Source of the DNA: Candidatus Nitrospira kreftii
Lineage (GTDB): Bacteria; Nitrospirota; Nitrospiria; Nitrospirales; Nitrospiraceae
Direction of reading: 5' to 3'
Length of the DNA stretch: 64,000 bases
NCBI GenBank assembly: GCA_014058405.1
Contig: CP047423.1
Span: 2,629,777 to 2,693,776, forward strand
Part shown: one piece after another, positions 1 to 64,000 of the stretch
How positions within the stretch are numbered: the first letter of the stretch is position 1
Layout: every line of letters starts with the position of its first letter
The notes under the pieces: generated by a model
Told to the model about the DNA's origin: nothing
Database searches by the model: none
Seen by the model: the letters and a program-made list of their open reading frames with translations, nothing else
Program-made: the position numbers and the translations under genes

Positions 1-1063
1 TCTCAGTGAGTAGCCTGGCGAGTCGTAACTTGACCGTGGAGTCCAGCTCACTTTGTGGATACAGCAACGGAATAAGAGCATATATAAACTCGGCACGAGG
101 CCGCTGATCAGCGCTTCTCAAGTTCTCGGCTACATGGAGCAATGCCCTTGGCGCGTATCCATGGCGTGGATACAAATTGTAGAAGAGCAGCATCAGCTCT
201 CGCGCGGAGGCATCATGATGCAGCTGGACCTCGGTAATGGCGTACCGTTGAAGCGCTAGGGGATCACCCCGTAGGAGCTCCGGCCATCGTCGATAGCTCA
301 GATCGTAGAAGGCTTGCGCATCTAAAAATCGGTTTTGCCTGAACAGCGCGTGAGCCAATCCCAACGTAGCGCTCTGAATCAACTGCTCGTTCTCGCCTCG
401 CTTCCGCACATTCGCAAATGCATGCTCGGCATCTCTCCATTTCCCTGTGGCCATAAACGTATGTCCAAGCCCAAGCAAGGCTCGATTCCCGTCAAACGGA
501 AGATGGACGGAATGCGCCATGGCTTGTTCGTAAAACGCCTGTGCCTCTTGATACCATCCTTGTTCAAAGTACAAATCCGCGATCCGCCACTCTGCCCTCC
601 TCGCATTCGCGGACTGGGGATGGTCACGCAGGAGTTTCTTGTATTCCTGAATAGCCTCGGGTCGATTGCGTCCGGACGACTCATCACGAAGCGATACCTC
701 CACCAAGAACGCTTTGGCCGATGGGACAAGCGAGCTTTCGGGATGATCCTTCACGATTTTGCCAAAGAATCGTTGCGCCTCCACCCAAGCGTTCTTCTTG
801 TAGGCAGATTGGCCTTCCTGCCATGCCAGTGCATCAATCCCTGCGGAACGGCCTTCCGGTCTTGGCCCATCATCGGGCAGAGGCTGGACAAGCCTTTCAA
901 GAAACGCGGGGTCTTGCACCGCAGGCTTACGTTGAGGCAGTGGTACACTCGCGCGGTTGATAGAAGACTGAGGCGTAGACTCAGCGATCGCCGGCGGAAG
1001 GAAAGCCATCCAGAGGACCATCGAAAGTACCACCTGACGATATCGCAAGTTAAATTTATGCAC
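1..1063 (-). CDS. Exported TPR-repeat protein, 3' end beyond the window
   Basis: This frame is open on the minus strand from about 1063 to the left edge, so the C-terminus is not visible. Translation gives helical repeats typical of tetratricopeptide proteins (for example EAIQEYKKLLRDHPQSANA and EAQAFYEQAM), each with small residues at the A/G/A positions. The first 30 residues read as a signal peptide (hydrophobic VVLSMVLWMAFLPPAIAES). The start is uncertain: GTG at 1063 gives the best signal peptide, and ATG at 1021 is the alternative; neither has a strong Shine-Dalgarno. TPR proteins of this kind are usually periplasmic scaffolds. It lies 120 bp downstream of the sigma-54 regulator on the same strand and may be co-transcribed with it. 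The specific function is unknown. Confidence 0.8.
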   Translation of the reverse strand, partial: MHKFNLRYRQVVLSMVLWMAFLPPAIAESTPQSSINRASVPLPQRKPAVQDPAFLERLVQPLPDDGPRPEGRSAGIDALAWQEGQSAYKKNAWVEAQRFFGKIVKDHPESSLVPSAKAFLVEVSLRDESSGRNRPEAIQEYKKLLRDHPQSANARRAEWRIADLYFEQGWYQEAQAFYEQAMAHSVHLPFDGNRALLGLGHTFMATGKWRDAEHAFANVRKRGENEQLIQSATLGLAHALFRQNRFLDAQAFYDLSYRRWPELLRGDPLALQRYAITEVQLHHDASARELMLLFYNLYPRHGYAPRALLHVAENLRSADQRPRAEFIYALIPLLYPQSELDSTVKLRLARLLTE

Positions 1064-1182
1064 GGCGATAGGACACCAGCAAGGCTCATGCCCTGGATAT
1101 CCACAAAAAAACCTCAAGGAAATCAGGATGCTTCTCTGGAGAAATCGTGCCCGCGGAAGAATCGCGTCAGGATTGGCATCGA

Positions 1183-2634
1183 CTACGTGGTGAGGTCGTC
1201 AATCTTTTGACTGGAGGTCCGTGGCCATAATGGAAGTGTTTCTACCTGTGATCGCGGATCGACACCTTTGCGCTTAAGCTTTTCAACTAATGTCGTTCGA
1301 TTGAGGTGGAGTAACTGAGCTGCTCGAGCGGTGACGCCGTTGGCTTTCTTTAACGCCTCCATGATGAGATGTTTTTCGTACTGTTCAACCTCTCTCGAGA
1401 GATGAATGCCATCCTCGCTCAGCCGTATGAACTGTTCCTTCAACTCGGGGATAATCGATCTTCGACTGATCTTCTGAGGAAGATCTTCGGAAGATAGAAT
1501 GCCTTGCTTCTTGAGGACAGCCAGCCGCTCCATCATATTTTCCAATTCCCGAATATTCCCCGGCCAATCGTATTCGGTCAGCAGGCGAAGAGCCTCGTCA
1601 TCAAGGCCGACGATTTCCGTGTGCTTACTCTGATTAAACCTCGTGAGGAAGTGGTCAATCAGGAGCGGAATATCAGTACGGCGTTCTCGGAGTGGTGGGA
1701 TAACAATGGGGATCACATTGAGCCGATAGAATAGATCCTGCCGAAATCGCCTCTCCTCAACCAATGTTTCCAGATCTTGATTGGTCGCAGCAATGATGCG
1801 CACATCGACGTGAATGGTTCGGTTTCCACCCACTCGTTCGAATTCCCGCTCTTGGAGCACTCGGAGAAGCTTCACCTGTAACGGGAGGCTGAGCTCACCG
1901 ATTTCATCCAGAAAAATCGTGCCTCCATGTGCGAGTTCAAAACGGCCCATGCGCGCATGCGTTGCGCCGGTGAAGGCACCCTTCTCGTGCCCAAAGAGTT
2001 CTGATTCAAGCAGGTTTTCAGGGATCGCACCGCAGTTCACGGGAACTAATGGCCGATCTCGTCTCAGACTGTTGAAGTGCAGCATTCGGGCCACCAACTC
2101 TTTGCCCGTGCCGCTCTCGCCCTGTATCATCACTGTGCTGTCGCTATCGGCCACCTTTTGAACAAACTCCAGAACCTGCTGCATCGGTTCACTGACGCCT
2201 ACCAATTGTTCCAATCGATACTGATCCCGCACTGCCCGTCGCAGGAGATGGTTTTCCTGCCGCAGACGATGGAATTCCGCGGCCTTCCGGACAACCACTG
2301 CGACAGTGTCGAGATCAAACGGTTTGGTAATAAAATCAAACGCCCCGGACTTCATCGCACGGACGGCAGTTTCAATCGTGCCGAATCCGGTCATTACGAT
2401 GGGAATGATCTTCGCGTCAATTTTGGAAAGTCGGTCGATGACCTCAAGCCCATCAATATCGGGTAATTGGTAATCCGTGATGACAATGTGAACCACGCTC
2501 TCTTTCACCGCCTGAATGGCCGCTGTACCATCCTCCGCAGTGGATACGGCATAGCTCTCCCGCATGAGCGCTTCTTGCAGAATTTCGCGCAAAGCGGGAT
2601 CATCATCGACAACCAGCACATGAACTTGGCTCAT
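1183..2634 (-). CDS. Sigma-54-dependent NtrC-family response regulator
   Basis: The 483-aa protein has three domains. The receiver (about 1-120) has the acidic pair at D10-D12, phosphoacceptor D54 in IVITDYQLPD and the conserved lysine in FITKPFD. The AAA+ domain (about 140-370) has Walker A GESGTGKE, the sigma-54 contact loop GAFTGA and Walker B GGTIFLDEIGE. A Fis-type helix-turn-helix follows (ARAAQLLHLNRTTLVEKLKRKG). It is therefore a phosphorylation-controlled activator that opens sigma-54 promoters. No histidine kinase is adjacent in the window. The TPR gene follows downstream. PilR/AtoC-like subfamilies are possible, but the target cannot be named. Confidence 0.95.
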   Translation of the reverse strand: MSQVHVLVVDDDPALREILQEALMRESYAVSTAEDGTAAIQAVKESVVHIVITDYQLPDIDGLEVIDRLSKIDAKIIPIVMTGFGTIETAVRAMKSGAFDFITKPFDLDTVAVVVRKAAEFHRLRQENHLLRRAVRDQYRLEQLVGVSEPMQQVLEFVQKVADSDSTVMIQGESGTGKELVARMLHFNSLRRDRPLVPVNCGAIPENLLESELFGHEKGAFTGATHARMGRFELAHGGTIFLDEIGELSLPLQVKLLRVLQEREFERVGGNRTIHVDVRIIAATNQDLETLVEERRFRQDLFYRLNVIPIVIPPLRERRTDIPLLIDHFLTRFNQSKHTEIVGLDDEALRLLTEYDWPGNIRELENMMERLAVLKKQGILSSEDLPQKISRRSIIPELKEQFIRLSEDGIHLSREVEQYEKHLIMEALKKANGVTARAAQLLHLNRTTLVEKLKRKGVDPRSQVETLPLWPRTSSQKIDDLTT

Positions 2635-2755
2635 ACTCGTTCCATCTCACTCCATTTGGAATACGAAATTATCCGCGGGCTTAGAATAATAATCTGTGGA
2701 AGGCAAAGCAAGTCATATCAGTTATTGGGCAACAACCTGAAACGGGCGAGTTTTC

Positions 2756-2785
2756 TTGACAGGCTCTTGAACCTATTGATACTGT
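2756..2785 (+). promoter_or_regulatory. Original tRNA-Thr promoter, now orphaned
   Basis: A perfect -35 box TTGACA (2756-2761) is followed after 18 bp by TACTGT (2780-2785), a weak -10. The predicted start is about 27 bp before the tRNA 5' half at 2819. The position suggests it once drove the intact chromosomal tRNA-Thr. It now reads into a tRNA fragment and a terminator. Confidence 0.55.
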
Positions 2786-2818
2786 GCGACACGATGGGGG
2801 GCATCCTGTCATCACTGG

Positions 2819-2859
2819 GCTGGCGTAGCTCAATCGGCAGAGCAGCGGTTTTGTAAACC
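2819..2859 (+). pseudogene. Stranded 5' half of tRNA-Thr(UGU); attL of element A
   Basis: These 41 bases are identical to the first 41 of the complete tRNA at 18147-18187: acceptor strand GCTGGCG, D arm, and anticodon stem-loop through GTAAACC. Identity stops abruptly at 2860. The TpsiC arm and acceptor 3' strand are absent, so this cannot make a tRNA. The 41-bp direct repeat with 18147-18187 defines the ends of element A. Confidence 0.9.
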
Positions 2860-2875
2860 AACCAGACTATAACGG

Positions 2876-2914
2876 CCCCTTGTAATCTTCAATGGTTACA
2901 AGGGGTTTTCTTTT
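2876..2914 (+). terminator. Strong intrinsic terminator just after the tRNA half
   Basis: A perfect 10-bp stem CCCCTTGTAA (2876-2885) / TTACAAGGGG (2896-2905) with a 10-nt loop is followed by TTTTCTTTT. It lies 17 bp after the end of tRNA identity and would stop transcription from the orphan tRNA promoter before it enters element A. Confidence 0.9.
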
Positions 2915-2963
2915 ATCCCGTTGGTTGCCGGGGGGTGGAGAGAGGTGCTATAGAGTCGCTCCC

Positions 2964-2987
2964 GGGCACAGTTACGGGCACAGTTTA
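2964..2987 (+). repeat. Tandem 12-bp repeats, candidate arm sites for integrase A
   Basis: GGGCACAGTTAC (2964-2975) is followed directly by GGGCACAGTTTA (2976-2987). The second unit recurs exactly at 18075-18086, next to the other end of the element, followed by the related GGCACAAATC. Short direct repeats flanking both att cores are the usual form of tyrosine-integrase arm-binding sites. Confidence 0.6.
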
Positions 2988-2991
2988 GCAA

Positions 2992-4140
2992 ATGCTATTT
3001 AAGAAGCCTCTTAAGCAGATTACTTTTGAAGATGCTCAGGCATTCTGCGAGACCTGGCCAGAAGGGGTGCGGGTTGAGTATAAGCGCCTTGAAACTGACA
3101 AGATCCCAAAGGTTGTATCGTCGTTCGCGAACACCTTTGGGGGAGTCTGGATTATCGGAACAAAGACTGACAAAACCACCAACCGCGTCGTTCTACCGAT
3201 TGAAGGTATTCCGTTTGACCCTGGGATTGAAGAACGCATCACGCAATCGTGTTATGCCAACCTTTATCCACCCCTCCTACCGGATATTCAAGTTTTGCGT
3301 GTACCTGATACCGGCAATGCGGTGGTCGTCGTACAGGTCTCCGAGAGCGTAGAAGCCCCGCATGCCATTGAGAACAGCACTCGTGTCTATATTCGAACTA
3401 ACTCAACAACTGAACCGATTGAGTTGGCCGATGTCGATCGCATTGACTATCTTCTCCAGCGCAGGCGCAATGCCGAGGAGAAAAGATCTCAGAGGTTCTC
3501 TAGGCTGTGGGAATTATCATCTATCGGCCCGTGCGCATTGAAGATAGAAATAGGCCCTCGGTATCCGCATCTGCCTGTGTTAACGCATGAACAATTGAAA
3601 GCCCGCATTCGTTCCCACCGCGACCACGTGCTCATACGCGATTTCTCCATGCCTATCCGCGATGGCATCATGGCCCCTTCACCAAATGTTGATTACGCCA
3701 AGGATTTATACTTCGCAGCTAATGTCCATGGCTGCATAACATACGCAAAACCTATCGAGCGGAAGACAAGCTTTGACCAATCTTCCAAGGATTGCATTTA
3801 TCTAGGGGAGATTCTAGGCATTTTGTCGGAAGGGCTTGAGTTAGCCAAAGTCATTCTTAAAGGGATTTCATTGAACCTGCGTATCGATGTGAACCTTAAT
3901 GGAATACGAAAAGGCGTGATTGTTTACCGTAGCCTAGATGGTTTTCAGCCCACTCACCCTCCTACGATAGAAAGCTCTTCGGAAGCGCAAGAGGATTTCA
4001 TCAGCGAACACTTGGAAGACTTTGACCGTAAAACTACGCTGACAATCGATCTAGTTCGTCAGCTCATGTGGCCATTCAATTGGCACCACGTGGAACAGAT
4101 TGAATATGCGGTTAGACCATCAACCGCCGACCAACATTGA
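2992..4140 (+). CDS. AlbA_2 (Schlafen-type) domain protein
   Basis: The 382-aa protein opens with a recognisable AlbA_2/Schlafen DNA- or RNA-binding core (about residues 20-145): VRVEYKRLETD, then SSFANTFGGVWIIGTKTD, the conserved F-x-N-x-x-G-G-x-x-x-x-G signature, then an RVYIRTNSTT strand. The remaining 230 residues match nothing I can name. It is the first gene inside element A, transcribed away from attL, where satellites and prophages often carry accessory or defence cargo. A defence role is possible but is inference only. No obvious partner gene lies nearby: the next gene is 425 bp downstream. Confidence 0.75.
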   Translation: MLFKKPLKQITFEDAQAFCETWPEGVRVEYKRLETDKIPKVVSSFANTFGGVWIIGTKTDKTTNRVVLPIEGIPFDPGIEERITQSCYANLYPPLLPDIQVLRVPDTGNAVVVVQVSESVEAPHAIENSTRVYIRTNSTTEPIELADVDRIDYLLQRRRNAEEKRSQRFSRLWELSSIGPCALKIEIGPRYPHLPVLTHEQLKARIRSHRDHVLIRDFSMPIRDGIMAPSPNVDYAKDLYFAANVHGCITYAKPIERKTSFDQSSKDCIYLGEILGILSEGLELAKVILKGISLNLRIDVNLNGIRKGVIVYRSLDGFQPTHPPTIESSSEAQEDFISEHLEDFDRKTTLTIDLVRQLMWPFNWHHVEQIEYAVRPSTADQH

Positions 4141-4412
4141 TTCACGCTCGTTTTTCTCCAGACATTCTATTGAATAGCCTCTTCTGGAAGCGGCTTGAGC
4201 AGCTCAACGTGCAGACAGGTCAGTGGGTTCTAGTGCGCGAAAATTGGAACGCCATCCAACTAACTCTTGAAGAACACTAAGACGCTCAGACGTGTGGGAT
4301 GCTCCATTCCCGGTGCCAAGCCTGGAGAAAGTCCTTAAAGCATCGTCAGGCATATAACAGGTTGATCTAATACCGTCCTCTCGTGGGCTAAGTGACAACT
4401 GATCACATGAAA

Positions 4413-4438
4413 CCCCTGGAGTCGAAAGGCTTCAGGGG
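4413..4438 (+). terminator. Weak hairpin after the AlbA_2 gene
   Basis: CCCCTG...CAGGGG form a short stem-loop, but only scattered T residues follow, so termination is uncertain. The rest of 4141-4564 holds no gene I can support. Confidence 0.35.
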
Positions 4439-4564
4439 GGGGTTCCTGTCTCGTTCCAAAGAACACCAAAGGAGTAGTATAGGGGGATCAAGGCACAACG
4501 TCATAGTCGGAGCAAATCATCCTTTGCCCCCGGGATTGATGGGCACATGAAAGGCGGTGGGGTC

Positions 4565-4813
4565 ATGAATGCAGATCAGGAAAAGGAAAGCGATGAAATA
4601 GACGAAGCCACGCTCCTCGAAGTGGACGAGGACGAGGATGCACTCGAGCTCATGGATGGGCGACGCCTGAAGATTTCGCCTAGAGACATGCCCACTGCCC
4701 TACTCTGGCTACCAACCGCCACGCTCGAAATTAGGGAAACCGGCGATGGAATGTTTGATCTGCTCGTGAAACTGCAAGGTACCGAGCAGGTCATCCGTGC
4801 TAGGTGGGGGTGA
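4565..4813 (+). CDS. Small acidic protein of unknown function
   Basis: An 82-aa protein starting at ATG 4565, preceded by AAAGGCGGTGG. An in-frame ATG at 4547 is less well placed. The first 30 residues are very acidic (DQEKESDEIDEATLLEVDE), and the remainder reads as a small beta-rich domain (ATLEIRETGDGMFDLLVKL). Acidic small proteins in phage-like elements sometimes mimic DNA, but nothing here proves that. It lies between the AlbA_2 gene and a putative DNA-binding gene on the same strand. Confidence 0.55.
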   Translation: MNADQEKESDEIDEATLLEVDEDEDALELMDGRRLKISPRDMPTALLWLPTATLEIRETGDGMFDLLVKLQGTEQVIRARWG

Positions 4814-4938
4814 ACGGGCATCGCTAGGCTTTAGCGTTTCGCTCGTAGGACATGGCAGGCTAAGACCTCTCACATGATCCTCGGGCTGGCGCCGTATCAC
4901 GTTGACGTTAGTCACATGAATATGATAATGTTACCATC

Positions 4939-5736
4939 ATGACTAAGGCTTACCCTGAATATCGCTTCCCGCTTGATTCCGCGATTCCCTCCATGCCGCG
5001 TGGTGCCCTCGGTGCATTCATTCAACGCAAATTGCGCGAGTACAAGGAACCGACGAGAGAAGGAACACCAAAAGGTGAAGCGGTTGGGCTTTCGCGTCAG
5101 AAATTTCACGCGGCATTACTAACGGGGCTCACCTCTCTCGATCTCAAACGGATCAGCCGAGAGGTGCGAGTCTCCTACGCTCTCTTGCGCAAGTGGCGTA
5201 CAGAGGATGCGTTTTGCAAAGCAGAATACACAGCCGCCGAGGAGTTTGCTAAAGGCAACTTTGATGTAGCCGCAAACTACTCCATTCGCATCGTTGCGGG
5301 GATCGGAGATACATTCATCGGCGATCAACCGATGGCCGAAAAGATTCAGAAGGAACAGTTGTTCGGCTTCGATGATGGAGCCCATTACAGCGAACTCTTG
5401 CTGGATGTGATTGTAGACCACCACCAAGGAAACCAACTTCCCGATCTATACAAGGTCCTCTCGACACTAGAACCTGACCAGGCTCTCGATGCAACAACGC
5501 TCGTCATGGCTGGTGACTTTCTCGCCTTTGCCTATACCCTGGATCGGATCGGACGGATGAGGCTCAAGAAAGCTGGACGACTGGCACGTGAAGCCTTCGC
5601 ACGACGACAGAAATTTGCGCAACGAGTGCTCAATCTTTTGATCGGCCATGCGTTAGCGCGTGGCCCCATTCATGACACGACGCGAACCTTTGCAGTTCAA
5701 GCGATCAACGTCTTGCATCGTCTGCTGGCTGATTAG
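4939..5736 (+). CDS. Putative DNA-binding protein, unknown function
   Basis: A 265-aa protein. Residues about 65-90 (LKRISREVRVSYALLRKWRTE) fit a helix-turn-helix, and the rest is mainly alpha-helical with basic patches near the C-terminus (RMRLKKAGRLAREAFARRQKF). I recognise no family. It precedes the primase-helicase by about 130 bp on the same strand and could be a regulator or replication accessory of element A. Confidence 0.65.
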   Translation: MTKAYPEYRFPLDSAIPSMPRGALGAFIQRKLREYKEPTREGTPKGEAVGLSRQKFHAALLTGLTSLDLKRISREVRVSYALLRKWRTEDAFCKAEYTAAEEFAKGNFDVAANYSIRIVAGIGDTFIGDQPMAEKIQKEQLFGFDDGAHYSELLLDVIVDHHQGNQLPDLYKVLSTLEPDQALDATTLVMAGDFLAFAYTLDRIGRMRLKKAGRLAREAFARRQKFAQRVLNLLIGHALARGPIHDTTRTFAVQAINVLHRLLAD

Positions 5737-5815
5737 GTGATCTTTTTATTGATAACGAAGGTAACTCTCCAATAGCACTGTTACTAGCAACGGCACCACG
5801 AGGAAAGGCATAAGG

Positions 5816-5887
5816 ATGAATAGCACGGCGGCATCAACGGGAAGCGGGAATAGGGCCAAATCCCAAGATGAGGCTAACCGTGGCTAA
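5816..5887 (+). CDS. Possible 23-aa leader peptide before the primase-helicase
   Basis: ATG 5816 sits behind a GGAAAGGCATAAGG region and reads 23 codons to a stop at 5885-5887, overlapping the start of the primase-helicase (5868) by 20 bp. The big gene has no clear Shine-Dalgarno of its own, so this ORF may supply translational coupling. It could also be chance. Confidence 0.3.
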   Translation: MNSTAASTGSGNRAKSQDEANRG

Positions 5888-8123
5888 CCCGCTCCTACTT
5901 CTTGATCGCGTCTATGAGCTTCGTGTTCCGAAAGCAGGTCGGCAAGGAACCGTCAGCGGATACTTCGATGATTCCGGATTGCTGCATGAGGCGGCGAATG
6001 AATTAGACGGTAAGGTCCCTAGCGTTTACGTTACGATGAATTCGGTCAATCCTGCCCTACTCGCCCGCGCCAAGAATCGGCTTCGGTATCACGCGAAAAC
6101 CACTACCGGGGATGCCGATATTCTCAAGCGTGAATGGATCTTGATCGACTGCGATGCTGTTCGGCCTGCCGACATCTCCTCAACTGATGATGAGCATCAG
6201 GCCGCTCTCGATCGCACCCAGAGCATCATGACGTGGTTGTCATCGCAAGGATGGCCTGAACCGGTCCGAGCTGATAGCGGCAATGGTGCGCACCTGCTCT
6301 ACCGTGTCGATCTTCCTAATGATCAGGCAAGCCTTCACCAAGTCAAGGCCGTGCTTGAGGTGTTGGCATTTCGGTTCAATGACACAGTCGTCACGATCGA
6401 TACCAGTGTGTCCAATGCAGCGAGAATTACGAAGCTTTACGGAACCATGGCGTGTAAGGGGGATTCAACTGAAGACCGGCCTCATCGCCGCTCACAGATT
6501 CTGCACACCCCGGCAAACTTGATCCATGTACCAGTTGAGAAGTTAACCGAGCTTGCCAAGCTGCGCCCCGTTGATACTCGATCCCTCCCCCCGCCATTCA
6601 ATGGCGCTCGATTTGATGTCAGAGACTTTATCCAGCGGCATGCCATTTCCACCATCAGAGAAAAACCTTGGAATGGGGGAACGGTCCATGAGTTGGAGGC
6701 GTGTCCATTCAATCCGGAGCACGGGCCTGGCGAGTCGAGCATCATTCAATTTTCTTCTGGGACTTTGGGGTTCAAATGCTTTCACAATTCCTGCCAGCAG
6801 TATCACTGGAAAGATCTTCGAGACCGATTTGAACCGGACCGGCCCCGCTATGCCGGACCGGCTGCCCATGTCCGGCCTCATCATGGTGTGCCGCCATCCG
6901 ATGAGGACGCCCCTGTCCTCACTCAGCTCAGCACCATCCCCCCAGAACTTGTCCGGTTCTTGTGGTCTAAGCGCATCGCTAAGGGAAAATTGACCAACCT
7001 GATCGGTGATCCAGGCTTAGGCAAAACGATGGCCGCCCTCGATATCGCGGCCCGGATTTCAACGGGTGCTGCATTGCCGGACGGATTGCCAGTTGAGGCA
7101 GGCAATGTCATCATTTTGTCTGCCGAAGACGGAGCGGCCGATACGATTCGTCCTCGGATTGATCGATTTCATGGAGACCCGAGCCGTATCTATCTGTTGC
7201 AGGCCGTCAAACAGCAGGGCAAGGACCGGCCCTTCAATCTCGCCGATGATCTTCATCATCTCGAGCAGGCAGTGCGGCAGACGCAAGCAGCGCTCGTCCT
7301 GATCGATCCCTTGTCCGCCTACCTTGGAAAGACCGATTCCTTCACGGATGCAGAAGTGCGCGGCGTTCTCGGCCCGGTTTCAGCCTTAGCCGAACGGTGC
7401 GATGTGGCCATTCTCGGCATCATGCACCTGAACAAGAACTCCAGCTCACGGGCACTTTATCGCGCCTCAGGGTCCATTGCGTTCGTCGCGGCAGCTCGTA
7501 TTGTCTTGCTTGTTGCCCGAGACCCAGAAGATGAAAATCGGCGGTTCCTCACTCCCTTAAAAACGAACATTTGCAGCCCACCGCCAACACTTGCCTTCTC
7601 AATCGATGGTTCCGGCCTTCTCACTTGGGAAGCAACCCCCGTGGGGCATGTGGACCCGGAAACACTCCTTAACCAGGTCGACAAGCAAGAACGCCGGACT
7701 AAGGTTGACGCGATGGCATGGCTTCGTGGCTTCCTCGATGAAGGGGAGCAGCCTGCCAGTGAAGTCTACGCGGAAGCGAAGAAGGGGGGCATCTCCGAGC
7801 GGACACTGGAACGGGCCAAGCTCAACTTGATGGTGAAGCAGCGGCGGGTAGGATTCGGCGCAGATGGACGGTGGTTATGGAGTCTCCCCCATACCACGCC
7901 AGTTGGCGACCAATGGAGTCAAACACCCTCTAACCCATTGATAATTCCAAAGGACGCCCATACATCGCCAACCGCTCAATTGGCGACCAATGACCCTCAT
8001 CATACATCGCCAAATACTGCATTGGCGACCAATGGGCGGTCTTTGGATATATCAACTACTTACGCCCATACATCGCCCATAGATCGCCAACTGGATATAG
8101 AGGAGGTAGACCTTGCTCGTTGA
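5868..8123 (+). CDS. Primase-helicase replication protein of element A
   Basis: The 751-aa protein is a fusion. Residues about 1-240 resemble a prim-pol/archaeo-eukaryotic-type primase (WILIDCDAVRP, ADSGNGAHLLYRVD, ARITKLYGTMACKGD). A Cys/His zinc-binding segment follows (CPFNPEHG ... FKCFHNSCQ, about 275-310). Then comes a RepA/AAA_25-type RecA-fold ATPase (about 360-590) with Walker A GDPGLGKT, Walker B AALVLIDPL and the sensor-like MHLNK. The tail (about 600-690) has a winged-helix look. The last 70 residues are low-complexity and overlap the repeat array. Such fusions replicate plasmids and phage satellites autonomously. Start ATG 5868 was chosen as the first in frame. Confidence 0.88.
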   Translation: MRLTVANPLLLLDRVYELRVPKAGRQGTVSGYFDDSGLLHEAANELDGKVPSVYVTMNSVNPALLARAKNRLRYHAKTTTGDADILKREWILIDCDAVRPADISSTDDEHQAALDRTQSIMTWLSSQGWPEPVRADSGNGAHLLYRVDLPNDQASLHQVKAVLEVLAFRFNDTVVTIDTSVSNAARITKLYGTMACKGDSTEDRPHRRSQILHTPANLIHVPVEKLTELAKLRPVDTRSLPPPFNGARFDVRDFIQRHAISTIREKPWNGGTVHELEACPFNPEHGPGESSIIQFSSGTLGFKCFHNSCQQYHWKDLRDRFEPDRPRYAGPAAHVRPHHGVPPSDEDAPVLTQLSTIPPELVRFLWSKRIAKGKLTNLIGDPGLGKTMAALDIAARISTGAALPDGLPVEAGNVIILSAEDGAADTIRPRIDRFHGDPSRIYLLQAVKQQGKDRPFNLADDLHHLEQAVRQTQAALVLIDPLSAYLGKTDSFTDAEVRGVLGPVSALAERCDVAILGIMHLNKNSSSRALYRASGSIAFVAAARIVLLVARDPEDENRRFLTPLKTNICSPPPTLAFSIDGSGLLTWEATPVGHVDPETLLNQVDKQERRTKVDAMAWLRGFLDEGEQPASEVYAEAKKGGISERTLERAKLNLMVKQRRVGFGADGRWLWSLPHTTPVGDQWSQTPSNPLIIPKDAHTSPTAQLATNDPHHTSPNTALATNGRSLDISTTYAHTSPIDRQLDIEEVDLAR
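7903..8094 (+). repeat. Iteron-like array inside the primase-helicase 3' end
   Basis: TTGGCGACCAATG occurs at 7903-7915, 7980-7992 and 8022-8034. CATACATCGCC occurs at 7959, 8001 and 8067, and ATCGCCAACTGG at 8083. TCGCCAA and TTGGCGA are reverse complements, so adjacent copies form inverted repeats. The array forces a low-complexity tail on the protein (repeated HTSP and LATND/LATNG). Candidate replication origin or autoregulatory site. Confidence 0.7.
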
Positions 8124-8440
8124 AGCGCTGAAACCGCTCCTAATCCATTTACCGACTGGTGACGTTCACCTGGAACCTGGGGTCCCGGTTGAACTGCCCG
8201 ATGAACACGGGCGACGGTTACTCGCCAAGGTCCCGGATAAGGTCCGCATCGTCACTACCCAGAGCGTGGTTGTCGAACCCGCCATCAGGCCGGACGGCTC
8301 CCCACTGACTCCCGTCTATTGGGAACGAGGCGACGGGTCTATCTCAGGGCCTGCCTCTGTTGAGTTCTTCTATCGGCTAGGCGACACAGACGGGCTCATT
8401 GTGGAACACCGAGGGGAATTAGTTTGGATCAATGCATCTA

Positions 8441-9609
8441 GTGTAGTGGGTCATAAGTAGCTTGACTTATTGTCTCGCGTGAGTATCCTCTGTTCCCCAA
8501 GGAGGATCGGCCCATGCGCATCGCCCCCGCCGTTCATCTGAGTGACCCTGAACGCCAGCAACTCGAGCAGTGGGCGCATGGGCGACGAACGCCTGCGCGA
8601 CTGGTGCTCCGCGCCAAGATTCTGTTGTTGGCGGCCGCGGGCCACGACAATCACCAGATTGCCGCTGCCGTAGCCACAAGCCGGCAAACCGTGGGGCTCT
8701 GGCGGCAGCGCTTCGTGACCCAGCGCGTGCTCGGTCTTGCCCAGGATGCCCCTCGCGGAGGGCGGCCCCCCAAGGCACGCCGGACTCTGACCGCGCGCAT
8801 CCTGAAGACGACGACGCACACGAAACCACCCGCCGCTACCCACTGGTCCACCCGCACCTTGGCGCGACACCTGCGGACGAATCCCACGTTCGTGCAACGG
8901 GTCTGGACTGCGCATGGGCTGCACCCCCATCGAGTCCGCGCCTTCAAGCTCAGTCAGGATCCGCACTTCCAGGAGAAATTGGAGGATGTGGTGGGGCTCT
9001 ATCTCCATCCGCCCGCGCATGCGGTGGTTCTGGCTGTCGATGAGAAAAGCCAAATCCAAGCGCTCGATCGCACACAGCCTGGCCTCCCGCTGAAGAAAGG
9101 CCGGTGCGGGACGATGACCCATGACTACAAGCGCCACGGCACGACCACGCTCTTTGCCGCCCTCAACGTCGCGGAGGGCTCCTTGATCTCCACCTGCTTG
9201 CCCCGCCATCGGCACCAGGAATGGCTGCGGTTCCTACGGCTGATTGATCGGCAGATTCCTCAGGACAAGGCCCTGCATCTGATCGCCGACAACTATGCCA
9301 CTCACAAACACCCCACGGTCCAACGGTGGTTGACACGGCACCCCCGCATCCACATGCACTTCACCCCGACGAGTAGCTCGTGGCTCAATCTCGTGGAGCG
9401 TGTCTTTGGCGACCTGACGGCCAAACAGCTGCGGCGCGGTGTGTTCCGGAGCGTCCCCGAGCTGATTGCGGCCATTGACGCGTACATGACCCAGCGCAAT
9501 GCCCAGCCTAAACCGTTTGTGTGGACCAAATCCGCCCAGGAGATCCTGACAAAAGTGAATCGAGCCAAGATCGCCCTGGATAAGACAAGAACAGCATGAA
9601 TCACTACAC
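8441..9609 (+). mobile_element. IS630-family insertion sequence, copy 1
   Basis: 1169 bp flanked by a TA duplication (8439-8440, 9610-9611), the hallmark of IS630/Tc1 elements. Imperfect terminal repeats begin GTGTAGTG at both ends. The copy at 44654-45822 has the same length and, wherever I compared it, the same sequence. Both sit in a CTAG target. Confidence 0.93.
8514..9599 (+). CDS. IS630-family DDE transposase, copy 1
   Basis: The 361-aa protein has an N-terminal helix-turn-helix (HDNHQIAAAVATSRQTVGLWRQ) and a DDE catalytic domain: first Asp in VVLAVDEKSQIQ, second in HLIADNYATH, Glu in NLVERVFGDLT. These motifs are typical of IS630 transposases. ATG 8514 has an AGGAGGATC ribosome site. 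It is complete and probably active, given the apparently identical second copy. Confidence 0.95.
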   Translation: MRIAPAVHLSDPERQQLEQWAHGRRTPARLVLRAKILLLAAAGHDNHQIAAAVATSRQTVGLWRQRFVTQRVLGLAQDAPRGGRPPKARRTLTARILKTTTHTKPPAATHWSTRTLARHLRTNPTFVQRVWTAHGLHPHRVRAFKLSQDPHFQEKLEDVVGLYLHPPAHAVVLAVDEKSQIQALDRTQPGLPLKKGRCGTMTHDYKRHGTTTLFAALNVAEGSLISTCLPRHRHQEWLRFLRLIDRQIPQDKALHLIADNYATHKHPTVQRWLTRHPRIHMHFTPTSSSWLNLVERVFGDLTAKQLRRGVFRSVPELIAAIDAYMTQRNAQPKPFVWTKSAQEILTKVNRAKIALDKTRTA

Positions 9610-9688
9610 TAGGTTGCGGACAAAGCGGCAATGGGAAAAGCAAAAGCCAGTCATTGAGGTTGATCGGCAGTTGTTGAAGGGGTAATCG

Positions 9689-9865
9689 ATGAACCTGTGG
9701 CGACAGACTAAGCGCTATCAGTGCCCAGCCTGCGGGGCTGTCTATCTGCACGATCAGGCTTACGTCCATGCCGCTTTTAAATGTGTCTATCGGGCAAGGA
9801 GCGCGGGAAAAGGGACATATCCAGGCACCGGCCGTAATTCCCTACAGGCAGGCAAGTCAATATGA
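9689..9865 (+). CDS. Small zinc-ribbon-like protein
   Basis: A 58-aa ORF begins 3 bp after the restored stop of the IS-split gene and ends with an ATGA overlap into the next gene, so it belongs to the same operon. It has YQCPACGAVYL with a CxxC knuckle plus a later Cys (FKCVY), which suggests metal binding. Function unknown. Confidence 0.6.
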   Translation: MNLWRQTKRYQCPACGAVYLHDQAYVHAAFKCVYRARSAGKGTYPGTGRNSLQAGKSI

Positions 9866-10272
9866 GCAGCAGCCCGCATAATCAGTCCTCCCCCTCCCCT
9901 GTCCCCGGCTCGCGTCGTGGACAGCCCGGGCGCCCCAGGAAAGGCGATGCAGGCATTTACGGGCACAGTCCGGGCACACCGACGGCGGAACAGCGCACTA
10001 GGAGCGGGGATTTTACCGGCGCACCGGTTGTGATAACCAGCGTTTCCCCGATCGCTCCCCGCCTGCTCGATCTCGCGGCTACTGCCGCCTATCTTGGCGT
10101 AAGTACTTGGAAAATCCGTGAGCTGGATGCCGAGGGTATCCTTCCCCGGGTCCGTATTCCACTGCCCAATGCCGGGGAAGTACGGAAGCTCCTGTTCGAT
10201 CGGTGCGACCTGGATCTGTTGATTCAACAATGGAAGGACCTGGCAAAAACTGATGGGGGTAGGGGGGCTTGA
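9862..10272 (+). CDS. Helix-turn-helix (AlpA/excisionase-like) protein
   Basis: A 136-aa protein. The first 60 residues are disordered and Ser/Pro/Arg-rich (including an RRGQPGRPRKGD AT-hook-like stretch). Residues about 68-125 fit a MerR-like excisionase HTH_17 domain (LLDLAATAAYLGVSTWKIRELDAEGILPRVRIP). It overlaps the zinc-ribbon gene by ATGA. It could be the recombination directionality factor for integrase A or a regulator of the packaging genes that follow. Confidence 0.7.
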   Translation: MSSSPHNQSSPSPVPGSRRGQPGRPRKGDAGIYGHSPGTPTAEQRTRSGDFTGAPVVITSVSPIAPRLLDLAATAAYLGVSTWKIRELDAEGILPRVRIPLPNAGEVRKLLFDRCDLDLLIQQWKDLAKTDGGRGA

Positions 10273-10365
10273 GGGGGTGTTCCTGCGCATGCAGGCCAAC
10301 GTGTGCCTGTAGTTTTCATACGCCCAAACACGATCAAGGGCCATGTTTTTTCATGAGAGGTCGGC

Positions 10366-10824
10366 ATGAGCATTAAGTTGTGCGGGAAGCCAACAAAAAG
10401 CGGTTCGAGTTGCGGGTATCGCCTGGGCGACGGTCGGGAATGCCCCCACCATAGCGGTGATGGGTCGGCAGCCAAGCGCTTTCAGATGAAAGGGGCGTTA
10501 GCGAGCCAGGAAGCCCAAACCATTCCAGACCTGACGGTGGATTTAACCAGTGAAGAAGGTATCGCCCTCACCCTACAGGGGTTGAGCGAGAAAGCCGCCA
10601 GAATCAAGAACGTCAATTTAAGGCGTATCGCGGAAATCCGCCAGTGTTGCAACACGGCGGTCAGCCTCCGGCAGGCAGCGGCCACACGGGAACTCAATCA
10701 AAGCCTCCTTCGACTTGAACACGGGGCCCGGGCCGTCGCCGTACTCCAACAGATGAAAGCGGCGGACCGGATCTTGAAACCATTACCAGGAACACCCAGA
10801 AAGCTAGAGGCCAATGGCGACTGA
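10366..10824 (+). CDS. Zinc-finger/helical protein, possible small terminase
   Basis: The 152-aa protein begins with a Cys/His cluster (CGKPTKSGSSC ... ECPHH) seen in some phage-encoded DNA-binding proteins, followed by long amphipathic helices. It overlaps the terminase large subunit gene by 11 bp. Position and size fit a small terminase subunit, but no diagnostic motif proves it. ATG 10366 follows GAGAGGTCGGC. Confidence 0.6.
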   Translation: MSIKLCGKPTKSGSSCGYRLGDGRECPHHSGDGSAAKRFQMKGALASQEAQTIPDLTVDLTSEEGIALTLQGLSEKAARIKNVNLRRIAEIRQCCNTAVSLRQAAATRELNQSLLRLEHGARAVAVLQQMKAADRILKPLPGTPRKLEANGD

Positions 10825-12457
10825 AGACAAAATCGATAAAGTACTCCTGGAGCATCTAGGATCCGGCGGCGTGAGCCTGTGCCCTGTTCTGCTCGATCTG
10901 CCCACGGTGCCAGACTGGGCCGACGGCACCGATCAACAGGGCCGAAGCGTGCTCCTGATTGGCAAGTCATTCCTGGGTGAGAGCGAAGAAGCCCAGGAGA
11001 CCGTCAAGCTCGTCCTGCAGGATCTCGGCTCCGGCGCGTGCCCGGATCTCGCTCATGCCGTAGCCTATGCCCCGCTCGCCTCGCAAGCAATCGCGGCCAT
11101 TGTCGAGGGGCCCGAAGAAGAATTTTTGCTCCATTCAGAGCGTGGCACGGGGAAAACCGTCATCAAGGCAGGCATCTCGCCCATTCTCGCGGAACTGCAT
11201 CTACGGGCTGGCTATCTCGTGCCCTTCAAAGTGATCTGGCTCCATGACTCACTGTTATCGGCGAGCATCAAAACGGCCCGCACCCTAGAGAATGCCATGT
11301 GGGGCGGCCTGTGGACGATTCACGATGATTCGCGCCAAGCCCGGTTCTCCATTGCCGGCCGTGCGCTCGTCCATGTGGATTTTGTGGGATGCAAGGACGA
11401 AAGCTCCGCCGAACGCTTGCGAGCTTCCGCGCATCTCGTGAAGGCAGAGGAATTGATTGCCTCACAGACCGACGGGACCGGCATTTCAGAGCAACAGTAC
11501 GAACTCGCCTTAAGCTCCATGCGTCGCCAGGATGTGTCGACCCCTCGGCGCCGGTCGGTCTGTGCGACGAATCCCGGGGCTCCTGAGTCCTGGCCCGCGC
11601 AACGCTGGGGCATCGTGGGGACGGCTCGGCCGAAGACCCGCGCCATTCGCATCCCCCGTGAAGATCGCATGACGGCGGAGGAGCAGGCCGAACAGGATAC
11701 CCAATTTGCGAACAGTCCGACCTTGCACCGGAGACTGGTCAAAGGGGAATGGGTACAAGCTGACCTTGGAGAGAATGTAGCCGAAGGCTTCGATGAGCGT
11801 TTCCATGTCGCGACCTCTCCGCTGACGCCTCGCTCTCAATTCCTCCTAGGTATCGGCTGGGATGGAGGCCATACGCCCTCAGCGGTGATTGGTCAGTACG
11901 TCGGCGGGCAAGTCCGTGTGTTCGCCTCGCTGAACGAAATGAAAGCGGGCGTCCGCGAGCTGATCAAAGCGCAAGTCTTGCCCTGGCTCCAGACGCATGC
12001 GCCTTGGTCTTTGGAGAGCTTTGGAGCGTCTCTCGTTCACATCATCGATCCGAACATGGCGACGCCGGGGCAGGTGACTATTCTCGAATCGGCGGCCCGC
12101 ACGATCGAAGAGGAGCTTGGGGGCCGCATCATCAAAGGCCCGGTCCGCTGGGCTCCCCGCCGGGAAGCGGTGCTGCAAGCGCTCTCAGCTCGCCATGGGA
12201 AAGGCAAAGCGCAGTTTCTTATCAATCCCGGTCCCGATACGGCGCTCCTGGTCCAGGCCTTCAATGGGCGCTGGTTTTATAAGAAGTTGGATAACGGGCA
12301 AGTTGACCGAACGGGCCCGAAGAAGCCGAACAGCCCGCACGCAGACATCGGCGATGCGGCAGCCTATCTGCTCGATTGGTTGTACGGGGGCGAACTCATG
12401 ACCGCGGCGCAACGCGAAGTCACCGTCGAAACACAATTTAACCCACTGCGTCACTAA
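10814..12457 (+). CDS. Phage terminase large subunit
   Basis: The 547-aa protein carries the terminase ATPase-nuclease signature. Walker A is HSERGTGKT (about residue 110). An acidic Walker B-like segment is HLVKAEELI. The coupling motif is CATNPGAPESWPAQRW. The RNase-H-like nuclease has three acidic sites: GIGWDGGHTPS, HIIDPNMATPG and HADIGDAAAYLLDW. This enzyme pumps and cuts DNA during packaging. All motifs are intact, so selection has kept it despite the absence of portal and capsid genes. It overlaps the upstream gene by 11 bp. Confidence 0.85.
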   Translation: MATEDKIDKVLLEHLGSGGVSLCPVLLDLPTVPDWADGTDQQGRSVLLIGKSFLGESEEAQETVKLVLQDLGSGACPDLAHAVAYAPLASQAIAAIVEGPEEEFLLHSERGTGKTVIKAGISPILAELHLRAGYLVPFKVIWLHDSLLSASIKTARTLENAMWGGLWTIHDDSRQARFSIAGRALVHVDFVGCKDESSAERLRASAHLVKAEELIASQTDGTGISEQQYELALSSMRRQDVSTPRRRSVCATNPGAPESWPAQRWGIVGTARPKTRAIRIPREDRMTAEEQAEQDTQFANSPTLHRRLVKGEWVQADLGENVAEGFDERFHVATSPLTPRSQFLLGIGWDGGHTPSAVIGQYVGGQVRVFASLNEMKAGVRELIKAQVLPWLQTHAPWSLESFGASLVHIIDPNMATPGQVTILESAARTIEEELGGRIIKGPVRWAPRREAVLQALSARHGKGKAQFLINPGPDTALLVQAFNGRWFYKKLDNGQVDRTGPKKPNSPHADIGDAAAYLLDWLYGGELMTAAQREVTVETQFNPLRH

Positions 12458-12468
12458 GGAGGCACACG

Positions 12469-12969
12469 ATGGAACAGCACGCGATTCAACACGGCGGGGA
12501 AATCTCATTGGAGGACGCGCAGACACAAGCGCGAGACATCATGGGCAACCCAGACAACCCACTCCATGAAAAATGGAAGAAAGGCGAAGCCGAAGCGCTC
12601 GATCAGGTGGATCGAATCTACCGCCGGGCCGTCGGGAATAAACCGGTAGCAGTCGGCGGCGGCTCGCTCGCGTCTTCAGCCCCGACGCTCAACCTTGCCG
12701 AGTTCTCCGTTGATCCCAACGCGCCCCCGGTCGATCCAGCAGAGGAGTTCATGAGGCAGCAGGACGAGAAGGAGCTCACTCAGCTCAAGGAGGAGTGGGC
12801 GCGAGACGGCATCGGGTTTGAGTCCGCCACCCAAGAATTGGTACCGCTGGTGCAAGCCATCCATCGGACTGATCCAGAACTCCTCCACCTGGCAGAGGCC
12901 CGCTTAGGGCCTGGACTGGCCTTGCGTTTACTTCGAATCATTTCAGGCAGCATGCACGCGAACGTCTAA
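12469..12969 (+). CDS. Hypothetical protein downstream of terminase
   Basis: A 166-aa protein, 11 bp after the terminase with an AAGGAGG ribosome site. It is acidic and mostly helical with a Gly/Ser/Pro-rich linker (about 65-95). I recognise no domain. Position would suit a packaging accessory or portal-adjacent factor, but this is position only. Confidence 0.65.
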   Translation: MEQHAIQHGGEISLEDAQTQARDIMGNPDNPLHEKWKKGEAEALDQVDRIYRRAVGNKPVAVGGGSLASSAPTLNLAEFSVDPNAPPVDPAEEFMRQQDEKELTQLKEEWARDGIGFESATQELVPLVQAIHRTDPELLHLAEARLGPGLALRLLRIISGSMHANV

Positions 12970-12992
12970 CCACTCACACAAGGAGAGCCATC

Positions 12993-13538
12993 ATGAACTT
13001 CACAGCATTAGAAGAGCGGATCAAAACCTCACGCGCCGCCGAGTCAGCAGGACAGGACCAGGCCGTCGACGCGATGCGGCAGGAGCTGCAAGCGTGCTAC
13101 GCCGAAGCGAAGAGCAAGTTGCCGTCGCTTGACAAGGCCGTGAATGAAGCGCGGGCCTTTCTGAACAAGATGCAAGCACTGGCGGCGACGTGTCGGCAGC
13201 CGCTGCCCGCGTTAGTTGTGCAGCACGTGAACGAAATGACACTGTTGTGTGACAGCGCACCGCGTCAGGTACGAGAAGGCTTAGCCGCCTTCGAGAATCT
13301 TTCCTTTTCTCAAGTGGTCTGGAAAGACGGCTCGTCGCTGGATGTGAATCAACGGACCGCCCTCCTCGCCACAATCCGGGGTGGTCTGGCTGGCTGGCAT
13401 GCGGGCCGACGGTTGCAGGCTGTTCAGGCCGAAATCACCACCTACTTAGAAACGGCTCAATGGCCGACTGGGGGCACGGCATCAGCAACGATTCCGTTAG
13501 CGCCCGAACCAGCCCCAGAGGTTCGCGTGCGCACATGA
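12993..13538 (+). CDS. Hypothetical helical protein of the packaging operon
   Basis: A 181-aa protein with an AAGGAGAG ribosome site, 23 bp after the previous stop. It is Ala/Gln/Arg-rich and predicted almost entirely alpha-helical and coiled-coil-prone (MRQELQACYAEAKSKL), with a Pro-rich C-terminus. No family recognised. It is probably co-transcribed with the terminase. Confidence 0.65.
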   Translation: MNFTALEERIKTSRAAESAGQDQAVDAMRQELQACYAEAKSKLPSLDKAVNEARAFLNKMQALAATCRQPLPALVVQHVNEMTLLCDSAPRQVREGLAAFENLSFSQVVWKDGSSLDVNQRTALLATIRGGLAGWHAGRRLQAVQAEITTYLETAQWPTGGTASATIPLAPEPAPEVRVRT

Positions 13539-13653
13539 TCACACCGTATTCTAGTCACCAAGGAGGATCTATGCGGATCGTGGACTTGCGCTGGCGCAGC
13601 TGTTCGCTACTTTGATCCGACAGCGCCCTACGGGAACCTGACGTGAGGAAGAA

Positions 13654-13803
13654 ATGCTTGATCTGTCTGTGTATGAACGCTACCTCGCGAACGATGATGA
13701 CCTGTCTCCAGAGCTCACACAGGAACTCCTGGACGCCTCCCGAGCGCTCCAGGGGGAGAATGTGCGACTCAAGGCTCAGCTGGTCGGGCGGGGTAATCAA
13801 TAG
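13654..13803 (+). CDS. 49-aa ORF at the end of the terminase operon
   Basis: A short ORF with a GAGGAAGAA ribosome site. It is acidic then helical (LDLSVYERYLANDDDLSPE, then a leucine-rich helix). Unknown; plausible as the last gene of the rightward operon. The 110 bp before it contain an AGGAGGATCT site leading only to a 14-codon ORF at 13571. Confidence 0.45.
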   Translation: MLDLSVYERYLANDDDLSPELTQELLDASRALQGENVRLKAQLVGRGNQ

Positions 13804-13904
13804 CGTTGAGGAAGGCGCTACAGTGTGGCGAACATCAAGGGGTGATGTCTCGGCTACCACTTCAGTACGGGATTAACTACCCGACTGAAATACCGTCGCT
13901 AGGT

Positions 13905-14198
13905 CTATCTTTTGGGAGGCTGCTGAGATTTTTTCGTACGAGCTTTGGGTGGATTGAGATTGGCTGCATCAAAGGCAATGGAGCTTTCTTCTGAAAATGG
14001 CGATATACCAATTTCCTTTATAGCTGCAACGGAAGCCGGTTGCACTTCACCCGATGGGTCTTTCGCATTGATTCCCGCAAATTGAAATGATGCATACACC
14101 CCCCATATCCCTTCGTGGATGTTATGCTTCTTGAGCATGTACTCAACGAGTTCTTTGTAAGGGAGCGGATATTTCTGCTTCCCCTCAGACTGCTTCAT
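13905..14198 (-). CDS. Hypothetical third gene of the HicAB-like operon
   Basis: A 97-aa protein whose start overlaps the HicB-like stop (ATGA-type), implying coupled translation. It has a helical N-terminus, a central GIWGVYASFQFAGI strand pair and a basic, Pro-rich tail. No family recognised. A third gene so tightly coupled to a toxin-antitoxin pair may be an accessory of that module. Confidence 0.6.
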   Translation of the reverse strand: MKQSEGKQKYPLPYKELVEYMLKKHNIHEGIWGVYASFQFAGINAKDPSGEVQPASVAAIKEIGISPFSEESSIAFDAANLNPPKARTKKSQQPPKR

Positions 14199-14779
14199 CT
14201 GCCTCTCCCCATTGTTTGACGCCTATCTAAGTTTTCTCTCAAATCCACAAACCGGCCAGTTGTTGAGGCGCGACCAACAAATTTTCCCGTTCGTATAGTC
14301 CGGGAAGCACTGGATTCAGTAACTCGATCAAAGCGGGTGGTCCCTTCTATAAGATCGTCAATACTCGCAATGGCCCTCTGAAGCGATTGATTTATTGATT
14401 CGGGGACCGTTGTGGCGACCTTTGCATCCGCTTTTTGCTGCGTGAGCCTATAGACGACGTACTGGTTTAGGCTTACCCCTTCTTTCTCAGCCTGCCGCGC
14501 TAATTGCCGATGCAAACTTTTCGGAAGTCGAAGGAGAAGTTTACCGCTGTACTCTTGATCGTTCCACGCATCGGGAATATCTCGGCCAGATTCGATTTCC
14601 GCCTCGATCCATGCAATGGCGGTCACCTCCAGATTTTGTAATGCTTCCTCTGGAGTTTCGCCTTCAGCGAGGCACCCTTCGAACTCTGAGATGTATGCTG
14701 AGTATCCCCCTTCTGCCTCAGGGATCAACACACGCTCGTATGGGCGCTGCATCATTTCAGCAGGTGTGATGTTCGTCAT
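14195..14779 (-). CDS. hicB: HicB-like antitoxin with ribbon-helix-helix
   Basis: A 194-aa protein with the partial RNase-H-fold HicB domain (about 12-75: YERVLIPEAEGGYSAYISEF, GCLAEGETPEEALQNL), then a ribbon-helix-helix (about 83-112: LLLRLPKSLHRQLARQAE) and a long extra C-terminus of about 80 residues. HicB antitoxins bind HicA and repress their own operon. The gene order here (toxin-like gene first, antitoxin second) is usual for hicAB. The extended C-terminus is unusual. Confidence 0.82.
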   Translation of the reverse strand: MTNITPAEMMQRPYERVLIPEAEGGYSAYISEFEGCLAEGETPEEALQNLEVTAIAWIEAEIESGRDIPDAWNDQEYSGKLLLRLPKSLHRQLARQAEKEGVSLNQYVVYRLTQQKADAKVATTVPESINQSLQRAIASIDDLIEGTTRFDRVTESSASRTIRTGKFVGRASTTGRFVDLRENLDRRQTMGRGR

Positions 14780-14793
14780 TGGCCGTCCTCCAT

Positions 14794-15081
14794 CTAGCGC
14801 GTATCTTCTTCTATCTGCAGTTCCCAGGCGTCGATATCGCCCTCAATTATATTAAGCGAGGCCCTTGCCGTTCCCTTCTTCATGCATCCGGGGTGAAAAT
14901 GAATCGGCAGAGCGCGTCTTCCTTTAAGCGGACTCACGTACATCGGCGGCGAGCTGCCTGGTCGCTTTGTTCTGCCCACTGACTCCGCTAAGGAGACCAT
15001 CTCACTGAACTTAATATTCCCTAGGCGGTTATGCATCTCTGCAATCCATCCGCGTAGTTCTTTTATCGATCGTGGAGTCAT
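14794..15081 (-). CDS. Divergent HicA-like protein (putative toxin)
   Basis: A 95-aa protein, 14 bp upstream of the HicB-like gene on the same strand. The segment GRRALPIHFHPGCMKKGTA resembles the HicA core (…VPVH…KELKKGTLRSI…), with the small dsRBD-like size. The catalytic His of the usual GSH motif is not at its normal place (here GSSPPMY), so activity or exact family is uncertain. The assignment rests on this pattern plus the adjacent HicB. Confidence 0.5.
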   Translation of the reverse strand: MTPRSIKELRGWIAEMHNRLGNIKFSEMVSLAESVGRTKRPGSSPPMYVSPLKGRRALPIHFHPGCMKKGTARASLNIIEGDIDAWELQIEEDTR

Positions 15082-15119
15082 GATACTGCCTATAGTATCA
15101 CCGAATCAAGATGATTCGG
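15082..15119. promoter_or_regulatory. Two palindromes at the start of the hicAB-like operon
   Basis: GATACT-N6-AGTATC (15082-15099) abuts the start codon of the HicA-like gene. CCGAATCA-N3-TGATTCGG (15101-15119) is a perfect 8-bp-arm inverted repeat just upstream. Their position fits autorepression by the ribbon-helix-helix domain of the HicB-like protein. Confidence 0.6.
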
Positions 15120-15193
15120 AATATGGAGTGATGTATCCAGCCAAGACTTATTATTCAAGGTGAGCAACGACTACTTCCCCTTCCGCAGCAACC

Positions 15194-15400
15194 CTAATCT
15201 CGGTCAGGATTCGTTTGACGGCGCTTTAATGTCCAGACCAACGTGCCCACCCAGCCGATCACGGTCCACCCTAACAAGAGATTCACGATCAAAATCGGGA
15301 TGCAGCTGGGATGCCCTCGCCAGAGGGCGATAAACGCGGGAAGGAGATAGATGCAAGTCCCGCCCACGACATAGAGGCTACTGAGGCTATCATCGTCCAT
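15194..15400 (-). CDS. Superinfection-immunity-type small membrane protein
   Basis: A 68-aa protein with two transmembrane helices: LYVVGGTCIYLLPAFIALW and, after a short loop, a second with the NLLLGWTVIGW signature. That Asn-Leu-Leu-Leu-Gly-Trp-Thr pattern is typical of the Imm_superinfect family named after phage T4 Imm. Members sit in the inner membrane and are proposed to block entry of related phage DNA. Its presence in a phage-like element fits host protection, though many bacteria carry chromosomal homologues of unknown role. Confidence 0.7.
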   Translation of the reverse strand: MDDDSLSSLYVVGGTCIYLLPAFIALWRGHPSCIPILIVNLLLGWTVIGWVGTLVWTLKRRQTNPDRD

Positions 15401-15440
15401 GGGTCACCCCCTTCATTCGGGGTTATATGGGCCGTCGCTT

Positions 15441-15629
15441 CTATTTCCCCTTCGGTAGCAGCCCTTTCTTTTCGAGTTCTTCAATACGCTCCTCAGCTAG
15501 AGCCAGGAGAAACGCTTTCACGGTCCGCCGTTCTGCCAAAGCAGCTTGCTTCAATCGATATACCAAGTCCTTCGGAACACCTCGAATGTTGATCGTGCCT
15601 TGGTGACTGACGGCCTCTTTCTTGGGCAT
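15441..15629 (-). CDS. Ribbon-helix-helix regulator, leftward
   Basis: A 62-aa protein with the RHH pattern (TINIRGVPKDLVYRLKQAAL, then a helix with RTVKAFLLALAEERI), like FitA/Arc-type regulators. It is divergent from another RHH gene at 15731, with a palindromic operator between them. No toxin gene is adjacent, so a regulatory role in element A is more likely than antitoxin. Confidence 0.7.
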   Translation of the reverse strand: MPKKEAVSHQGTINIRGVPKDLVYRLKQAALAERRTVKAFLLALAEERIEELEKKGLLPKGK

Positions 15630-15673
15630 GGGGCCGGATACTAGCAGCCTCCACTGGCCGCCTCAAGCACCAG

Positions 15674-15714
15674 TTGACACAACGATGTATCATATGATAC
15701 ATGAATGTATCATA
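15674..15714 (+). promoter_or_regulatory. Promoter with embedded operator between two RHH genes
   Basis: A perfect -35 TTGACA lies at 15674-15679. A perfect 16-bp palindrome TGTATCATATGATACA (15686-15701) fills the spacer/-10 region, and a third half-site TGTATCATA follows at 15706-15714. The layout suits repression of the rightward RHH gene by one of the two RHH proteins. Confidence 0.65.
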
Positions 15715-15730
15715 GTAAGGAGGTGACGTT

Positions 15731-15871
15731 ATGAAGCTGGCTCGCATGAATATTTCAATTCCAATACAGCTCAAAGCCAAGCTCGACGCCGAACGTAAGC
15801 GCGGCACGAGTGCGGCGGGGCTCATTCGGCATTTACTCGAAGAGTATTTCAAGAGCAAGAAGGCCGCATGA
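15731..15871 (+). CDS. Ribbon-helix-helix regulator, rightward (46 aa)
   Basis: A short ORF with an ideal AAGGAGGTGA ribosome site. The sequence MNISIPIQLKAKLDAERK then TSAAGLIRHLLEEYF is a minimal beta-alpha-alpha RHH domain. It lies directly downstream of the palindromic operator and is followed 19 bp later by a gene with its own AGGAGGTG-like site, so it heads the rightward operon toward the integrase. Confidence 0.75.
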   Translation: MKLARMNISIPIQLKAKLDAERKRGTSAAGLIRHLLEEYFKSKKAA

Positions 15872-15890
15872 CTCACAACGGGAGGTGACC

Positions 15891-16253
15891 ATGTCAGCTC
15901 AGAAGACGGCGGACGGCTATTGTCCAAACCCGCGTAGACCCCTGAAACATCGCGCCGACTGCGCAGACTTCTACCGTGAACCAGAAGACAATGCTTGCGT
16001 TTCCGTTCGGGGGCCGCGTGCGGTGCTGCAGGCCATCGAGGAAGCTTCTGAGCGAGCTGGCCGCACCTTCAACGCTCACATGTTGTATGTGATCGAAGCA
16101 TGCCGGGGAAGGCTTCCGCTGCTCGCTGATGAAGAAAGAACCGAGGAGGAATGGCGCATGCTCCTCCAGCAACTAGAACTCCGCTTCGATGAGGGGGAGG
16201 AGTGGATAGGGCTCGCGCTCGGTTCCCCACGAACAGCGCCCCGCGCATCGTAG
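15891..16253 (+). CDS. Hypothetical protein, element A
   Basis: A 120-aa protein; ATG 15891 has GGGAGGTGACC. The N-terminus has Cys residues (GYCPNPRRPLKHRADCADFY) that could bind metal; the rest is helical and acidic. No family recognised. Part of the rightward operon between the RHH gene and the integrase. Confidence 0.55.
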   Translation: MSAQKTADGYCPNPRRPLKHRADCADFYREPEDNACVSVRGPRAVLQAIEEASERAGRTFNAHMLYVIEACRGRLPLLADEERTEEEWRMLLQQLELRFDEGEEWIGLALGSPRTAPRAS

Positions 16254-16303
16254 CGTGTTTCCGATTGTGCCAAGGTCCGTTCACCCATAACCAGGAGGTT
16301 CCC

Positions 16304-16639
16304 ATGCAGAACAGTGTTGCAGTACTCGACGACAACCACGTGCAAGGTTCCGCCGACGCCCCCCAGGTCTGGTATGCGCGGACGCCATCAGAAGAGGCGG
16401 TCTTTCACGGGGAAGATGAGCTAGGGCGCACAGGCTGGTTTCTTCGCCTCGAAGTCACCGGGTTGTTTCCGCGTCGGTGTGGCCCCTTTGCGAGTCGGGA
16501 GGAGGCCGTCGAGACGTTGGATCGGTTCTTAAGCGACCTCGTGCCAGGGGCGCTCTGTGAGCTGGGGAATGAGCTGGACGCGGGCCAGTGTGTGGTCGAA
16601 GGAGTCCAACCCATCACCGCAACGGCGAACGAAGGGTAA
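16304..16639 (+). CDS. Hypothetical protein, element A
   Basis: A 111-aa protein; ATG 16304 follows CAGGAGGTTCCC. It reads as a compact alpha/beta domain (TGWFLRLEVTGLFPRRCGPF, then a helix SREEAVETLDRFL), similar in shape to small phage proteins that present host-like folds. No family recognised. Confidence 0.6.
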   Translation: MQNSVAVLDDNHVQGSADAPQVWYARTPSEEAVFHGEDELGRTGWFLRLEVTGLFPRRCGPFASREEAVETLDRFLSDLVPGALCELGNELDAGQCVVEGVQPITATANEG

Positions 16640-16644
16640 GTATC

Positions 16645-16992
16645 ATGACCGTCCGCGACCTCATCCAGGCCTATCGCGACGCCGACACACCACGGCGGAA
16701 CGAGGATGAGCGGCACGCGGGCTGGTGGATCGAGCGCATTGGCGGGTTTCCGGTCGGGGAGTTGTCGCCGGAGTTGATTAAGCGGCAGCTCCTCGCCTCG
16801 GCCAAGTGCGGGCGTAGTGTCTGGACCACGATCCAGAGCGTCCTGAATCATCGCAGTCTCAAACCTACATCGATCTATGCCCGCTTGAATACCAAGGCGG
16901 TTGATCGGGCCTTACAAACCCAAGCGGATCGATTCTGCAGCATCGTGAATCCCCCCGCCGTGATACCCGAGACGCTGGCGATCGGGGGTTAG
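16645..16992 (+). CDS. Miniature integrase-like protein with the Tyr box only
   Basis: A 115-aa ORF starting 5 bp after the previous stop. The first half resembles the start of a tyrosine-recombinase core-binding domain (VRDLIQAYRDAD ... WWIERIGGFPVGELSPELI). The second half matches the extreme end of the catalytic domain (LNHRSLKPTSIYARLNTKAV) with the Tyr nucleophile. The intervening Arg and HxxR motifs are missing. It is either an internally deleted integrase or a retained small protein that competes with integrase. Confidence 0.6.
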   Translation: MTVRDLIQAYRDADTPRRNEDERHAGWWIERIGGFPVGELSPELIKRQLLASAKCGRSVWTTIQSVLNHRSLKPTSIYARLNTKAVDRALQTQADRFCSIVNPPAVIPETLAIGG

Positions 16993-17039
16993 GAGTCCGT
17001 TTCGGTTGTGTCCACACCTCAATGAAAGGAGCACACGTT

Positions 17040-18134
17040 ATGGGCATGCTGTATAAGCGGGGCAACGTCTTTTGGATCAAGTACTATGCAGGCGGTCGCC
17101 CGATTCGCGAAAGTACAGGCACCGCGAAGCAGAAGGACGCCGAGCGATTCCTCAAGGATCGAGAAGGCCGTGTCGCCATGGGGGCCCCGGCCCTGCCGAA
17201 GATTGAGCGGGTGCGGTTTGCTGAGATTGCGGACGCCTTGGTGCAGGACTACACAATCTCGGGCAAGCGTGACTTACGAGACGTGAGCATCAAGTTCAGT
17301 CCTGTCCGGGCCTTCTTCGATCAGTACCGTTTACCCGCGATCACGTCGGCTGTCATTGCCTCCTATATCCAGCTCCGTCAGGCGGCAGGCTTAGCGAATG
17401 GGACAATTAACCGGGAACTCTCCATTCTCGGGAAAGCCCTGCGGTTAGCGCACGATCGGGGGCAACTCGTGCGGGTGCCACGGATTCACATGCTGCAGGA
17501 AGCGGCTCCTCGGGCGGGATTCTTTGAGCAAGCGGACTTTGAGCGAGTCCGGCGACAGCTGGGCAGCCGACCGGATCTGCAAACCGCCGTCACTGTCATG
17601 TATACCTACGGCTGGCGAGTCAGTGAAGTCCTGGGATTGAGCTTAGCTCAAGTCGATCTCGGCGCGAGAACCTTGCGCCTGGATCCTGGGCAGACGAAGA
17701 ACGGGGAAGGCCGGACGGTCTACTTCACGCCAGAGCTGGAAACAATGCTCTTGCACCAAGTTGAGCGGGTCCGAGCCCTGTCCACGAAGTTGCAGCGGGT
17801 CCTCCCCTATCTCTTTCCCAATCCCCTCAAGGGCCGGTTCTATGGGCAACAGCTCCGGAACTTCCGCAAGGCGTGGGATGTGGCCTGCCAACAGGCCGGG
17901 GTCCCGGGGATGATCCGGCACGATCTCCGAAGGACCGCCGTGAGGAACTTGGTTCGCTCTGGCGTCACCGAAACTGTGGCTATGAAGATCACCGGCCATA
18001 AGACCCGGTCGGTGTTCGACCGCTACAATATTGTGAGTGCGGCGGATCTCCAGGAGGCGTCGAACAAACTTCATGGGCACAGTTTAGGCACAAATCACGA
18101 ATCGACCTTGACACCTGTCACGATAACCCGTTAA
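17040..18134 (+). CDS. Tyrosine integrase of element A
   Basis: A 364-aa protein from ATG 17040 (AAAGGAG upstream). It has an N-terminal arm-binding domain (MLYKRGNVFWIKYYAGGRPI), a SAM-like core-binding domain (about 70-160) and a catalytic domain with Arg in TYGWRVSEVL, HDLRRTAVRN (HxxR), GHKTRSVFDRY (His and Tyr nucleophile). All residues are present, so it is probably active. The stop codon is 12 bp before the intact tRNA-Thr, the normal int/att arrangement. Its 3' end contains arm-type repeats and a promoter-like sequence for the tRNA. It is related to integrase B but clearly diverged. Confidence 0.95.
   Translation: MGMLYKRGNVFWIKYYAGGRPIRESTGTAKQKDAERFLKDREGRVAMGAPALPKIERVRFAEIADALVQDYTISGKRDLRDVSIKFSPVRAFFDQYRLPAITSAVIASYIQLRQAAGLANGTINRELSILGKALRLAHDRGQLVRVPRIHMLQEAAPRAGFFEQADFERVRRQLGSRPDLQTAVTVMYTYGWRVSEVLGLSLAQVDLGARTLRLDPGQTKNGEGRTVYFTPELETMLLHQVERVRALSTKLQRVLPYLFPNPLKGRFYGQQLRNFRKAWDVACQQAGVPGMIRHDLRRTAVRNLVRSGVTETVAMKITGHKTRSVFDRYNIVSAADLQEASNKLHGHSLGTNHESTLTPVTITR
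18075..18096 (+). repeat. Candidate arm sites for integrase A, right end
   Basis: GGGCACAGTTTA (18075-18086) is an exact copy of 2976-2987 and is followed by the related GGCACAAATC. It lies 61 bp from the att core, inside the integrase 3' end. Confidence 0.55.
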
Positions 18135-18136
18135 TT
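18108..18136 (+). promoter_or_regulatory. Replacement promoter for the chimeric tRNA-Thr
   Basis: TTGACA (18108-18113), a 17-bp spacer and TTAATT (18131-18136) lie across the integrase stop codon, just upstream of the tRNA. The -35 box is perfect and the -10 weak. Element A would thus bring its own promoter along with the tRNA 5' half. Confidence 0.5.
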
Positions 18137-18146
18137 TCATTCGCAT

Positions 18147-18222
18147 GCTGGCGTAGCTCAATCGGCAGAGCAGCGGTTTTGTAAACCGCAGGTTGGAGGT
18201 TCGATTCCTCTCGCCAGCTCCA
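18147..18222 (+). tRNA. tRNA-Thr, anticodon UGU, intact
   Basis: The complete 76-nt cloverleaf has a 7-bp acceptor GCTGGCG/CGCCAGC, D arm GCTC/GAGC, anticodon stem GCGGT/ACCGC with loop TTTGTAA (anticodon TGT, reads ACA), TpsiC arm GGAGG-TTCGATT-CCTCT and an encoded CCA. Bases 18147-18187 repeat at 2819. Bases 18180-18222 and a further 24 bp repeat at 24641. It is therefore both attR of A and attL of B. Confidence 0.97.
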
Positions 18223-19414
18223 TAACTTCCGCTGACGTTTCAACCACTTTGCAGTTTACAGAATCCCTGCTCTCCCCTCCCAATTCGGCCAGTGTAACCG
18301 CGATTGTAACCGTCTCTTTCTCGAAATAGGCTGACAGCGACCGCGCCGCCTGTTCGAGATCCCTCTCGTTCACGATGTTGTACCGATCAAATACGCTCCT
18401 GGTCTTGTGCCCAGAAATCGCCATTGCTACCTTTTCAGGCACACCTGCCCGGACCATATTCCGAACGGCAGTTCGTCGGAAGTCATGAGGGATCTTGCCC
18501 TGCCAGACTTTTCGACGCTTAGCGGCATCCTCGACCAGCCTCCCCACTCCCACCGCCTCGCAGGCTTTCCTCCAAGAATGACTCAAAGTCTGCAGGCGAA
18601 CCCCTCCCCGATGGCAGATCCATGGGCAGGCAGGCCACTTCTTATCGCACCGGGCTTTCCATGTCCGCAGGACTCGATGGAGATCACCCGTGAGGAAGAG
18701 TACTCGCGGAGTATTCGTCTTCGTATCCTGTGCTTGAAGAAAGAGCTTCCCCTCAGTCCAGTTGATCTGCCGCCACTGAAGGGAACAGACCTCCCCCATC
18801 CTCATACCGCTGTAATAGGCGAGACTGACGGCGACCTGTGCATAATCAGGCAAGGCCCCTCTCAATGCGAGAAAGTCCTCATGCTCAAAGAACCCGGACC
18901 GGATATTGCGCTCTTTCAACATGGAGATATGAGGCACACGCCCAACGAGTTGAGGGGTTTGTTCGAACCCCAAACGAAACATTCGTTTGAGGCACCCAAG
19001 TTCACGGTTTATTGTGGCATTGGCAGCGCCATAGTTCTGACGCTTGACGACGTACGCTTTGATTCGTTCGCTCGTGATTCGGACCGCACGCATCTTCTGG
19101 AAGAACGGCTTAAGATGGAGCATGAATTCTCCTAACCGTCTGGCCGTCTTTCGTTTGTTCATCTCATAGTCCTGCTTGACTAGGTCCGCAAGATCTTCGA
19201 ACCGAGTCCGATGGACTCTCGGTCCACTGTACAGCCCTCTGGCAACATCACCCTCTCGCTCCTTTAAAATCCTGAGAGCCTCAGCACGATCGAAGGTTTT
19301 GGTACCTTCCTGAATCGGTCTTCCCTCAATGTAGTATTTCATCCAGTACGGGCCGACCTCGGAGAGGTTACCCGTTGTCGGGTCCCGCTTCTTCCTGCGA
19401 TATATCATACCCAT
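18158..19414 (-). CDS. Tyrosine integrase of element B, tail encoded in the tRNA
   Basis: A 418-aa protein from ATG 19414 (GAGGGAGAGCACCG upstream; a longer in-frame start at 19462 is less likely). Catalytic residues: Arg in YYSGMRMGEVC, HDFRRTAVRN, GHKTRSVFDRY. The last 20 or so residues (ELARGIEPPTCGLQNRCSAD) are read from the antisense strand of the tRNA-Thr gene, so integration itself supplies the C-terminus and stop codon. Points toward the tRNA, convergent with integrase A. It overlaps the AlpA-like gene by 47 bp. Confidence 0.95.
   Translation of the reverse strand: MGMIYRRKKRDPTTGNLSEVGPYWMKYYIEGRPIQEGTKTFDRAEALRILKEREGDVARGLYSGPRVHRTRFEDLADLVKQDYEMNKRKTARRLGEFMLHLKPFFQKMRAVRITSERIKAYVVKRQNYGAANATINRELGCLKRMFRLGFEQTPQLVGRVPHISMLKERNIRSGFFEHEDFLALRGALPDYAQVAVSLAYYSGMRMGEVCSLQWRQINWTEGKLFLQAQDTKTNTPRVLFLTGDLHRVLRTWKARCDKKWPACPWICHRGGVRLQTLSHSWRKACEAVGVGRLVEDAAKRRKVWQGKIPHDFRRTAVRNMVRAGVPEKVAMAISGHKTRSVFDRYNIVNERDLEQAARSLSAYFEKETVTIAVTLAELGGESRDSVNCKVVETSAEVMELARGIEPPTCGLQNRCSAD
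18293..18312 (+). repeat. Candidate arm sites for integrase B, left end
   Basis: TGTAACCG at 18293-18300 and 18305-18312, a 12-bp period, 46 bp inside the attL core repeat. The matching pair at 24489/24501 near the other end has the same spacing. Confidence 0.55.
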
Positions 19415-19604
19415 CGGTGCTCTCCCTCTTGTGTTTCTCAATGAACTTATCCATGTCCACAATGTCGACCATCACACGCCGTCCCTGTCGGACTTGCGGG
19501 AGATGCCCTTCCCAAATCAGATGCCGAATCCCCCATGGACTTCGACCGAGATACTTCCCAGCCTCCTTCACACTGTACAACCGTTTGCTAATTGGCTCAC
19601 TCAT
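19368..19604 (-). CDS. AlpA/MerR-like excisionase candidate
   Basis: A 78-aa protein from ATG 19604. Residues 8-50 (LYSVKEAGKYLGRSPWGIRH then GHLPQVRQGRRVMVDIVDMD) form the winged HTH_17/AlpA fold used by recombination directionality factors. It overlaps the integrase B start by 47 bp, so the two are co-translated. It is probably the Xis of element B. Confidence 0.78.
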   Translation of the reverse strand: MSEPISKRLYSVKEAGKYLGRSPWGIRHLIWEGHLPQVRQGRRVMVDIVDMDKFIEKHKRESTDGYDISQEEAGPDNG

Positions 19605-19633
19605 CTCACTCACCCCCTTTCTTTGGTAAGACT

Positions 19634-19882
19634 CTATCCTTCTCCACCAAGATCGGCCAACCGATCCGCACGCTTTCTCAGCACTTGAACAGCCTTCCGA
19701 CCGATTGACTCGACTACCACCTTCATAGCGTCCACCTCGCCCTCCAAGACCATGTCCATGATGACGGCACTTCTTACGTATTCTGAAACGGTGCAACCCT
19801 GCTTATTCGCAACTTTCTCAATCAACTTTCGCTCATCCGGCGTAACCTTGAACTGCATCAGCTCTGTGCGTGATGGACCCAT
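19634..19882 (-). CDS. Ribbon-helix-helix repressor of element B
   Basis: An 82-aa protein from ATG 19882 (GGAGGGCACA upstream). N-terminal RHH (ELMQFKVTPDERKLIEKVAN then CTVSEYVRSAVIMDMV), with a helical C-terminus. It is the first gene of the leftward xis-int operon and is preceded by a strong promoter containing a palindrome, which suggests autorepression and control of integrase expression. Confidence 0.75.
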   Translation of the reverse strand: MGPSRTELMQFKVTPDERKLIEKVANKQGCTVSEYVRSAVIMDMVLEGEVDAMKVVVESIGRKAVQVLRKRADRLADLGGEG

Positions 19883-19922
19883 TGTGCCCTCCATTGAAAT
19901 ACGTTATGTATTACGATCCATG

Positions 19923-19951
19923 TATATAATACTATCGGTATTATATGTCAA
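19923..19951 (-). promoter_or_regulatory. Promoter with embedded operator for the xis-int operon
   Basis: On the minus strand: TTGACA (19951-19946), exact 17-bp spacer, TATATA (19928-19923). The spacer and -10 contain the inverted repeat ATAATAC-N5-GTATTAT (19926-19944). The start codon of the RHH gene is 41 bp downstream of the -10 box. A repressor bound here would exclude polymerase. Confidence 0.75.
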
Positions 19952-20139
19952 GGACACTTTCCACAGCTCTAACTGATTGGATTTATTGCCATGCGGAGTC
20001 GCTGTTGGATCTGAGACTTGATCTGAGGATGGCCACACCAGCTCGACTGCCTTGGGTGGATGGTATCTGCGGAACTATCCGCTAATCCCACTCTTCTACT
20101 CTCCTCAAGAAGATCAGCCGCGAATGTTCATCTGCGTAC

Positions 20140-20454
20140 CTACAAAGAACAACGCGGATTGTGAGAAAGGATGCTGCTAGCAACCCAGTCGCCGTAACCC
20201 TGAATCAGCGTTCCTAGGCACACGACGACAATTGCGACCCTGGTAGCATCATGTGCGGACTGAGTACCCCAGAAAGGCGTTTCATCAACAGAGGTTGTTT
20301 GAAGCAGCTTCCAGTACTCAAGAAGAATTCCTGCGGTGACGACCACAGCTCCAGATCGCGTTACGTGTGACCAGTCGCAACGTATCCAACCTAAGAAAGT
20401 TGCTCCAGAAACCACAGCAATCACAGTCACAAAAGTTAACCAGTGCTTGCTCAT
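20140..20454 (-). CDS. Small membrane protein, element B
   Basis: A 104-aa protein with about three hydrophobic helices (WLTFVTVIAVVSGATFLGW; SGAVVVTAGILLEYW; ATRVAIVVVCLGTLIQGY). No family recognised. Its 3' two-thirds are duplicated as a decayed fragment at 21848-22010. Confidence 0.6.
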   Translation of the reverse strand: MSKHWLTFVTVIAVVSGATFLGWIRCDWSHVTRSGAVVVTAGILLEYWKLLQTTSVDETPFWGTQSAHDATRVAIVVVCLGTLIQGYGDWVASSILSHNPRCSL

Positions 20455-20641
20455 GCCCAATCAATTCAATTCGTCGTCAAACATCGAGTCGCCTATCCGG
20501 ATCAACAGGAATGGCGGTTCAACAACCGTGATAACTCATATCTGTTTCGCAACACTCATAAAGCTACTTGCTTCAAAGAATTTAGAATATCAGAAGTTAA
20601 TTGCCTCTTGATTAAATACGCTCGTGGGGTGACCGCCTCCT

Positions 20642-21454
20642 CTAAGGTCGTCTTTTTAGAAGTATACTGGCGTCATCACCTCTTACAATATCGAATGCTG
20701 TTGTTACTGCCTCGGCTCTATTGCTGGAAGCTCTAACTGTGAAGTAGGAAAATCTTTCGACATTTTTAACGATCGGGACATAAAACCTGACTCTGCCCTC
20801 ATAAACTGAAGGCACGGCTAGCGAGCCTTCTGGGCATTTTCTTCCGTTACATTCGACAACAGCATCAAAAAATGCATCATCGCCAGGATTAAGATCTACT
20901 GATACTTCTGCGGGAGCATGGTATCGGCAATCGAAAAGACTATCTGTAGATGAAACGGGAAGTTTAATTGGAAACTCAAAATCGTTCCCTCTGATCATGA
21001 CAAGTTCAGCGTGGGTAATTCTAGCTGTGCCAGCATTCTTAAGTCTAAGTCTTGCGAGCCTCGCTACCTTTGCTGGGCAGACTTTGTTTGCCTGAGGCAT
21101 AATAGTCGGAGGCTCTATAGAACTGTCTATGACTAATTCTGATATTGCTCTTTTTGTAGGAAGTTCATCTCCTTTAGTTAACCCCCTTAGAGCCTCATCG
21201 GCGCTTTTGGTGGCCATGTCATCCTTACTAAATGGAATTAAGAAAGTGGCTAGAATAAAACCTCCAATAAGAATACCGCACCATCTAAGCCTTTCCTTTC
21301 TGACCCACCCTCTTCCATTGCCAAACTCCCACAATGCCGCAGTGGAGAATATTACTAATCCGGTCCAGGCGAACCACTCGATTATTGGTTTATCTACGAA
21401 CGATTGGACCACCAAACATAAAAATGCGACGGCGAGCTCGATATAAAGACGCAT
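20642..21454 (-). CDS. Membrane-anchored protein with extracytoplasmic domain
   Basis: A 270-aa protein from ATG 21454 (the frame is open further upstream, but without a good start). Three hydrophobic helices lie in the first 85 residues (LYIELAVAFLCLVVQSFV; WFAWTGLVIFSTAALWEF; WCGILIGGFILATFLIPF), then a beta-rich domain with possible disulphide Cys residues (FDCRYHAPAEVSVDL ... VVECNGRKCPEG). No family recognised. The AT-rich composition differs from the chromosomal flanks. Confidence 0.65.
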   Translation of the reverse strand: MRLYIELAVAFLCLVVQSFVDKPIIEWFAWTGLVIFSTAALWEFGNGRGWVRKERLRWCGILIGGFILATFLIPFSKDDMATKSADEALRGLTKGDELPTKRAISELVIDSSIEPPTIMPQANKVCPAKVARLARLRLKNAGTARITHAELVMIRGNDFEFPIKLPVSSTDSLFDCRYHAPAEVSVDLNPGDDAFFDAVVECNGRKCPEGSLAVPSVYEGRVRFYVPIVKNVERFSYFTVRASSNRAEAVTTAFDIVRGDDASILLKRRP

Positions 21455-21518
21455 GCCGCCAATAATACAACAGCACACTGTATCAAGTACAAAATCGTGA
21501 GGAGAGTAGATGGCAATT

Positions 21519-21847
21519 GGGGGAGTCTCACGACACCCCCTTACCCCCCATGAGCAGCGCCCGCGTTGCCGCCGGCGAGGAAGAAACATAAACCCGTTGC
21601 GGTGGCTTACTCAGGGGAGGCAACCGCGCCAGGAACAACCAACCTGGCACGCTTGCAGCCCCATCGCTCGCTACTAGGAATTAGTCTCCTGCCCTGGCTG
21701 GTGGGGGGGCCGGAGACTTGATGTATTCATGGTTACCCGGCAATTCGGGTCTTGGAATCCTAATATCCATCCGAACGTCCCAGCCCCGCCGTTCCAGTAC
21801 TTCAGTGCGCAGCACTCCGCTATTCGACGCACCACTTCGCTATATAA
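21519..21847 (-). repeat. Hairpin region plus decayed rep 3' end, copy 1
   Basis: A diverged copy of 23320-23648. It opens with the hairpin GGGGGAGTC-TCAC-GACACCCCC (21519-21540), then a Gly/Cys-rich conserved stretch, and ends with 110 bp matching the rep C-terminus. It is fused at 21847 to a remnant of the small membrane gene. Confidence 0.8.
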
Positions 21848-22010
21848 ATAACGAGGATTGTGAGAAAGGATGCTGCTAGCAACTCAGTCGCCACAACCTT
21901 GAAGCAGCGTTCCTAGGCATACGACGACAATTGCGACCCTGGCAGCATCATGTGCGGACTGCGTTCCCCAGAAAGTTCGGAGAAGCTTCCAGTACTCAAA
22001 CAGAATTGCT
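21848..22010 (-). pseudogene. Remnant of the 20140-20454 membrane gene
   Basis: Closely similar to 20150-20330, beginning in GATTGTGAGAAAGGATGCTG, with an internal deletion of about 25 bp and no start codon. It shows that an earlier copy of element B or a tandem duplication has decayed here. Confidence 0.75.
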
Positions 22011-22054
22011 GATAGTCATTGACCATCCCTAGTACCCCTCCTAGAATGCCTGGC

Positions 22055-22390
22055 ATGGTACGCAGCTTCATCGTCTATTCCACCGTCCTACTCCTGCTGA
22101 TTGTTTCATCGGGCTGTACTCCCAACCTCCACCACTTTTCGCGGGAGATACTGGACCGGCAAGATGAGTCGTCAAGCATGGACTCGGCATTCCAACAGGA
22201 CGTGACCGAGTGTCATCGAGATGTTCTCTACGAGTCTAATTTGGAGGCATTAATGGGTACGGCCCATGTGATGTTTTTGGAACGAGACCTAAGCCGCTGC
22301 TTGGAGGCACGAGGGTGGACACCGACGCCAAGCGGAGAGCATGCCTATCAGCTTGACACGTGGACGCAAGAAGCAGTGGTGGTGAAATAA
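22055..22390 (+). CDS. Small lipoprotein
   Basis: A 111-aa protein; ATG 22055 gives a clean lipoprotein signal ending in the lipobox LIVSSGC. The mature part has two further Cys residues (VTECHRDVLY, LSRCLEARGW) likely to pair. No family recognised. It is the only rightward gene in element B and lies between remnants, so it may be a later arrival. Confidence 0.65.
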   Translation: MVRSFIVYSTVLLLLIVSSGCTPNLHHFSREILDRQDESSSMDSAFQQDVTECHRDVLYESNLEALMGTAHVMFLERDLSRCLEARGWTPTPSGEHAYQLDTWTQEAVVVK

Positions 22391-22465
22391 GCCATCAGCC
22401 CAAGGCAGCTGTATTGCGAGCAATCTGTCCCCTGGAGCCAGGATATCAACGGGAGGAACGAACCA

Positions 22466-22576
22466 GGATATTTGTTCGAACGTCCCTGCCCCGCCGATAC
22501 CGGACCAGTTTGACCAGGTAGGTTCCAGGTCGGGGCCTCTGTACGTTGACTTACCTCTGTGCCTTACCCACGATCG
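22466..22576 (-). pseudogene. Scrambled rep fragment
   Basis: The minus strand reads a piece like the Rep middle (GKSTYRGPDLEPT against Rep GQVNVRGPRPGTS) fused by deletion to a piece like the Rep C-terminus (IGGAGTFEQISWF against NGGAGTFGWISGF). This is a third, older rep remnant. Confidence 0.65.
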
Positions 22577-22577
22577 A

Positions 22578-22988
22578 TCACAAATCCCCAATCCGAACCC
22601 ATGAAATACGGGTGAAGTGTTTGCGATCATAGGTGAGGATCTGTGTGAGTCCCTGGTCTTTCATATGGAAGGCGTTGTACGCATCCACAAAATCAATGTT
22701 TGCGTGAACATAGAGATCCAGGGCCATAAAGAGCAACGGGGCTTCCGGACAGTGCAGATTGGCTGTATTCAGGATCTTTTCGACCTTCGCGGCGATATCC
22801 GACTTCTCCAGCTTATAGAAGGATTCGAGTGTCCAAACAATCTCCGCGATGACCAGCAGACTGGTTGCCAATTTGACTTTTCCTCGCAGGGCATCACGAA
22901 ACAGTGACTCGGCGCGCTTGGCTTTTACCGGATCGTCGTTGGTCAGAAAACGGAGAAAGACATTGGTATCAACGAAGAGACTAGCCAT
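22578..22988 (-). CDS. vapC: PIN-domain toxin, VapC family
   Basis: A 136-aa PIN nuclease: first Asp in MASLFVDTNVFLRFL, Glu in VIAEIVWTLE, Asp pair in NIDFVDAYNA, final Asp in LTYDRKHF. These four acidic positions form the metal site of VapC RNases. The start overlaps the AbrB-type antitoxin gene by 8 bp. Confidence 0.9.
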   Translation of the reverse strand: MASLFVDTNVFLRFLTNDDPVKAKRAESLFRDALRGKVKLATSLLVIAEIVWTLESFYKLEKSDIAAKVEKILNTANLHCPEAPLLFMALDLYVHANIDFVDAYNAFHMKDQGLTQILTYDRKHFTRISWVRIGDL

Positions 22989-23232
22989 GTCCGACCATCT
23001 TCTTGGCTACGGTCTGCCTCACAGACTGGCGAATCTTCTCAAAATCTTCCGGGTGCGCTGATGGCTGGACAGATCCTCTGAGATCAAGAATGGTCCCTTT
23101 GACGACCTTCAAGACGACTTCATCCCCTCGCATCACAAAGAGGACTTTCTCCCCTTCTTTCACGCCTAAGCGGTCACGAATCGCCTTGGGAATTGTAACC
23201 TGCCCTTTTCGGGTTATCGTAGATTCCAACAT
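22981..23232 (-). CDS. AbrB/MazE-type antitoxin paired with VapC
   Basis: An 83-aa protein from ATG 23232 (TGGAGGTACGT upstream). The N-terminal SpoVT/AbrB swapped-hairpin motif (STITRKGQVTIPKAIRDRLG) binds DNA, and the C-terminus would neutralise the PIN toxin. A 5'-antitoxin-toxin-3' order with overlap is typical. Confidence 0.9.
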   Translation of the reverse strand: MLESTITRKGQVTIPKAIRDRLGVKEGEKVLFVMRGDEVVLKVVKGTILDLRGSVQPSAHPEDFEKIRQSVRQTVAKKMVGHG

Positions 23233-23319
23233 ACGTACCTCCATCACGTTTGTAGTACTTTTTTAGTTTAGTACTACCTTGCCAGTGAGTCAACCTCTCC
23301 TCTGGGAAGACATGAATCA

Positions 23320-23648
23320 GGGGGAGTCTTACGACACCCCCTCTCCCCCATGAGACGCCCGCGTGCCCGCCGGCGTGAAAGAAACAAAAACTCTCTGAGG
23401 TGGCTTACTCAGGAGAGGCAATCGCGCCAGGAACAACCAACCTGGCACGCTTGCAGCCCCATCGCTCGCTACTAGGAATTAGTCTCCTGCCCTGGCTCGT
23501 GTGGGGGGCAGGAGACTTGATGTATTAGTGATTATGCGGCAATTCGGGTCTTCGAATCCTGATATCCATCCGAACGTCCCAGCCCCGCCGTTCCAGTACT
23601 TCAGCGCACAGCACTCCCCTATTCGACGCACTACTTCGCTATACAAAA
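23320..23648 (-). repeat. Hairpin region plus rep 3' end, copy 2
   Basis: Hairpin GGGGGAGTC-TTAC-GACACCCCC (23320-23341; one A:A mismatch in the stem) about 140 bp beyond the rep stop, followed by a conserved region and the rep C-terminal codons. It repeats 21519-21847. Position next to an HUH Rep makes it a candidate rolling-circle origin. Confidence 0.75.
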
Positions 23649-24474
23649 AGCAGAACATTTTTCCTTCTGCCCGTCCGGCATGCCGTTGCAGAAAAATCTG
23701 GTACCGCTCTGTGGGTACCGCGATCCCCAACGAGCAGAAGTATCGGTGCTCCTCAAACTCTCGTGGCTGACTGTCGAGGTCTTTGCTGATGTATTTGGAG
23801 AGATACCGGGCCAGTTTCACCGGAGACGTTCCCGGTCGCGGTCCTCTCACGTTGACCTGGCCTTGCGCTTTTCCGACGATCTTGTACCAACACCGACGCA
23901 AGAGGCGAATGTCCTGAAATCCACGGACTGCCAAATGGGGATGGATGGCCCCTCGCTTCTGGCATTCCAGCACCGCCACATACGGCATGGGATAGCCGTT
24001 GCGAGAAAGCATGCGCCGTAACCGTTCGAGATCGGTTAAGACCCTGTCCCGATCTTCCATATTGTCTCTGTACGTGAGCGTGACAAGGTGATCGGCTTGT
24101 ATAGACAGGCATTTTCTTCTGATCTCTCCCTTGGCCCTGGCTTGTGCCCGCTTCTGGTTTAGTTCTTTGTTCTTTGACGTTCCCTTGTAGCTCTTCTTGC
24201 CGGGATGTGGATCGACCTGTCCCCATGACGCCTCGACCCACTGTTTCCCGAAGTCGTGAATCTTGACTGACCAGGTTGGACCGCCGGAGAGATGTGTGGA
24301 GACGTTGGATTGCGTGTGATCGACGAGAAATGTCTTTCTGACAAGTTTAGAGGCCGCCGGCGGACCGGCGGCCGTGCGCCGCTGGCAGACGCCAGCAGGC
24401 GCATCGACCGTCGCTCGCGGCTCGACGATCCTTTGTCCTTTCGAGGCTTGATGCTTCTGTAATTCCACTTTCAA
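23479..24474 (-). CDS. HUH-type replication initiator (Rep)
   Basis: A 331-aa protein. The core (about 125-260) shows the HUH endonuclease order: DHLVTLTYRDN (motif 1), GAIHPHLAVRG (the His-hydrophobic-His metal site), and KLARYLSKYISKDL with paired Tyr residues for strand cleavage. Such proteins nick a single-stranded origin and start rolling-circle replication. The N-terminal 80 residues are low-complexity, so the true start may be internal. ATG 24474 is given. The C-terminus is duplicated in remnants at 21738-21847 and 22466-22576. Confidence 0.82.
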   Translation of the reverse strand: MKVELQKHQASKGQRIVEPRATVDAPAGVCQRRTAAGPPAASKLVRKTFLVDHTQSNVSTHLSGGPTWSVKIHDFGKQWVEASWGQVDPHPGKKSYKGTSKNKELNQKRAQARAKGEIRRKCLSIQADHLVTLTYRDNMEDRDRVLTDLERLRRMLSRNGYPMPYVAVLECQKRGAIHPHLAVRGFQDIRLLRRCWYKIVGKAQGQVNVRGPRPGTSPVKLARYLSKYISKDLDSQPREFEEHRYFCSLGIAVPTERYQIFLQRHAGRAEGKMFCFLYSEVVRRIGECCALKYWNGGAGTFGWISGFEDPNCRIITNTSSLLPPTRARAGD

Positions 24475-24488
24475 ACAACCTCAACAAC

Positions 24489-24508
24489 TGTAACCAAAAC
24501 TGTAACCA
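24489..24508 (+). repeat. Candidate arm sites for integrase B, right end
   Basis: TGTAACCA at 24489-24496 and 24501-24508, 12-bp period, mirroring the pair at 18293/18305. It lies 133 bp from the attR core. Confidence 0.55.
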
Positions 24509-24640
24509 TGCGCGCCGTTATTGCCCTCTCCGCAAACCAGAGAACGCAACTCGACGCAGTCATCTACCCTGGCCATTCCTCATATGATTCTGTTACTTTG
24601 GATGAGGAAGAGGGAGGGTGAGAAACTGCTTCAGAGCTCG

Positions 24641-24685
24641 TTTGTAAACCGCAGGTTGGAGGTTCGATTCCTCTCGCCAGCTCCA
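24641..24685 (+). pseudogene. Stranded 3' half of tRNA-Thr; attR of element B
   Basis: TTTGTAAACC through CCA is identical to 18178-18222, but the upstream 5' half is replaced by unrelated sequence. It is the original chromosomal end of the tRNA gene on the reading given here. Confidence 0.9.
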
Positions 24686-24894
24686 CAACTTCTGCTGACA
24701 TTTCAACTCCGGGTGTTTTCCAATATCACGTTCCCTTCGGATCAATATCCGTGCATCTGCCAAGCTGTCCGTTTGCCTGTGATGAATAACTAGATACTGG
24801 GGCGAAGTCTGAGAATGTTGGAGTATTTGTCTGAGCCTTTGTTGTTTGGGGATGTGCGCTCGTCTACCATGACATGCCGTAGGAGGATGGATTG

Positions 24895-25587
24895 ATGGAG
24901 AAGTGGCATGTGCATGTGAAGGGACTGGCGACCTGCATCGTGATCCTCGTGACGACTCTGCCGAGTGTATGGGCGACATCCACCGACAGATCCGGCCCTG
25001 ATGGACCGTCGCAGGATGAGACGTTGGCGTTTATCAAAGACACATGGGAAGCCTGTGCAACCATGCACAGTGGCTGGCAACGCATGACCGCGAAGGACGG
25101 ATCTCTCTGGCATGTGGATAGAATGGCGAGAGTTGAGGTCGTTGTGATGCCTCCGTCCGCTCTCAGACTTATCACACGGCGCAATGAACGTCGGAGGTTG
25201 AGCGGGATATTTGAGATCCAAACGCCAGAAGAACTCATTCAGGAGTTTGATTTGAACACATTGTCTCCAGACGTACAGCCTGAGCGGGCAGGCGAGGACG
25301 CCGCCCTCTATGGAATTCGGTTGCATTGTGCGCAGGCGGCCTGCGTTACCGAATGGGTTGCGTCTCTTGCGATACCGGGGAAACCCCTCCATGACCTGAA
25401 AACTGGCAAACTGGCCGTCACAAGCCTCGATGAGCTTGCCTATGTGGACCGCGCCCCCAAAAGCCATCCGGGAGAGAAGAAGGGAGAGGCGTATGTTCCC
25501 GTCTGCGACAAGGTCGCCCTAGAAAGTCTCTCCAAGGCCTTTGCCCATGCCATCAACAACGCTGGGGGAAAGAAGCCGTTGTTCTAG
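24895..25587 (+). CDS. Exported protein of unknown function
   Basis: A 230-aa protein; ATG 24895 has AGGAGGATGG. Signal peptide (LATCIVILVTTLPSVWA) then a mature domain with Cys residues at AWEACATMH, LHCAQAACVTEW and VPVCDKV that may pair. No family recognised. It is the first chromosomal gene after the island. 24710-24894 and 25588-25789 hold no gene I can support. Confidence 0.7.
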   Translation: MEKWHVHVKGLATCIVILVTTLPSVWATSTDRSGPDGPSQDETLAFIKDTWEACATMHSGWQRMTAKDGSLWHVDRMARVEVVVMPPSALRLITRRNERRRLSGIFEIQTPEELIQEFDLNTLSPDVQPERAGEDAALYGIRLHCAQAACVTEWVASLAIPGKPLHDLKTGKLAVTSLDELAYVDRAPKSHPGEKKGEAYVPVCDKVALESLSKAFAHAINNAGGKKPLF

Positions 25588-25789
25588 AACACGGCCGGAT
25601 CTCGATGTGGCTGTGGTTGGCAACGGCAACCGTCGATGATCATCTACAACGACTCCTTTACCGATCGAGTGGTGTCATCGGTCTCTCCTTTTTCAGATCG
25701 ACACTGAACCGCGACCGACGATATCCTACGGGCTTGTCTAGTATGCACAACGAACTTGCCGAGGCAGCTTCAAGTGGAGGGGGTAGGAG

Positions 25790-27208
25790 CTACCGTTCCG
25801 CCTCGGTGAGATCTGTTTCATTCTCCAGCTCCTCCACATCCGCGTCAAATTTCCCCTTCGTGGTGGAGGGATGCAAGCCGTACTTCCTCAGCATTTTATA
25901 GAAGTCGGCGCGGTATCGGCCGGCAAACTGGGCGGCACGTGAAATATTTCCACCGGTCAGCTGCAGGACATTCTTCAAATACGTTCGCTCGAATTCCTCC
26001 TTGGCCTCCGTGAGCGGTTTAAGCGGGGATTCTGCCGCGATACTGACCGCCGGCAATAGATCCGGTGTCAGAATCTCCTGCCGAGACATTACCACGGCTT
26101 TTTCGACGACATTTTCCAACTCCCGTACGTTACCCGGCCAAGGATTGATCATCAGACGATGGAGCGCAGCCGGGGTGAAACCCTTCACCTCTTTGTTCGC
26201 CCGCTTCACGCTGAGCTTGAGGAAATGTTGCGCCAACAGCGGAATATCATCACGTCGATCCCGCAGGGGGGGAATAAAAAGAGGAACCACGGAAATACGG
26301 TAATACAGGTCGTTACGAAAAGTCCCGTTTTTAACCGCCTCACCGAGATCCTTATTCGTCGCCGCTATGATGCGCACGTCCACTTTGACGGACGTCTCAG
26401 ATCCGACCTCGCGGACCTCTCGTTCCTGCACAGCACGCAAGAGCTTCACCTGCATCGACAATGGTATTTCGCCGATCTCATCGAGAAACAGCGTGCCACC
26501 GTTGGCCATCTGAAATAATCCTCGTTTTGCACCATGCGCGCTTGTAAAGGCACCCTTCACATGCCCAAACAATTCACTCTCGAAGAGCGTTTCAGGGATA
26601 GCGGCGCAATTAAGCGCTACGAACGGACCTTTACTGCGTCGGCTGTTGGTATGGACGACACGCGCCATCACCTCTTTCCCTGTTCCGGTTTCTCCGAAGA
26701 GCAGGATCGTGGCATCCGAATCGGCGACTTGCGCGACTTGTTGAAAAAGCCGCTGCATCGCCGGGCTGCGCGCGACGACATTGTCGAGTCCGTACAGTTC
26801 CTTGACCAACGACTTGAGTCGCTGGATCTCTTGGCTCATCCGTTGCTGGGACAGTGCCTTCTCAATCGTTTCCTTCAGCTCTTTGTCGTCGAACGGCTTC
26901 GTCAGGTACCCGAAGGCCCCCCGCTGCATCGCTTCTACAGCATTGGGAATGCTTCCATGGGCAGTAAGAATAATCACCGGTAGTCCGGGATGACTTCTTA
27001 GCAGCTCTTCGGTCACATCCAGCCCATCTTCCCCACGAAGGCGGAGGTCTGTAATGGCCAAGTTGAACATCGTTTTCTTGGCCTCTCCCACAGCATCCTG
27101 CCCGGTCGTACATGACGTGACCGAATATCCCATGGCGGATAACCGCATTTTCAGCAAGTGGAGCAAACCCTCATCGTCATCGACTACGAGAATATTTTCT
27201 TTCTCCAT
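25790..27208 (-). CDS. glrR: GlrR-like sigma-54 response regulator with GAFTSA loop
   Basis: A 472-aa protein: receiver (D53 in LAITDLRLRG, TKPFDD lysine), AAA+ (Walker A GETGTGKE; Walker B NGGTLFLDEIGE) and a Fis-type C-terminus (GGNISRAAQFAGRYRADFYK). The sigma-54 contact loop reads GAFTSA, not the consensus GAFTGA; the second Gly is Ser. It lies 25 bp after the lipoprotein gene of the same operon. Gene order kinase-lipoprotein-regulator matches enterobacterial glrK-qseG-glrR, hence the symbol, which is an inference from architecture. Confidence 0.9.
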   Translation of the reverse strand: MEKENILVVDDDEGLLHLLKMRLSAMGYSVTSCTTGQDAVGEAKKTMFNLAITDLRLRGEDGLDVTEELLRSHPGLPVIILTAHGSIPNAVEAMQRGAFGYLTKPFDDKELKETIEKALSQQRMSQEIQRLKSLVKELYGLDNVVARSPAMQRLFQQVAQVADSDATILLFGETGTGKEVMARVVHTNSRRSKGPFVALNCAAIPETLFESELFGHVKGAFTSAHGAKRGLFQMANGGTLFLDEIGEIPLSMQVKLLRAVQEREVREVGSETSVKVDVRIIAATNKDLGEAVKNGTFRNDLYYRISVVPLFIPPLRDRRDDIPLLAQHFLKLSVKRANKEVKGFTPAALHRLMINPWPGNVRELENVVEKAVVMSRQEILTPDLLPAVSIAAESPLKPLTEAKEEFERTYLKNVLQLTGGNISRAAQFAGRYRADFYKMLRKYGLHPSTTKGKFDADVEELENETDLTEAER

Positions 27209-27233
27209 AAATTCAACAGTCCTTCTGGGTTCG

Positions 27234-28013
27234 TTATGGCGTTGTGTCAGGGCCAGGAATGGGAATCGTCGTCAACGGTGGACGGATCGGACGCACCTTT
27301 TCACGCATCTCCTGGTCGATTCGTTTCAACGCATCAAGCTGTGTAGAGAGCTCTTCAATCTTTCTGTCACGTTCCGCCAGTTGCTTTTGGAGACTTTGAA
27401 TCGTGGCTGGGCCGGCCGACGTTTTTCCTGGGTCCTTTTTCGTCTGGAGCGACTCAATCTTTTGATCTCGATCCACGAGTTCTCTCTGCAAAGACTCGAC
27501 CGTCTCCGTTTCGTCGCCCTGTGAAGACCGAAGCTGTTGGATGGCCATCTCTCGATCAAGCAAGTCCCGCACCAGAGTGTCAGCCGCTGCGGCCAGCGAT
27601 GTATGAGCGCCCGCGATGGCAGGGCCTGTCGAGACAGCCTCGAGCCATGATTTCGCTCCTGGTGCCACAGGTTGCTGTAATAATTGAAGCCACGCCTTGC
27701 TTGACGATGCAAACTTCCCCATTGGAGCCACTGCTATCACCATTTTAAAATTTTTTTCAGCGATTTCGCGACTTTCGTAGAGACCAAGCAAGGCACGAGT
27801 AAAATAGATATGGTCACAAGGGCTGGATCGGATACATCTCGAGATCAAATCCTCCTGTTTTCTTGCAAGCGATTGAAAGTTCTTGAGTTCTTGTGGTTCA
27901 GCCGTAAAGTACGGTTGAGAAACCGGAGCAGGTGTGGTCCAGGCTGCACATCCTGTCAGCAAGACGGAAAGCAGGACGGTACATTGTGTCTTTGAAACTA
28001 TGGTTCTTCTCAC
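27234..28013 (-). CDS. QseG-like lipoprotein with coiled coil
   Basis: A 259-aa protein starting with GTG that shares one base with the kinase stop codon (TAGTG). Lipobox LLSVLLTGC places it in an outer or inner membrane. The mature part has a small helical domain, then a coiled coil (about 160-235, LQRELVDRDQKIESLQ and related heptads) and a Pro-rich tail. In enterobacteria the gene at this position (QseG/YfhG) modulates the kinase. A similar role is likely here. Confidence 0.82.
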   Translation of the reverse strand: MRRTIVSKTQCTVLLSVLLTGCAAWTTPAPVSQPYFTAEPQELKNFQSLARKQEDLISRCIRSSPCDHIYFTRALLGLYESREIAEKNFKMVIAVAPMGKFASSSKAWLQLLQQPVAPGAKSWLEAVSTGPAIAGAHTSLAAAADTLVRDLLDREMAIQQLRSSQGDETETVESLQRELVDRDQKIESLQTKKDPGKTSAGPATIQSLQKQLAERDRKIEELSTQLDALKRIDQEMREKVRPIRPPLTTIPIPGPDTTP

Positions 28014-29485
28014 TATTGCTGAACCTTTTCCGGCTTGGTCAACCGTAGGATAAACCGTACAGCTGCACCCTTGCCTTTCTCACTCTCGATCCAAATCCTT
28101 CCGCCATGAGCTTCGACAACCTTCTTAACTAAGGCCAACCCTAATCCGCTTCCCGCCGTGTGTTTAACTTTTGTACGACCTTGATAGAAACGCTCAAAAA
28201 TATGGGGAAGGTCGTCCGGCGCCACGCCTGGTCCCGTATCGGACACAGACACCTCAAGGACTCCTGCCTGTGGATCGGGTTTCATCTGAACTTTGACCAC
28301 GCCCCCTTCTGGGCTGAACTTCAAGGCATTCGACAGCAAATTGTCCAACACCTGCTCCAGACGAGACGCATCCGCCTTGACCCACGCCCGATCGCCAATA
28401 TTTTCCAGTACAAGCTGGACGTGTTTGGAATCCGCAAGAAGTCGGACTTTGTCGATGGAGACTTCGGCGATACGATGGAGATCTACCGGGACAATGCGAT
28501 ACTCCATCATCCCTGCCTCCATTTTCGACAAATCCAAAATCGTGGAGATCAGATGAATCAACCGCCGACTGCTGTCGGCCATGATTCGGAGGATCGTACG
28601 TTGCTCTTGCACCAGCGGACCCGGAATTTCATCAAGAAGTAAGTGCGTGCCCTCCTGAATCGAGGCCATCGGCGTGCGAAGTTCATGAGAGACATGCGCC
28701 AAAAACTCTGCTTTCATATCATCGAGTTCTTGCAGCTTTCTGCCCATCCAATTCACGGTATCAACCAGCTCTCGCAATTCAGCGGGAGCCTTGATTTGAA
28801 GGGATCCACCGAAATTCCCTTGACCGATCTTTCTGATATGGCCTTGGAGCTGGCGGAGCGGAAGTAAGATTGTATAGCTGGCCACCCCGGCAAGCCCGAG
28901 CCCGAAGACGAGCGCCACTAAGACGAGCTGTTCGGTGACGGCCTCTGCTTGCGCAGCGCTGGCTCGTGATTCACTCACCTCGACACTCATCCGAGCCTCG
29001 TGGAGATCAATATAGGCCTGAATTGAGGCTGACATTTGATCCAGAATGACATCGCGTTGGCTCGCGTACTGAGGGTCTTCGCGAAGGCCATCCCCATTCA
29101 CTCTCTGAAATTCTTCACGGTAAAGCACCAAACGTTTTGCGAGCAACCCATCTGCATCCTGAAGAAGTTTCAACCCCTGAGGGGAGCTCTCTTGGCTCCG
29201 CAGAAGTTGAAGATTTCGTTGGAACTCGTCCAGCTCCTCTTCTAAGTTCGTCAGGAAGGTGTGATCCTTTGTGGCGACGAATTTCTTCTCACTATTCATT
29301 TGCGCGAAGAGCGAACTCAATAATCGCTTCGCAGATTCGACTGCTGGATAATGATAGGAGGCCATTTGCGTGCTCATAGACGCTAATTGGCGAAGCTGAA
29401 AGAGCGCGTATAAATTGACTCCTCCCATCACGGTAATGATAACCAGAGCCGTCAGAACCAACCGCCAAAAGATCGAAAGTCGCAT
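28013..29485 (-). CDS. glrK: GlrK-like sensor histidine kinase
   Basis: A 490-aa protein from ATG 29485 (GAGGGGCGGACTC upstream). TM1 (VLTALVIITVMGGVNLYALF), a helical four-helix-bundle sensor of about 150 residues, TM2 (LVLVALVFGLGLAGVASYTI), a HAMP linker, HisKA with HVSHELRTPMASI, and HATPase with N box (NLLSNALKFSPEGG), DTGPG and GSGLGLAL. All catalytic boxes are intact. It heads the three-gene operon. Confidence 0.93.
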   Translation of the reverse strand: MRLSIFWRLVLTALVIITVMGGVNLYALFQLRQLASMSTQMASYHYPAVESAKRLLSSLFAQMNSEKKFVATKDHTFLTNLEEELDEFQRNLQLLRSQESSPQGLKLLQDADGLLAKRLVLYREEFQRVNGDGLREDPQYASQRDVILDQMSASIQAYIDLHEARMSVEVSESRASAAQAEAVTEQLVLVALVFGLGLAGVASYTILLPLRQLQGHIRKIGQGNFGGSLQIKAPAELRELVDTVNWMGRKLQELDDMKAEFLAHVSHELRTPMASIQEGTHLLLDEIPGPLVQEQRTILRIMADSSRRLIHLISTILDLSKMEAGMMEYRIVPVDLHRIAEVSIDKVRLLADSKHVQLVLENIGDRAWVKADASRLEQVLDNLLSNALKFSPEGGVVKVQMKPDPQAGVLEVSVSDTGPGVAPDDLPHIFERFYQGRTKVKHTAGSGLGLALVKKVVEAHGGRIWIESEKGKGAAVRFILRLTKPEKVQQ

Positions 29486-29670
29486 GAGTCCGCCCCTCAT
29501 CCGAACGGGATCACAACTGGGCTGAACTCAGGTGTAGGTTAACCCATACACTATTTCAGCCCTCATTCACAAGTGACGGCCAATCGGGAGTCCGACGAAG
29601 CGTTCAGAATGCTTCCACCTGTACTAAAGTAATCCAATGACACGCAACAGGTATCTCGTGAATCGAGTCC

Positions 29671-30501
29671 CTACTGCCTGGCATCAAACTGGCGGGAGAA
29701 CAGCCGTTGCCGTCTGGAAGACCCATGAAGCGCCGCAAAAAGGTGTCCGCGGAATAGTAAGATTGCCATCGCCACCGGTGGAGTCAGGAGGAGCAGGATG
29801 ATCCCTTGTCCGCCGGAATCGATACCCACATAGGACAACCATCCCTCGATCGCAGTCACCGGCAGCATGAGAATTTGAAAGAAATTAAGGCCGGCTCCCC
29901 GACCAACAAGGCCGGACAGCGAAAAAAACTCCTGCAGGCCGGTTGGAGAAAGTACCACGGGCAAAATCAGAACGGCGAACGGCAGAAACCACTCAATCCA
30001 ATGTTCCACCACGAATTCATAGGAGGTCTTGAAGACGTCAAGGGGTGAATTGTGTCGGACTTGGTAAATCACCTCCGGAGCCGGATTCAAGAGAATAAAA
30101 ACGAGAAGAAGAAACGCTGAAGAAAGAAACTGGCCGTACGGATTGGCTTGCATCCCCATCTCGAGCAGCATCGTCGGCAGCCAAAGGACAAATCCAACAC
30201 CGATCACGTCCCAGAAGTAATGCCCAAAACTTTCGGTCACATCCGTGAATCGGAGGGGCCTGGCCCCGCTTAGAGACTGCTCGATCAACCGGAGAGTGGC
30301 GCCGACCAATAGGGCGTTGAGGATGCCCAGCAAGAACCCTCCTGCTATTCCCAACGGGCCGACAAGCCTCGCGGCTCCGAGGAACAGGACGGCAAAGACA
30401 ATGAGCGCCAACATCGCCATCCAACTCTTGGCAAGCGAGCGCCCCGTCGCGTAGAAAACCTGTCGATAGAGGTGAATCGTCGCTGAAACAAGATTGCTCA
30501 T
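29671..30501 (-). CDS. Polytopic membrane protein of unknown function
   Basis: A 276-aa protein with about five to six hydrophobic segments (for example MAMLALIVFAVLFLGAARLV, IAGGFLLGILNALLVGATL, ILLLLTPPVAMAILLF). No catalytic motif is visible and no family is recognised. It is divergent from clpB with 144 bp between them. Confidence 0.7.
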   Translation of the reverse strand: MSNLVSATIHLYRQVFYATGRSLAKSWMAMLALIVFAVLFLGAARLVGPLGIAGGFLLGILNALLVGATLRLIEQSLSGARPLRFTDVTESFGHYFWDVIGVGFVLWLPTMLLEMGMQANPYGQFLSSAFLLLVFILLNPAPEVIYQVRHNSPLDVFKTSYEFVVEHWIEWFLPFAVLILPVVLSPTGLQEFFSLSGLVGRGAGLNFFQILMLPVTAIEGWLSYVGIDSGGQGIILLLLTPPVAMAILLFRGHLFAALHGSSRRQRLFSRQFDARQ

Positions 30502-30645
30502 GCGAGCTGTACCCTAGTCGGGATCGCCGCGGAGGTCAAGAACTAGTCGCGTCGCCGGCGAAAAATGGGCTTGTGGTTGACTTGCCCCGCCAGATGATTA
30601 TCACAGAACCCATCATTAGCAAATCTCTATCATAGGTGAATCGCC

Positions 30646-33258
30646 ATGGACATGAATCGAATGACGGTCAAGCTGCAAGAGGCATTACAGTCCGCCTCCG
30701 CCCATGCGCAGCGGAGAAGCCATCAAGGTATCGATGTGGAGCATGTGCTGTTGGCGCTCCTCGATCAAGAGGGAGGAACAACCCCAGCCCTCCTCGAGGG
30801 CGCCGGCCTTGCTCTGTCCGGGGTTCGGCAGGCGGTCGAACAAGCCTTGACGAAGCTGCCGCAAGTTCAAGGCTCCGGCGCCGCCCCGGGTCAAGTTCAT
30901 ATTGCCAACCGCCTCACCCACGTCCTGAACCGTGCGGAAGACGAGCAGAAGTCGCTGAAAGATGACTTCCTCAGCGTCGAACATCTGCTGCTGGCCATGG
31001 TCCATGAAGGAGGCGTATTCCAGAAGCTGGGACTCACCCGAGATCGCCTATTATCGAGCCTCCAACAAGTGCGTGGAAACCAACGCGTCACCAGTCAAGA
31101 CCCGGAAGGCACCTACCAGTCGCTGGTGAAATACGGGCGTGAACTGACCCAGCTAGCTGGGCAAGGAAAATTGGATCCGGTCATCGGACGAGACGATGAA
31201 ATCAGACGTGTTATTCAGATCCTATCCCGCCGGACTAAGAATAACCCTGTGCTCATCGGTGAACCAGGAGTCGGAAAAACCGCCATCGTGGAAGGACTGG
31301 CGATCCGTATCGTGAAAGGTGATGTCCCTGAGAGCCTGAAGCAGAAAAAGCTTTTCGCATTGGACATGGGGTCACTTGTCGCAGGAGCCAAATTTCGCGG
31401 CGAGTTCGAAGAGCGCCTCAAGGCCGTCTTGAAGGAGATTCAATCCTCTCACGGTCAGATTCTCCTGTTCATCGATGAATTGCATACGGTCGTGGGTGCC
31501 GGAGCGGCTGAAGGAGCAATGGATGCGGCCAATCTATTGAAGCCGATGTTGGCACGAGGCGAGTTGCATCTTATCGGGGCAACGACGCTGGACGAATACC
31601 GGAAACATATCGAAAAAGATGCTGCGTTGGAACGCCGCTTTCAGACGGTGCTGGTCGACCAGCCGTCCGTGGAGAATACCATTTCGATTTTGCGCGGCCT
31701 CAAAGAGCGCTATGAGGTACATCACGGCGTGCGGATCAAAGACAGTGCCTTGGTCGCTGCAGCAAAATTGTCGCATCGGTACATCCCAGATCGATTCCTT
31801 CCGGATAAAGCCATCGACCTGGTCGACGAAGCGGCAGCACGCCTCAGAACCGAGATCGATAGCCTTCCGGCTGAGCTGGACGAGGTCTCGCGCAAGGTGC
31901 TTCAGCTAGAGATCGAGCGAGAGGCCTTAAAAAAAGAGAAAGACCCTGGAAGCGTTGCCAGATTGACCACTCTCGAAACCGAGCTGAGCGAAAAACAACG
32001 TGACTTACAGGCCTTGAAGACCAGATGGGAATCGGAAAAAATCTCCGTCTCCCGTCTCCGCAAGATGCGCGAAGCCATTGAGGAGATTAAACTCAAGATC
32101 GATCAAGCGGAGCGCGCCTACGACCTCAACCGTGTGGCAGAACTCCGGTACGGAGAACTCCCTCGACTGGAGCGGGAACTGGAATTAGAGCAGCAGCACT
32201 TGGGGAAGAAACAGGGTGACATTCGGTTGCTGAAAGAAGAGGTCGATGAAGATGAGATCGCCGCCGTCGTCGGCCGGTGGACCGGCATTCCCGTTTCCCG
32301 CTTACTCGAAGGCGAGACCGACAAACTTTTGAAACTCGAAGAACTGCTCCATCAGCGCGTGGTGGGACAGGAGGAAGGCGTCCGCGCCGTTGCGGATGCG
32401 GTGCTTCGCGCGCGGTCAGGGATCAAAGACCCGAATCGCCCGATCGGGTCATTTCTCTTTCTGGGCCCCACCGGAGTGGGCAAAACCGAGCTTGCCCGGG
32501 CCCTCGCCGCTGTTCTGTTCGACGACGAAGGCAATCTGGTCAGAATCGACATGTCCGAATACATGGAGAAACATACAGTCGCCCGCTTGATCGGCGCACC
32601 TCCCGGCTACGTCGGGTACGACGAAGGAGGCCAGCTGACCGAGGCCGTTCGGCGGCGTCCATTCTCCGTCATCCTGTTTGATGAAATCGAAAAAGCGCAT
32701 CACGACGTCTTCAACGTCCTGTTACAGGTTCTTGATGACGGCCGGCTGACCGACTCACAGGGCCGCACCGTGGACTTTAAGAATACCGTGTTGATCATGA
32801 CCTCCAATATCGGCAGTCCTCAAATTCTGGAGGCCCAACAGCGCGGTGCCGCTTATGAACACATGAGAACAGTCGTGATGGGTGAGCTGCGGCAACACTT
32901 TCGTCCGGAATTCCTGAATCGAGTGGATGAAGTCGTCGTCTTCCATCCGCTCGGCACCGAACACCTGATCAAGATCGTGGAGATCCAACTGGAACGTCTG
33001 CGGAGTCGATTAGCCGAGCGACGGATCCCATTAGCGATCACCCCAGCGGCCCTTCAGCACTTGGGAGAGCGCGGCTATGATCCGGTCTATGGAGCACGGC
33101 CGCTTAAACGCCTGATTCAGCAGGAGCTGGAAACTCCGATCGCGCGATTACTGGTGAAGGGTGAGCTCCGCGATGGAGATACCGCGTCGCTTGATCTGAA
33201 GAATGACCAACTGGTCTTGGTTCCGACCGTGATGCGGGAAGGGAAGTCTAGCCAATAG
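30646..33258 (+). CDS. clpB: Chaperone ClpB, disaggregase
   Basis: 870 aa, full length for the family. It has an N-terminal repeat domain (about 1-145) and a first AAA+ with Walker [14 protein letters not shown] and Walker [17 protein letters not shown] coiled-coil M domain (about 405-520), then a second AAA+ with [14 protein letters not shown] and [11 protein letters not shown], and an R-finger region [11 protein letters not shown]. It lacks the ClpA/C-type IGL/IGF loop needed for ClpP binding in the places I looked. ClpB works with DnaK to rescue aggregated proteins in the cytoplasm. A perfect start context is lacking: ATG 30646 follows AGGTGAATCGCC. Confidence 0.97.
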
Positions 33259-33673
33259 CCGCGGCGCCACCTTGTGCGTCCTTCGTGAAGCCGCTTTTCT
33301 GCTGCTTGTCGATCTTCCATTCTGTGCCCGACACCTGTAGCAGGCGGCCCTTCATGGTGTGGAATTCTCCTCGCGAGAAGGACACCACATCAGGTGCCTT
33401 GGCTTCGAGCTTCAATAGAATTTTCCCGGAACCGACTTCTCTCATGGCGAGACTCGTGTCCGTCTTCGCCACCTCGAAGGCTCGCCGTTCGTTGAACATC
33501 AGTGTGCTGTCCACCACTTTGGCCAGCATCCGACCGTTGGAATCAAACAGAGCAAAGTTCACCAAGAGCGCGCCGGTCACGGAATGGAGGGCCAGCTGAA
33601 TCTGCGGCACACCCTCGACCTCGATCGTTCCATTGGTGTTTTGGTAAAGATTGGAGCCGATTTCGATATCCAT
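33248..33673 (-). CDS. Hypothetical beta-rich protein
   Basis: A 141-aa protein convergent with clpB (11-bp overlap of the 3' ends). It reads as alternating beta strands ([38 protein letters not shown]), resembling small domains related to DUF-type ferric-reductase-like immunoglobulin folds. No family named. No signal peptide. Confidence 0.65.
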
Positions 33674-33751
33674 ACTTGAGGCTAAAATAAAATGAACTGA
33701 TCCTTCAATAAAGAAATACTCGCCACAAAAGAAAACAGTGGATGGGTGGAA

Positions 33752-33964
33752 CTAAGACTTCTTGATCCGATCCAAGATCAGCGCGATACAACCCCCTAAT
33801 AGCCCGCCACCCATGATCGTCGTCAGCAGCTCAACGAGCTTCAACTCCCACACAGACCCCTGAGCCTGCATCACCTCCCTGATGCCGCCTTGCACCATGA
33901 TGACCGCGAGCGCCATCGTTGCTCCCACGATAAACCACCAAAGAAACACTTTCGCCGAAGTCAC
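33752..33964 (-). CDS. Two-TM small membrane protein coupled to yifB
   Basis: A 70-aa ORF starting with GTG at 33964, 7 bp after the yifB stop, with GAGGA between them. Two hydrophobic helices (VFLWWFIVGATMALAVIMV and LLTTIMGGGLLGGCIALIL) flank a short loop. The position suggests translational coupling to yifB. A longer in-frame ORF reaching 34165 lies inside yifB and is not credible. Confidence 0.65.
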   Translation of the reverse strand: MTSAKVFLWWFIVGATMALAVIMVQGGIREVMQAQGSVWELKLVELLTTIMGGGLLGGCIALILDRIKKS

Positions 33965-33971
33965 TGAATCC

Positions 33972-35501
33972 TCATACGTCGGGGTTACGGTCAAATGAAC
34001 GGTATTGAATGGCCTCCGCGATGTGGATGGCCTCGATTTTATCGGAGTCAGCCAAGTCGGCAATGGTGCGCGCAACGCGCAGGATACGACCATGAGCCCG
34101 TGCCGACAGTCGCAGTTTCGCCATGGCCTGCTCAAGCAGCTCTTGAGCCGGGTGATCGAGCCCACAATACCGCTTTATCATCCGCGGCTTCAACTGTGCG
34201 TTCGCATAAATGCCGTCCTGTCGATACCGCTCGCGCTGACGCGTTCGAGCCGCAACCACACGCGCTCGAATCGCGGCTGACCCCTCAGGCGCAGGCAGTT
34301 CAGTCCGAAGCTCTCGCACCGGAACAGGCGGGACATCCAGATGAATATCGAGCCGATCCAAGAGAGGTCCGGAGAGTTTGGCTCGATACCGACGAATCTG
34401 AGTGCCGGTGCAGATGCACGGGCGTGTCCGATCTCCATAGTAACCGCAAGGACACGGATTCATCGCCGCGATCAACATGAATCTCGCTGGATATCGTAAT
34501 GTTCCGCTCGCTCGTGTCAACACGACATGCCCATCTTCGAGCGGCTGCCGCAATCCTTCCAGCACACCCCGTTTAAACTCGGGGGACTCGTCCAGAAACA
34601 GCACGCCATTATGAGCGAGCGAGACCTCACCGGGTTTGGGGACGGTCCCACCACCAACAAGCCCGGCGTCTGAGACGGAGTGATGCGGAGCCCGAAACGG
34701 TCGCACCGTCAGTAACGGGCGTTCAGGGGCGAGTTGCCCCGCCACGCTGTGGACGCGGGTCGTTTCAATCGCCTCCTCCAACTCTAGCAGTGGCAGAATC
34801 GAGGGCAATCGTCGCGCCAGCATCGTCTTGCCGGATCCAGGAGGACCAACCATCAGTACATTGTGGCCACCTGAGGCGGCAACCTCGAGCGCCCTCTTGG
34901 CATGGTCTTGCCCGCGGACGTCACTATAGTCCTCGTCCTCCGACATCCTGGCACAGGCCATCAAGTCAGGATTTGAGCGGCTCGGAGCAATGGCTTGAGT
35001 TCCTTTGAGAAATTCGGCTGCTTCCGGGAGCGTGTGGAGCGGGTAGATATTCACTCCTTGCACCAACGCCGCTTCAGCACTATTGTCCGCCGGCAGCAAT
35101 AGGTCATATCCAGCCCGGCAAGCAAGCGCAAACGAGAGCGCTCCCGTAACGGGCTTCACGCGGCCGTCCAGCGACAGCTCACCAACCAGCACGCAGGTCT
35201 CCAATATGGACGGTGGAATGACCTCTTCGGCGGCAAGAATCGCGACGGCTATCGCGAGATCGAGCCCCGAGCCTTCTTTTTTCAGGCCGGCAGGGGCCAA
35301 ATTAACGGTGATTCGTTTCGCGGGAAAGTGAAAGCCGCTGTTTTTGAGTGCGGAGCGGACTCGGTCACGACTTTCCTTGACGGTGGCATCCGGCAGCCCA
35401 ACGACCGAAAACTGCGGAAGCCCTCCTGAGATATCGACTTCGACGTCGACAAGATGCGCATCTAACCCGACAAGGGCCGCGCTCCTCACCTTGGCAAGCA
35501 T
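33972..35501 (-). CDS. yifB: YifB/ComM family Mg-chelatase-like AAA+ protein
   Basis: A 509-aa protein with the family order: N-terminal ribosomal-S5-like domain (DAHLVDVEVDISGGLPQFSV), AAA+ chelatase domain with Walker A GPPGSGKTML and Walker B GVLFLDESPEF, a CxCG zinc region (MNPCPCGYYGD ... RPCICTGTQI) and the C-terminal helical lid. ComM homologues are hexameric helicases that extend branch migration during natural transformation. Full length. Confidence 0.95.
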   Translation of the reverse strand: MLAKVRSAALVGLDAHLVDVEVDISGGLPQFSVVGLPDATVKESRDRVRSALKNSGFHFPAKRITVNLAPAGLKKEGSGLDLAIAVAILAAEEVIPPSILETCVLVGELSLDGRVKPVTGALSFALACRAGYDLLLPADNSAEAALVQGVNIYPLHTLPEAAEFLKGTQAIAPSRSNPDLMACARMSEDEDYSDVRGQDHAKRALEVAASGGHNVLMVGPPGSGKTMLARRLPSILPLLELEEAIETTRVHSVAGQLAPERPLLTVRPFRAPHHSVSDAGLVGGGTVPKPGEVSLAHNGVLFLDESPEFKRGVLEGLRQPLEDGHVVLTRASGTLRYPARFMLIAAMNPCPCGYYGDRTRPCICTGTQIRRYRAKLSGPLLDRLDIHLDVPPVPVRELRTELPAPEGSAAIRARVVAARTRQRERYRQDGIYANAQLKPRMIKRYCGLDHPAQELLEQAMAKLRLSARAHGRILRVARTIADLADSDKIEAIHIAEAIQYRSFDRNPDV

Positions 35502-35689
35502 GGAACCACTGCCTTTCTGTTCTGGACCGCGGCCAACCCGCGTCCATTATAGGAATTCTCCATCAGAGTTTCAATCAAACCTCGGGCCGCGACCTCCTCA
35601 CTAGCACCCCTCACCTCCACTCTGTATAATTCGCCCATGTGCCTTCAGCCTCCGCATGAAGGAGAGGATTTCGAACCGATGCCGATCCG

Positions 35690-36280
35690 ATGTGGAAGGC
35701 TTGGCCGATCTTGATCGTCAGTATTGCTCTCTGGCTCCTGCTCTCCCCAGTAGACAGTGCTGCTTCGTTCGCGGCAAGCACCGGCGCTTCGATTCTGATG
35801 CAGCAAGCAACACGCGCATCTCCATATGTCGGATCAGCTATGGCCGTGCTCGCAACGCTCGAACAGGCCCAGGTTCTTCCGCCCGAAGGGAGCCGAGAAG
35901 CTGATCGTGTGATTCAATCCGTCATCCAACTCCAATCAGTCTTCGCCAAGGGCACAGATCGATCCGTACAAGAGTTCGCGCAACGTGCCGTCGCAAATAC
36001 CCCTGGTGGGAAGGTGCAGATGGTGCTAGAACGGTTTCGCTCCAATGGATGGACCACCGACATGTTGGTGGCGCTCGCAGATGCGGATGGTCGAGCGTCT
36101 GCTGAAGAACGACAGGAGATGGCGGCTGGTCTTGGCCAGTTCAACCTCTCCGTAGAAGATTTTCAGCGATTCATGCAACTCGTCAGAGATGGTCGAGCAG
36201 CGCTTGAAGCACGAGGGCAGAACTTTCACGAAGTATATGCTCGTCATCGAAACGCGATGCCGGGAGCAGCGGGACCGTAA
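35690..36280 (+). CDS. Exported hypothetical protein
   Basis: A 196-aa protein with an N-terminal signal peptide (ILIVSIALWLLLSPVDSAAS) and a helical, Ala/Gln-rich mature domain. No family recognised. The 188 bp upstream, shared with divergent yifB, show no clear promoter. Confidence 0.65.
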   Translation: MWKAWPILIVSIALWLLLSPVDSAASFAASTGASILMQQATRASPYVGSAMAVLATLEQAQVLPPEGSREADRVIQSVIQLQSVFAKGTDRSVQEFAQRAVANTPGGKVQMVLERFRSNGWTTDMLVALADADGRASAEERQEMAAGLGQFNLSVEDFQRFMQLVRDGRAALEARGQNFHEVYARHRNAMPGAAGP

Positions 36281-36405
36281 ATCGTGTGTCTCGTGAAACG
36301 TATCGCGTATCTCGCAACAACGACAAAGATAAGAATGTTCTCCATCATACACTTCACGCATACACTTCACGCTTCACGAGCAACACAACCGACAAGGAGG
36401 AACGT

Positions 36406-36642
36406 ATGGCAACCCGAGCGTATATTCTGATCAAAGTGAAAGCAGGCAAAACCAAGGACGTCGTCGCATCACTCAAACGCATCCCCGGCGTGGAACAAGC
36501 CCACTCGTGCTTCGGCCGCCCGGATATCTTTGTCTTCATCAATGTCCATGACGAACGGGCGCTCTCCGACGTCGTGATCACAAAGATCCACGCCATCGAC
36601 GGTATCGAAGAAACCGACACGCACATCGTCGCTGAGTCTTAG
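36406..36642 (+). CDS. Stand-alone Lrp/AsnC ligand-binding (RAM) domain
   Basis: A 78-aa protein from ATG 36406 with an AAGGAGG site 5 bp upstream. The whole protein is one RAM domain (RAYILIKVKAGKTKDVVASL, then GRPDIFVFINVHDERALSDV, then GIEETDTHIV) without the DNA-binding half of Lrp. Such stand-alone domains bind amino acids or partner proteins. The longer upstream ORF contains repeat sequence. Confidence 0.88.
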   Translation: MATRAYILIKVKAGKTKDVVASLKRIPGVEQAHSCFGRPDIFVFINVHDERALSDVVITKIHAIDGIEETDTHIVAES

Positions 36643-36661
36643 TCCGCGTAACGAGACAGGT

Positions 36662-36679
36662 GTATCTCGTGAAGCGTCT
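36662..36679 (+). repeat. Short dispersed repeat GTATCTCGTGAAGCGTCT
   Basis: This 18-bp word recurs at 39787-39804, and a degenerate form lies at 29651-29668, each just outside a coding region. Related strings lie at 36299-36315. Interspersed intergenic repeats of this type look like REP-style elements. Confidence 0.6.
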
Positions 36680-36828
36680 TTCGCCGTCCAGGCAAGGGTT
36701 TCGGGTTGCTGGTTTCGAGTTGCGCGAGATCATCCTGTTCGAACTTGAAACGAGGAACCAGAAACTGATCGGCGGAATAGGCACGCCTCGCGGAATCGGC
36801 AACGCGGGCTGAGTCGGCGAAGCGGGGT

Positions 36829-37812
36829 TCACGAACGACGATCTATGAAAACCGGCGCCCCACCGAGTAGTGCAGACTGGTAGCAGGCTTCGGCGATTTC
36901 TACGGCCCGCCATCCATCCTCTCCCGTAATAGGCATGGGCGTGCTCTCTCGTACAGCCTGCAGAAAGGCCGTAACTGTGGCAAGGACTGTTTGAGAGGGA
37001 GGCAGTTCGAATGCACGGGTTCCGGTGTCGTCGCGGCAGTGAACACGGCACCCTCCCCAGTCGACTTCCAGTCGTCCCTTGGCCCCCCACCAGTCCGCTC
37101 GACCGACTCGACCCGTGGACACTCGAGCAATTTCTATATGGCACGTTGTTCCGCCGGACGTCATGAGACGAATTGACGCAGCGGTTTCCGGTGATACAGA
37201 TGGGCGGACGTCCATCGTGCAACGCACCTCGTCCACCTCTTCGTCCGTCATGAACCGAACGAGATCAAGCATATGGACACCGATTTCCAGTAACGCCCCT
37301 CGCTTGCCGTAGCCATCGGCATGGCCTGGAGCAGTCTCCCGTTTCTCGATGCGATTGATGAGATGGAGGCGTTCGGGCCGTCCGATACGAGGCTTGAGCG
37401 CTTTCATCTGTTGTATCGTATGATCGAACCGAAGAGTGTGCGCCGTCATCAGCGGAACCCCGGCTTCGCGAGCCATGGTGACTATCGCGTGGGCGTCGTC
37501 ACCCGTCGTGGCCAGCGGCTTTTCGATCAACAAGGGCTTGCGCGCTTGAACCGCCAGCCGGCAGATGTCCCGGGTGTACAGAGGAGGAGTCACCACAACG
37601 ATCACATCCACGGCAGGATCAGCCATCAACGACTCTGCCTTTCCGTAGACTTTGATCGGCTGGGCACCAGGAAGATCGAATCCCTGCTCAGGATGTTGCC
37701 GACAGACAGCCCGAAGGGAAGCGGTTGGCAGATCATGTACAATATGCCGGGCGTACCGAAGCCCATGCCGGCCCACTCCGATCAACCCGACTCCGATTCG
37801 ATCAGACGCCAT
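36829..37812 (-). CDS. Gfo/Idh/MocA family oxidoreductase
   Basis: A 327-aa protein from the ATG at MASDRIGVGLIGVG (37812). N-terminal Rossmann fold with GVGRHG, the family EKP motif (PLLIEKPLATT) for the catalytic Lys, and a C-terminal alpha/beta domain with a His in GVHMLDLVR. These enzymes use NAD(P) to oxidise or reduce sugars and similar substrates. The substrate is unknown, and no sugar-metabolism neighbour gives a clue. Confidence 0.9.
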   Translation of the reverse strand: MASDRIGVGLIGVGRHGLRYARHIVHDLPTASLRAVCRQHPEQGFDLPGAQPIKVYGKAESLMADPAVDVIVVVTPPLYTRDICRLAVQARKPLLIEKPLATTGDDAHAIVTMAREAGVPLMTAHTLRFDHTIQQMKALKPRIGRPERLHLINRIEKRETAPGHADGYGKRGALLEIGVHMLDLVRFMTDEEVDEVRCTMDVRPSVSPETAASIRLMTSGGTTCHIEIARVSTGRVGRADWWGAKGRLEVDWGGCRVHCRDDTGTRAFELPPSQTVLATVTAFLQAVRESTPMPITGEDGWRAVEIAEACYQSALLGGAPVFIDRRS

Positions 37813-37943
37813 GCCCCTCCCCAATGTCTGAGATAGAATGTTCGCGGATAGCCATCATCGGCACGCATTTGACATTCCCGCAAGCGGCTTCATATAGTAA
37901 ACGTGACATTAAGTGCAAGGCCGCTTCTAAAGGCATTCCAACC

Positions 37944-38744
37944 ATGCTCACAACGCACCTCGCCCCATTCACGTTGGATCAGATCGGAACAGGAACCGCG
38001 CGCTTCCCAAGCGGCGTGCCGATCCCAACACATAGCGATCAGATGGTCGACCCCTACTTCAAGTCCAAGATGCCCAAGGAGCATCAAGTCGATTGCCTGT
38101 TATTCTGGCCGCAACTACCTGGTACCTATCCAGGGCTTGTGCTCTTGCACGATTGGTGGGGCTTAACCGGACAGATGAAAGACCTGGGAGCCAGACTTGC
38201 CTGTGAAGGCTACATGGTGATCCTCCCCAATCTCTATGGCCGGCAGGGTGGCATGGTCACCGCCAGTGACGACGTCGCCGCTGCCTTGCTGGAACGACAG
38301 AATGATGCCCAGGTCCTCACCGATATCAATTCCTGCTGCGAATATCTCAATACTCGCACTATCACGAAGAAGAACATCCACGGAGTCGTCGGGTACGGAA
38401 TGGGTGGGTCCTATGCGCTGAGTTTTGCCTGTCAACGGAAACGGTTACGCGCAGCCGTATCCTATTATGGCAAGATGGTCGCATCCAAAGAACTGTTGAA
38501 CAATCTGTTTTCTCCGGTCCAGTATCACCAGGCAGGAAAAGACACGTGGGCCACACCAGACGACATCGCGCAGTTCCGAAGCGCCTCGACGGAATATGCC
38601 AAGCGTGTCGAAATTCATCTCTACCCAGACGCCTCCCAGGCCTTTTGTAACGAGATGAAGCCGAGCGTCTATCACGCGGAACATTCGACCCTTGCCTGGG
38701 AACGAACCGTGAGCTTCTTGAAGGCTTGCTTCCAAGGAACATGA
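37944..38744 (+). CDS. Dienelactone-hydrolase-like protein lacking catalytic residues
   Basis: A 266-aa alpha/beta-hydrolase of the DLH family (LPGTYPGLVLLHDWWGLTG; EGYMVILPNLYG). The nucleophile elbow, normally G-x-C-x-G-G, reads GYGMGG (about residue 150), and the C-terminal HxF motif reads SQAF, so both the Cys/Ser nucleophile and the His are absent. The rest of the fold is conserved. It is probably a non-hydrolytic member. Start ATG 37944 is chosen by family length; an upstream in-frame ATG at 37826 is possible. Confidence 0.82.
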   Translation: MLTTHLAPFTLDQIGTGTARFPSGVPIPTHSDQMVDPYFKSKMPKEHQVDCLLFWPQLPGTYPGLVLLHDWWGLTGQMKDLGARLACEGYMVILPNLYGRQGGMVTASDDVAAALLERQNDAQVLTDINSCCEYLNTRTITKKNIHGVVGYGMGGSYALSFACQRKRLRAAVSYYGKMVASKELLNNLFSPVQYHQAGKDTWATPDDIAQFRSASTEYAKRVEIHLYPDASQAFCNEMKPSVYHAEHSTLAWERTVSFLKACFQGT

Positions 38745-39727
38745 CCCGAAGCAGTCAGCCCCTTCCCTTCCCGATTCACCCACAGGTGCATGACCGACAA
38801 CACCGTCACACTCCGCACCGCCTGACCTTCGCTGGCGTTGGATACCTGTTGATTGTCGGATTCGTGAGCCTCCTGCCCTCACTCGCAGGAGCAGAGGATC
38901 ACGCGTCACCCATGTTGTTGGCCGACGTGGTGACTCAACGCGCCGAGCAGCTCGCAGCAGTCGACTCGGATGAAAAAGCCATGACGCTGTTTACAACGAC
39001 CGTTGGTCCCGCTCTGGGTTTAAAGGATGCGGCGGGAGCGCTGGGCGCCACACGACTCCCGAGTAAGCTCGTCAAGGAACTCAGATTGGCTGAATTATCG
39101 GAGTCAGTCTCTGAATTGATGGGCGCACTGGCTGCGTGGCAACTCGCTGAATCCATCGGCCGTGACGGAAACCAATCCTCGACCACCATCTCACTTCCTG
39201 CGGCCCGACACGATTGGCTGCATACTCGTAGCCGGAGCACATCGCTCTCCGACGTATTCCGTCTTTCACAAGACAACCAGGCCATTGGCACCACTGAGAA
39301 TCGCTCCGACCGACACAACACTGAACTACTGTTGGCTGCTCAGCGTACGGCCTATGAGGCCAGTCGACAGGCAACCAAGGCCTGGTGGGATATTCACGGA
39401 TGGAAAGACCGGATCCGGCAGGCAAAAGGTCTCGCTCGACTCTGCGGCACCTGGCAATGGACCATCCATAATCATCAGAACCATGGAGACCAGAAAGCTG
39501 TCGTGATGTTTCCCCCGGTCGGACACACATCAGCCCATGCCGCGACACCAGCAGAGACCATTGTCCTAGGCGATGCCATTTATTTGCGATGGGAACAGAA
39601 CGGGCGCATTCAGGAAGACAGCCTGCTGTTCATTAAAGATGATGCGAAGATCGAAGGGTCGTTTGTGAACAATACCGGAGGATGGGGATCGATTACCGGT
39701 AAGCGGACGGCTGCCTGCCAACCCTAA
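38741..39727 (+). CDS. Exported hypothetical protein
   Basis: A 328-aa protein whose ATG overlaps the DLH-like stop (ATGA), so the two are probably co-translated. After a long N-region comes a hydrophobic segment (FAGVGYLLIVGFVSLLPSLAGA) with a likely cleavage site. The mature part ends in a beta-rich domain (LCGTWQWTIHNHQNHGDQ ... GSFVNNTGGWGSITGKR). No family recognised. Confidence 0.65.
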   Translation: MTRSSQPLPFPIHPQVHDRQHRHTPHRLTFAGVGYLLIVGFVSLLPSLAGAEDHASPMLLADVVTQRAEQLAAVDSDEKAMTLFTTTVGPALGLKDAAGALGATRLPSKLVKELRLAELSESVSELMGALAAWQLAESIGRDGNQSSTTISLPAARHDWLHTRSRSTSLSDVFRLSQDNQAIGTTENRSDRHNTELLLAAQRTAYEASRQATKAWWDIHGWKDRIRQAKGLARLCGTWQWTIHNHQNHGDQKAVVMFPPVGHTSAHAATPAETIVLGDAIYLRWEQNGRIQEDSLLFIKDDAKIEGSFVNNTGGWGSITGKRTAACQP

Positions 39728-39911
39728 GCAAAGGGTTTAAAGCCAGAGCCGGTGGTATTCTCGTGTCGCTTTGAAATGAGTGAAACGTATCTCGTGAAGC
39801 GTCTCGCTTTCCTTCGATCATGAGTTCCAGGTTTACAGTTTCACGTTGTGCGGAAGCCAAGACGCTGAACCATGACACTTGAAACCGTTGCAGCAGATGT
39901 ATTCACCCCAC

Positions 39912-40292
39912 TCAACGCCAGGCGCGCCAACCCAGCACCAGCCATCCCACGATAAACAGCACGCCTCCGACGGGCGTCACGGCACCCAGCCAACGGATAC
40001 CCGCTAACGAGACTCCATACAGACTTCCGCAGAACAAGAACGTTCCCGCCAGAAATAACCACCCGGCCTTGGCTGCACCTGCGTCGCGTCCAATGCGAAC
40101 CACCAAACCACTCAGGACCATCCCGAAGGCGTGATACATCTGATACCGGGTCGCCGTGTCGTACACAGCCAACATTGGTGGCTCCAAGATTTCCTTGAGC
40201 ATATGGGCGCCGAATGCGCCTGCTGCCACGCCCAATCCAGCACTGATACAGCCGACCAGTACCAACCATCGTGATGACGCATCGACATCCAT
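39912..40292 (-). CDS. DUF423 membrane protein (YgdD-like)
   Basis: A 126-aa protein with four transmembrane helices and the family signature AGAFGAHMLKEIL, then YDTATRYQMYHAFGMVLSG and GSLYGVSLAGIRWLGAVTPVGG. DUF423 proteins sit in the inner membrane with no established role. Normal length. Confidence 0.92.
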   Translation of the reverse strand: MDVDASSRWLVLVGCISAGLGVAAGAFGAHMLKEILEPPMLAVYDTATRYQMYHAFGMVLSGLVVRIGRDAGAAKAGWLFLAGTFLFCGSLYGVSLAGIRWLGAVTPVGGVLFIVGWLVLGWRAWR

Positions 40293-40635
40293 CGAATCCT
40301 ACCCTCCTGCTAAACTAATTGCAGACCAGCGCGATCATACGCGATCTCAGGGGAATACTCCAACCGGCAGGGCGAGGAAGAGAACCTGTTTCCAGATGCG
40401 CTAGTTTGGCAATGCGTGTGCGAGTCACAACCGCTTTTCCTGACCGTTCTTCCCGACCGAGTCCCTCCCTTCAAATCGGCCTTTGATTCTTTTCTCCGAC
40501 TCCTGTATGTTGTCCTCTATTCTCCGCTCACACAGCGCACAAGTGATCGCTGCCGGTTACGGTGACGGGCATGTGTAGTCCAAGAACAGAACGGGTGTTG
40601 ACTACCTTATCTCCAGCTAAAAGAGGATCGTCATT
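40293..40635. other. Intergenic, no gene seen
   Basis: A 343-bp gap between two divergent genes. I find no convincing ORF, RNA gene or strong promoter. It must contain control sequences for the bactofilin gene (start preceded by AAAAGAGGATCG). Confidence 0.5.
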
Positions 40636-41094
40636 ATGTGGGACAAAAAGCGAGGCGAGATGGAACCCGAGAATGGAAATTTTACAGTTCTAGGGAAAGA
40701 TGTCACATTCAAAGGCATCGTCCACTTTCATAGTACCGTCCAGCTCGACAGTTCTATCGAGGGAGAAATTCACGCGAAGGGGATGCTCGTAATCGGGGAA
40801 AATGCGATTATTCGAGGCTCCATTATCGCCGAAACCGTCGTGAACAGAGGCAAGATCCATGGGAACGTGACCGCGACCGGGAAAATCCAATTGCTTAAGC
40901 CTGCCGTTCTGCTGGGCGACGTTTCCTCTCCGTCTTTTTCGATGGAAGAAGGAGCCTTCTTTAAAGGGTCGATCGACATGGGTTCCCATCCTGTGGTCGA
41001 TGAGCTCGAACAAACTCCCTTGGTCATTACGGAAGCACCCCAACGGTTGAGTGTCTCCCGTCCCGTTCTGATTGAAAGCGAGCGAGGCAAATAA
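40636..41094 (+). CDS. Bactofilin
   Basis: A 152-aa protein with the right-handed beta-helix bactofilin domain (about 15-115): TVLGKDVTFKGIVHFHS, LDSSIEGEIHAKGMLVIGEN, IIRGSIIAETVVNRGKIHG, each turn with hydrophobic-Gly periodicity. Bactofilins polymerise without nucleotide and organise cell-wall machinery. Disordered tails flank the domain. Frequent partners (M23 peptidases) are not adjacent. Confidence 0.92.
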   Translation: MWDKKRGEMEPENGNFTVLGKDVTFKGIVHFHSTVQLDSSIEGEIHAKGMLVIGENAIIRGSIIAETVVNRGKIHGNVTATGKIQLLKPAVLLGDVSSPSFSMEEGAFFKGSIDMGSHPVVDELEQTPLVITEAPQRLSVSRPVLIESERGK

Positions 41095-41104
41095 CGTTCT
41101 CTCG

Positions 41105-41186
41105 ACCCCGCTGCTCCAACTCCGAAGTTCTGCCCTGCAGCCGTCCCAAATCCGAGTTTCTCCATGATCGATCCAAACAGTCCCAT
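41105..41186 (-). pseudogene. 5' remnant of a DUF3597-like gene
   Basis: ATG 41186 has a near-perfect GAGGAGGAAATGACA ribosome site and reads MGLFGSIMEKLGFGTA, like the start of DUF3597 proteins, but then runs antisense into the bactofilin 3' end without the conserved domain. It is probably truncated by deletion. Confidence 0.45.
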
Positions 41187-41549
41187 TGTCATTTCCTCCT
41201 CTGTGAATGGGTGACTCACATGCGCGTGACCTCTCGGATCTCAAATCTAACACTTAGGTGGAAATAAAATCATCCCGGTTCTTTCGAAGAGCGAACCTTC
41301 ACATCATGACTGTCTCAAAGTAATACAGTCGTGCTGCGCTGCCCTACTGCTCGCAGTCCCTGCAGAACAACGTTCTCGTGATACCTGATTCTGATACCAT
41401 CATCTGCCTCAGCCTCTTCGTTTGGACTGCCGTTGTCGACGATCTCAGCGAGGGCCTTCTCAAAAAATGACCTCGCCGGCAAGCTTGACAAAAGCAGTAA
41501 TGCCAATGTAATTACTACCTGGAAGGGGACTCTACACGAAGGAGGCGCG

Positions 41550-41804
41550 ATGAAAGCGCGGGTTGTCAGGATCGGAAATTCTCAAGGCATCCGGATTCCT
41601 AAGACTGTGATTGAGCAGTGCCACCTGCACGGAGCCGTCGATCTAGAAATCCGGCAAGGACAACTCGTCATTCGGTCGGTTTCAAAGGCACGAGCTGGGT
41701 GGAGCCAAGCCTTTGAGCAAATGCATCGCCATGAGGATGACCAACTCTTGGACTCCGAGTCCGCCTCGACCTCCACGTGGGACCGAAAAGATTGGACGTG
41801 GTAG
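41550..41804 (+). CDS. mazE: MazE-type antitoxin
   Basis: An 84-aa protein from ATG 41550 (GAAGGAGGCGCG upstream). N-terminal AbrB-like fold (MKARVVRIGNSQGIRIPKTV) followed by an acidic, disordered tail that would wrap the toxin. It overlaps the toxin gene. The in-frame extension to 41433 lacks support. Confidence 0.9.
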   Translation: MKARVVRIGNSQGIRIPKTVIEQCHLHGAVDLEIRQGQLVIRSVSKARAGWSQAFEQMHRHEDDQLLDSESASTSTWDRKDWTW

Positions 41805-42121
41805 CATCCCGTTTCGACGTCTTCCTGGTACGCCTGGATCCCACCGAAGGCCATGAAATTCGCAAGACCCGCCCCTGCCTCGTCATCTCACCGGACGAAA
41901 TGAATCAGCACATCGATACCGTCATCGTCGCTCCAATGACGACCAGGGGAAAGTCCTATCCCACTCGTGTACCAGTACGGTTCAAAGGCAAGTCAGGGCA
42001 GATTGTGCTGGATCAGATCCGAACCATAGACAAGAGCCGCCTCGTCAAACGCATGGGCAAGATCGATGAATCCACCCAAACGCACACCCTCGCCCTGCTT
42101 GCGGAACTTTTCGCCCCCTGA
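41798..42121 (+). CDS. mazF: MazF-type mRNA interferase
   Basis: About 107 aa from GTG 41798, overlapping the mazE stop (an earlier GTG at 41777 is possible). PemK/MazF fold: FDVFLVRLDPTEGHEIRKTR with the conserved Arg, PCLVISPDEMNQHIDTVIV, and GQIVLDQIRTIDKSRLVKR. It cleaves RNA at short sequence motifs when free of MazE. Complete. Confidence 0.92.
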   Translation: MVASRFDVFLVRLDPTEGHEIRKTRPCLVISPDEMNQHIDTVIVAPMTTRGKSYPTRVPVRFKGKSGQIVLDQIRTIDKSRLVKRMGKIDESTQTHTLALLAELFAP

Positions 42122-42628
42122 GCACCGCCTGCTTTCCACCATGACCATCTCCTGACTTAGGTCGTTGCGGAGAACTCAGCTGCGCTGCAGGATCGCGTTC
42201 AAGCAGTACCACCGCTACACTCGTATCTCCTCGAGACATCTCGATGGGCCATTAGGCCCGATGTAACAATAGGGCCATTCAGATATCTACGATAGATTCT
42301 TCATTCCTTAAACCAAAGAGTCATATCATTGCGCGGTCCCCAACGCTATTATCCCGCCGCTTTTGAGCGTGGTGTGGTCTTCAAAATGCGTGCGAATGGG
42401 TTTAAGACTGAATCCCAGTTCTAGTTGGCTTCGATTCCGGAGAACAATTGTGAATCCTTTCAGATTCTCCCTGAATCGAAAAAGATTCACCTCGTGGGAT
42501 CTCTATCTCGGGCAGCAGCACAATTCTTGGGAATGTACGTCGTTCTTGCGAACTCATCGTTGGTCCGTTCCTTGCTGAATGAGCTCGAACATAGACCGGA
42601 TTATCAGAGACGCAGCACACCGAACAGA
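42122..42628. other. 507-bp stretch without a supported gene
   Basis: Several short ORFs cross this region on both strands, but none has a ribosome site, a recognisable domain or good codon character. It separates the MazEF pair from the IS-riddled cluster. Confidence 0.5.
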
Positions 42629-43036
42629 ATGAATGACATGTCATATATCCAACAAAATCTTACTTCATGGCCTAATAACACTTCTCGTCCGCACAGCCGA
42701 AGCCGACGGAGAATCGGCACTGCCTACTTTCTTTTCATCATTACCATTACAGGAACATCTCAGCTGTTCGGAGCTGAGCTCTTCCCCTTTTCCCCTCCGA
42801 CAAGCCAACAGCGAGCCGTAGATCAACCAAGCCAGGCAAGACCACAGCTCTCCAAGGAAGACATCACTCGCGCCACACGACTCGCAGATCAAGCTAAGAA
42901 ACTTACGCCTGCTGAGCAACAACAATTCCGAGAGAACATCCTCCGCAAGCAGAAAGATGCTGTGCGTGACGGCAGTTTTGCTCAGGCTCAGTACTACACA
43001 GAGCTCCTTACTCAACTCAGACAGGAGAACCGCTAG
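42629..43036 (+). CDS. Membrane-anchored or exported helical protein
   Basis: About 135 aa from ATG 42629 (start uncertain; frame open upstream). A hydrophobic segment (GTAYFLFIITITGTSQLFGA) acts as signal or anchor, followed by a Gln/Pro-rich linker and a helical domain (KEDITRATRLADQAKKLTPA). Two bases separate it from the next gene, so they form an operon. No family recognised. Confidence 0.55.
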   Translation: MNDMSYIQQNLTSWPNNTSRPHSRSRRRIGTAYFLFIITITGTSQLFGAELFPFSPPTSQQRAVDQPSQARPQLSKEDITRATRLADQAKKLTPAEQQQFRENILRKQKDAVRDGSFAQAQYYTELLTQLRQENR

Positions 43037-43038
43037 CC

Positions 43039-43289
43039 ATGTGGCGTTTAACCCTATGTTTCGTTGCAGCAAGCTGGCTGCTGGTTTCTGCATCCTTTGG
43101 GGCCGATGCAACTCCCAACTTATCTGATCTAGAAAAACAAGCTGCCACAGATGCGGCGCAGGTAGAGAAGGTAGAAGTAGCCGCTCCAGATGAAACGATT
43201 GCTGATTATTCACGCTACCGCATGGAAGAAGAATCCAATCGCCTCATCCTCGCACTCGCGGTGATGGGGACAGGTCTTTTTGCGCTCTT
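43039..43289 (+). pseudogene. Exported membrane protein truncated by IS3-type copy
   Basis: 84 codons remain: signal peptide (LCFVAASWLLVSASFGA), a short acidic region, and a transmembrane helix (RLILALAVMGTGLFALF) where the insertion sequence begins. The downstream part is not found on the other side of the IS, and no target duplication flanks it, so the 3' end has been lost. Confidence 0.65.
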
Positions 43290-43319
43290 TGACCTTCCCC
43301 CAGTTTCATGGACACCAGG

Positions 43320-44183
43320 CTACGCGACTGCGGCCCTTGCTTCGTACTCGGCCGGGGAGTCATAGCCGAGGGTCGAGTGCCGACGCGTCCGATTGTAGAA
43401 CACCTCGATGTATTCGAAAATGTCCTGTTTCGCTTCCGCTCGTGTGGCATAGTGCCGATGGTACACGAGTTCCTGCTTCAATGTTCCGAAGAAGCTCTCG
43501 ACACAGGCGTTGTCCCAGCAATTGCCGGTGCGGCTCATACTGGCTGTGATGCCATGCGTGGTGAGCAACTGCTGGTAGGCCTCTGCCGCATATTGACTCC
43601 CGCGATCGGAGTGATGCAGGAGTCCTGCTGTGGGCTGCCGCGTGGCGAGCGCCATGCGGAGGGCCTGTTCGGTTAAATCTCCGGTCAAGCGCGGGCCCAT
43701 CGCCCAGCCGATGACGGCACGCGAGTACAGATCCAGCAGCACGGCCAGATACAGCCAGCCCTCCATTGTCCAGACGTAGGTGATATCGCCTGCCCAGACC
43801 TGGTTGGGCTGGGGCACCCTGAACTGGCGGTCAAGCGTGTTAGCCGCCACGGGCAAGCCGTGCGACGAGTATGTGGTAGCCCGCCACTTCTTCACGGTCT
43901 TGGCCCGGAGGCCATTGTGACGCATTAGCCGCGCCACGCGATGCTCTCCCACCCGGTGACCCTGTTTGCGGAGCGCCCGCCAAATACTCGGACTGCCGTA
44001 GGTCTGGCGACTGTCCTGATGGAGCACGCGGATTGTGACCAGGAGCGTCCGATTGGCGACCGCCTGCCGACTCTCAGGACGTCCGCGCCACGCATAATAC
44101 CCCGCAGGGGAGACCGCCAGTGCTCGGCACATGAGGCGGATCGGATAGCGACGGTCGTGCTCCTGGATCGCGCGGTATCTCAT
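43320..44183 (-). CDS. IS3-family transposase OrfB, element X copy 1
   Basis: 287 aa; rve-type DDE integrase core with Asp in VWAGDITYVWT, Asp in HHSDRGSQYAAE and Glu in NACVESFFGTLKQE, preceded by an HTH_21 helix-turn-helix. The start overlaps the OrfA stop (ATGA). IS3 elements normally make the OrfAB fusion by frameshifting there. Confidence 0.95.
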   Translation of the reverse strand: MRYRAIQEHDRRYPIRLMCRALAVSPAGYYAWRGRPESRQAVANRTLLVTIRVLHQDSRQTYGSPSIWRALRKQGHRVGEHRVARLMRHNGLRAKTVKKWRATTYSSHGLPVAANTLDRQFRVPQPNQVWAGDITYVWTMEGWLYLAVLLDLYSRAVIGWAMGPRLTGDLTEQALRMALATRQPTAGLLHHSDRGSQYAAEAYQQLLTTHGITASMSRTGNCWDNACVESFFGTLKQELVYHRHYATRAEAKQDIFEYIEVFYNRTRRHSTLGYDSPAEYEARAAVA

Positions 44184-44476
44184 TGGGACTCCCTCGCGAA
44201 GAACGCCGCCGCACGTTTTAAAAAATCCCGCTCCTGCTTCAGGACGGCATTTTCACGCCGCAGTCGGGCCAGTTCGGCCTCCTCAGCTCGGAGGTCCTGC
44301 CGCGTCCTTCCACGCTCCTCTGCCTGCTGCTGCTCCGCCCGCCAGCGGTAGAGCAGATGGTCGGCAATGCCCAGATCTCTGGCTACGTGTGCAACCGGTC
44401 GTGCCGAGTCTCGGACCAACCGCACTGCTTCTGTCTTAAACTCTTCCGTATACTGCCGTCTGGTCTTGGTGCTCAT
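44180..44476 (-). CDS. IS3-family transposase OrfA, element X copy 1
   Basis: 98 aa from the ATG at 44476 (TTGGAGGGCAGC upstream). Helix-turn-helix (RRQYTEEFKTEAVRLVRDSA then VARDLGIADHLLYRW) and a leucine-zipper region (EELARLRRENAVLKQERDFL-like). It binds the IS ends. Confidence 0.92.
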   Translation of the reverse strand: MSTKTRRQYTEEFKTEAVRLVRDSARPVAHVARDLGIADHLLYRWRAEQQQAEERGRTRQDLRAEEAELARLRRENAVLKQERDFLKRAAAFFARESQ

Positions 44477-44653
44477 GCTGCCCTCCAATTTCATCAAACT
44501 CCTCCTTATACAGGTGTCTGTGAAATCGGGGGAAGGTCAATGGTCGCTGAGCATGACCTAATTGACGCTCTGGTGAGATTCGCTTCAAAGGTACTTTTCT
44601 TGGCAAACCATGAAGGTTTGGCCTCACCACCCGGGACACCAGGTCTCATACTA

Positions 44654-45822
44654 GTGTAGTGGGTCATAAGTAGCTTGACTTATTGTCTCGCGTGAGTATC
44701 CTCTGTTCCCCAAGGAGGATCGGCCCATGCGCATCGCCCCCGCCGTTCATCTGAGTGACCCTGAACGCCAGCAACTCGAGCAGTGGGCGCATGGGCGACG
44801 AACGCCTGCGCGACTGGTGCTCCGCGCCAAGATTCTGTTGTTGGCGGCCGCGGGCCACGACAATCACCAGATTGCCGCTGCCGTAGCCACAAGCCGGCAA
44901 ACCGTGGGGCTCTGGCGGCAGCGCTTCGTGACCCAGCGCGTGCTCGGTCTTGCCCAGGATGCCCCTCGCGGAGGGCGGCCCCCCAAGGCACGCCGGACTC
45001 TGACCGCGCGCATCCTGAAGACGACGACGCACACGAAACCACCCGCCGCTACCCACTGGTCCACCCGCACCTTGGCGCGACACCTGCGGACGAATCCCAC
45101 GTTCGTGCAACGGGTCTGGACTGCGCATGGGCTGCACCCCCATCGAGTCCGCGCCTTCAAGCTCAGTCAGGATCCGCACTTCCAGGAGAAATTGGAGGAT
45201 GTGGTGGGGCTCTATCTCCATCCGCCCGCGCATGCGGTGGTTCTGGCTGTCGATGAGAAAAGCCAAATCCAAGCGCTCGATCGCACACAGCCTGGCCTCC
45301 CGCTGAAGAAAGGCCGGTGCGGGACGATGACCCATGACTACAAGCGCCACGGCACGACCACGCTCTTTGCCGCCCTCAACGTCGCGGAGGGCTCCTTGAT
45401 CTCCACCTGCTTGCCCCGCCATCGGCACCAGGAATGGCTGCGGTTCCTACGGCTGATTGATCGGCAGATTCCTCAGGACAAGGCCCTGCATCTGATCGCC
45501 GACAACTATGCCACTCACAAACACCCCACGGTCCAACGGTGGTTGACACGGCACCCCCGCATCCACATGCACTTCACCCCGACGAGTAGCTCGTGGCTCA
45601 ATCTCGTGGAGCGTGTCTTTGGCGACCTGACGGCCAAACAGCTGCGGCGCGGTGTGTTCCGGAGCGTCCCCGAGCTGATTGCGGCCATTGACGCGTACAT
45701 GACCCAGCGCAATGCCCAGCCTAAACCGTTTGTGTGGACCAAATCCGCCCAGGAGATCCTGACAAAAGTGAATCGAGCCAAGATCGCCCTGGATAAGACA
45801 AGAACAGCATGAATCACTACAC
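44654..45822 (+). mobile_element. IS630-family insertion sequence, copy 2
   Basis: 1169 bp, flanked by TA (44652-44653, 45823-45824). Same length and, where compared, the same sequence as 8441-9609. Inserted in a CTAGGT sequence, as is copy 1. Confidence 0.93.
44727..45812 (+). CDS. IS630-family DDE transposase, copy 2
   Basis: 361 aa, with the same protein sequence as the copy at 8514-9599, including all three catalytic acidic residues. Confidence 0.95.
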   Translation: MRIAPAVHLSDPERQQLEQWAHGRRTPARLVLRAKILLLAAAGHDNHQIAAAVATSRQTVGLWRQRFVTQRVLGLAQDAPRGGRPPKARRTLTARILKTTTHTKPPAATHWSTRTLARHLRTNPTFVQRVWTAHGLHPHRVRAFKLSQDPHFQEKLEDVVGLYLHPPAHAVVLAVDEKSQIQALDRTQPGLPLKKGRCGTMTHDYKRHGTTTLFAALNVAEGSLISTCLPRHRHQEWLRFLRLIDRQIPQDKALHLIADNYATHKHPTVQRWLTRHPRIHMHFTPTSSSWLNLVERVFGDLTAKQLRRGVFRSVPELIAAIDAYMTQRNAQPKPFVWTKSAQEILTKVNRAKIALDKTRTA

Positions 45823-46490
45823 TAGGTGGGGCAGAGAAGCTCAACCGCGGCCTATTAGGTGATTTCGTCACAGACCATTCTATGTACGCCCTATTGAATA
45901 CGGAACTGGCTGAAGACAGAAAGCGACAGTATGTCCGTGTATTACAGGCGGTTGGCAACTCTATTCTGTTCTCTGCTAATGAATTGCGCGAACGGGATCG
46001 TTATCTTGTCCAAGGGCAAAAGAAAGTGGCAGCTGAGGTGGTGGCGACAAATTCCGTGTACTCGCCGAATCCTAAGAAGGTGTTAGATGATCTTCTGAAA
46101 GAGCTGAAGCGAGAAGAGCTCGTCATTCAAACACAACTTGATGATGCAAAAGCTAGGAAATCAAAAGCGGAGAAGAAAATTAGTAGTTCAGAACCCCAAA
46201 AAGCGGAATTGCGTAAGGAACGTGATAAAGCCGAGGAAACTCTCAATAACTATCGGAATGAGCTCAGCGCACTCGAAGCAACTCATCATGTCTTAATGAC
46301 TCAGGTGAGCGAACAGGATAAGACACGATGGAAGGAGGCATGGCAAACGGACGTCAGCAAACTTGAAGAGTTTTTCTTAGACACTGACAGCCTGAAGCAC
46401 AAACTTGTATCTGCTCGAGACTCCTCCGCCCCACGATTTTCTTGGACACACCATTGGGGCATACTGTCCCCATCATTGATGGAGGTGTTC

Positions 46491-46814
46491 ATGGCGAAAT
46501 CGAAAACAGAGCGAGGCCGGTTTTCCTCGCGCAAGAAGATGGAGGTGGTGCTGCGCGTGCTGCGTGGCGACGATCTCGATGTGGTCTCGCGGGAAGCCGG
46601 GATCACCGCCGCGACGGTGTCAGAGTGGCGGGACCAGTTCGTGGCCAGTGGACAGGCCGGGTTGAAGAGCCGGGCCGCCGAGGGCCGCGACGACGAACTC
46701 GTGCGGCTGAAGGCCTTGGTCGGAGATTTGACGATGCGGCTGGAATTGTCGAGGGAGGCGGTCCAGCGGCTACGAGGTGGCGTCCCTTTGGCCACCGGGA
46801 GGTCGACGCGATGA
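46491..46814 (+). CDS. Element Y OrfA (DNA-binding), copy 1
   Basis: 107 aa; ATG 46491 behind ATGGAGGTGTTC. Helix-turn-helix (SSRKKMEVVLRVLRGDDLDV then EAGITAATVSEWRDQF) typical of IS3/IS2-type OrfA. The frame is also open upstream, fused to the host gene, but that is an insertion artefact. ATGA overlap with OrfB. Confidence 0.9.
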   Translation: MAKSKTERGRFSSRKKMEVVLRVLRGDDLDVVSREAGITAATVSEWRDQFVASGQAGLKSRAAEGRDDELVRLKALVGDLTMRLELSREAVQRLRGGVPLATGRSTR

Positions 46815-47707
46815 GCCACGCCACGTCACCTTCCACGCATCGACGGTATGGTGTGGTCCGGGTCTGTCAGGAATGGGACCTGAGTCGGTCCACCTTTTAT
46901 GCCCAGCCGGGCCGTCGCGTCTCACCGCCCCGTGAGCCGGCGAAACGGGGCCCGAAGACGGCATACACCGACGAGGTGCTCACCGGGCACATTCGGCAGG
47001 TGCTGGCCGCCTCGCCGTTTCTCGGGGAAGGGCACCGCAAAGTCTGGGCACGGCTGCGGGCGCAAGGCATTCGTACGTCCAAACCGCGTGTCCTCCGGCT
47101 CATGCGGCAGGCTCATCTCTTGGCACCCACTCGGGTGGCCCGCGTCGTGGGACCGCGGGTCCACGACGGGACGATCACGACCGAGCGTCCGAATCAGATG
47201 TGGGGCACCGATGCGACCAGCACGGTGACGCAGCAGGATGGACTGGTCACGGTCTTCGTCGGCATTGATCATTGCACCCTCGAAGGGATCGGCATCCATG
47301 CGGCGAGGCGCGCCACTCGCTTCGAGGCGTTGGAGCCGATTCGTCAGGGCGTGCGTCAGCAGTTCGGCACGTTCGCGGCCGGCCGTGCGACGGGCGTGCA
47401 AGTGCGGCATGATCACGGCAGTCAGTATATGAGTGACGATTTTCAGACGGAACTCCGATTCCTGGGCATCACGTCGAGTCCAGCATTCGTGCGCGCCCCA
47501 GAAGGCAATGGCGTCGCCGAGCGGTTCATTCGCACGCTCAAGGAGCAGCTGTTGTGGGTGCGTACGTTCCAGACCGTCGAGGACCTCCGCCGCGCACTCC
47601 ACGACTGGCTGCGTCTCTATAATGAGCAGTGGCTCGTCGAGCGGCATGGGTTTCGCTCACCGACCCAGGTGCGGCGAGATCTCCTCGCACCATCGGAGGC
47701 CGCGTGA
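46811..47707 (+). CDS. Element Y OrfB transposase, copy 1
   Basis: 298 aa; rve core with Asp in MWGTDATSTVTQ, Asp in VRHDHGSQYMSDD and Glu in GNGVAERFIRTLKEQ, plus a helix-turn-helix start (HRRYGVVRVCQEWDLSRSTF). Complete. Confidence 0.93.
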   Translation: MSHATSPSTHRRYGVVRVCQEWDLSRSTFYAQPGRRVSPPREPAKRGPKTAYTDEVLTGHIRQVLAASPFLGEGHRKVWARLRAQGIRTSKPRVLRLMRQAHLLAPTRVARVVGPRVHDGTITTERPNQMWGTDATSTVTQQDGLVTVFVGIDHCTLEGIGIHAARRATRFEALEPIRQGVRQQFGTFAAGRATGVQVRHDHGSQYMSDDFQTELRFLGITSSPAFVRAPEGNGVAERFIRTLKEQLLWVRTFQTVEDLRRALHDWLRLYNEQWLVERHGFRSPTQVRRDLLAPSEAA

Positions 47708-49561
47708 CAATGTTGATCGTTGAGACTTGGCGGCCGCTTGTGCAATGGTCCCCGAAAGATGACGCACACACTTGGCTGAGGAGCGACGATCGCCGAGCGA
47801 TGCGACCCACAGGTCGGGTCAAATACAGCTACAACGGTGTCCAAGAAATCGTGGGCGGTACAAGACGCGCAAGGCACACCTCCTACCCAAGAACTATTCA
47901 ACAAAGCGATCAGCTATATCGAATCTCAAAGAACTGTGGAAATATTTGAGGCCTACAGAAATGCCAAGGGCCACACGTCCAAGAAGCGATCGGACCTACT
48001 GGACGAATTCATTGCACATATTCAGTCACTAGACACCAAACGCAGAGAACGGACTGCGCAGTATGAGAATGAACGAGACAGAAAAACTGAAACACTTCGC
48101 GCCATCGAGGCGGAAATTCAAACACTGACCGAGGAGGTTGGGCATCTGGATAAACGGATATCAGAGCTTCCTGACAAAAAGGATCTATTCGAAGCTGCCA
48201 GAACAAGTATTGAATCTATACGGGCCGATATTCTTAAGGAGGCTGGCCAAAGTAGCCAATTCGTCTTACCTTCATCGATGTACCGATTGATAGATTCTCA
48301 CTTAAAAAAAGCGGAGGTAACTGCTCAGGAAGACATGAAGAAACTCTATAAAAAAGCGCAAGTGGTCTTATCGACTCGCACACCTCCTCCTGGAATGCCA
48401 CCATTGGATCCCGACAGCTACAAGAGTCCAATAGAAGTGATGGATACCGTAATCGCATTGCTTCGTCACCATCAGATGGCGGTAGTGCAGCGCCTGGGCC
48501 AAGACTCGGAGGAGAGTAAGCGAGCAGCGGAGGCAGTGGAAAATGCCTATCGTCATCGTGCGGGTATGATCTATATCCGGCCATCCTCTGCCTATTTGCG
48601 AACCAGCTTCCCCTCAACTTCCCTACAAGATGATCCTAACTTGGCATGGGACAATATGTTACTGAAACAAGGCCTCCGCAATCTGCCGTTTTCCTCAGAG
48701 CTCCGAGATATCCTGGACCCGGCGGTGAAGCAGGATCGTTCAATCACGTCCGAATTGGATAAGCAGTATTGGCAAAACATCAATCGCGTGCGTGTGTCTG
48801 GGGCAGGTAGTACAAACCAGGCTCTGGTGAAGGACGATGTAGGCAATTGGTATGTGAAGCAATATTTTGGTGACACCAAGCAAATCTGGCAGTCGGCCAA
48901 GAATCTTGCTTTGTTCAGTTTAAGTACCAAAATGCCCATCGATCTTGCCAAGCAGTTGAGCAAGGCATCCAGCTCAGAGGAGTATTCCGAGAATAGTAAA
49001 GAGACACCTACGTTGCAAAAGGTACTGGAGAAACATCAGGGCGCCTATAAAACCCATACAGACGAGGTCCAGGCTAAACTCGATCGTCTGCATACCAAGG
49101 ATAACAAAAGCGAACTGGGCGAAACCTTGATCGCGGCCTGGGATGCGCACGATGCCATCAAGCCGAATCAAAAATTTAAGGATTCGTTACGGGATGCGTT
49201 AAAGGCGGAAATCGTGGCATGGGATAAGACGGCCTCGACATTAAAGGGGAAAGCGGACCAGGATCCCGGACAGGCGATTGTGAAAGATGTCGGTGCCCTT
49301 TCCCGATTGGGGAAGCTGTTGTCGGCAGACATCACGAAAATGCCATCCGACGTGGCCTCTGACGATCTCAAAAAGAAGGCGGTGGACGAAGTGCATAAGA
49401 TTGTGGGAGGCCAGGTTATGGACATATTGGCCGAACGTAATCGTGCGTTGGATCAATATGAACAGGCGATCGTGTTCATCGGTGATGCGGTAAACCCGAA
49501 AGATGTGAAGCAGTCTAACTCGAACAGTGAAGTCCCTAAGTACGAGGACATCCGGAAATGA

Positions 49562-50013
49562 GGGTTGCCCTTGGAGACTAGGTTTTGACAGGGCTCTTGC
49601 GGGTTGGAAGAGAATCAACATCTGAGCTAGCTATGTAATGACGGTCAATAAATCCATAGTCGTGCATGACAGGGAATTCCCAACCTCTTCTGGATTTGAT
49701 ATTTGCGGGGGAACGATGGAGCAGTCGGTGGAAAGAATTGACCTGTGCGCTGCCATATTTGGCTGGACCACCTACGGCAGTGACTTGGGCTCGCTCGACC
49801 ACTATTTTCTCAACTTCGCTATGGCCGCCCGAATTGACCGCTCAGAAGCGTGTGATATGGGACGCACGGTACAAGATCCGACCCTAGGCCCGTTTCGGAA
49901 GACGCGATGCAGTTTGGGATTGAAGTAACGAAGTCTGTAAATCAAGAGGAATCCATACTCGTTCTGACCGAAGAGAATAATTCAAGCTGTGGAGGTTTCT
50001 GAGAGGCTATTTC
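49562..50013. other. Gap before the patatin gene, no firm gene
   Basis: A 96-codon ORF (49638-49928, starting MTVNKSIVVHDREF) runs here without a ribosome site or recognisable domain. An overlapping 73-codon ORF is equally weak. I cannot support either as a gene. Confidence 0.4.
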
Positions 50014-51840
50014 ATGAGACTGCATATTCTCGTCATTGGCATCTGTTTTATTGGCTCTGGCTGTGGAATGCAGCCACTGCCTGGAGAAATTTCAAAAGAC
50101 CGGTATTTCGAAGAGGGCGTTGAGGCTCGGAAACGTAGCAAGGGGGAAGCCCCTGAGTTGGGCTTGGCATTGGCAGGAGGCGGTATTAAAGCCGCAGACT
50201 TTTCGATCGGTGTCCTTCAAGGTTTGATAGAGGCCGGAGTAATGGAACGCGTGGATGCCGTCTCCACCGTCTCTGGAGGTGGATACGCCGCCCTCTGGTA
50301 TTTCTCTCGGCTCCTCAATCCGGCCGAATACGAGCGCAATTCTCTTGACGTGGTTGATTATCACAAATTTGCAAGAATGTTTTTTGCTGACTGCATTCCC
50401 ATCAAATACAAAGATCTAAATTACGTAAATCCATTGTGGCACAAAATAGCTGATCCCACGTCGGGAATTTGTCCAAAAAACATGACCAACTTTGCTCCAG
50501 ACGATCCTGAACAAAAAGCATTTAACTCTGATCCTGTTCGATACCAAAATCACCTACGTGGCTATCAAGATATATTCGCGTGGAATTGGCGTCGTCCATT
50601 TCACTACGAAGAGACAACTAGCGACCAGGGGAGGCGAAACGTCAAGATAGAATTCACGGGCTCCTTTGCTTTGACAGCTCTGTCATCGATCGTAAACTTT
50701 GTGCCAAATGTTTTATTTGATTGGGAAGTTCCCGTGTCTTCTTCTCGGAATCAATACAGAGCGGGGATCCTTAGGGCATTTGGTGCCACTCCAACAAATT
50801 GTGAGCAGACTGGCGGATGCGTGTTCTCAACGCGCCCGGTTGGTTCTGAAGCTTTTGTCCGCGACGATCTAACATTTAAACTGCTCCGGCAAGAGTATGA
50901 AAAAGGCATCATTCCTTTGTGGATTATCAATGCGACAGCCGGTGAAAACAGAGATCTCTTCTCTGCGATCGCACATCCGGGCCAGAAACCACTTCAACTC
51001 ACCAGCTTTGAATTTTCTCCCTATGGATCTGGCTCAGGTTTATTTCAGTACTCACGTCAATCCCTCGATGATCTTAGACCTTGGGAAGCCGTAACCGTAT
51101 CTGCCGCTTTTTTAGACGCGCAGCAAAAAGTATACCCAGTGTGGTGGAACATAGGAATGAATGTTACCACCTTGAACTGGGGAAGGAGCCATCGTAATCC
51201 GCATGTTCAATGGGTTGAAACTATACTCCACAAGGCCCTTCCTGCTCCTCTGTATCTTTTCCATCGACGTTCAGGGGACTCTGCGGGTGATTTTGTCAAC
51301 ATCCGATTGTCGGATGGTGGGCAATCAGAAGATCTAGGGGCCTATGCACTTATTCATCGAAAACTTCCAGACATAATTGTGTCTGACCATTCGTCCGATC
51401 GGAGTGGACGCATGGACGATGTATGTCGTCTAAAGAATGGTCTGGCGAAAGACCGTGGTGATGATCCACACTTGTATGTCTATTTCCCAGGTCTTTCGAA
51501 CCTGGACGAGGTATGCATTAAGGATTCAAATTTAGGGTACGACATTTTCAACTGGGAGCATCCTATTGTGTTGGGATGTGTAACGTCAGATCGGGACAAT
51601 TATGATTGTGTAAGGAAACAGCCGATGGAGCAGGATCATTTTCAACATATCTATCTTATCAAACCGTCGTTTCCTGGTTCGGAAAGCCGTCACCATTTGG
51701 CCCGCACTTTATTAAGTGCTACTAGGGAATGTGGGAGTCGGAAAGGTAAAGATAATTGTGCTGACGCAGTCTCCTCCGCCCCACGATTTTCTTGGACACA
51801 CCATTGGGGCATACTGTCCCCATCATTGATGGAGGTGTTC

Positions 51841-52164
51841 ATGGCGAAATCGAAAACAGAGCGAGGCCGGTTTTCCTCGCGCAAGAAGATGGAGGTGGTG
51901 CTGCGCGTGCTGCGTGGCGACGATCTCGATGTGGTCTCGCGGGAAGCCGGGATCACCGCCGCGACGGTGTCAGAGTGGCGGGACCAGTTCGTGGCCAGTG
52001 GACAGGCCGGGTTGAAGAGCCGGGCCGCCGAGGGCCGCGACGACGAACTCGTGCGGCTGAAGGCCTTGGTCGGAGATTTGACGATGCGGCTGGAATTGTC
52101 GAGGGAGGCGGTCCAGCGGCTACGAGGTGGCGTCCCTTTGGCCACCGGGAGGTCGACGCGATGA
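51841..52164 (+). CDS. Element Y OrfA, copy 2
   Basis: 107 aa, same sequence as the OrfA at 46491-46814. The upstream open frame makes it read as a fusion to the patatin protein, which is an artefact of insertion. Confidence 0.9.
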   Translation: MAKSKTERGRFSSRKKMEVVLRVLRGDDLDVVSREAGITAATVSEWRDQFVASGQAGLKSRAAEGRDDELVRLKALVGDLTMRLELSREAVQRLRGGVPLATGRSTR

Positions 52165-53057
52165 GCCACGCCACGTCACCTTCCACGCATCGACGGTATG
52201 GTGTGGTCCGGGTCTGTCAGGAATGGGACCTGAGTCGGTCCACCTTTTATGCCCAGCCGGGCCGTCGCGTCTCACCGCCCCGTGAGCCGGCGAAACGGGG
52301 CCCGAAGACGGCATACACCGACGAGGTGCTCACCGGGCACATTCGGCAGGTGCTGGCCGCCTCGCCGTTTCTCGGGGAAGGGCACCGCAAAGTCTGGGCA
52401 CGGCTGCGGGCGCAAGGCATTCGTACGTCCAAACCGCGTGTCCTCCGGCTCATGCGGCAGGCTCATCTCTTGGCACCCACTCGGGTGGCCCGCGTCGTGG
52501 GACCGCGGGTCCACGACGGGACGATCACGACCGAGCGTCCGAATCAGATGTGGGGCACCGATGCGACCAGCACGGTGACGCAGCAGGATGGACTGGTCAC
52601 GGTCTTCGTCGGCATTGATCATTGCACCCTCGAAGGGATCGGCATCCATGCGGCGAGGCGCGCCACTCGCTTCGAGGCGTTGGAGCCGATTCGTCAGGGC
52701 GTGCGTCAGCAGTTCGGCACGTTCGCGGCCGGCCGTGCGACGGGCGTGCAAGTGCGGCATGATCACGGCAGTCAGTATATGAGTGACGATTTTCAGACGG
52801 AACTCCGATTCCTGGGCATCACGTCGAGTCCAGCATTCGTGCGCGCCCCAGAAGGCAATGGCGTCGCCGAGCGGTTCATTCGCACGCTCAAGGAGCAGCT
52901 GTTGTGGGTGCGTACGTTCCAGACCGTCGAGGACCTCCGCCGCGCACTCCACGACTGGCTGCGTCTCTATAATGAGCAGTGGCTCGTCGAGCGGCATGGG
53001 TTTCGCTCACCGACCCAGGTGCGGCGAGATCTCCTCGCACCATCGGAGGCCGCGTGA
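52161..53057 (+). CDS. Element Y OrfB transposase, copy 2
   Basis: 298 aa, same sequence as the OrfB at 46811-47707. Confidence 0.93.
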   Translation: MSHATSPSTHRRYGVVRVCQEWDLSRSTFYAQPGRRVSPPREPAKRGPKTAYTDEVLTGHIRQVLAASPFLGEGHRKVWARLRAQGIRTSKPRVLRLMRQAHLLAPTRVARVVGPRVHDGTITTERPNQMWGTDATSTVTQQDGLVTVFVGIDHCTLEGIGIHAARRATRFEALEPIRQGVRQQFGTFAAGRATGVQVRHDHGSQYMSDDFQTELRFLGITSSPAFVRAPEGNGVAERFIRTLKEQLLWVRTFQTVEDLRRALHDWLRLYNEQWLVERHGFRSPTQVRRDLLAPSEAA

Positions 53058-53490
53058 CAATGTTGATCGTTGAGACTTGGCGGCCGCTTGTGCAATGGTC
53101 CCCGAAAGATGACGCACACACTTGGCTGAGGAGCGACGATCGCCGAGCGATGCGACCCACAGGTCGGGTCAAATACAGCTACAACGGTGTCCAAGAAATC
53201 GTGGGCGGTACAAGTCCAACGTACATGCAATGTAGTTCCTGCTGGAATGCCGTATCCGTACACGGGACACTCCGTACCTCGGTCCTCGCCGGACTGGCAA
53301 TACGAGGAATATGTAAGCTGTGAATTACTTGGCTTCATGATAGTAAATACGTTTAGCCAAGATGGCCTTAACAATATTGACCATTGTCCCTATGTTCCTC
53401 AAAATAGCACTCACTTTATGACAGCGGACTCCTCTCCGTTTCTTTTTGGTGCGTATCGAGTGACCTTCCCCCAGTTTCATGGACACCAGG

Positions 53491-54354
53491 CTACGCGACT
53501 GCGGCCCTTGCTTCGTACTCGGCCGGGGAGTCATAGCCGAGGGTCGAGTGCCGACGCGTCCGATTGTAGAACACCTCGATGTATTCGAAAATGTCCTGTT
53601 TCGCTTCCGCTCGTGTGGCATAGTGCCGATGGTACACGAGTTCCTGCTTCAATGTTCCGAAGAAGCTCTCGACACAGGCGTTGTCCCAGCAATTGCCGGT
53701 GCGGCTCATACTGGCTGTGATGCCATGCGTGGTGAGCAACTGCTGGTAGGCCTCTGCCGCATATTGACTCCCGCGATCGGAGTGATGCAGGAGTCCTGCT
53801 GTGGGCTGCCGCGTGGCGAGCGCCATGCGGAGGGCCTGTTCGGTTAAATCTCCGGTCAAGCGCGGGCCCATCGCCCAGCCGATGACGGCACGCGAGTACA
53901 GATCCAGCAGCACGGCCAGATACAGCCAGCCCTCCATTGTCCAGACGTAGGTGATATCGCCTGCCCAGACCTGGTTGGGCTGGGGCACCCTGAACTGGCG
54001 GTCAAGCGTGTTAGCCGCCACGGGCAAGCCGTGCGACGAGTATGTGGTAGCCCGCCACTTCTTCACGGTCTTGGCCCGGAGGCCATTGTGACGCATTAGC
54101 CGCGCCACGCGATGCTCTCCCACCCGGTGACCCTGTTTGCGGAGCGCCCGCCAAATACTCGGACTGCCGTAGGTCTGGCGACTGTCCTGATGGAGCACGC
54201 GGATTGTGACCAGGAGCGTCCGATTGGCGACCGCCTGCCGACTCTCAGGACGTCCGCGCCACGCATAATACCCCGCAGGGGAGACCGCCAGTGCTCGGCA
54301 CATGAGGCGGATCGGATAGCGACGGTCGTGCTCCTGGATCGCGCGGTATCTCAT
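53491..54354 (-). CDS. IS3-family transposase OrfB, element X copy 2
   Basis: 287 aa, same sequence as the OrfB at 43320-44183. Confidence 0.95.
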   Translation of the reverse strand: MRYRAIQEHDRRYPIRLMCRALAVSPAGYYAWRGRPESRQAVANRTLLVTIRVLHQDSRQTYGSPSIWRALRKQGHRVGEHRVARLMRHNGLRAKTVKKWRATTYSSHGLPVAANTLDRQFRVPQPNQVWAGDITYVWTMEGWLYLAVLLDLYSRAVIGWAMGPRLTGDLTEQALRMALATRQPTAGLLHHSDRGSQYAAEAYQQLLTTHGITASMSRTGNCWDNACVESFFGTLKQELVYHRHYATRAEAKQDIFEYIEVFYNRTRRHSTLGYDSPAEYEARAAVA

Positions 54355-54647
54355 TGGGACTCCCTCGCGAAGAACGCCGCCGCACGTTTTAAAAAATCCC
54401 GCTCCTGCTTCAGGACGGCATTTTCACGCCGCAGTCGGGCCAGTTCGGCCTCCTCAGCTCGGAGGTCCTGCCGCGTCCTTCCACGCTCCTCTGCCTGCTG
54501 CTGCTCCGCCCGCCAGCGGTAGAGCAGATGGTCGGCAATGCCCAGATCTCTGGCTACGTGTGCAACCGGTCGTGCCGAGTCTCGGACCAACCGCACTGCT
54601 TCTGTCTTAAACTCTTCCGTATACTGCCGTCTGGTCTTGGTGCTCAT
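54351..54647 (-). CDS. IS3-family transposase OrfA, element X copy 2
   Basis: 98 aa, same sequence as the OrfA at 44180-44476. Confidence 0.92.
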   Translation of the reverse strand: MSTKTRRQYTEEFKTEAVRLVRDSARPVAHVARDLGIADHLLYRWRAEQQQAEERGRTRQDLRAEEAELARLRRENAVLKQERDFLKRAAAFFARESQ

Positions 54648-55005
54648 GCTGCCCTCCAATTTCATCAAACTCCTCCTTATACAGGTGTCTGTGAAATCGG
54701 GGGAAGGTCAGAGAGCTAGGACGCTATTACGCCCGACAACTTGCTTGGTTCTTTGGAAAAGAGGATGGGCAGACAGTCAGTAAGCAGTTGAGGCAAGAAC
54801 GCTTTCGGCATGCGATTTCGTACCAAAATCAGAACCGATTAGTCCCTCAATCAATTCTTGTGGAAGACACAAAGGCTGGGATGCCCGGCATGTGCGTAAA
54901 AGTAAAACATTGAGAGGTTATGGGACGGATATCTTTATAGCTAAGCCATAGTTAGTGATAGTCACGAACGATCTCATCCAGGGGTTTTGTATGATCGTAC
55001 TGACG

Positions 55006-55234
55006 AAGACAAAAAGGGGTCGGGGGTCTTTCTGTGACAGGACTTCCACCTCCTCGCTACAAGACCCTGCATACCGCGCCGTCCACGCCTTGCTGCCGGA
55101 GATCTCGCCTACCATGTCCTGAATCGTCGTGTCGGGCGACTTCAGCCAAATATGCCGCGCACGTGCTGTTGGGCTCAGGCATGACTAGCGACATATCGTG
55201 ATTGTGGTGCACACGCTACGCGTGAAGGACCGCA
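55006..55234. repeat. 230-bp direct repeat, left copy
   Basis: About 90 percent similar by eye to 56580-56806, beginning GACAAAAA(A)GGGGTCGGG and ending at GCGTGAAGGACCG. No credible ORF. The pair brackets the frameshifted TPR gene. Confidence 0.8.
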
Positions 55235-55487
55235 AACCCCGCCTCCGCTTTTGTAGGAAAGCTCTGTCTACCGCTCACTCTCTTCCTGCTTGACTGGGAC
55301 TGATCTGGGGTCTGGAGTCATTGTTTGGCGAACCACCGCAAGAAACGACTCCCGACCCCGTCTCTGACCTCTACCCCAGGGAAGAAACTGGAGAAGTTGT
55401 CATAATGCTGTTGATTTCCATCCGATCTCAGCGTAGAAATGACCGCTTCTGGCCGAAAACAAATCCGCCTTAGAATACAGTGTCAAA

Positions 55488-56502
55488 ATGAAGTGGAAGG
55501 ATAGAATAATAGGGGCGCTTATTTCTCTTGTCGTTACGATAGGAGCAGGCATCGGTGTTTATTATTTTTACCAAAGAGCCTGCCTATGTCAAAACTGAAC
55601 GGCTTATATATTCTGTCCAACAGACTGCTTCATTTTCAGGAGGAACAGAGAACCTAGCCCTTGCAGTAATGACATTACAGAACGAAGGTGGGATTGCTGC
55701 GAAGCATGTAACTCTCGTTTTATCGCTCAAAGCTGCGAATATCCGAGACCTGGCTATTGCATCCAATGCCGGATTGCCTCCAATTAAAAAAGACATAAAA
55801 AGTAAGAGCGCTGAAGTCATTCTTGATGCTCTACTTCCCAAAGAGTCTCTTACAATTAATCTTCTGTTATCATTCCCTGAAACACCAACAATTTCGGTTC
55901 GAAGCGAGGAAAGTATCGGAATTGAATCTCCATTTGAAAGTCTATCCACTCATAAACCATCCTCGGTCAACACAATCTTAGAATACCTAGTGCCAATCAC
56001 TGGCGTGCTGGTGAGTATTCTTGCTTTTCTAAGTAGAAGAATCCTAGATAAAGGTTCCTCTGGAAATGGGAAAACCGAGGAAGAGCACTATTTATCCTCA
56101 GATAGGAACAATGCAGCGTTTTTAATGCTACATCGCGGCTTCGTCGATGATGCCGCCATAATCCTTAGCGATGCCATCCATTCAGGTCGACATGATCCGT
56201 TTACGTTTTCGAACTTTGCATTGTGTAAGGCAATAAAGGGTGATCTTGAAGGTGGGGAAACCTTAATGCGTGCAGCTGAATTTTATAACGCTACCTCGCA
56301 TGGCAAGGCTGTCGTGGCCTTCAACAAAGCTTTAATATTTCAACTCACGGATCATCGTGATCAGACGATAGAAATGCTCAGGGCAGCAATCGAATTGAGT
56401 CCAACCAAAATAAGACGCTACTGCCGAATCAGTGTTCATCTTGATCCAATCCGAAAAGATCCAGTCTTCGAAGAACTAGTTAGGAGTCCACCTGCCAAGT
56501 AA
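55488..56502 (+). pseudogene. TPR membrane protein with a one-base frameshift
   Basis: ATG 55488 reads MKWKDRIIGALISLVVTIGA...GVYYF, a good N-terminal membrane anchor, but shifts out of frame in a run of five T at 55561-55567. The other frame continues TKEPAYVKTERLIYSVQQTA to a stop at 56502. Removing one T gives a protein of about 337 aa: anchor, beta-rich domain, second helix (ILEYLVPITGVLVSILAFL) and a TPR-like C-terminus (NNAAFLMLHRGFVDDAAIIL). It may be a real pseudogene or a sequencing error in the homopolymer. Confidence 0.7.
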
Positions 56503-56579
56503 ATCAATGATGGCATCGCGGCAAGAAATAATTACAGGAACCTCCGTGAAACAAGTGGGGCACCCATTAGAAGGCTCCT

Positions 56580-56806
56580 AGACAAAAAAGGGGTCGGGAG
56601 TCTTTCCTTGACGGGACTTTCACCTCTTCGCTACAAGATCCTGCATACCGAGCCGTCCACGCCTTGCCGCCGGAGATCTCGCCTACCATGTCCTGAATCG
56701 TCGTGTCAGGCGACTTCCGCTGACTATGCCGCGCACGTACTGTTGGGCTCAGGCATGACTGGCGACATCTCGTGATTGTGGCGCACACGCTACGCGTGAA
56801 GGACCG
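56580..56806. repeat. 230-bp direct repeat, right copy
   Basis: Partner of 55006-55234. Directly after it (56807-56860) comes GAAACTTTGGGGTCAGATC..., a string related to those at 57779 and 57976. 56861-57023 hold no gene. Confidence 0.8.
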
Positions 56807-57023
56807 AGATGAAACTTTGGGGTCAGATCTTGTATCGTGTATTCTATGGCACGAGAATGTTTTTCGATGGCTCGCCTCTGCGTCTTATGCCGGACTCTGT
56901 TTCCAATCGCATTGCTTGAATCGAGCCGAGGCACCGGGGATCATCTTCATTCGATGAGATTTCGCTGTGTCTGTCTAATGGCTTGAGGGAACGCACGTTC
57001 ACAGGAATATCCAAGGCGCCGTA

Positions 57024-57440
57024 CTAAGCCGACCGCGAAGGAGGGCTATGCCAAACTAAAATCTGTGGGATTTTCAGAAAGTGTGCGTCCGTCGTGATCA
57101 CCACCAGCCCATACTGCATCGCAGACGCGGCAATCCAGATGTCGTTCGTGGGAATCGGGGTCCCCGCATTCCACAATGCATTGAGCATCACCGCATGGCG
57201 TTCGGCAGTTTCCTCATCGATTGTCACAGCTGAGACTCGGGGCGACGCGAGAAACTGACGCAAGCGCGCTTCATTTTTCGGCTGCATACGACCCCGCAGA
57301 AATCCAGCCCGCAATTCTCCAAGGACCACGGCATTGACGTAAATGGCATCGACAGTCTGAAGCATCTCTTTGACCGTTGGATCGCCTCGCATGAAGGCGG
57401 AGTAGGCTGACGTATCGAGCATCACTCGACTCATCTCCAC
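57024..57440 (-). CDS. vapC: PIN-domain toxin, VapC family
   Basis: A 138-aa PIN nuclease: Asp in VMLDTSAYSAFMRGD, Glu in AVVLGELRAGF, Asp in IPTNDIWIAASAM, final Asp in VITTDAHFLKI. Closest in layout to FitB/VapC enzymes. Overlaps the antitoxin gene by 10 bp. Confidence 0.92.
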   Translation of the reverse strand: MEMSRVMLDTSAYSAFMRGDPTVKEMLQTVDAIYVNAVVLGELRAGFLRGRMQPKNEARLRQFLASPRVSAVTIDEETAERHAVMLNALWNAGTPIPTNDIWIAASAMQYGLVVITTDAHFLKIPQILVWHSPPSRSA

Positions 57441-57688
57441 ATCTCCACATCAACTCCTCGTTGCTTCGCCAACGCCCGATCAAAGGCCTCAGCTTCCGGC
57501 TTGCTCCAAGACCCAGCCAGTTCATCGAGGTCATGGTATTGGCGAACCGTTTTCCGTTCTGACTCGCCGAGATGATCTTGCAAGAGACCGATTACCACCT
57601 TATTCACGCTCACGCCTTTTTTCTTCGCCCGTTCACGAATCGTGCGATCCAACTTGGGAGGAAGATTTCTTAAGGTGACGGCTTTCAT
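57431..57688 (-). CDS. vapB: FitA/VapB-type ribbon-helix-helix antitoxin
   Basis: 85 aa from ATG 57688 (GATGGAGGTGTG upstream). RHH (KAVTLRNLPPKLDRTIRERA then VSVNKVVIGLLQDHL) plus a C-terminal segment (DLDELAGSWSKPEAEAFDRA) typical of FitA, which inserts into the toxin. Confidence 0.9.
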   Translation of the reverse strand: MKAVTLRNLPPKLDRTIRERAKKKGVSVNKVVIGLLQDHLGESERKTVRQYHDLDELAGSWSKPEAEAFDRALAKQRGVDVEMWR

Positions 57689-57776
57689 CACACCTCCATC
57701 TGCATCACATCATGCATCATGACGATGCATCACGATAGTACTGCGCGAGGCGTTCGTCAATGATCTGGTACCGTGT

Positions 57777-58075
57777 AGTGGAAACTTAGGGTCAAGTCTT
57801 GTTATCGGCGTGCAATGAATCAATCGTATGACTTGCATGCTCGGACCGTCCGATAAACGGGGACATTCTCAATTTTCGAGCAGGTACAGACTTCGTTTCT
57901 CGCCCCTCCAAGTTATGTAGAGCTTCATGGCCAAGTCGTCCTCGATTATCTCCAGCTTATCACTCGGCGCATAGCGTTTCAGGAGTGGAAACTTAGGGTC
58001 ACGTCTTGTTTTATGCATGCGATGGATCAGTCTCATGACTCGCATGCCGGGACCGTCGTCTGTTCTTTCAAGCAC
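57777..58075. repeat. Degenerate repeat/remnant region
   Basis: GTGGAAACTTAGGGTCAAGTCTTG (in part) occurs at 57777 and again at 57974, each followed by CATGCRATGRATCA-like sequence. A minus-strand ORF of 68 codons (57869-58075) crosses it and ends in KLYITWRGEKRSLYLLEN, which looks like a gene fragment. Probably decayed mobile DNA. Confidence 0.5.
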
Positions 58076-58105
58076 GTGGCATTCAATGCTGCAGGTAGGC
58101 GCGCG

Positions 58106-58492
58106 CTATCGACCACTTCCATCGAGACTGCGGATGAGCACGGCGCGCCCGTGGCGATCGAGCCAGGATTGAATGCGGTCGCCCACATGGGCCGGGCGAT
58201 CGATCCGAGTATTCTCGTCATGCGGAATACGGATTTCCTGCCCCTGGACGTCTCGGATCAGGTACGCGCCACCCTCCAAGACCTGCACTTGGCCGACTAC
58301 GGATACAGAGGAAGGCTCCCCGACACACTGGGCAACACGCTGTTGCTCACCTAACGTCCCCGACACGATCCCCATCCCCAGATACTCCTGTGACGAATTC
58401 CCCTGCACAGCAGACTGAGCACAGCTTGTCACCACGACCAGCAGAGAAGGCAACAACACCGCATATCGGTAGGATATGAGCATAGACATCAT
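58106..58492 (-). CDS. Small lipoprotein
   Basis: 128 aa with a lipobox (LLPSLLVVVTSC) and a compact beta domain (VVGQVQVLEGGAYLIRDVQG then IRIPHDENTRIDRPAHVGDR) resembling small OB-like periplasmic folds. No family named. 58493-58975 on this side of the coiled-coil gene hold no gene I can support. Confidence 0.7.
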   Translation of the reverse strand: MMSMLISYRYAVLLPSLLVVVTSCAQSAVQGNSSQEYLGMGIVSGTLGEQQRVAQCVGEPSSVSVVGQVQVLEGGAYLIRDVQGQEIRIPHDENTRIDRPAHVGDRIQSWLDRHGRAVLIRSLDGSGR

Positions 58493-58975
58493 GGTTTAGA
58501 CCTCCACATATGAACCGGATGGGGTCGGTGCCAGAGAAGTTATGATGAGCACCCAGTCGTCACTATTTCATAGAGCGACAGATTGCTCAAGAAAGTGTGG
58601 GAAACGCAGTCAGCAACGATCGATTCACGGAGAACATACGATCTAGCTGGGAAAATTTCTCGACCAGCACGCGAGTGAGTGAGAAGGTTCCTTCTGGATG
58701 GGATGCGCCCAGATTCGTGAAGTTGACGCCTTCCTCCTGACGCAGTTCCCGCATGGTGATTCTCGGGCTCCTCTCTCCCACCATTTATTGTATTGCTTAT
58801 GATGTTCTTTAATGAGACTGCGCACCAAATTTCGTGTGTAATGCGCCCTGATAAATTGGGCAGCTAGCGCTCAAACTTATCGATGTCGGTCTTGGTCCAT
58901 TTTCGCAATCTGATCGAAGCGGAACACGCCCTATTCATTGAGTCACCATTCCAGAACGGGACCGACACCAAATAT

Positions 58976-59656
58976 TCATTTGAGATCATCCGGACTGTGT
59001 CGAGGAGCCTTCCTGACGTCGTCCGATACAGTCGTTTGAGGCGTTTTAGTCGGGCCTGGTTTGTCCCGGTACACGATTTTTTCCACCAGTTTCTCGACCG
59101 GCACTTCCACGCGCTTCTCCACCACCTTCTCGACGATCCCTGGTGGCCGGGCTTCCAACTTGGCGATCTGTTCCCGCAATCCCCCGATCACCGCCACTTC
59201 ACTCTCCAGTGCCGTGATCCGGGCCACGTGCGCCGGATTGTCTACCTGCCGCTCTACCGGCTTCTCCACGATCTTCTCCACCGGCACTTCCACTCGCTTC
59301 TCCACCACCTTCTCGACAATCTTCGGCGGCCGCGCCTCCAGCTTCGCAATCTGCTCCCGCAGCCCCCCAATCACGGCCACCTCGCTCTCGAGTGTCTTGA
59401 TCCGTGCCAGGTGCGCCGGATTGTCTACCTGCCGCTCCACTGGCTTCTCCACGATCTTCTCGACCGGCACTTCCACCCGTTTCTCAATTGTCCGAACTCC
59501 CATCTGGTGCTTTTGCCACAGAGCAAGTTCTTCGGTTAGTCGTCCGATTTCCTGCTTTTTTTCAGCCGCCCACGGACGAAATCGCATACCTTGGAAACCC
59601 CACCCGATCAGCCCTGCACCCAGCAAGGCAGGCAACCAACAGACCCACGAGCTCAT
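58976..59656 (-). CDS. Membrane-anchored repeat protein, coiled coil
   Basis: 226 aa; N-terminal transmembrane helix (WVCWLPALLGAGLIGWGF), then two and a half near-identical repeats of about 55 residues. Each repeat has a Val/Glu/Lys-rich extended part (KRVEVPVEKIVEKPVERQVD), then a helix (LESEVAVIGGLREQIAKLEA). The DNA is repeated too, at about 162-bp period between 59095 and 59470. The start overlaps the stop of the OmpA-type gene (ATGA). It probably spans or stiffens the periplasm with its partner. Confidence 0.8.
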   Translation of the reverse strand: MSSWVCWLPALLGAGLIGWGFQGMRFRPWAAEKKQEIGRLTEELALWQKHQMGVRTIEKRVEVPVEKIVEKPVERQVDNPAHLARIKTLESEVAVIGGLREQIAKLEARPPKIVEKVVEKRVEVPVEKIVEKPVERQVDNPAHVARITALESEVAVIGGLREQIAKLEARPPGIVEKVVEKRVEVPVEKLVEKIVYRDKPGPTKTPQTTVSDDVRKAPRHSPDDLK

Positions 59657-60198
59657 GGCTGCTCTCCTTTCACCCGAACGAGGAATTCGATTCTCCTATT
59701 TCGGGATCGCCCTTCTGCCGTCGCGTTATCGGCGAGCGGACGCGAAGCTCCATAGCCTTTGAACGTGAGTCGATTGGCAGCCACTCCTTTCGACACCAAG
59801 TAGTCCATGACGGCTTTCGCACGATTTTCTGACAGCGCCAGGTTCCTGTCTTCCGCCCCGACGTTATCGGTATGCCCGCCAATTTCAAAGGCGGCAGTGT
59901 GGTTCTGTTGTAGAATCGGCAAGACCTGACCGAGAGTCGACCGGCCTTCCGGCAGAAGGACAGCACTGTTGGTTTGAAAGGTGATGGTTCGGCCGGTCAA
60001 CACGTCATCAATCTTTTTCTTCATGACTGCCGGGGAGGGGATCGATGGTTCCGCCGGTGTTGTCACAGGGGAAGAGGTACTCGTTGATTGGGTCGTGGAC
60101 CGCGATGGAGTCGAGGTGGGCGACTCCTGACAAAGAAGGAAGGTCAAGATAATCAGGACGACTCCGATTCCAACCAACTTGGAATCCTTGCTGTACAT
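59653..60198 (-). CDS. OmpA-family peptidoglycan-binding protein
   Basis: 181 aa from ATG 60198 (GAGGTAATAGCC upstream). Single membrane anchor (LVGIGVVLIILTFLL), Ser/Thr/Pro linker, then an OmpA-C domain (about 80-180): ITFQTNSAVLLPEGRSTL, FEIGGHTDNVGAEDRNLALS, RAKAVMDYLVSKGV, ASRPLADNATAEGRSRNRRI. The conserved Asp and Arg that grip diaminopimelate are present. Confidence 0.92.
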   Translation of the reverse strand: MYSKDSKLVGIGVVLIILTFLLCQESPTSTPSRSTTQSTSTSSPVTTPAEPSIPSPAVMKKKIDDVLTGRTITFQTNSAVLLPEGRSTLGQVLPILQQNHTAAFEIGGHTDNVGAEDRNLALSENRAKAVMDYLVSKGVAANRLTFKGYGASRPLADNATAEGRSRNRRIEFLVRVKGEQP

Positions 60199-60359
60199 GG
60201 CTATTACCTCGTAAGGAGCGCGCAGTAGTGCAGTGGTATTGACACTGTGCATTGTACGTGTGGAGCGGGCAACGGCGTCAAGGTGTTTTCCTCGTTACCG
60301 TTAGATCCCCCTTCCGGCACAGTTGACACCATCTGAGCTGCTGCGTACCCTTCGCGCTC

Positions 60360-61811
60360 ATGAAACCGGCTCCATCTCATTCGAGAGCACTCCTGCATGA
60401 CCTTGGCGTCTGGCTTTTGCTCGGATGCACAACGTGGTTGTTCGGCTGCGAATACGTTCGTCCGACCATGAATGCGCCGTTGGCGAGATGGGACGAAGCC
60501 TACGGCTACCGCTCTACCAACCTCCCTCCGTCAAATACAAGCAGTTCCGACAGCCTCTTCATCGTGGCCTCGTTCTCTGGTGGTGGCACGCGCGCGTCAG
60601 CCTTGGCCTATGGCGTGCTGCAGGAACTGGCGCGAACATCGATCCGGTGGGAAGGCATTGATAAGCGGTTGGTCGACGAGTTGAACATCATCAATGCCCT
60701 GTCCGGCGGAAGTTTCACCGCCGCCTACTACGGCCTCTACGGCGACAGGATCTTTCAGGATTTTGAACACCGGTTTCTCCGCAAAAACTGGGAGAGCGAG
60801 CTGCGGTCTCGGATTTTTCGTTCGCCCTCCAATTGGCTACGACTTTGGTCGCCGTATTTTGGTCGCGCCCATATCTTTTCTGAGCTGTTGGATGAAGCGC
60901 TGTTCGATGGACACACATTCGGCGACCTGGTCGCCCAGCACCGTCGACCCATGATTTTCATCCATGCCTCTGATATGGTCAGTCTCTCGCGGTTCGAATT
61001 CAACCAATTCCAGTTCGACCTGATCTGCTCCGACCTCAACCAGCTTCCTATCTCGGTGGCGACCGCCTCATCAGCTGCACTGCCGGTGATTCTCAGCCCT
61101 ATTTCGATGACGAACTATGCCGGACAATGCGGATATCATCCCTCGATGTTACTGCAAGAGGCGAAGAAAACATCTTTGGGCAGACAGCGAGCGAACGAGC
61201 TACGGTCATACCTCGATCCCAAGAAACGCCCCTATATCCACCTGCTGGACGGTGGGCTGTCCGACAACATCGGCATGCGAGAAGTGCTGGAGAATACGGC
61301 ATTCGTCGGGGACCTGGAATCGACATTCCTGTCGTTGGGTGCGAAGCAGATCAGAAAATTGGTCTATCTGATCGTCAATGCCGAGACTAGGCAGGACCCG
61401 AGCCAATACACCCTGAACAACATCCCCGGCCTCATGCGGGTCAGCCGGGCGCTCGTCGACATTCCCATCGATCGTTATTCGACCGACACCATAGAACTGT
61501 TGGAGGAAACCATCCAGCAATGGCGATTCCAACTTCGCCAGCGATCGGAAGGCACGTCAAGCATTTTCGCCCCCAACGCGGACATCTATTTCATCAACGT
61601 CAGCCTGACCGAAGTGACTGATCCGGAGGAAGAATCGCGCTTGATGAATATCCCCACCAACCTCGCGCTCACCAACGAGGAGGTCGATCATCTCCTGCTG
61701 GCCGGATCGCGCTTACTTCGCGATAGTCCTGAATTTCAGCGATTGATCAGCGATCTGGGGAAAGATGCCGCGGCGAGTTCCGAGCTGTCTACGGACCCAC
61801 CAAAACCGTAG
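60360..61811 (+). CDS. Patatin-like phospholipase, lipoprotein
   Basis: A 483-aa protein with an N-terminal lipoprotein signal (LLGCTTWLFGC). Patatin motifs are intact: VASFSGGGTRASALAYGVLQ (oxyanion), NALSGGSFTAAYYGLYG (serine elbow) and LLDGGLSDNIGMREV (catalytic Asp). A C-terminal region of about 150 aa is family-specific. It acts as a periplasmic or outer-membrane acyl hydrolase. It is related in plan, though not closely in sequence, to the broken patatin gene at 50014. Confidence 0.92.
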   Translation: MKPAPSHSRALLHDLGVWLLLGCTTWLFGCEYVRPTMNAPLARWDEAYGYRSTNLPPSNTSSSDSLFIVASFSGGGTRASALAYGVLQELARTSIRWEGIDKRLVDELNIINALSGGSFTAAYYGLYGDRIFQDFEHRFLRKNWESELRSRIFRSPSNWLRLWSPYFGRAHIFSELLDEALFDGHTFGDLVAQHRRPMIFIHASDMVSLSRFEFNQFQFDLICSDLNQLPISVATASSAALPVILSPISMTNYAGQCGYHPSMLLQEAKKTSLGRQRANELRSYLDPKKRPYIHLLDGGLSDNIGMREVLENTAFVGDLESTFLSLGAKQIRKLVYLIVNAETRQDPSQYTLNNIPGLMRVSRALVDIPIDRYSTDTIELLEETIQQWRFQLRQRSEGTSSIFAPNADIYFINVSLTEVTDPEEESRLMNIPTNLALTNEEVDHLLLAGSRLLRDSPEFQRLISDLGKDAAASSELSTDPPKP

Positions 61812-61921
61812 CCATCCGAGGCAGAGCCAGCCTCAGAAACACCAAGTAGACAGAGATATGTCCTAGGCGGAACCTCACCATCTACCCGGCAGCAGGTCGA
61901 CAGACGCTGAACTTCGGCGAT

Positions 61922-62350
61922 CTACCAGCCACAGGCGATTTTCATTTCTGATTCGTCATCACTGCCGGGAATCACACGGGACCACTCCCGTGTGGCCTGT
62001 GCCGCATAGAGCACGCGGCCTTGTCCCATAGCCTGTTTATAGAACCACTGATGCAGTGATCGACTCTTCTTCCCATGACAATCGTATTGGCGTTTAATCC
62101 TGATTGAGCGATAGGGACCTCGGGGAATCGCTCGTTCTACGCGAAAGTCTCGCATGGTCCAGAGTGTGACCCGTTGTCCGGAAACTCCGATAGTGGTCAT
62201 GTCTACATAGCGGTCGAACTTGTGAGTTCCGCCGACGTTCACCCATTCCGCTGCCTGCGCAACGGCGCCGACCAGAGGAACATACGCCACCATCACACAG
62301 AAGGCCACCATCCCGGGAACGCGGAATACTTTGAGTGGATATTTCGCCAT
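61922..62350 (-). CDS. Exported protein, surface-adhesin-E-like
   Basis: 142 aa from ATG 62350 (AAAAGGAGAC upstream), beginning 13 bp after the peroxidase stop. Signal peptide (MVAFCVMVAYVPLVGAVAQA), then a small beta domain (EWVNVGGTHKFDRYVDMTTI, VTLWTMRDFRVER, RIKRQYDCHGKKSRSL) resembling the surface-adhesin E domain, with two Cys. Function not established. Confidence 0.72.
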   Translation of the reverse strand: MAKYPLKVFRVPGMVAFCVMVAYVPLVGAVAQAAEWVNVGGTHKFDRYVDMTTIGVSGQRVTLWTMRDFRVERAIPRGPYRSIRIKRQYDCHGKKSRSLHQWFYKQAMGQGRVLYAAQATREWSRVIPGSDDESEMKIACGW

Positions 62351-62363
62351 GTCTCCTTTTGTT

Positions 62364-62990
62364 TCAACTTTTTGCCAACGCTTTTTCAAGATCGGCAATT
62401 ATCGGCTGTGACAGTGGATTCATTCCCGGATCGTATTTTCCAATCACCTGACCAGACCGATCCACGAGATACTTTTGAAAGTTCCAGGTCACCCGGCCTG
62501 GGAAGGGACTCTCTTTGGTGAGGTATTGATAGAGCGGATGCTGCGATGTTCCCGTGACGCTGATTTTGGAGAAGAGGGGGAAGCTGATACTGTACTTCGT
62601 GTAACAAAAGCCTTTGATCTCCTCATTCGTCCCTGGTTCCTGTTGACCAAAATCATTGGCCGGAAAGGCCAACACCTCGAATCCACGGTCTCGATATCGG
62701 TCATACATTTCTTGAAGACCGGCATATTGCGGAGTATTCCCGCACATGCTCGCCGTGTTCACGATCAACAGGACCTTTCCTTTGAAGGTCTGCAGGTCGA
62801 TGGGGTGGCCGTCGATATCCGGAAGCCGAAACTTGTAGAGAGGCGCCGAGGAGTCATGACCCATTGGTTGCGCCCTGAGCTGCTTCTCACCGGCAAACAC
62901 CTTTCCGTAATCCCCTGCAAATGCGCCCATTCCAAATAAAAGGAGACTCAGAACAATTAGGTAGGCTCTTAGGTGGAGAGCGGTTGGCAT
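62364..62990 (-). CDS. Glutathione peroxidase family protein, exported
   Basis: 208 aa with a signal peptide (LRAYLIVLSLLLFGMGAFAG). Thioredoxin fold with the peroxidatic Cys in VNTASMCGNTPQYAGLQ, the conserved LAFPANDFGQQEPG (Gln) and VTWNFQKYLVDRSG (Trp/Asn) motifs. Bacterial members reduce hydroperoxides, often with thioredoxin. Export to the periplasm is notable. It forms an operon with the downstream small exported protein. Confidence 0.93.
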   Translation of the reverse strand: MPTALHLRAYLIVLSLLLFGMGAFAGDYGKVFAGEKQLRAQPMGHDSSAPLYKFRLPDIDGHPIDLQTFKGKVLLIVNTASMCGNTPQYAGLQEMYDRYRDRGFEVLAFPANDFGQQEPGTNEEIKGFCYTKYSISFPLFSKISVTGTSQHPLYQYLTKESPFPGRVTWNFQKYLVDRSGQVIGKYDPGMNPLSQPIIADLEKALAKS

Positions 62991-63193
62991 GATGTCACTC
63001 CCTTCTGAGTTGGATGAGATACATATGATTCAGACTCACAGTATCAAAATGTCCATCTATTGTCCAATCCTTTGTACTATATATTTGACATACATTGGAC
63101 ATCATGGTATTTATGCCGATGTGAATGATCTAAACGATGAGTATCGCCCCTCTATGAGCTTGTCTGAGAGGCACACCATGAAAGGAGCAACCG

Positions 63194-64000
63194 ATGAGGA
63201 ATGACCACCTACGAGAAGTCGATGAGGGAATCCCTTCCCTGGAAAGCTCTGAGCAGGATGATGTGTACAGAGACGACCCCTCGTCTGGGGCACTCTTGGA
63301 TCACATCGTTCGTAGCGATGAATCCAACACATCGTTAGACGCACCTGGTGAGAGTGATTCGGACACCCGAGTCTCGCAGAATCGGTTTGCCCTCGAATCT
63401 CACTATTTTCGGTCGTTTCGAGGCACAGCACTATTGACCTCGAAAGAAGAGGTGGCGTTGGCTAAAAACATTGATGAGGGTACACGACGCATTAAGACAG
63501 CTTTGAAAAATGCGAGTGCCTTCCTGACGGCGCATGTTCCATCGGCCTCCGTCAGGGATGCGGTTCAAGAGCTCACCACCATTCGACAACTCAGTGGTCT
63601 TTCCGCCATCGTGCTAGATCGGGCCGAGGCCCTTCTCGCAGCGGGTCTGAGCTCGACATCACAGATTGGAGCCTTTCTACCTTCAGAAGCCCATCGAGAA
63701 CTCAGCTCCTTGCTGGCTGCAATCCAACAGGCACGTCGTCAGTTGGAGGAGGCAAAAGATGAACTTGTGCGGCATAATTTGCGCTTGGTCATCGATGTCG
63801 CCAAGCGCTATAGCTCGCACGGCCTCACACTGTTGGACCTGGTCCAGGAAGGCAATATCGGTCTGATGAAAGCAGCGGAGCGTTACCAATACCGCAAAGG
63901 GTTCAAGTTCAGCACCTATGCCACGTGGTGGATTCGTCAAGGCATCACCCGTGCGCTCTCCGACCAATCTCGGGTCATTCGCGTGCCGGTTCACCAAGTA
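63194..64000 (+). CDS. Sigma-70 family RNA polymerase sigma factor, 3' end cut
   Basis: 269 codons are visible from ATG 63194 (AAAGGAGCAACCG upstream) to the window edge. After an acidic N-terminus of about 75 aa come region 1.2, then region 2 with [35 protein letters not shown] and [18 protein letters not shown], then the start of region 3 ([11 protein letters not shown]). This is a group 1/2 (RpoD/RpoS-like) factor. The long acidic start and insertion between 1.2 and 2.1 differ from the usual RpoS. The upstream ORF at 62989-63204 overlaps it and is not credible. Confidence 0.92.

Follow-up and report, generated by a model that had tools for sequence, protein, structure and literature searches.

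In phage lambda, int, attP and sib/tI follow one another in that order, with the terminator just past attP, and integration parts the terminator from int. This terminator is an RNase III-controlled retroregulator located far from any tRNA. Islands in tRNA or tmRNA genes that displace the 5′ fragment of the gene are a known minority, 159 of the 3919 in Islander (PMC4383910). In ICEKp1, ICEclc and ICEEc1, the transcription of int is state-dependent, and excision rewires the promoter and the terminator that flank this gene. These elements replace the 3′ side of the tRNA, transcription from the host tRNA promoter enters the end of the element, and int is located downstream of that promoter and of attenuating stem-loops in the UTR (PMC13023037).

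The window analyzed here is a stretch of 64,000 nucleotides from the complete 4.13-Mb genome of Candidatus Nitrospira kreftii. It includes an integrative element, element 1 (Table 1), which shares with lambda a terminator just past attP that is parted from int by integration and differs from it in the proximity of a tRNA gene. Element 1 resembles the Islander 5′-fragment islands in its tyrosine integrase, its split within the anticodon arm, and its ends, consisting of an intact tRNA gene and a 5′ fragment; however, the Islander article, in our reading, describes neither promoter replacement nor an end terminator (PMC4383910), and in element 1 the terminator belongs to the attP arm and is conserved there. 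Like the three ICEs, element 1 has a host tRNA promoter directed into its end, followed by a stem-loop, but this promoter was left behind an orphan tRNA half and int is at the opposite end (PMC13023037). Within the limited library of literature searched, we found no description of promoter replacement combined with a conserved attP-arm terminator, and nothing on such an arrangement in Nitrospira. We propose, with a probability of about 0.78, that the region 2756–2914 is the attL of element 1, that its terminator serves as an attP-arm stop for transcription crossing the attachment site, and that the RNA of about 120 nt ending there is a by-product.

The left junction of element 1 and the rebuilt tRNA-Thr gene

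The int1 gene abuts the intact tRNA-Thr gene, and in the close relative G020 the equivalent host 5′ flank runs directly into an intact tRNA gene, an unoccupied site that by its sequence represents the empty site for the element 1 insertion. Therefore, the interval 2860–18187 is an integrative element that replaced the 5′ half of a tRNA gene. As in other islands with a displaced 5′ fragment, the integrase gene is inside the interval, and the intact tRNA gene is accompanied by an upstream fragment on the same strand. The region 2756–2914 is the left junction (attL), and element 1 has replaced the 5′ half of the tRNA-Thr(UGU) gene together with its promoter, through a crossover somewhere within the shared anticodon-arm core. 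A close second copy of the tRNA-Thr(UGU) gene was not found in the genome. Direct repeats GGGCACAG were found on both arms of the element (2964–2983 and 18075–18093), as expected for integrase arm sites, and the element is presumably capable of excision. The nearest relatives found by integrase match were Nitrospira MAGs, and a scan of viral contigs for integrase relatives returned three distant integrases only.

Table 1. Location of the features of elements 1 and 2 in the window.
Feature	Position	Strand	Basis or comment
Native tRNA-Thr(UGU) promoter (very probable), orphaned, TTGACA-N16-GATACT	2756..2783	+	Genus conservation and promoter scan
Orphaned tRNA-Thr(UGU) 5′ half, forming the host side of attL	2819..2859	+	41/41 identity to 18147–18187
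Integrative element 1, ~15.3 kb	2860..18187	+	Direct repeat and integrase; layout shared with G133, G140, G157, and G454 (two contigs)
Predicted intrinsic terminator, first feature inside the element 1 left end	2876..2914	+	Fold; present in all seven non-decayed left ends of the clade
Left arm-type sites GGGCACAGTTACGGGCACAG, putative integrase arm sites	2964..2983	+	Repeated on the right arm; both arms in relatives
int1, tyrosine integrase (PF00589, E 6.7e-16)	17022..18134	+	Codirectional with the rebuilt tRNA and 12 bp upstream of it
Right arm-type sites GGGCACAGTTTAGGCACAA, within the int1 3′ end	18075..18093	+	Repeat comparison
Putative replacement promoter TTGACA-N16-GTTAAT, overlaps the int1 end	18108..18135	+	45-bp upstream conservation in relics
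Intact tRNA-Thr(TGT)	18147..18222	+	Element 1 supplied the 5′ half and, most likely, element 2 the 3′ half
int2, tyrosine integrase of element 2, 44% to int1	18158..19462	−	Convergent with the tRNA; C-terminal codons inside the tRNA gene
tRNA-Thr 3′ half, displaced and marking the far end of element 2	24641..24686	+	Repeat comparison

An earlier note, made from the letters of the window, had read the left junction as a promoter, the 5′ half of a tRNA, and a strong terminator with a perfect 10-bp stem, and the three components were located in that order. The promoter hexamers (2756–2761 and 2778–2783) are separated by 16 bp, and this is very probably the true host promoter of tRNA-Thr(UGU), because every one of the 24 loci of the genus compared in their native context has TTGACA-16-nTACT at the equivalent position. 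The 41 tRNA bases match the intact gene throughout, but they reach slightly further than the anticodon stem, where the note had ended them, taking in the anticodon loop and, on the 3′ strand of that stem, three bases. The terminator stem was confirmed: nucleotides 2876–2885 pair perfectly with 2896–2905, the helix can be extended to 12–14 pairs, and TTTTCTTTT follows. The hairpin has a folding energy of −22.1 kcal/mol (z = −7.0) that none of 200 shuffles equaled, and when the 120 nt that follow the orphan half were shuffled, 0/500 versions yielded a terminator of equal quality. With a G+C-rich hairpin that outperforms chance and a U-tract behind it, this sequence has the characteristics of an intrinsic (Rho-independent) terminator and is predicted to halt transcription. 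From a predicted start near 2790 the RNA would be ~120–125 nt long, with a fold-energy z of −3.7 that is mostly the contribution of the terminator; a transcript of this kind, holding the tRNA-Thr 5′ half, is likely made from the orphan promoter. An Rfam scan of 2756–2914 identified no known RNA family, the sole Rfam match being the tRNA at 18147.

The cargo of element 1 includes a Schlafen/AlbA_2 protein (2992–4140), which is the first ORF past the terminator, and a HicB-like antitoxin (14195–14779).

The terminator at the ends of related elements

A DNA search with nucleotides 2846–2995 identified matching left ends that adjoin orphan 5′ halves of other tRNAs. The terminator was present in all seven non-decayed left ends of this integrase clade, inserted at Thr, Arg-CCT, Arg-TCT, and Met targets and 9–17 nt past the tRNA half, compared to 0/8 left ends of other 5′-replacing elements at tRNA-Thr scored by the same fixed criterion; since the compared sequences are related, this contrast is descriptive and no probability is attached to it. 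The terminator was thus found conserved at the attL of relatives and linked to the element end, a point that the earlier note had suggested examining. No such terminator was present within 120 nt in seven left ends of 5′-replacing elements with an integrase of another clade. The element 1 layout, with an integrase of its clade, was recognized at both ends in G133 (Arg-CCT target, integrase 68% identical to int1), G140 (Met target, 56%, with one in-frame stop in the integrase gene), and G157 (Arg-TCT target, 50%, 27 kb), and spread over two contigs in G454 (Thr target, 55%). Read from these sequences, the attP left arm is composed of the core, 9–17 nt, a hairpin plus U-tract, a G-rich spacer, and GGGCACA arm sites, and the terminator is conserved whether the target is a Thr, Arg, or Met tRNA. 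Two terminator-bearing left ends of the clade also stand in tandem at a distance of ~250 bp, ahead of a decayed integrase gene and a tRNA-Met gene (L109/L154 in G091 and L155 in G090), the inner left end having no tRNA half.

A covariance model built on the left end (R2) extended the comparison. Hits below about 25 bits were not counted, most of them being ordinary terminators. The matches included distant Nitrospirota left ends that adjoin an antisense 3′ half of a tRNA. These relatives are 3′-replacing elements and have the module of terminator, spacer, and arm sites with no tRNA promoter in front. In one of them, G371, a single contig holds both ends, with a 56-nt repeat, an integrase 47% identical to int1, and arm sites of the sequence GGTTACA on each arm. 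Four of the six 3′-type terminators were matched by at most 1/200 shuffles and the remaining two by 4–5/200. The order common to both types, as read in the excised circle, is int, attP, terminator, and arm sites.

The comparison of 5′- and 3′-replacing relatives is a clean natural control for the purpose of element-end terminators. It bears directly on the possibility that the terminator persists as a dedicated insulator of the element against the strong tRNA promoter orphaned by integration on the 5′ side. The terminator is located exactly between the orphan promoter and the first element gene at all seven 5′-replacing left ends of the clade, and in ICEKp1 the stem-loops in the int 5′-UTR attenuate the adjacent host tRNA promoter (PMC13023037). 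However, the other-clade 5′-replacing left ends mentioned above have no terminator although some stand behind the identical native tRNA-Thr promoter, and the same module is found beside antisense 3′ halves, which indicates that the terminator is an attP-arm feature of the integrase clade that did not evolve specifically against a tRNA promoter. Insulation of the element, one of the two functions that the earlier note had considered, was therefore sustained as termination at the attP arm and lost its specific connection to the tRNA promoter, a connection that we regard as rather unlikely.

Proposed transcription across the attachment site

Termination at the attP arm can be envisioned as follows. 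Integration splits the tRNA-Thr(UGU) gene in the anticodon arm, and the upstream half is replaced by the copy that the element carries. The host keeps the promoter and the 41-nt half at 2756–2859, while the tRNA gene is rebuilt 15 kb downstream, directly behind int1, where its expression would rely on the promoter that arrived within the int1 3′ end. Once the element is excised as a circle, transcription from int1 and from the tRNA promoter of the element would cross attP and end at the terminator. In the integrated state found here, the terminator would stop transcription started at the abandoned tRNA promoter short of the arm sites and the left-end genes, and in integrated 3′-replacing relatives it would do the same with transcription from the host flank. 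In general, the terminator probably serves to halt transcripts that run through attP from the integrase side, and to shield the left end, rather than to produce a small RNA, the ~120-nt transcript with the tRNA half being a by-product. Shielding of the left-end gene could equally be the sole function for which the terminator was selected. A further elaboration is a retroregulation switch, in which the int1 mRNA of the circle would be stable by ending at the attP-arm terminator, and in the integrated state it would be fused to the tRNA and cleaved by RNase P at the tRNA 5′ end, losing its 3′ protection and lowering the levels of integrase. In this scheme the abandoned tRNA promoter would keep firing into the terminator. 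We consider the switch as a whole unlikely.

The inverted repeat could also be a DNA site for binding of the integrase or an excisionase rather than an RNA terminator. The stem and loop are unusually alike in the window, G454, and G140 in spite of integrases only 55–57% identical to int1. Nonetheless, the stems differ in sequence in G157, G312, and G371 with stem and T-tract kept, and the T-tract is found on the same side of the stem every time, so this alternative is improbable. The differing stems remain paired, as exemplified by GCTAAA..TTTAGC in G312 and CCCTTTAGAAA..TTTCTAAGGGG in G157. The structural argument rests on these three stems because pair-by-pair covariation of the terminator among eight left ends was not significant, owing to the small number of sequences and to a shift of one base in G157.

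Decayed relics of the element provide information on which components are dispensable. In G006 and G011 the tRNA half has several changes and the terminator is broken; in G024 the native promoter is mutated, the half is deleted, and the terminator is broken. The proposal of a functional small RNA, such as a tRNA-half regulator or decoy, which the earlier note had also raised, is highly improbable: promoter, half, and terminator are intact in the window and the RNA would fold well, but these losses in relics make an RNA selected by the host independently of attL unlikely, the need of attL for excision already accounts for why live elements conserve the half, and the half varies with each target tRNA. 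The 45 bp directly upstream of the tRNA gene were 89% kept in G006 and G011, versus 76–77% and 63–64%, respectively, for parts of the integrase body; in G028 the difference was small (84% versus 81–83%). This pattern fits a replacement promoter that is needed and an orphan RNA that is not.

The integrase family exchanges the promoter of a tRNA gene for which no close second copy was found in the genome, and it carries a built-in attP-arm terminator. The tRNA-Thr(UGU) promoter was exchanged repeatedly in the genus, which makes expression of this tRNA dependent on sequences brought by mobile elements. A second type of replacement promoter (acacTTGACcccaaggccgagagtctg...) was found at 18 tRNA-Thr(UGU) loci (L028, L031, L043, L045, L062, and L099 among them); at about half of them an integrase was not detected immediately upstream, and these loci resemble promoter scars left by lost elements.

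Element 2 and other observations

Element 2 is a 3′-replacing element located on the opposite side of tRNA-Thr from element 1. Despite the kinship of int2 to int1, no terminator is adjacent to its far end (24641..24686), and the attP-arm terminator is therefore not universal; a joint interpretation of the two elements was considered and rejected. To judge from the repeats, the intact tRNA-Thr gene is most likely a chimera to which each element contributed a half, the two host halves having been left behind at the outer ends. The antisense strand of the tRNA-Thr gene (18158–18222, minus strand) encodes the last ~21 codons of int2. Since the C-terminus of int2 crosses its own attachment site, it would change upon excision or upon movement of element 1. 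Integrases flanking one tRNA from both sides were also found in G055, G073, G087, and G247. In at least five genomes (18147–18222 in the window and loci L010, L051, L088, and L206), a tRNA gene stands between a 5′-replacing and a 3′-replacing element with their integrases facing each other. Element 2 also encodes a G2P-type replication protein (23479–24474) and a PIN-domain protein (22578–22988).

DDE transposase genes with ORFs of equal size were found inside element 1 (8514–9599) and far downstream (44727–45812), and they are probably two copies of one insertion sequence. The order and sizes of the ORFs in 46442–49561 are repeated in 51792–54668, which suggests a second large duplicated block.

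Follow-up and report, generated by a model that had tools for sequence, protein, structure and literature searches.

A conserved dienelactone hydrolase-fold protein without its catalytic nucleophile, encoded beside an exported-looking protein in Nitrospira

Results

A gene for a predicted intact hydrolase fold overlaps that for an exported-looking protein

The window, a 64,000-nucleotide stretch of the 4.1 Mb single-contig genome of the nitrifier Candidatus Nitrospira kreftii, carries on its forward strand a gene for a 266 aa protein of the dienelactone hydrolase (DLH) type (37944..38744, +), to which we refer as pseudo-DLH. Its reading frame runs from an ATG at 37944, a start shared with the orthologues, to a TGA stop at 38742-38744. 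PF01738 (DLH) covers residues 50-261 (E 7.7e-42; 143.8 bits against a cut-off of 21), while the YghX family hydrolase model NF041440 gave 85.9 bits, under its curated cut-off of 460. The nearest orthologues belong to Nitrospira MAGs, and the gene is also present in N. moscoviensis and Ca. N. defluvii. The first-pass annotation of this DNA had described both fold and frame as intact and had proposed structure prediction. The frame is open, and in an AlphaFold model (mean pLDDT 77.5, pTM 0.78, with residues 1-46 below 50) the predicted fold aligns with the solved DLHs 3f67, 4zv9 and 1din at Z about 30 (VIA-align). The match to 1din, the DLH of Pseudomonas knackmussii B13, spans residues 35-264 (Z 29.7; 224 residues aligned at rmsd 2.1).

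The stop codon of this gene and the start codon of the next share the sequence ATGA (38741..38744, +), an arrangement that recurs at orthologue loci. The downstream gene (38741..39727, +) encodes P2, a protein of 328 aa that opens, by eye, with a signal-peptide-like segment ending ...LPSLAGA/ED (38741..38893, +); several P2 orthologues also have an AxA-type end. P2 of the window matched no Pfam or NCBIfam family, its orthologues gave stray weak matches alone, and no match was found among PDB sequences or in 72,556 plasmid records. The earlier description of a coupled downstream gene whose product is exported and has no known function is thus upheld.

Mature P2 is predicted to fold into a helical domain followed by a beta-barrel at the C terminus (pLDDT 88.0, pTM 0.80). 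The barrel, from Cys235 to Cys326 (39443..39718, +), has the conserved core C235-G-x-W-x-W-x-x-H243-N-H245-x-x-H248...C326, which includes an HNHQNH motif (39467..39484, +) whose three histidines, H243, H245 and H248, resemble metal ligands. These histidines are present in 98-100 of the 102 P2 sequences from the Nitrospiraceae (family f1), the misses including genes on cut contigs, and in 39/39 from f3, another family of the same order. The best fold match of the barrel was a designed barrel (Z 11.7, rmsd 2.4, 87 residues aligned), followed by avidin-like proteins at Z about 8, and Foldseek returned no match at E <= 0.001; the resemblance to designed barrels and avidins, which would point to a calycin/avidin-like barrel, may reflect just a common arrangement. 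Since barrel matches filled the list, this search scarcely probed the N-terminal helical domain.

Upstream of the pair, a motif scan placed a sigma-70-like promoter (TTGACA-18-TATAGT, 11/12) at 37869..37898 (+), a weak candidate because two such sites occur in the region against 1.4 expected. Within 38720-38744 the last codons of the DLH gene, CAA GGA ACA TGA, hold AAGGA, a ribosome-binding-like stretch for P2, and the FQG end of the protein is near-invariant in f1. No RNA family exceeded threshold around the pair. Several other genes lie nearby. A short protein encoded at 36286-36642 (+) contains an Lrp/AsnC ligand-binding domain (PF01037, residues 47-117), with no DNA-binding domain matched; it is a conserved neighbour of the pair at some f1 loci and is found at locus L048 of a further family, f2. 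An exported-looking TerB-like protein (35690-36280, +; weak PF05099) occupies the same place in the upstream order in f1 and f2. On the other side, two overlapping ORFs at 41433-42121 (+) look by eye like an AbrB-type antitoxin and a MazF-type toxin, and an ORF at 43320-44183 (-) like an IS3-type transposase.

The nucleophile is absent from all orthologues

PMC4108320 numbers the catalytic residues of DLH as Cys123, His202, Asp171, Glu36, Arg81 and Arg206. Aligned to solved DLHs, and compared with the B13 enzyme (1din) and TfdEI as described there, the window protein keeps the equivalents of Arg81 (R100; 38241..38243, +) and Asp171 (D200; 38541..38543, +). In contrast, Cys123 is replaced by Gly (G152, codon GGA at 38397-38399) in the elbow, which reads GYGMGG in place of GxCxGG (38391..38408, +), His202 by Gln (Q232, in ASQAFCN; SQAF at 38634..38645, +), Glu36 by Asp (D70; 38151..38153, +) and Arg206 by Asn (N236). 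The alignment agrees with the first-pass reading of an elbow without nucleophile and a C-terminal SQAF without catalytic histidine, and it adds the change at the Glu36 site, which that reading had missed. This third change is not decisive, because TfdEII also has Asp there (PMC4108320).

We compared these sites across distinct aligned orthologues, identical sequences merged, that came from two collections with some overlap; minimum profile scores were set at 300 and 250, and the related-loci collection was the best 80 of 161. These minima excluded a fragment in f1 (L060) and a broken gene in f3 (L205). The nucleophile site was Gly in 104/104 sequences from f1, counting L094, which is cut by a contig end, and in 43/43 from f3 (147/147). 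The remaining sites were more variable. His was found at the His202 site in 81/104 f1 and 5/43 f3 orthologues, while Gln occurred there in 9/104 f1 orthologues, the window protein among them. The Asp171 site was Asp in 85/104 and 13/43, respectively, so that the residue kept here is lost in many relatives. At the Glu36 site Asp was the commoner residue, found in 74 f1 sequences against 30 with Glu, and in 39 f3 sequences against two each with Glu and Gly. R100 was invariant. A control set of 25 further, distinct DLH relatives, sampled from this order and phylum, had Cys (24) or Ser (1) as nucleophile, Glu in 25/25, and Asp and His in 24/24 where readable. These counts and the control together indicate that the nucleophile loss is old and fixed and that His and Asp drift. 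Read from the sequences, the loss is ancient rather than a local accident, spanning the Nitrospiraceae and their sister family f3. The question raised earlier, whether both losses are conserved or whether orthologues have the normal Cys and His, therefore has a divided answer: the nucleophile loss is conserved, whereas most f1 orthologues retain the histidine.

The same genome encodes a second PF01738 protein, L050 (G000:C1:2764602-2765246), with 35.6% identity over 205 residues. Unlike the window protein, L050 has all of Glu, Cys, Asp and His; no N-terminal arm was matched in it, and its locus is without P2. Standard DLH chemistry would thus be independent of the window gene.

Pseudo-DLH is under selection and carries a conserved N-terminal arm

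The dN/dS of pseudo-DLH was 0.06-0.14 against nine orthologues (0.07 against N. moscoviensis, where dS was near saturation), compared to 0.15-0.21 for P2 (eight orthologues where computable) and 0.05 for a catalytic DLH paralogue (two genomes compared). By this measure of the coding sequence, the gene is under purifying selection.

The first 47 residues (37944..38084, +) form an N-terminal extension that is absent from the catalytic paralogues and was overlooked in the first-pass annotation. Among 47 sequences, 16/47 of its columns were invariant against 61/219 in the core, making the extension as conserved as the core. The low model confidence of this arm may reflect alignment depth, since it was modelled from 47 closely related sequences. 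Six positions in the core, E133, N136, N144, H146, R165 and R167, show 99-100% conservation across f1 and f3 but are other residues in the catalytic paralogues; several of them are already common to f2, and these therefore predate the fixed loss of the nucleophile.

P2 accompanies pseudo-DLH in two families

P2 was found in 72/240 genomes of the phylum, all of them from f1 or f3. Among the loci listed it lies directly downstream of pseudo-DLH on the same strand, and it is present at the same locus in 102/104 f1 and 38/43 f3 rows. The f1 rows without it are L094 (contig end) and L128, where a P2 remnant alone was seen; those in f3 are L194 and L201 (contig ends), L170, L179 and L188. The in-frame ATGA overlap was found at 35/79 f1 loci tested. 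Loci in f1 also conserve the wider neighbours ClpB, ComM, a Gfo/Idh oxidoreductase and DUF423. Among the window genes looked for at 12 loci in f3, DLH was present in 12/12 and P2 in 11/12, and none of the others turned up; the ComM, TerB-like, AsnC and MazF matches outside f1 belong to f2 loci L045-L048, not to f3.

The pairing is not obligate. Besides L128, three f3 genomes (G052, G275, G279) have pseudo-DLH with no P2 found, and in a fourth (G286, locus L205) a pseudo-DLH broken by several stops stands beside an intact P2. In G247, which is not among the rows counted above, the two genes are on different contigs, and the displaced P2 (L233) lies near a match similar to the IS3-type transposase of the window. 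Neither gene was found in G220.

Two further comparisons were set aside. Rate covariation between DLH and P2 (45 dereplicated of 57 complete loci) was 0.367, third of 15 gene pairs and hence not distinctive as a sign of a link. A connection to nitrite oxidation was likewise rejected. With TIGR03478 (type II DMSO-reductase beta), which we took as a proxy for NxrB, no match reached the cut-off in any of 35 genomes, and the distribution of matches below it differed from that of the pair, with none in G192 and G269, which carry both genes, but with matches in G220, G281 and G287, where no pseudo-DLH orthologue was found.

A sister family varies at the nucleophile site

In a tree computed without the catalytic columns (76 chosen rows, quick search, long outgroup branches), f1 and f3 together formed a single clade (SH-aLRT 99), whereas f1 alone was unsupported (15). 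Their sister was a group of N-extended DLHs from f2 (SH-aLRT 99; 95 for all three), represented by L045-L048, L051 and L052, which have the same N-terminal arm as the window protein. Upstream of the f2 genes, ComM and the TerB-like gene are found in L045, L047 and L048 as in the window, joined by AsnC in L048, and the f2 gene is therefore a positional orthologue. Unlike the window protein, these relatives differ among themselves at the nucleophile site, with Cys in L048 and L051, Ser in L045 and L047, Gly in L046 and Asp in L052 (the fragment L058, whose elbow is missing, was left out), and no P2 was found with any of the six. The losses in L046 and L052 appear to be independent. Given this range of residues, the nucleophile was probably lost more than once within the N-extended branch and fixed as lost in f1 and f3. 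Since L046 and L052 lost it without P2, nucleophile loss is not tied to P2.

Discussion

We favor the view, to which we assign a probability of roughly 0.6, that this protein is a conserved pseudoenzyme, a DLH fold kept alongside P2 for a role that does not involve hydrolysis. Judged by its sequence, the window protein is very probably dead as a DLH-type hydrolase, because none of the f1 and f3 orthologues examined has the nucleophile on which the DLH mechanism depends. In PMC10211241, pseudoenzymes are defined by a catalytic motif that is absent by sequence, and are commonly regulators, scaffolds or competitors. Here the motif is absent, and the gene is intact and selected. The most likely role on these grounds would be that of a non-catalytic cytosolic binding or scaffold protein. 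The non-enzymatic or new role suggested in the first-pass annotation accordingly draws support from the nucleophile loss, the selection and the conserved pairing with P2, but not from the loss of His, which is local.

The accounts that would make the missing residues incidental fare poorly. A local mutation, a sequencing error or a decaying pseudogene could be argued from the His-to-Gln change, confined as it is to a minority of f1; for the nucleophile, the uniform Gly of the orthologues, the open frame and the low dN/dS lead us to reject that account, and for the gene as a whole we regard it as scarcely credible. It is improbable, though less so, that the protein has remained an enzyme by using relocated or other catalytic residues, such as Cys235, which follows the lost His by three positions, or His69/Asp70. 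Some pseudoenzymes do use migrated residues (PMC10211241), Cys235 is Cys in 94/104 f1 orthologues, and most f1 members keep the Asp200 site and the His. However, position 235 is Cys in just 17/43 f3 orthologues, with Trp in 21, and is variable in those f1 sequences that lack the Cys, so a moved nucleophile at this position was rejected; the majority of f3 members have lost Asp and His; and His69 is common to f1, f2, f3 and some solved DLHs, and hence represents no new catalytic site.

Harder to separate from our reading is what a protein without hydrolysis would do. That pseudo-DLH works by binding a ligand is a tentative proposal, and we hold equally tentatively that it serves a structural or scaffold role without a ligand, in which the N-terminal arm and the six conserved core positions hold a protein partner or an oligomer. 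The conservation of those positions and of the arm fits the latter, yet the pocket residue Arg100 is also invariant, something that a purely scaffolding protein would not require, and several of the candidate positions are shared with f2. As for P2, we think it probable that the two proteins act in the same process. The opposing possibility, that they are functionally unrelated, brought together by chance or shared regulation, with P2 acting alone in the envelope, is unlikely but deserves weight: the pairing has exceptions in both directions, the two compartments apparently differ, and the rate covariation is weak. Against it, the pair stays joined in f3, whose flanks lack the other window genes searched.

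Under the pseudoenzyme reading, the nucleophile would have been lost before the split between the Nitrospiraceae and f3, and the two-gene unit would make pseudo-DLH together with P2. Pseudo-DLH, in which no signal peptide was seen, would stay cytosolic, and its old DLH pocket may bind, without turnover, a small and probably anionic ligand resembling a DLH substrate; we take this ligand to be an organic acid because Arg100 is kept. The N-terminal arm might relay ligand binding to a partner. Mature P2, with its predicted helical domain and HNHxxH barrel, would serve the same process from beyond the inner membrane. Direct contact between the two is doubtful and is not assumed, since P2 looks exported and pseudo-DLH cytosolic. 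A more speculative extension, which we consider a long shot, is a two-compartment sensing module in f1 and f3: P2 would bind a metal or metal-bound compound outside, the dead DLH would use its former substrate pocket to sense a related small acid inside, and by losing hydrolysis a degradative enzyme would have become a receptor ahead of the split between the families.

Compared with B13 DLH and TfdEI, the window protein is set apart by its N-terminal arm and its pairing with P2 as well as by its catalytic residues. A DLH fold in a structural setting is found in RIB26 of Tetrahymena doublet microtubules (8g2z chain 3D; E 3.1e-11, Z 27.6), although this is a eukaryotic ciliary protein and the likeness is one of fold. 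Plant receptors of the GID1 type bind their ligand with a hydrolase fold that has lost a catalytic residue; they derive from a different hydrolase family, and their likeness to pseudo-DLH is one of principle only.

Pseudoenzymes are already known as a kind, and this DLH member is apparently undescribed, since we found no description of it. Literature searches, which covered few subscription journals, returned no work on this gene by title and abstract for dienelactone hydrolase or carboxymethylenebutenolidase in Nitrospira and none on dienelactone hydrolase as a pseudoenzyme; a search for hydrolase-fold pseudoenzymes with a catalytic triad gave a match that concerned malaria. The domain-based label dienelactone hydrolase (EC 3.1.1.45) would imply breakdown of lactones or chloroaromatics in Nitrospira, and the sequence argues otherwise. 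P2 belongs to no known family, yet it is widespread in an ecologically important group of nitrifiers. Because the f2 genes at the corresponding locus still encode Cys, Ser, Gly or Asp as the nucleophile-site residue, the order of the losses is readable, and the branch offers a placed case of the change from enzyme to pseudoenzyme.
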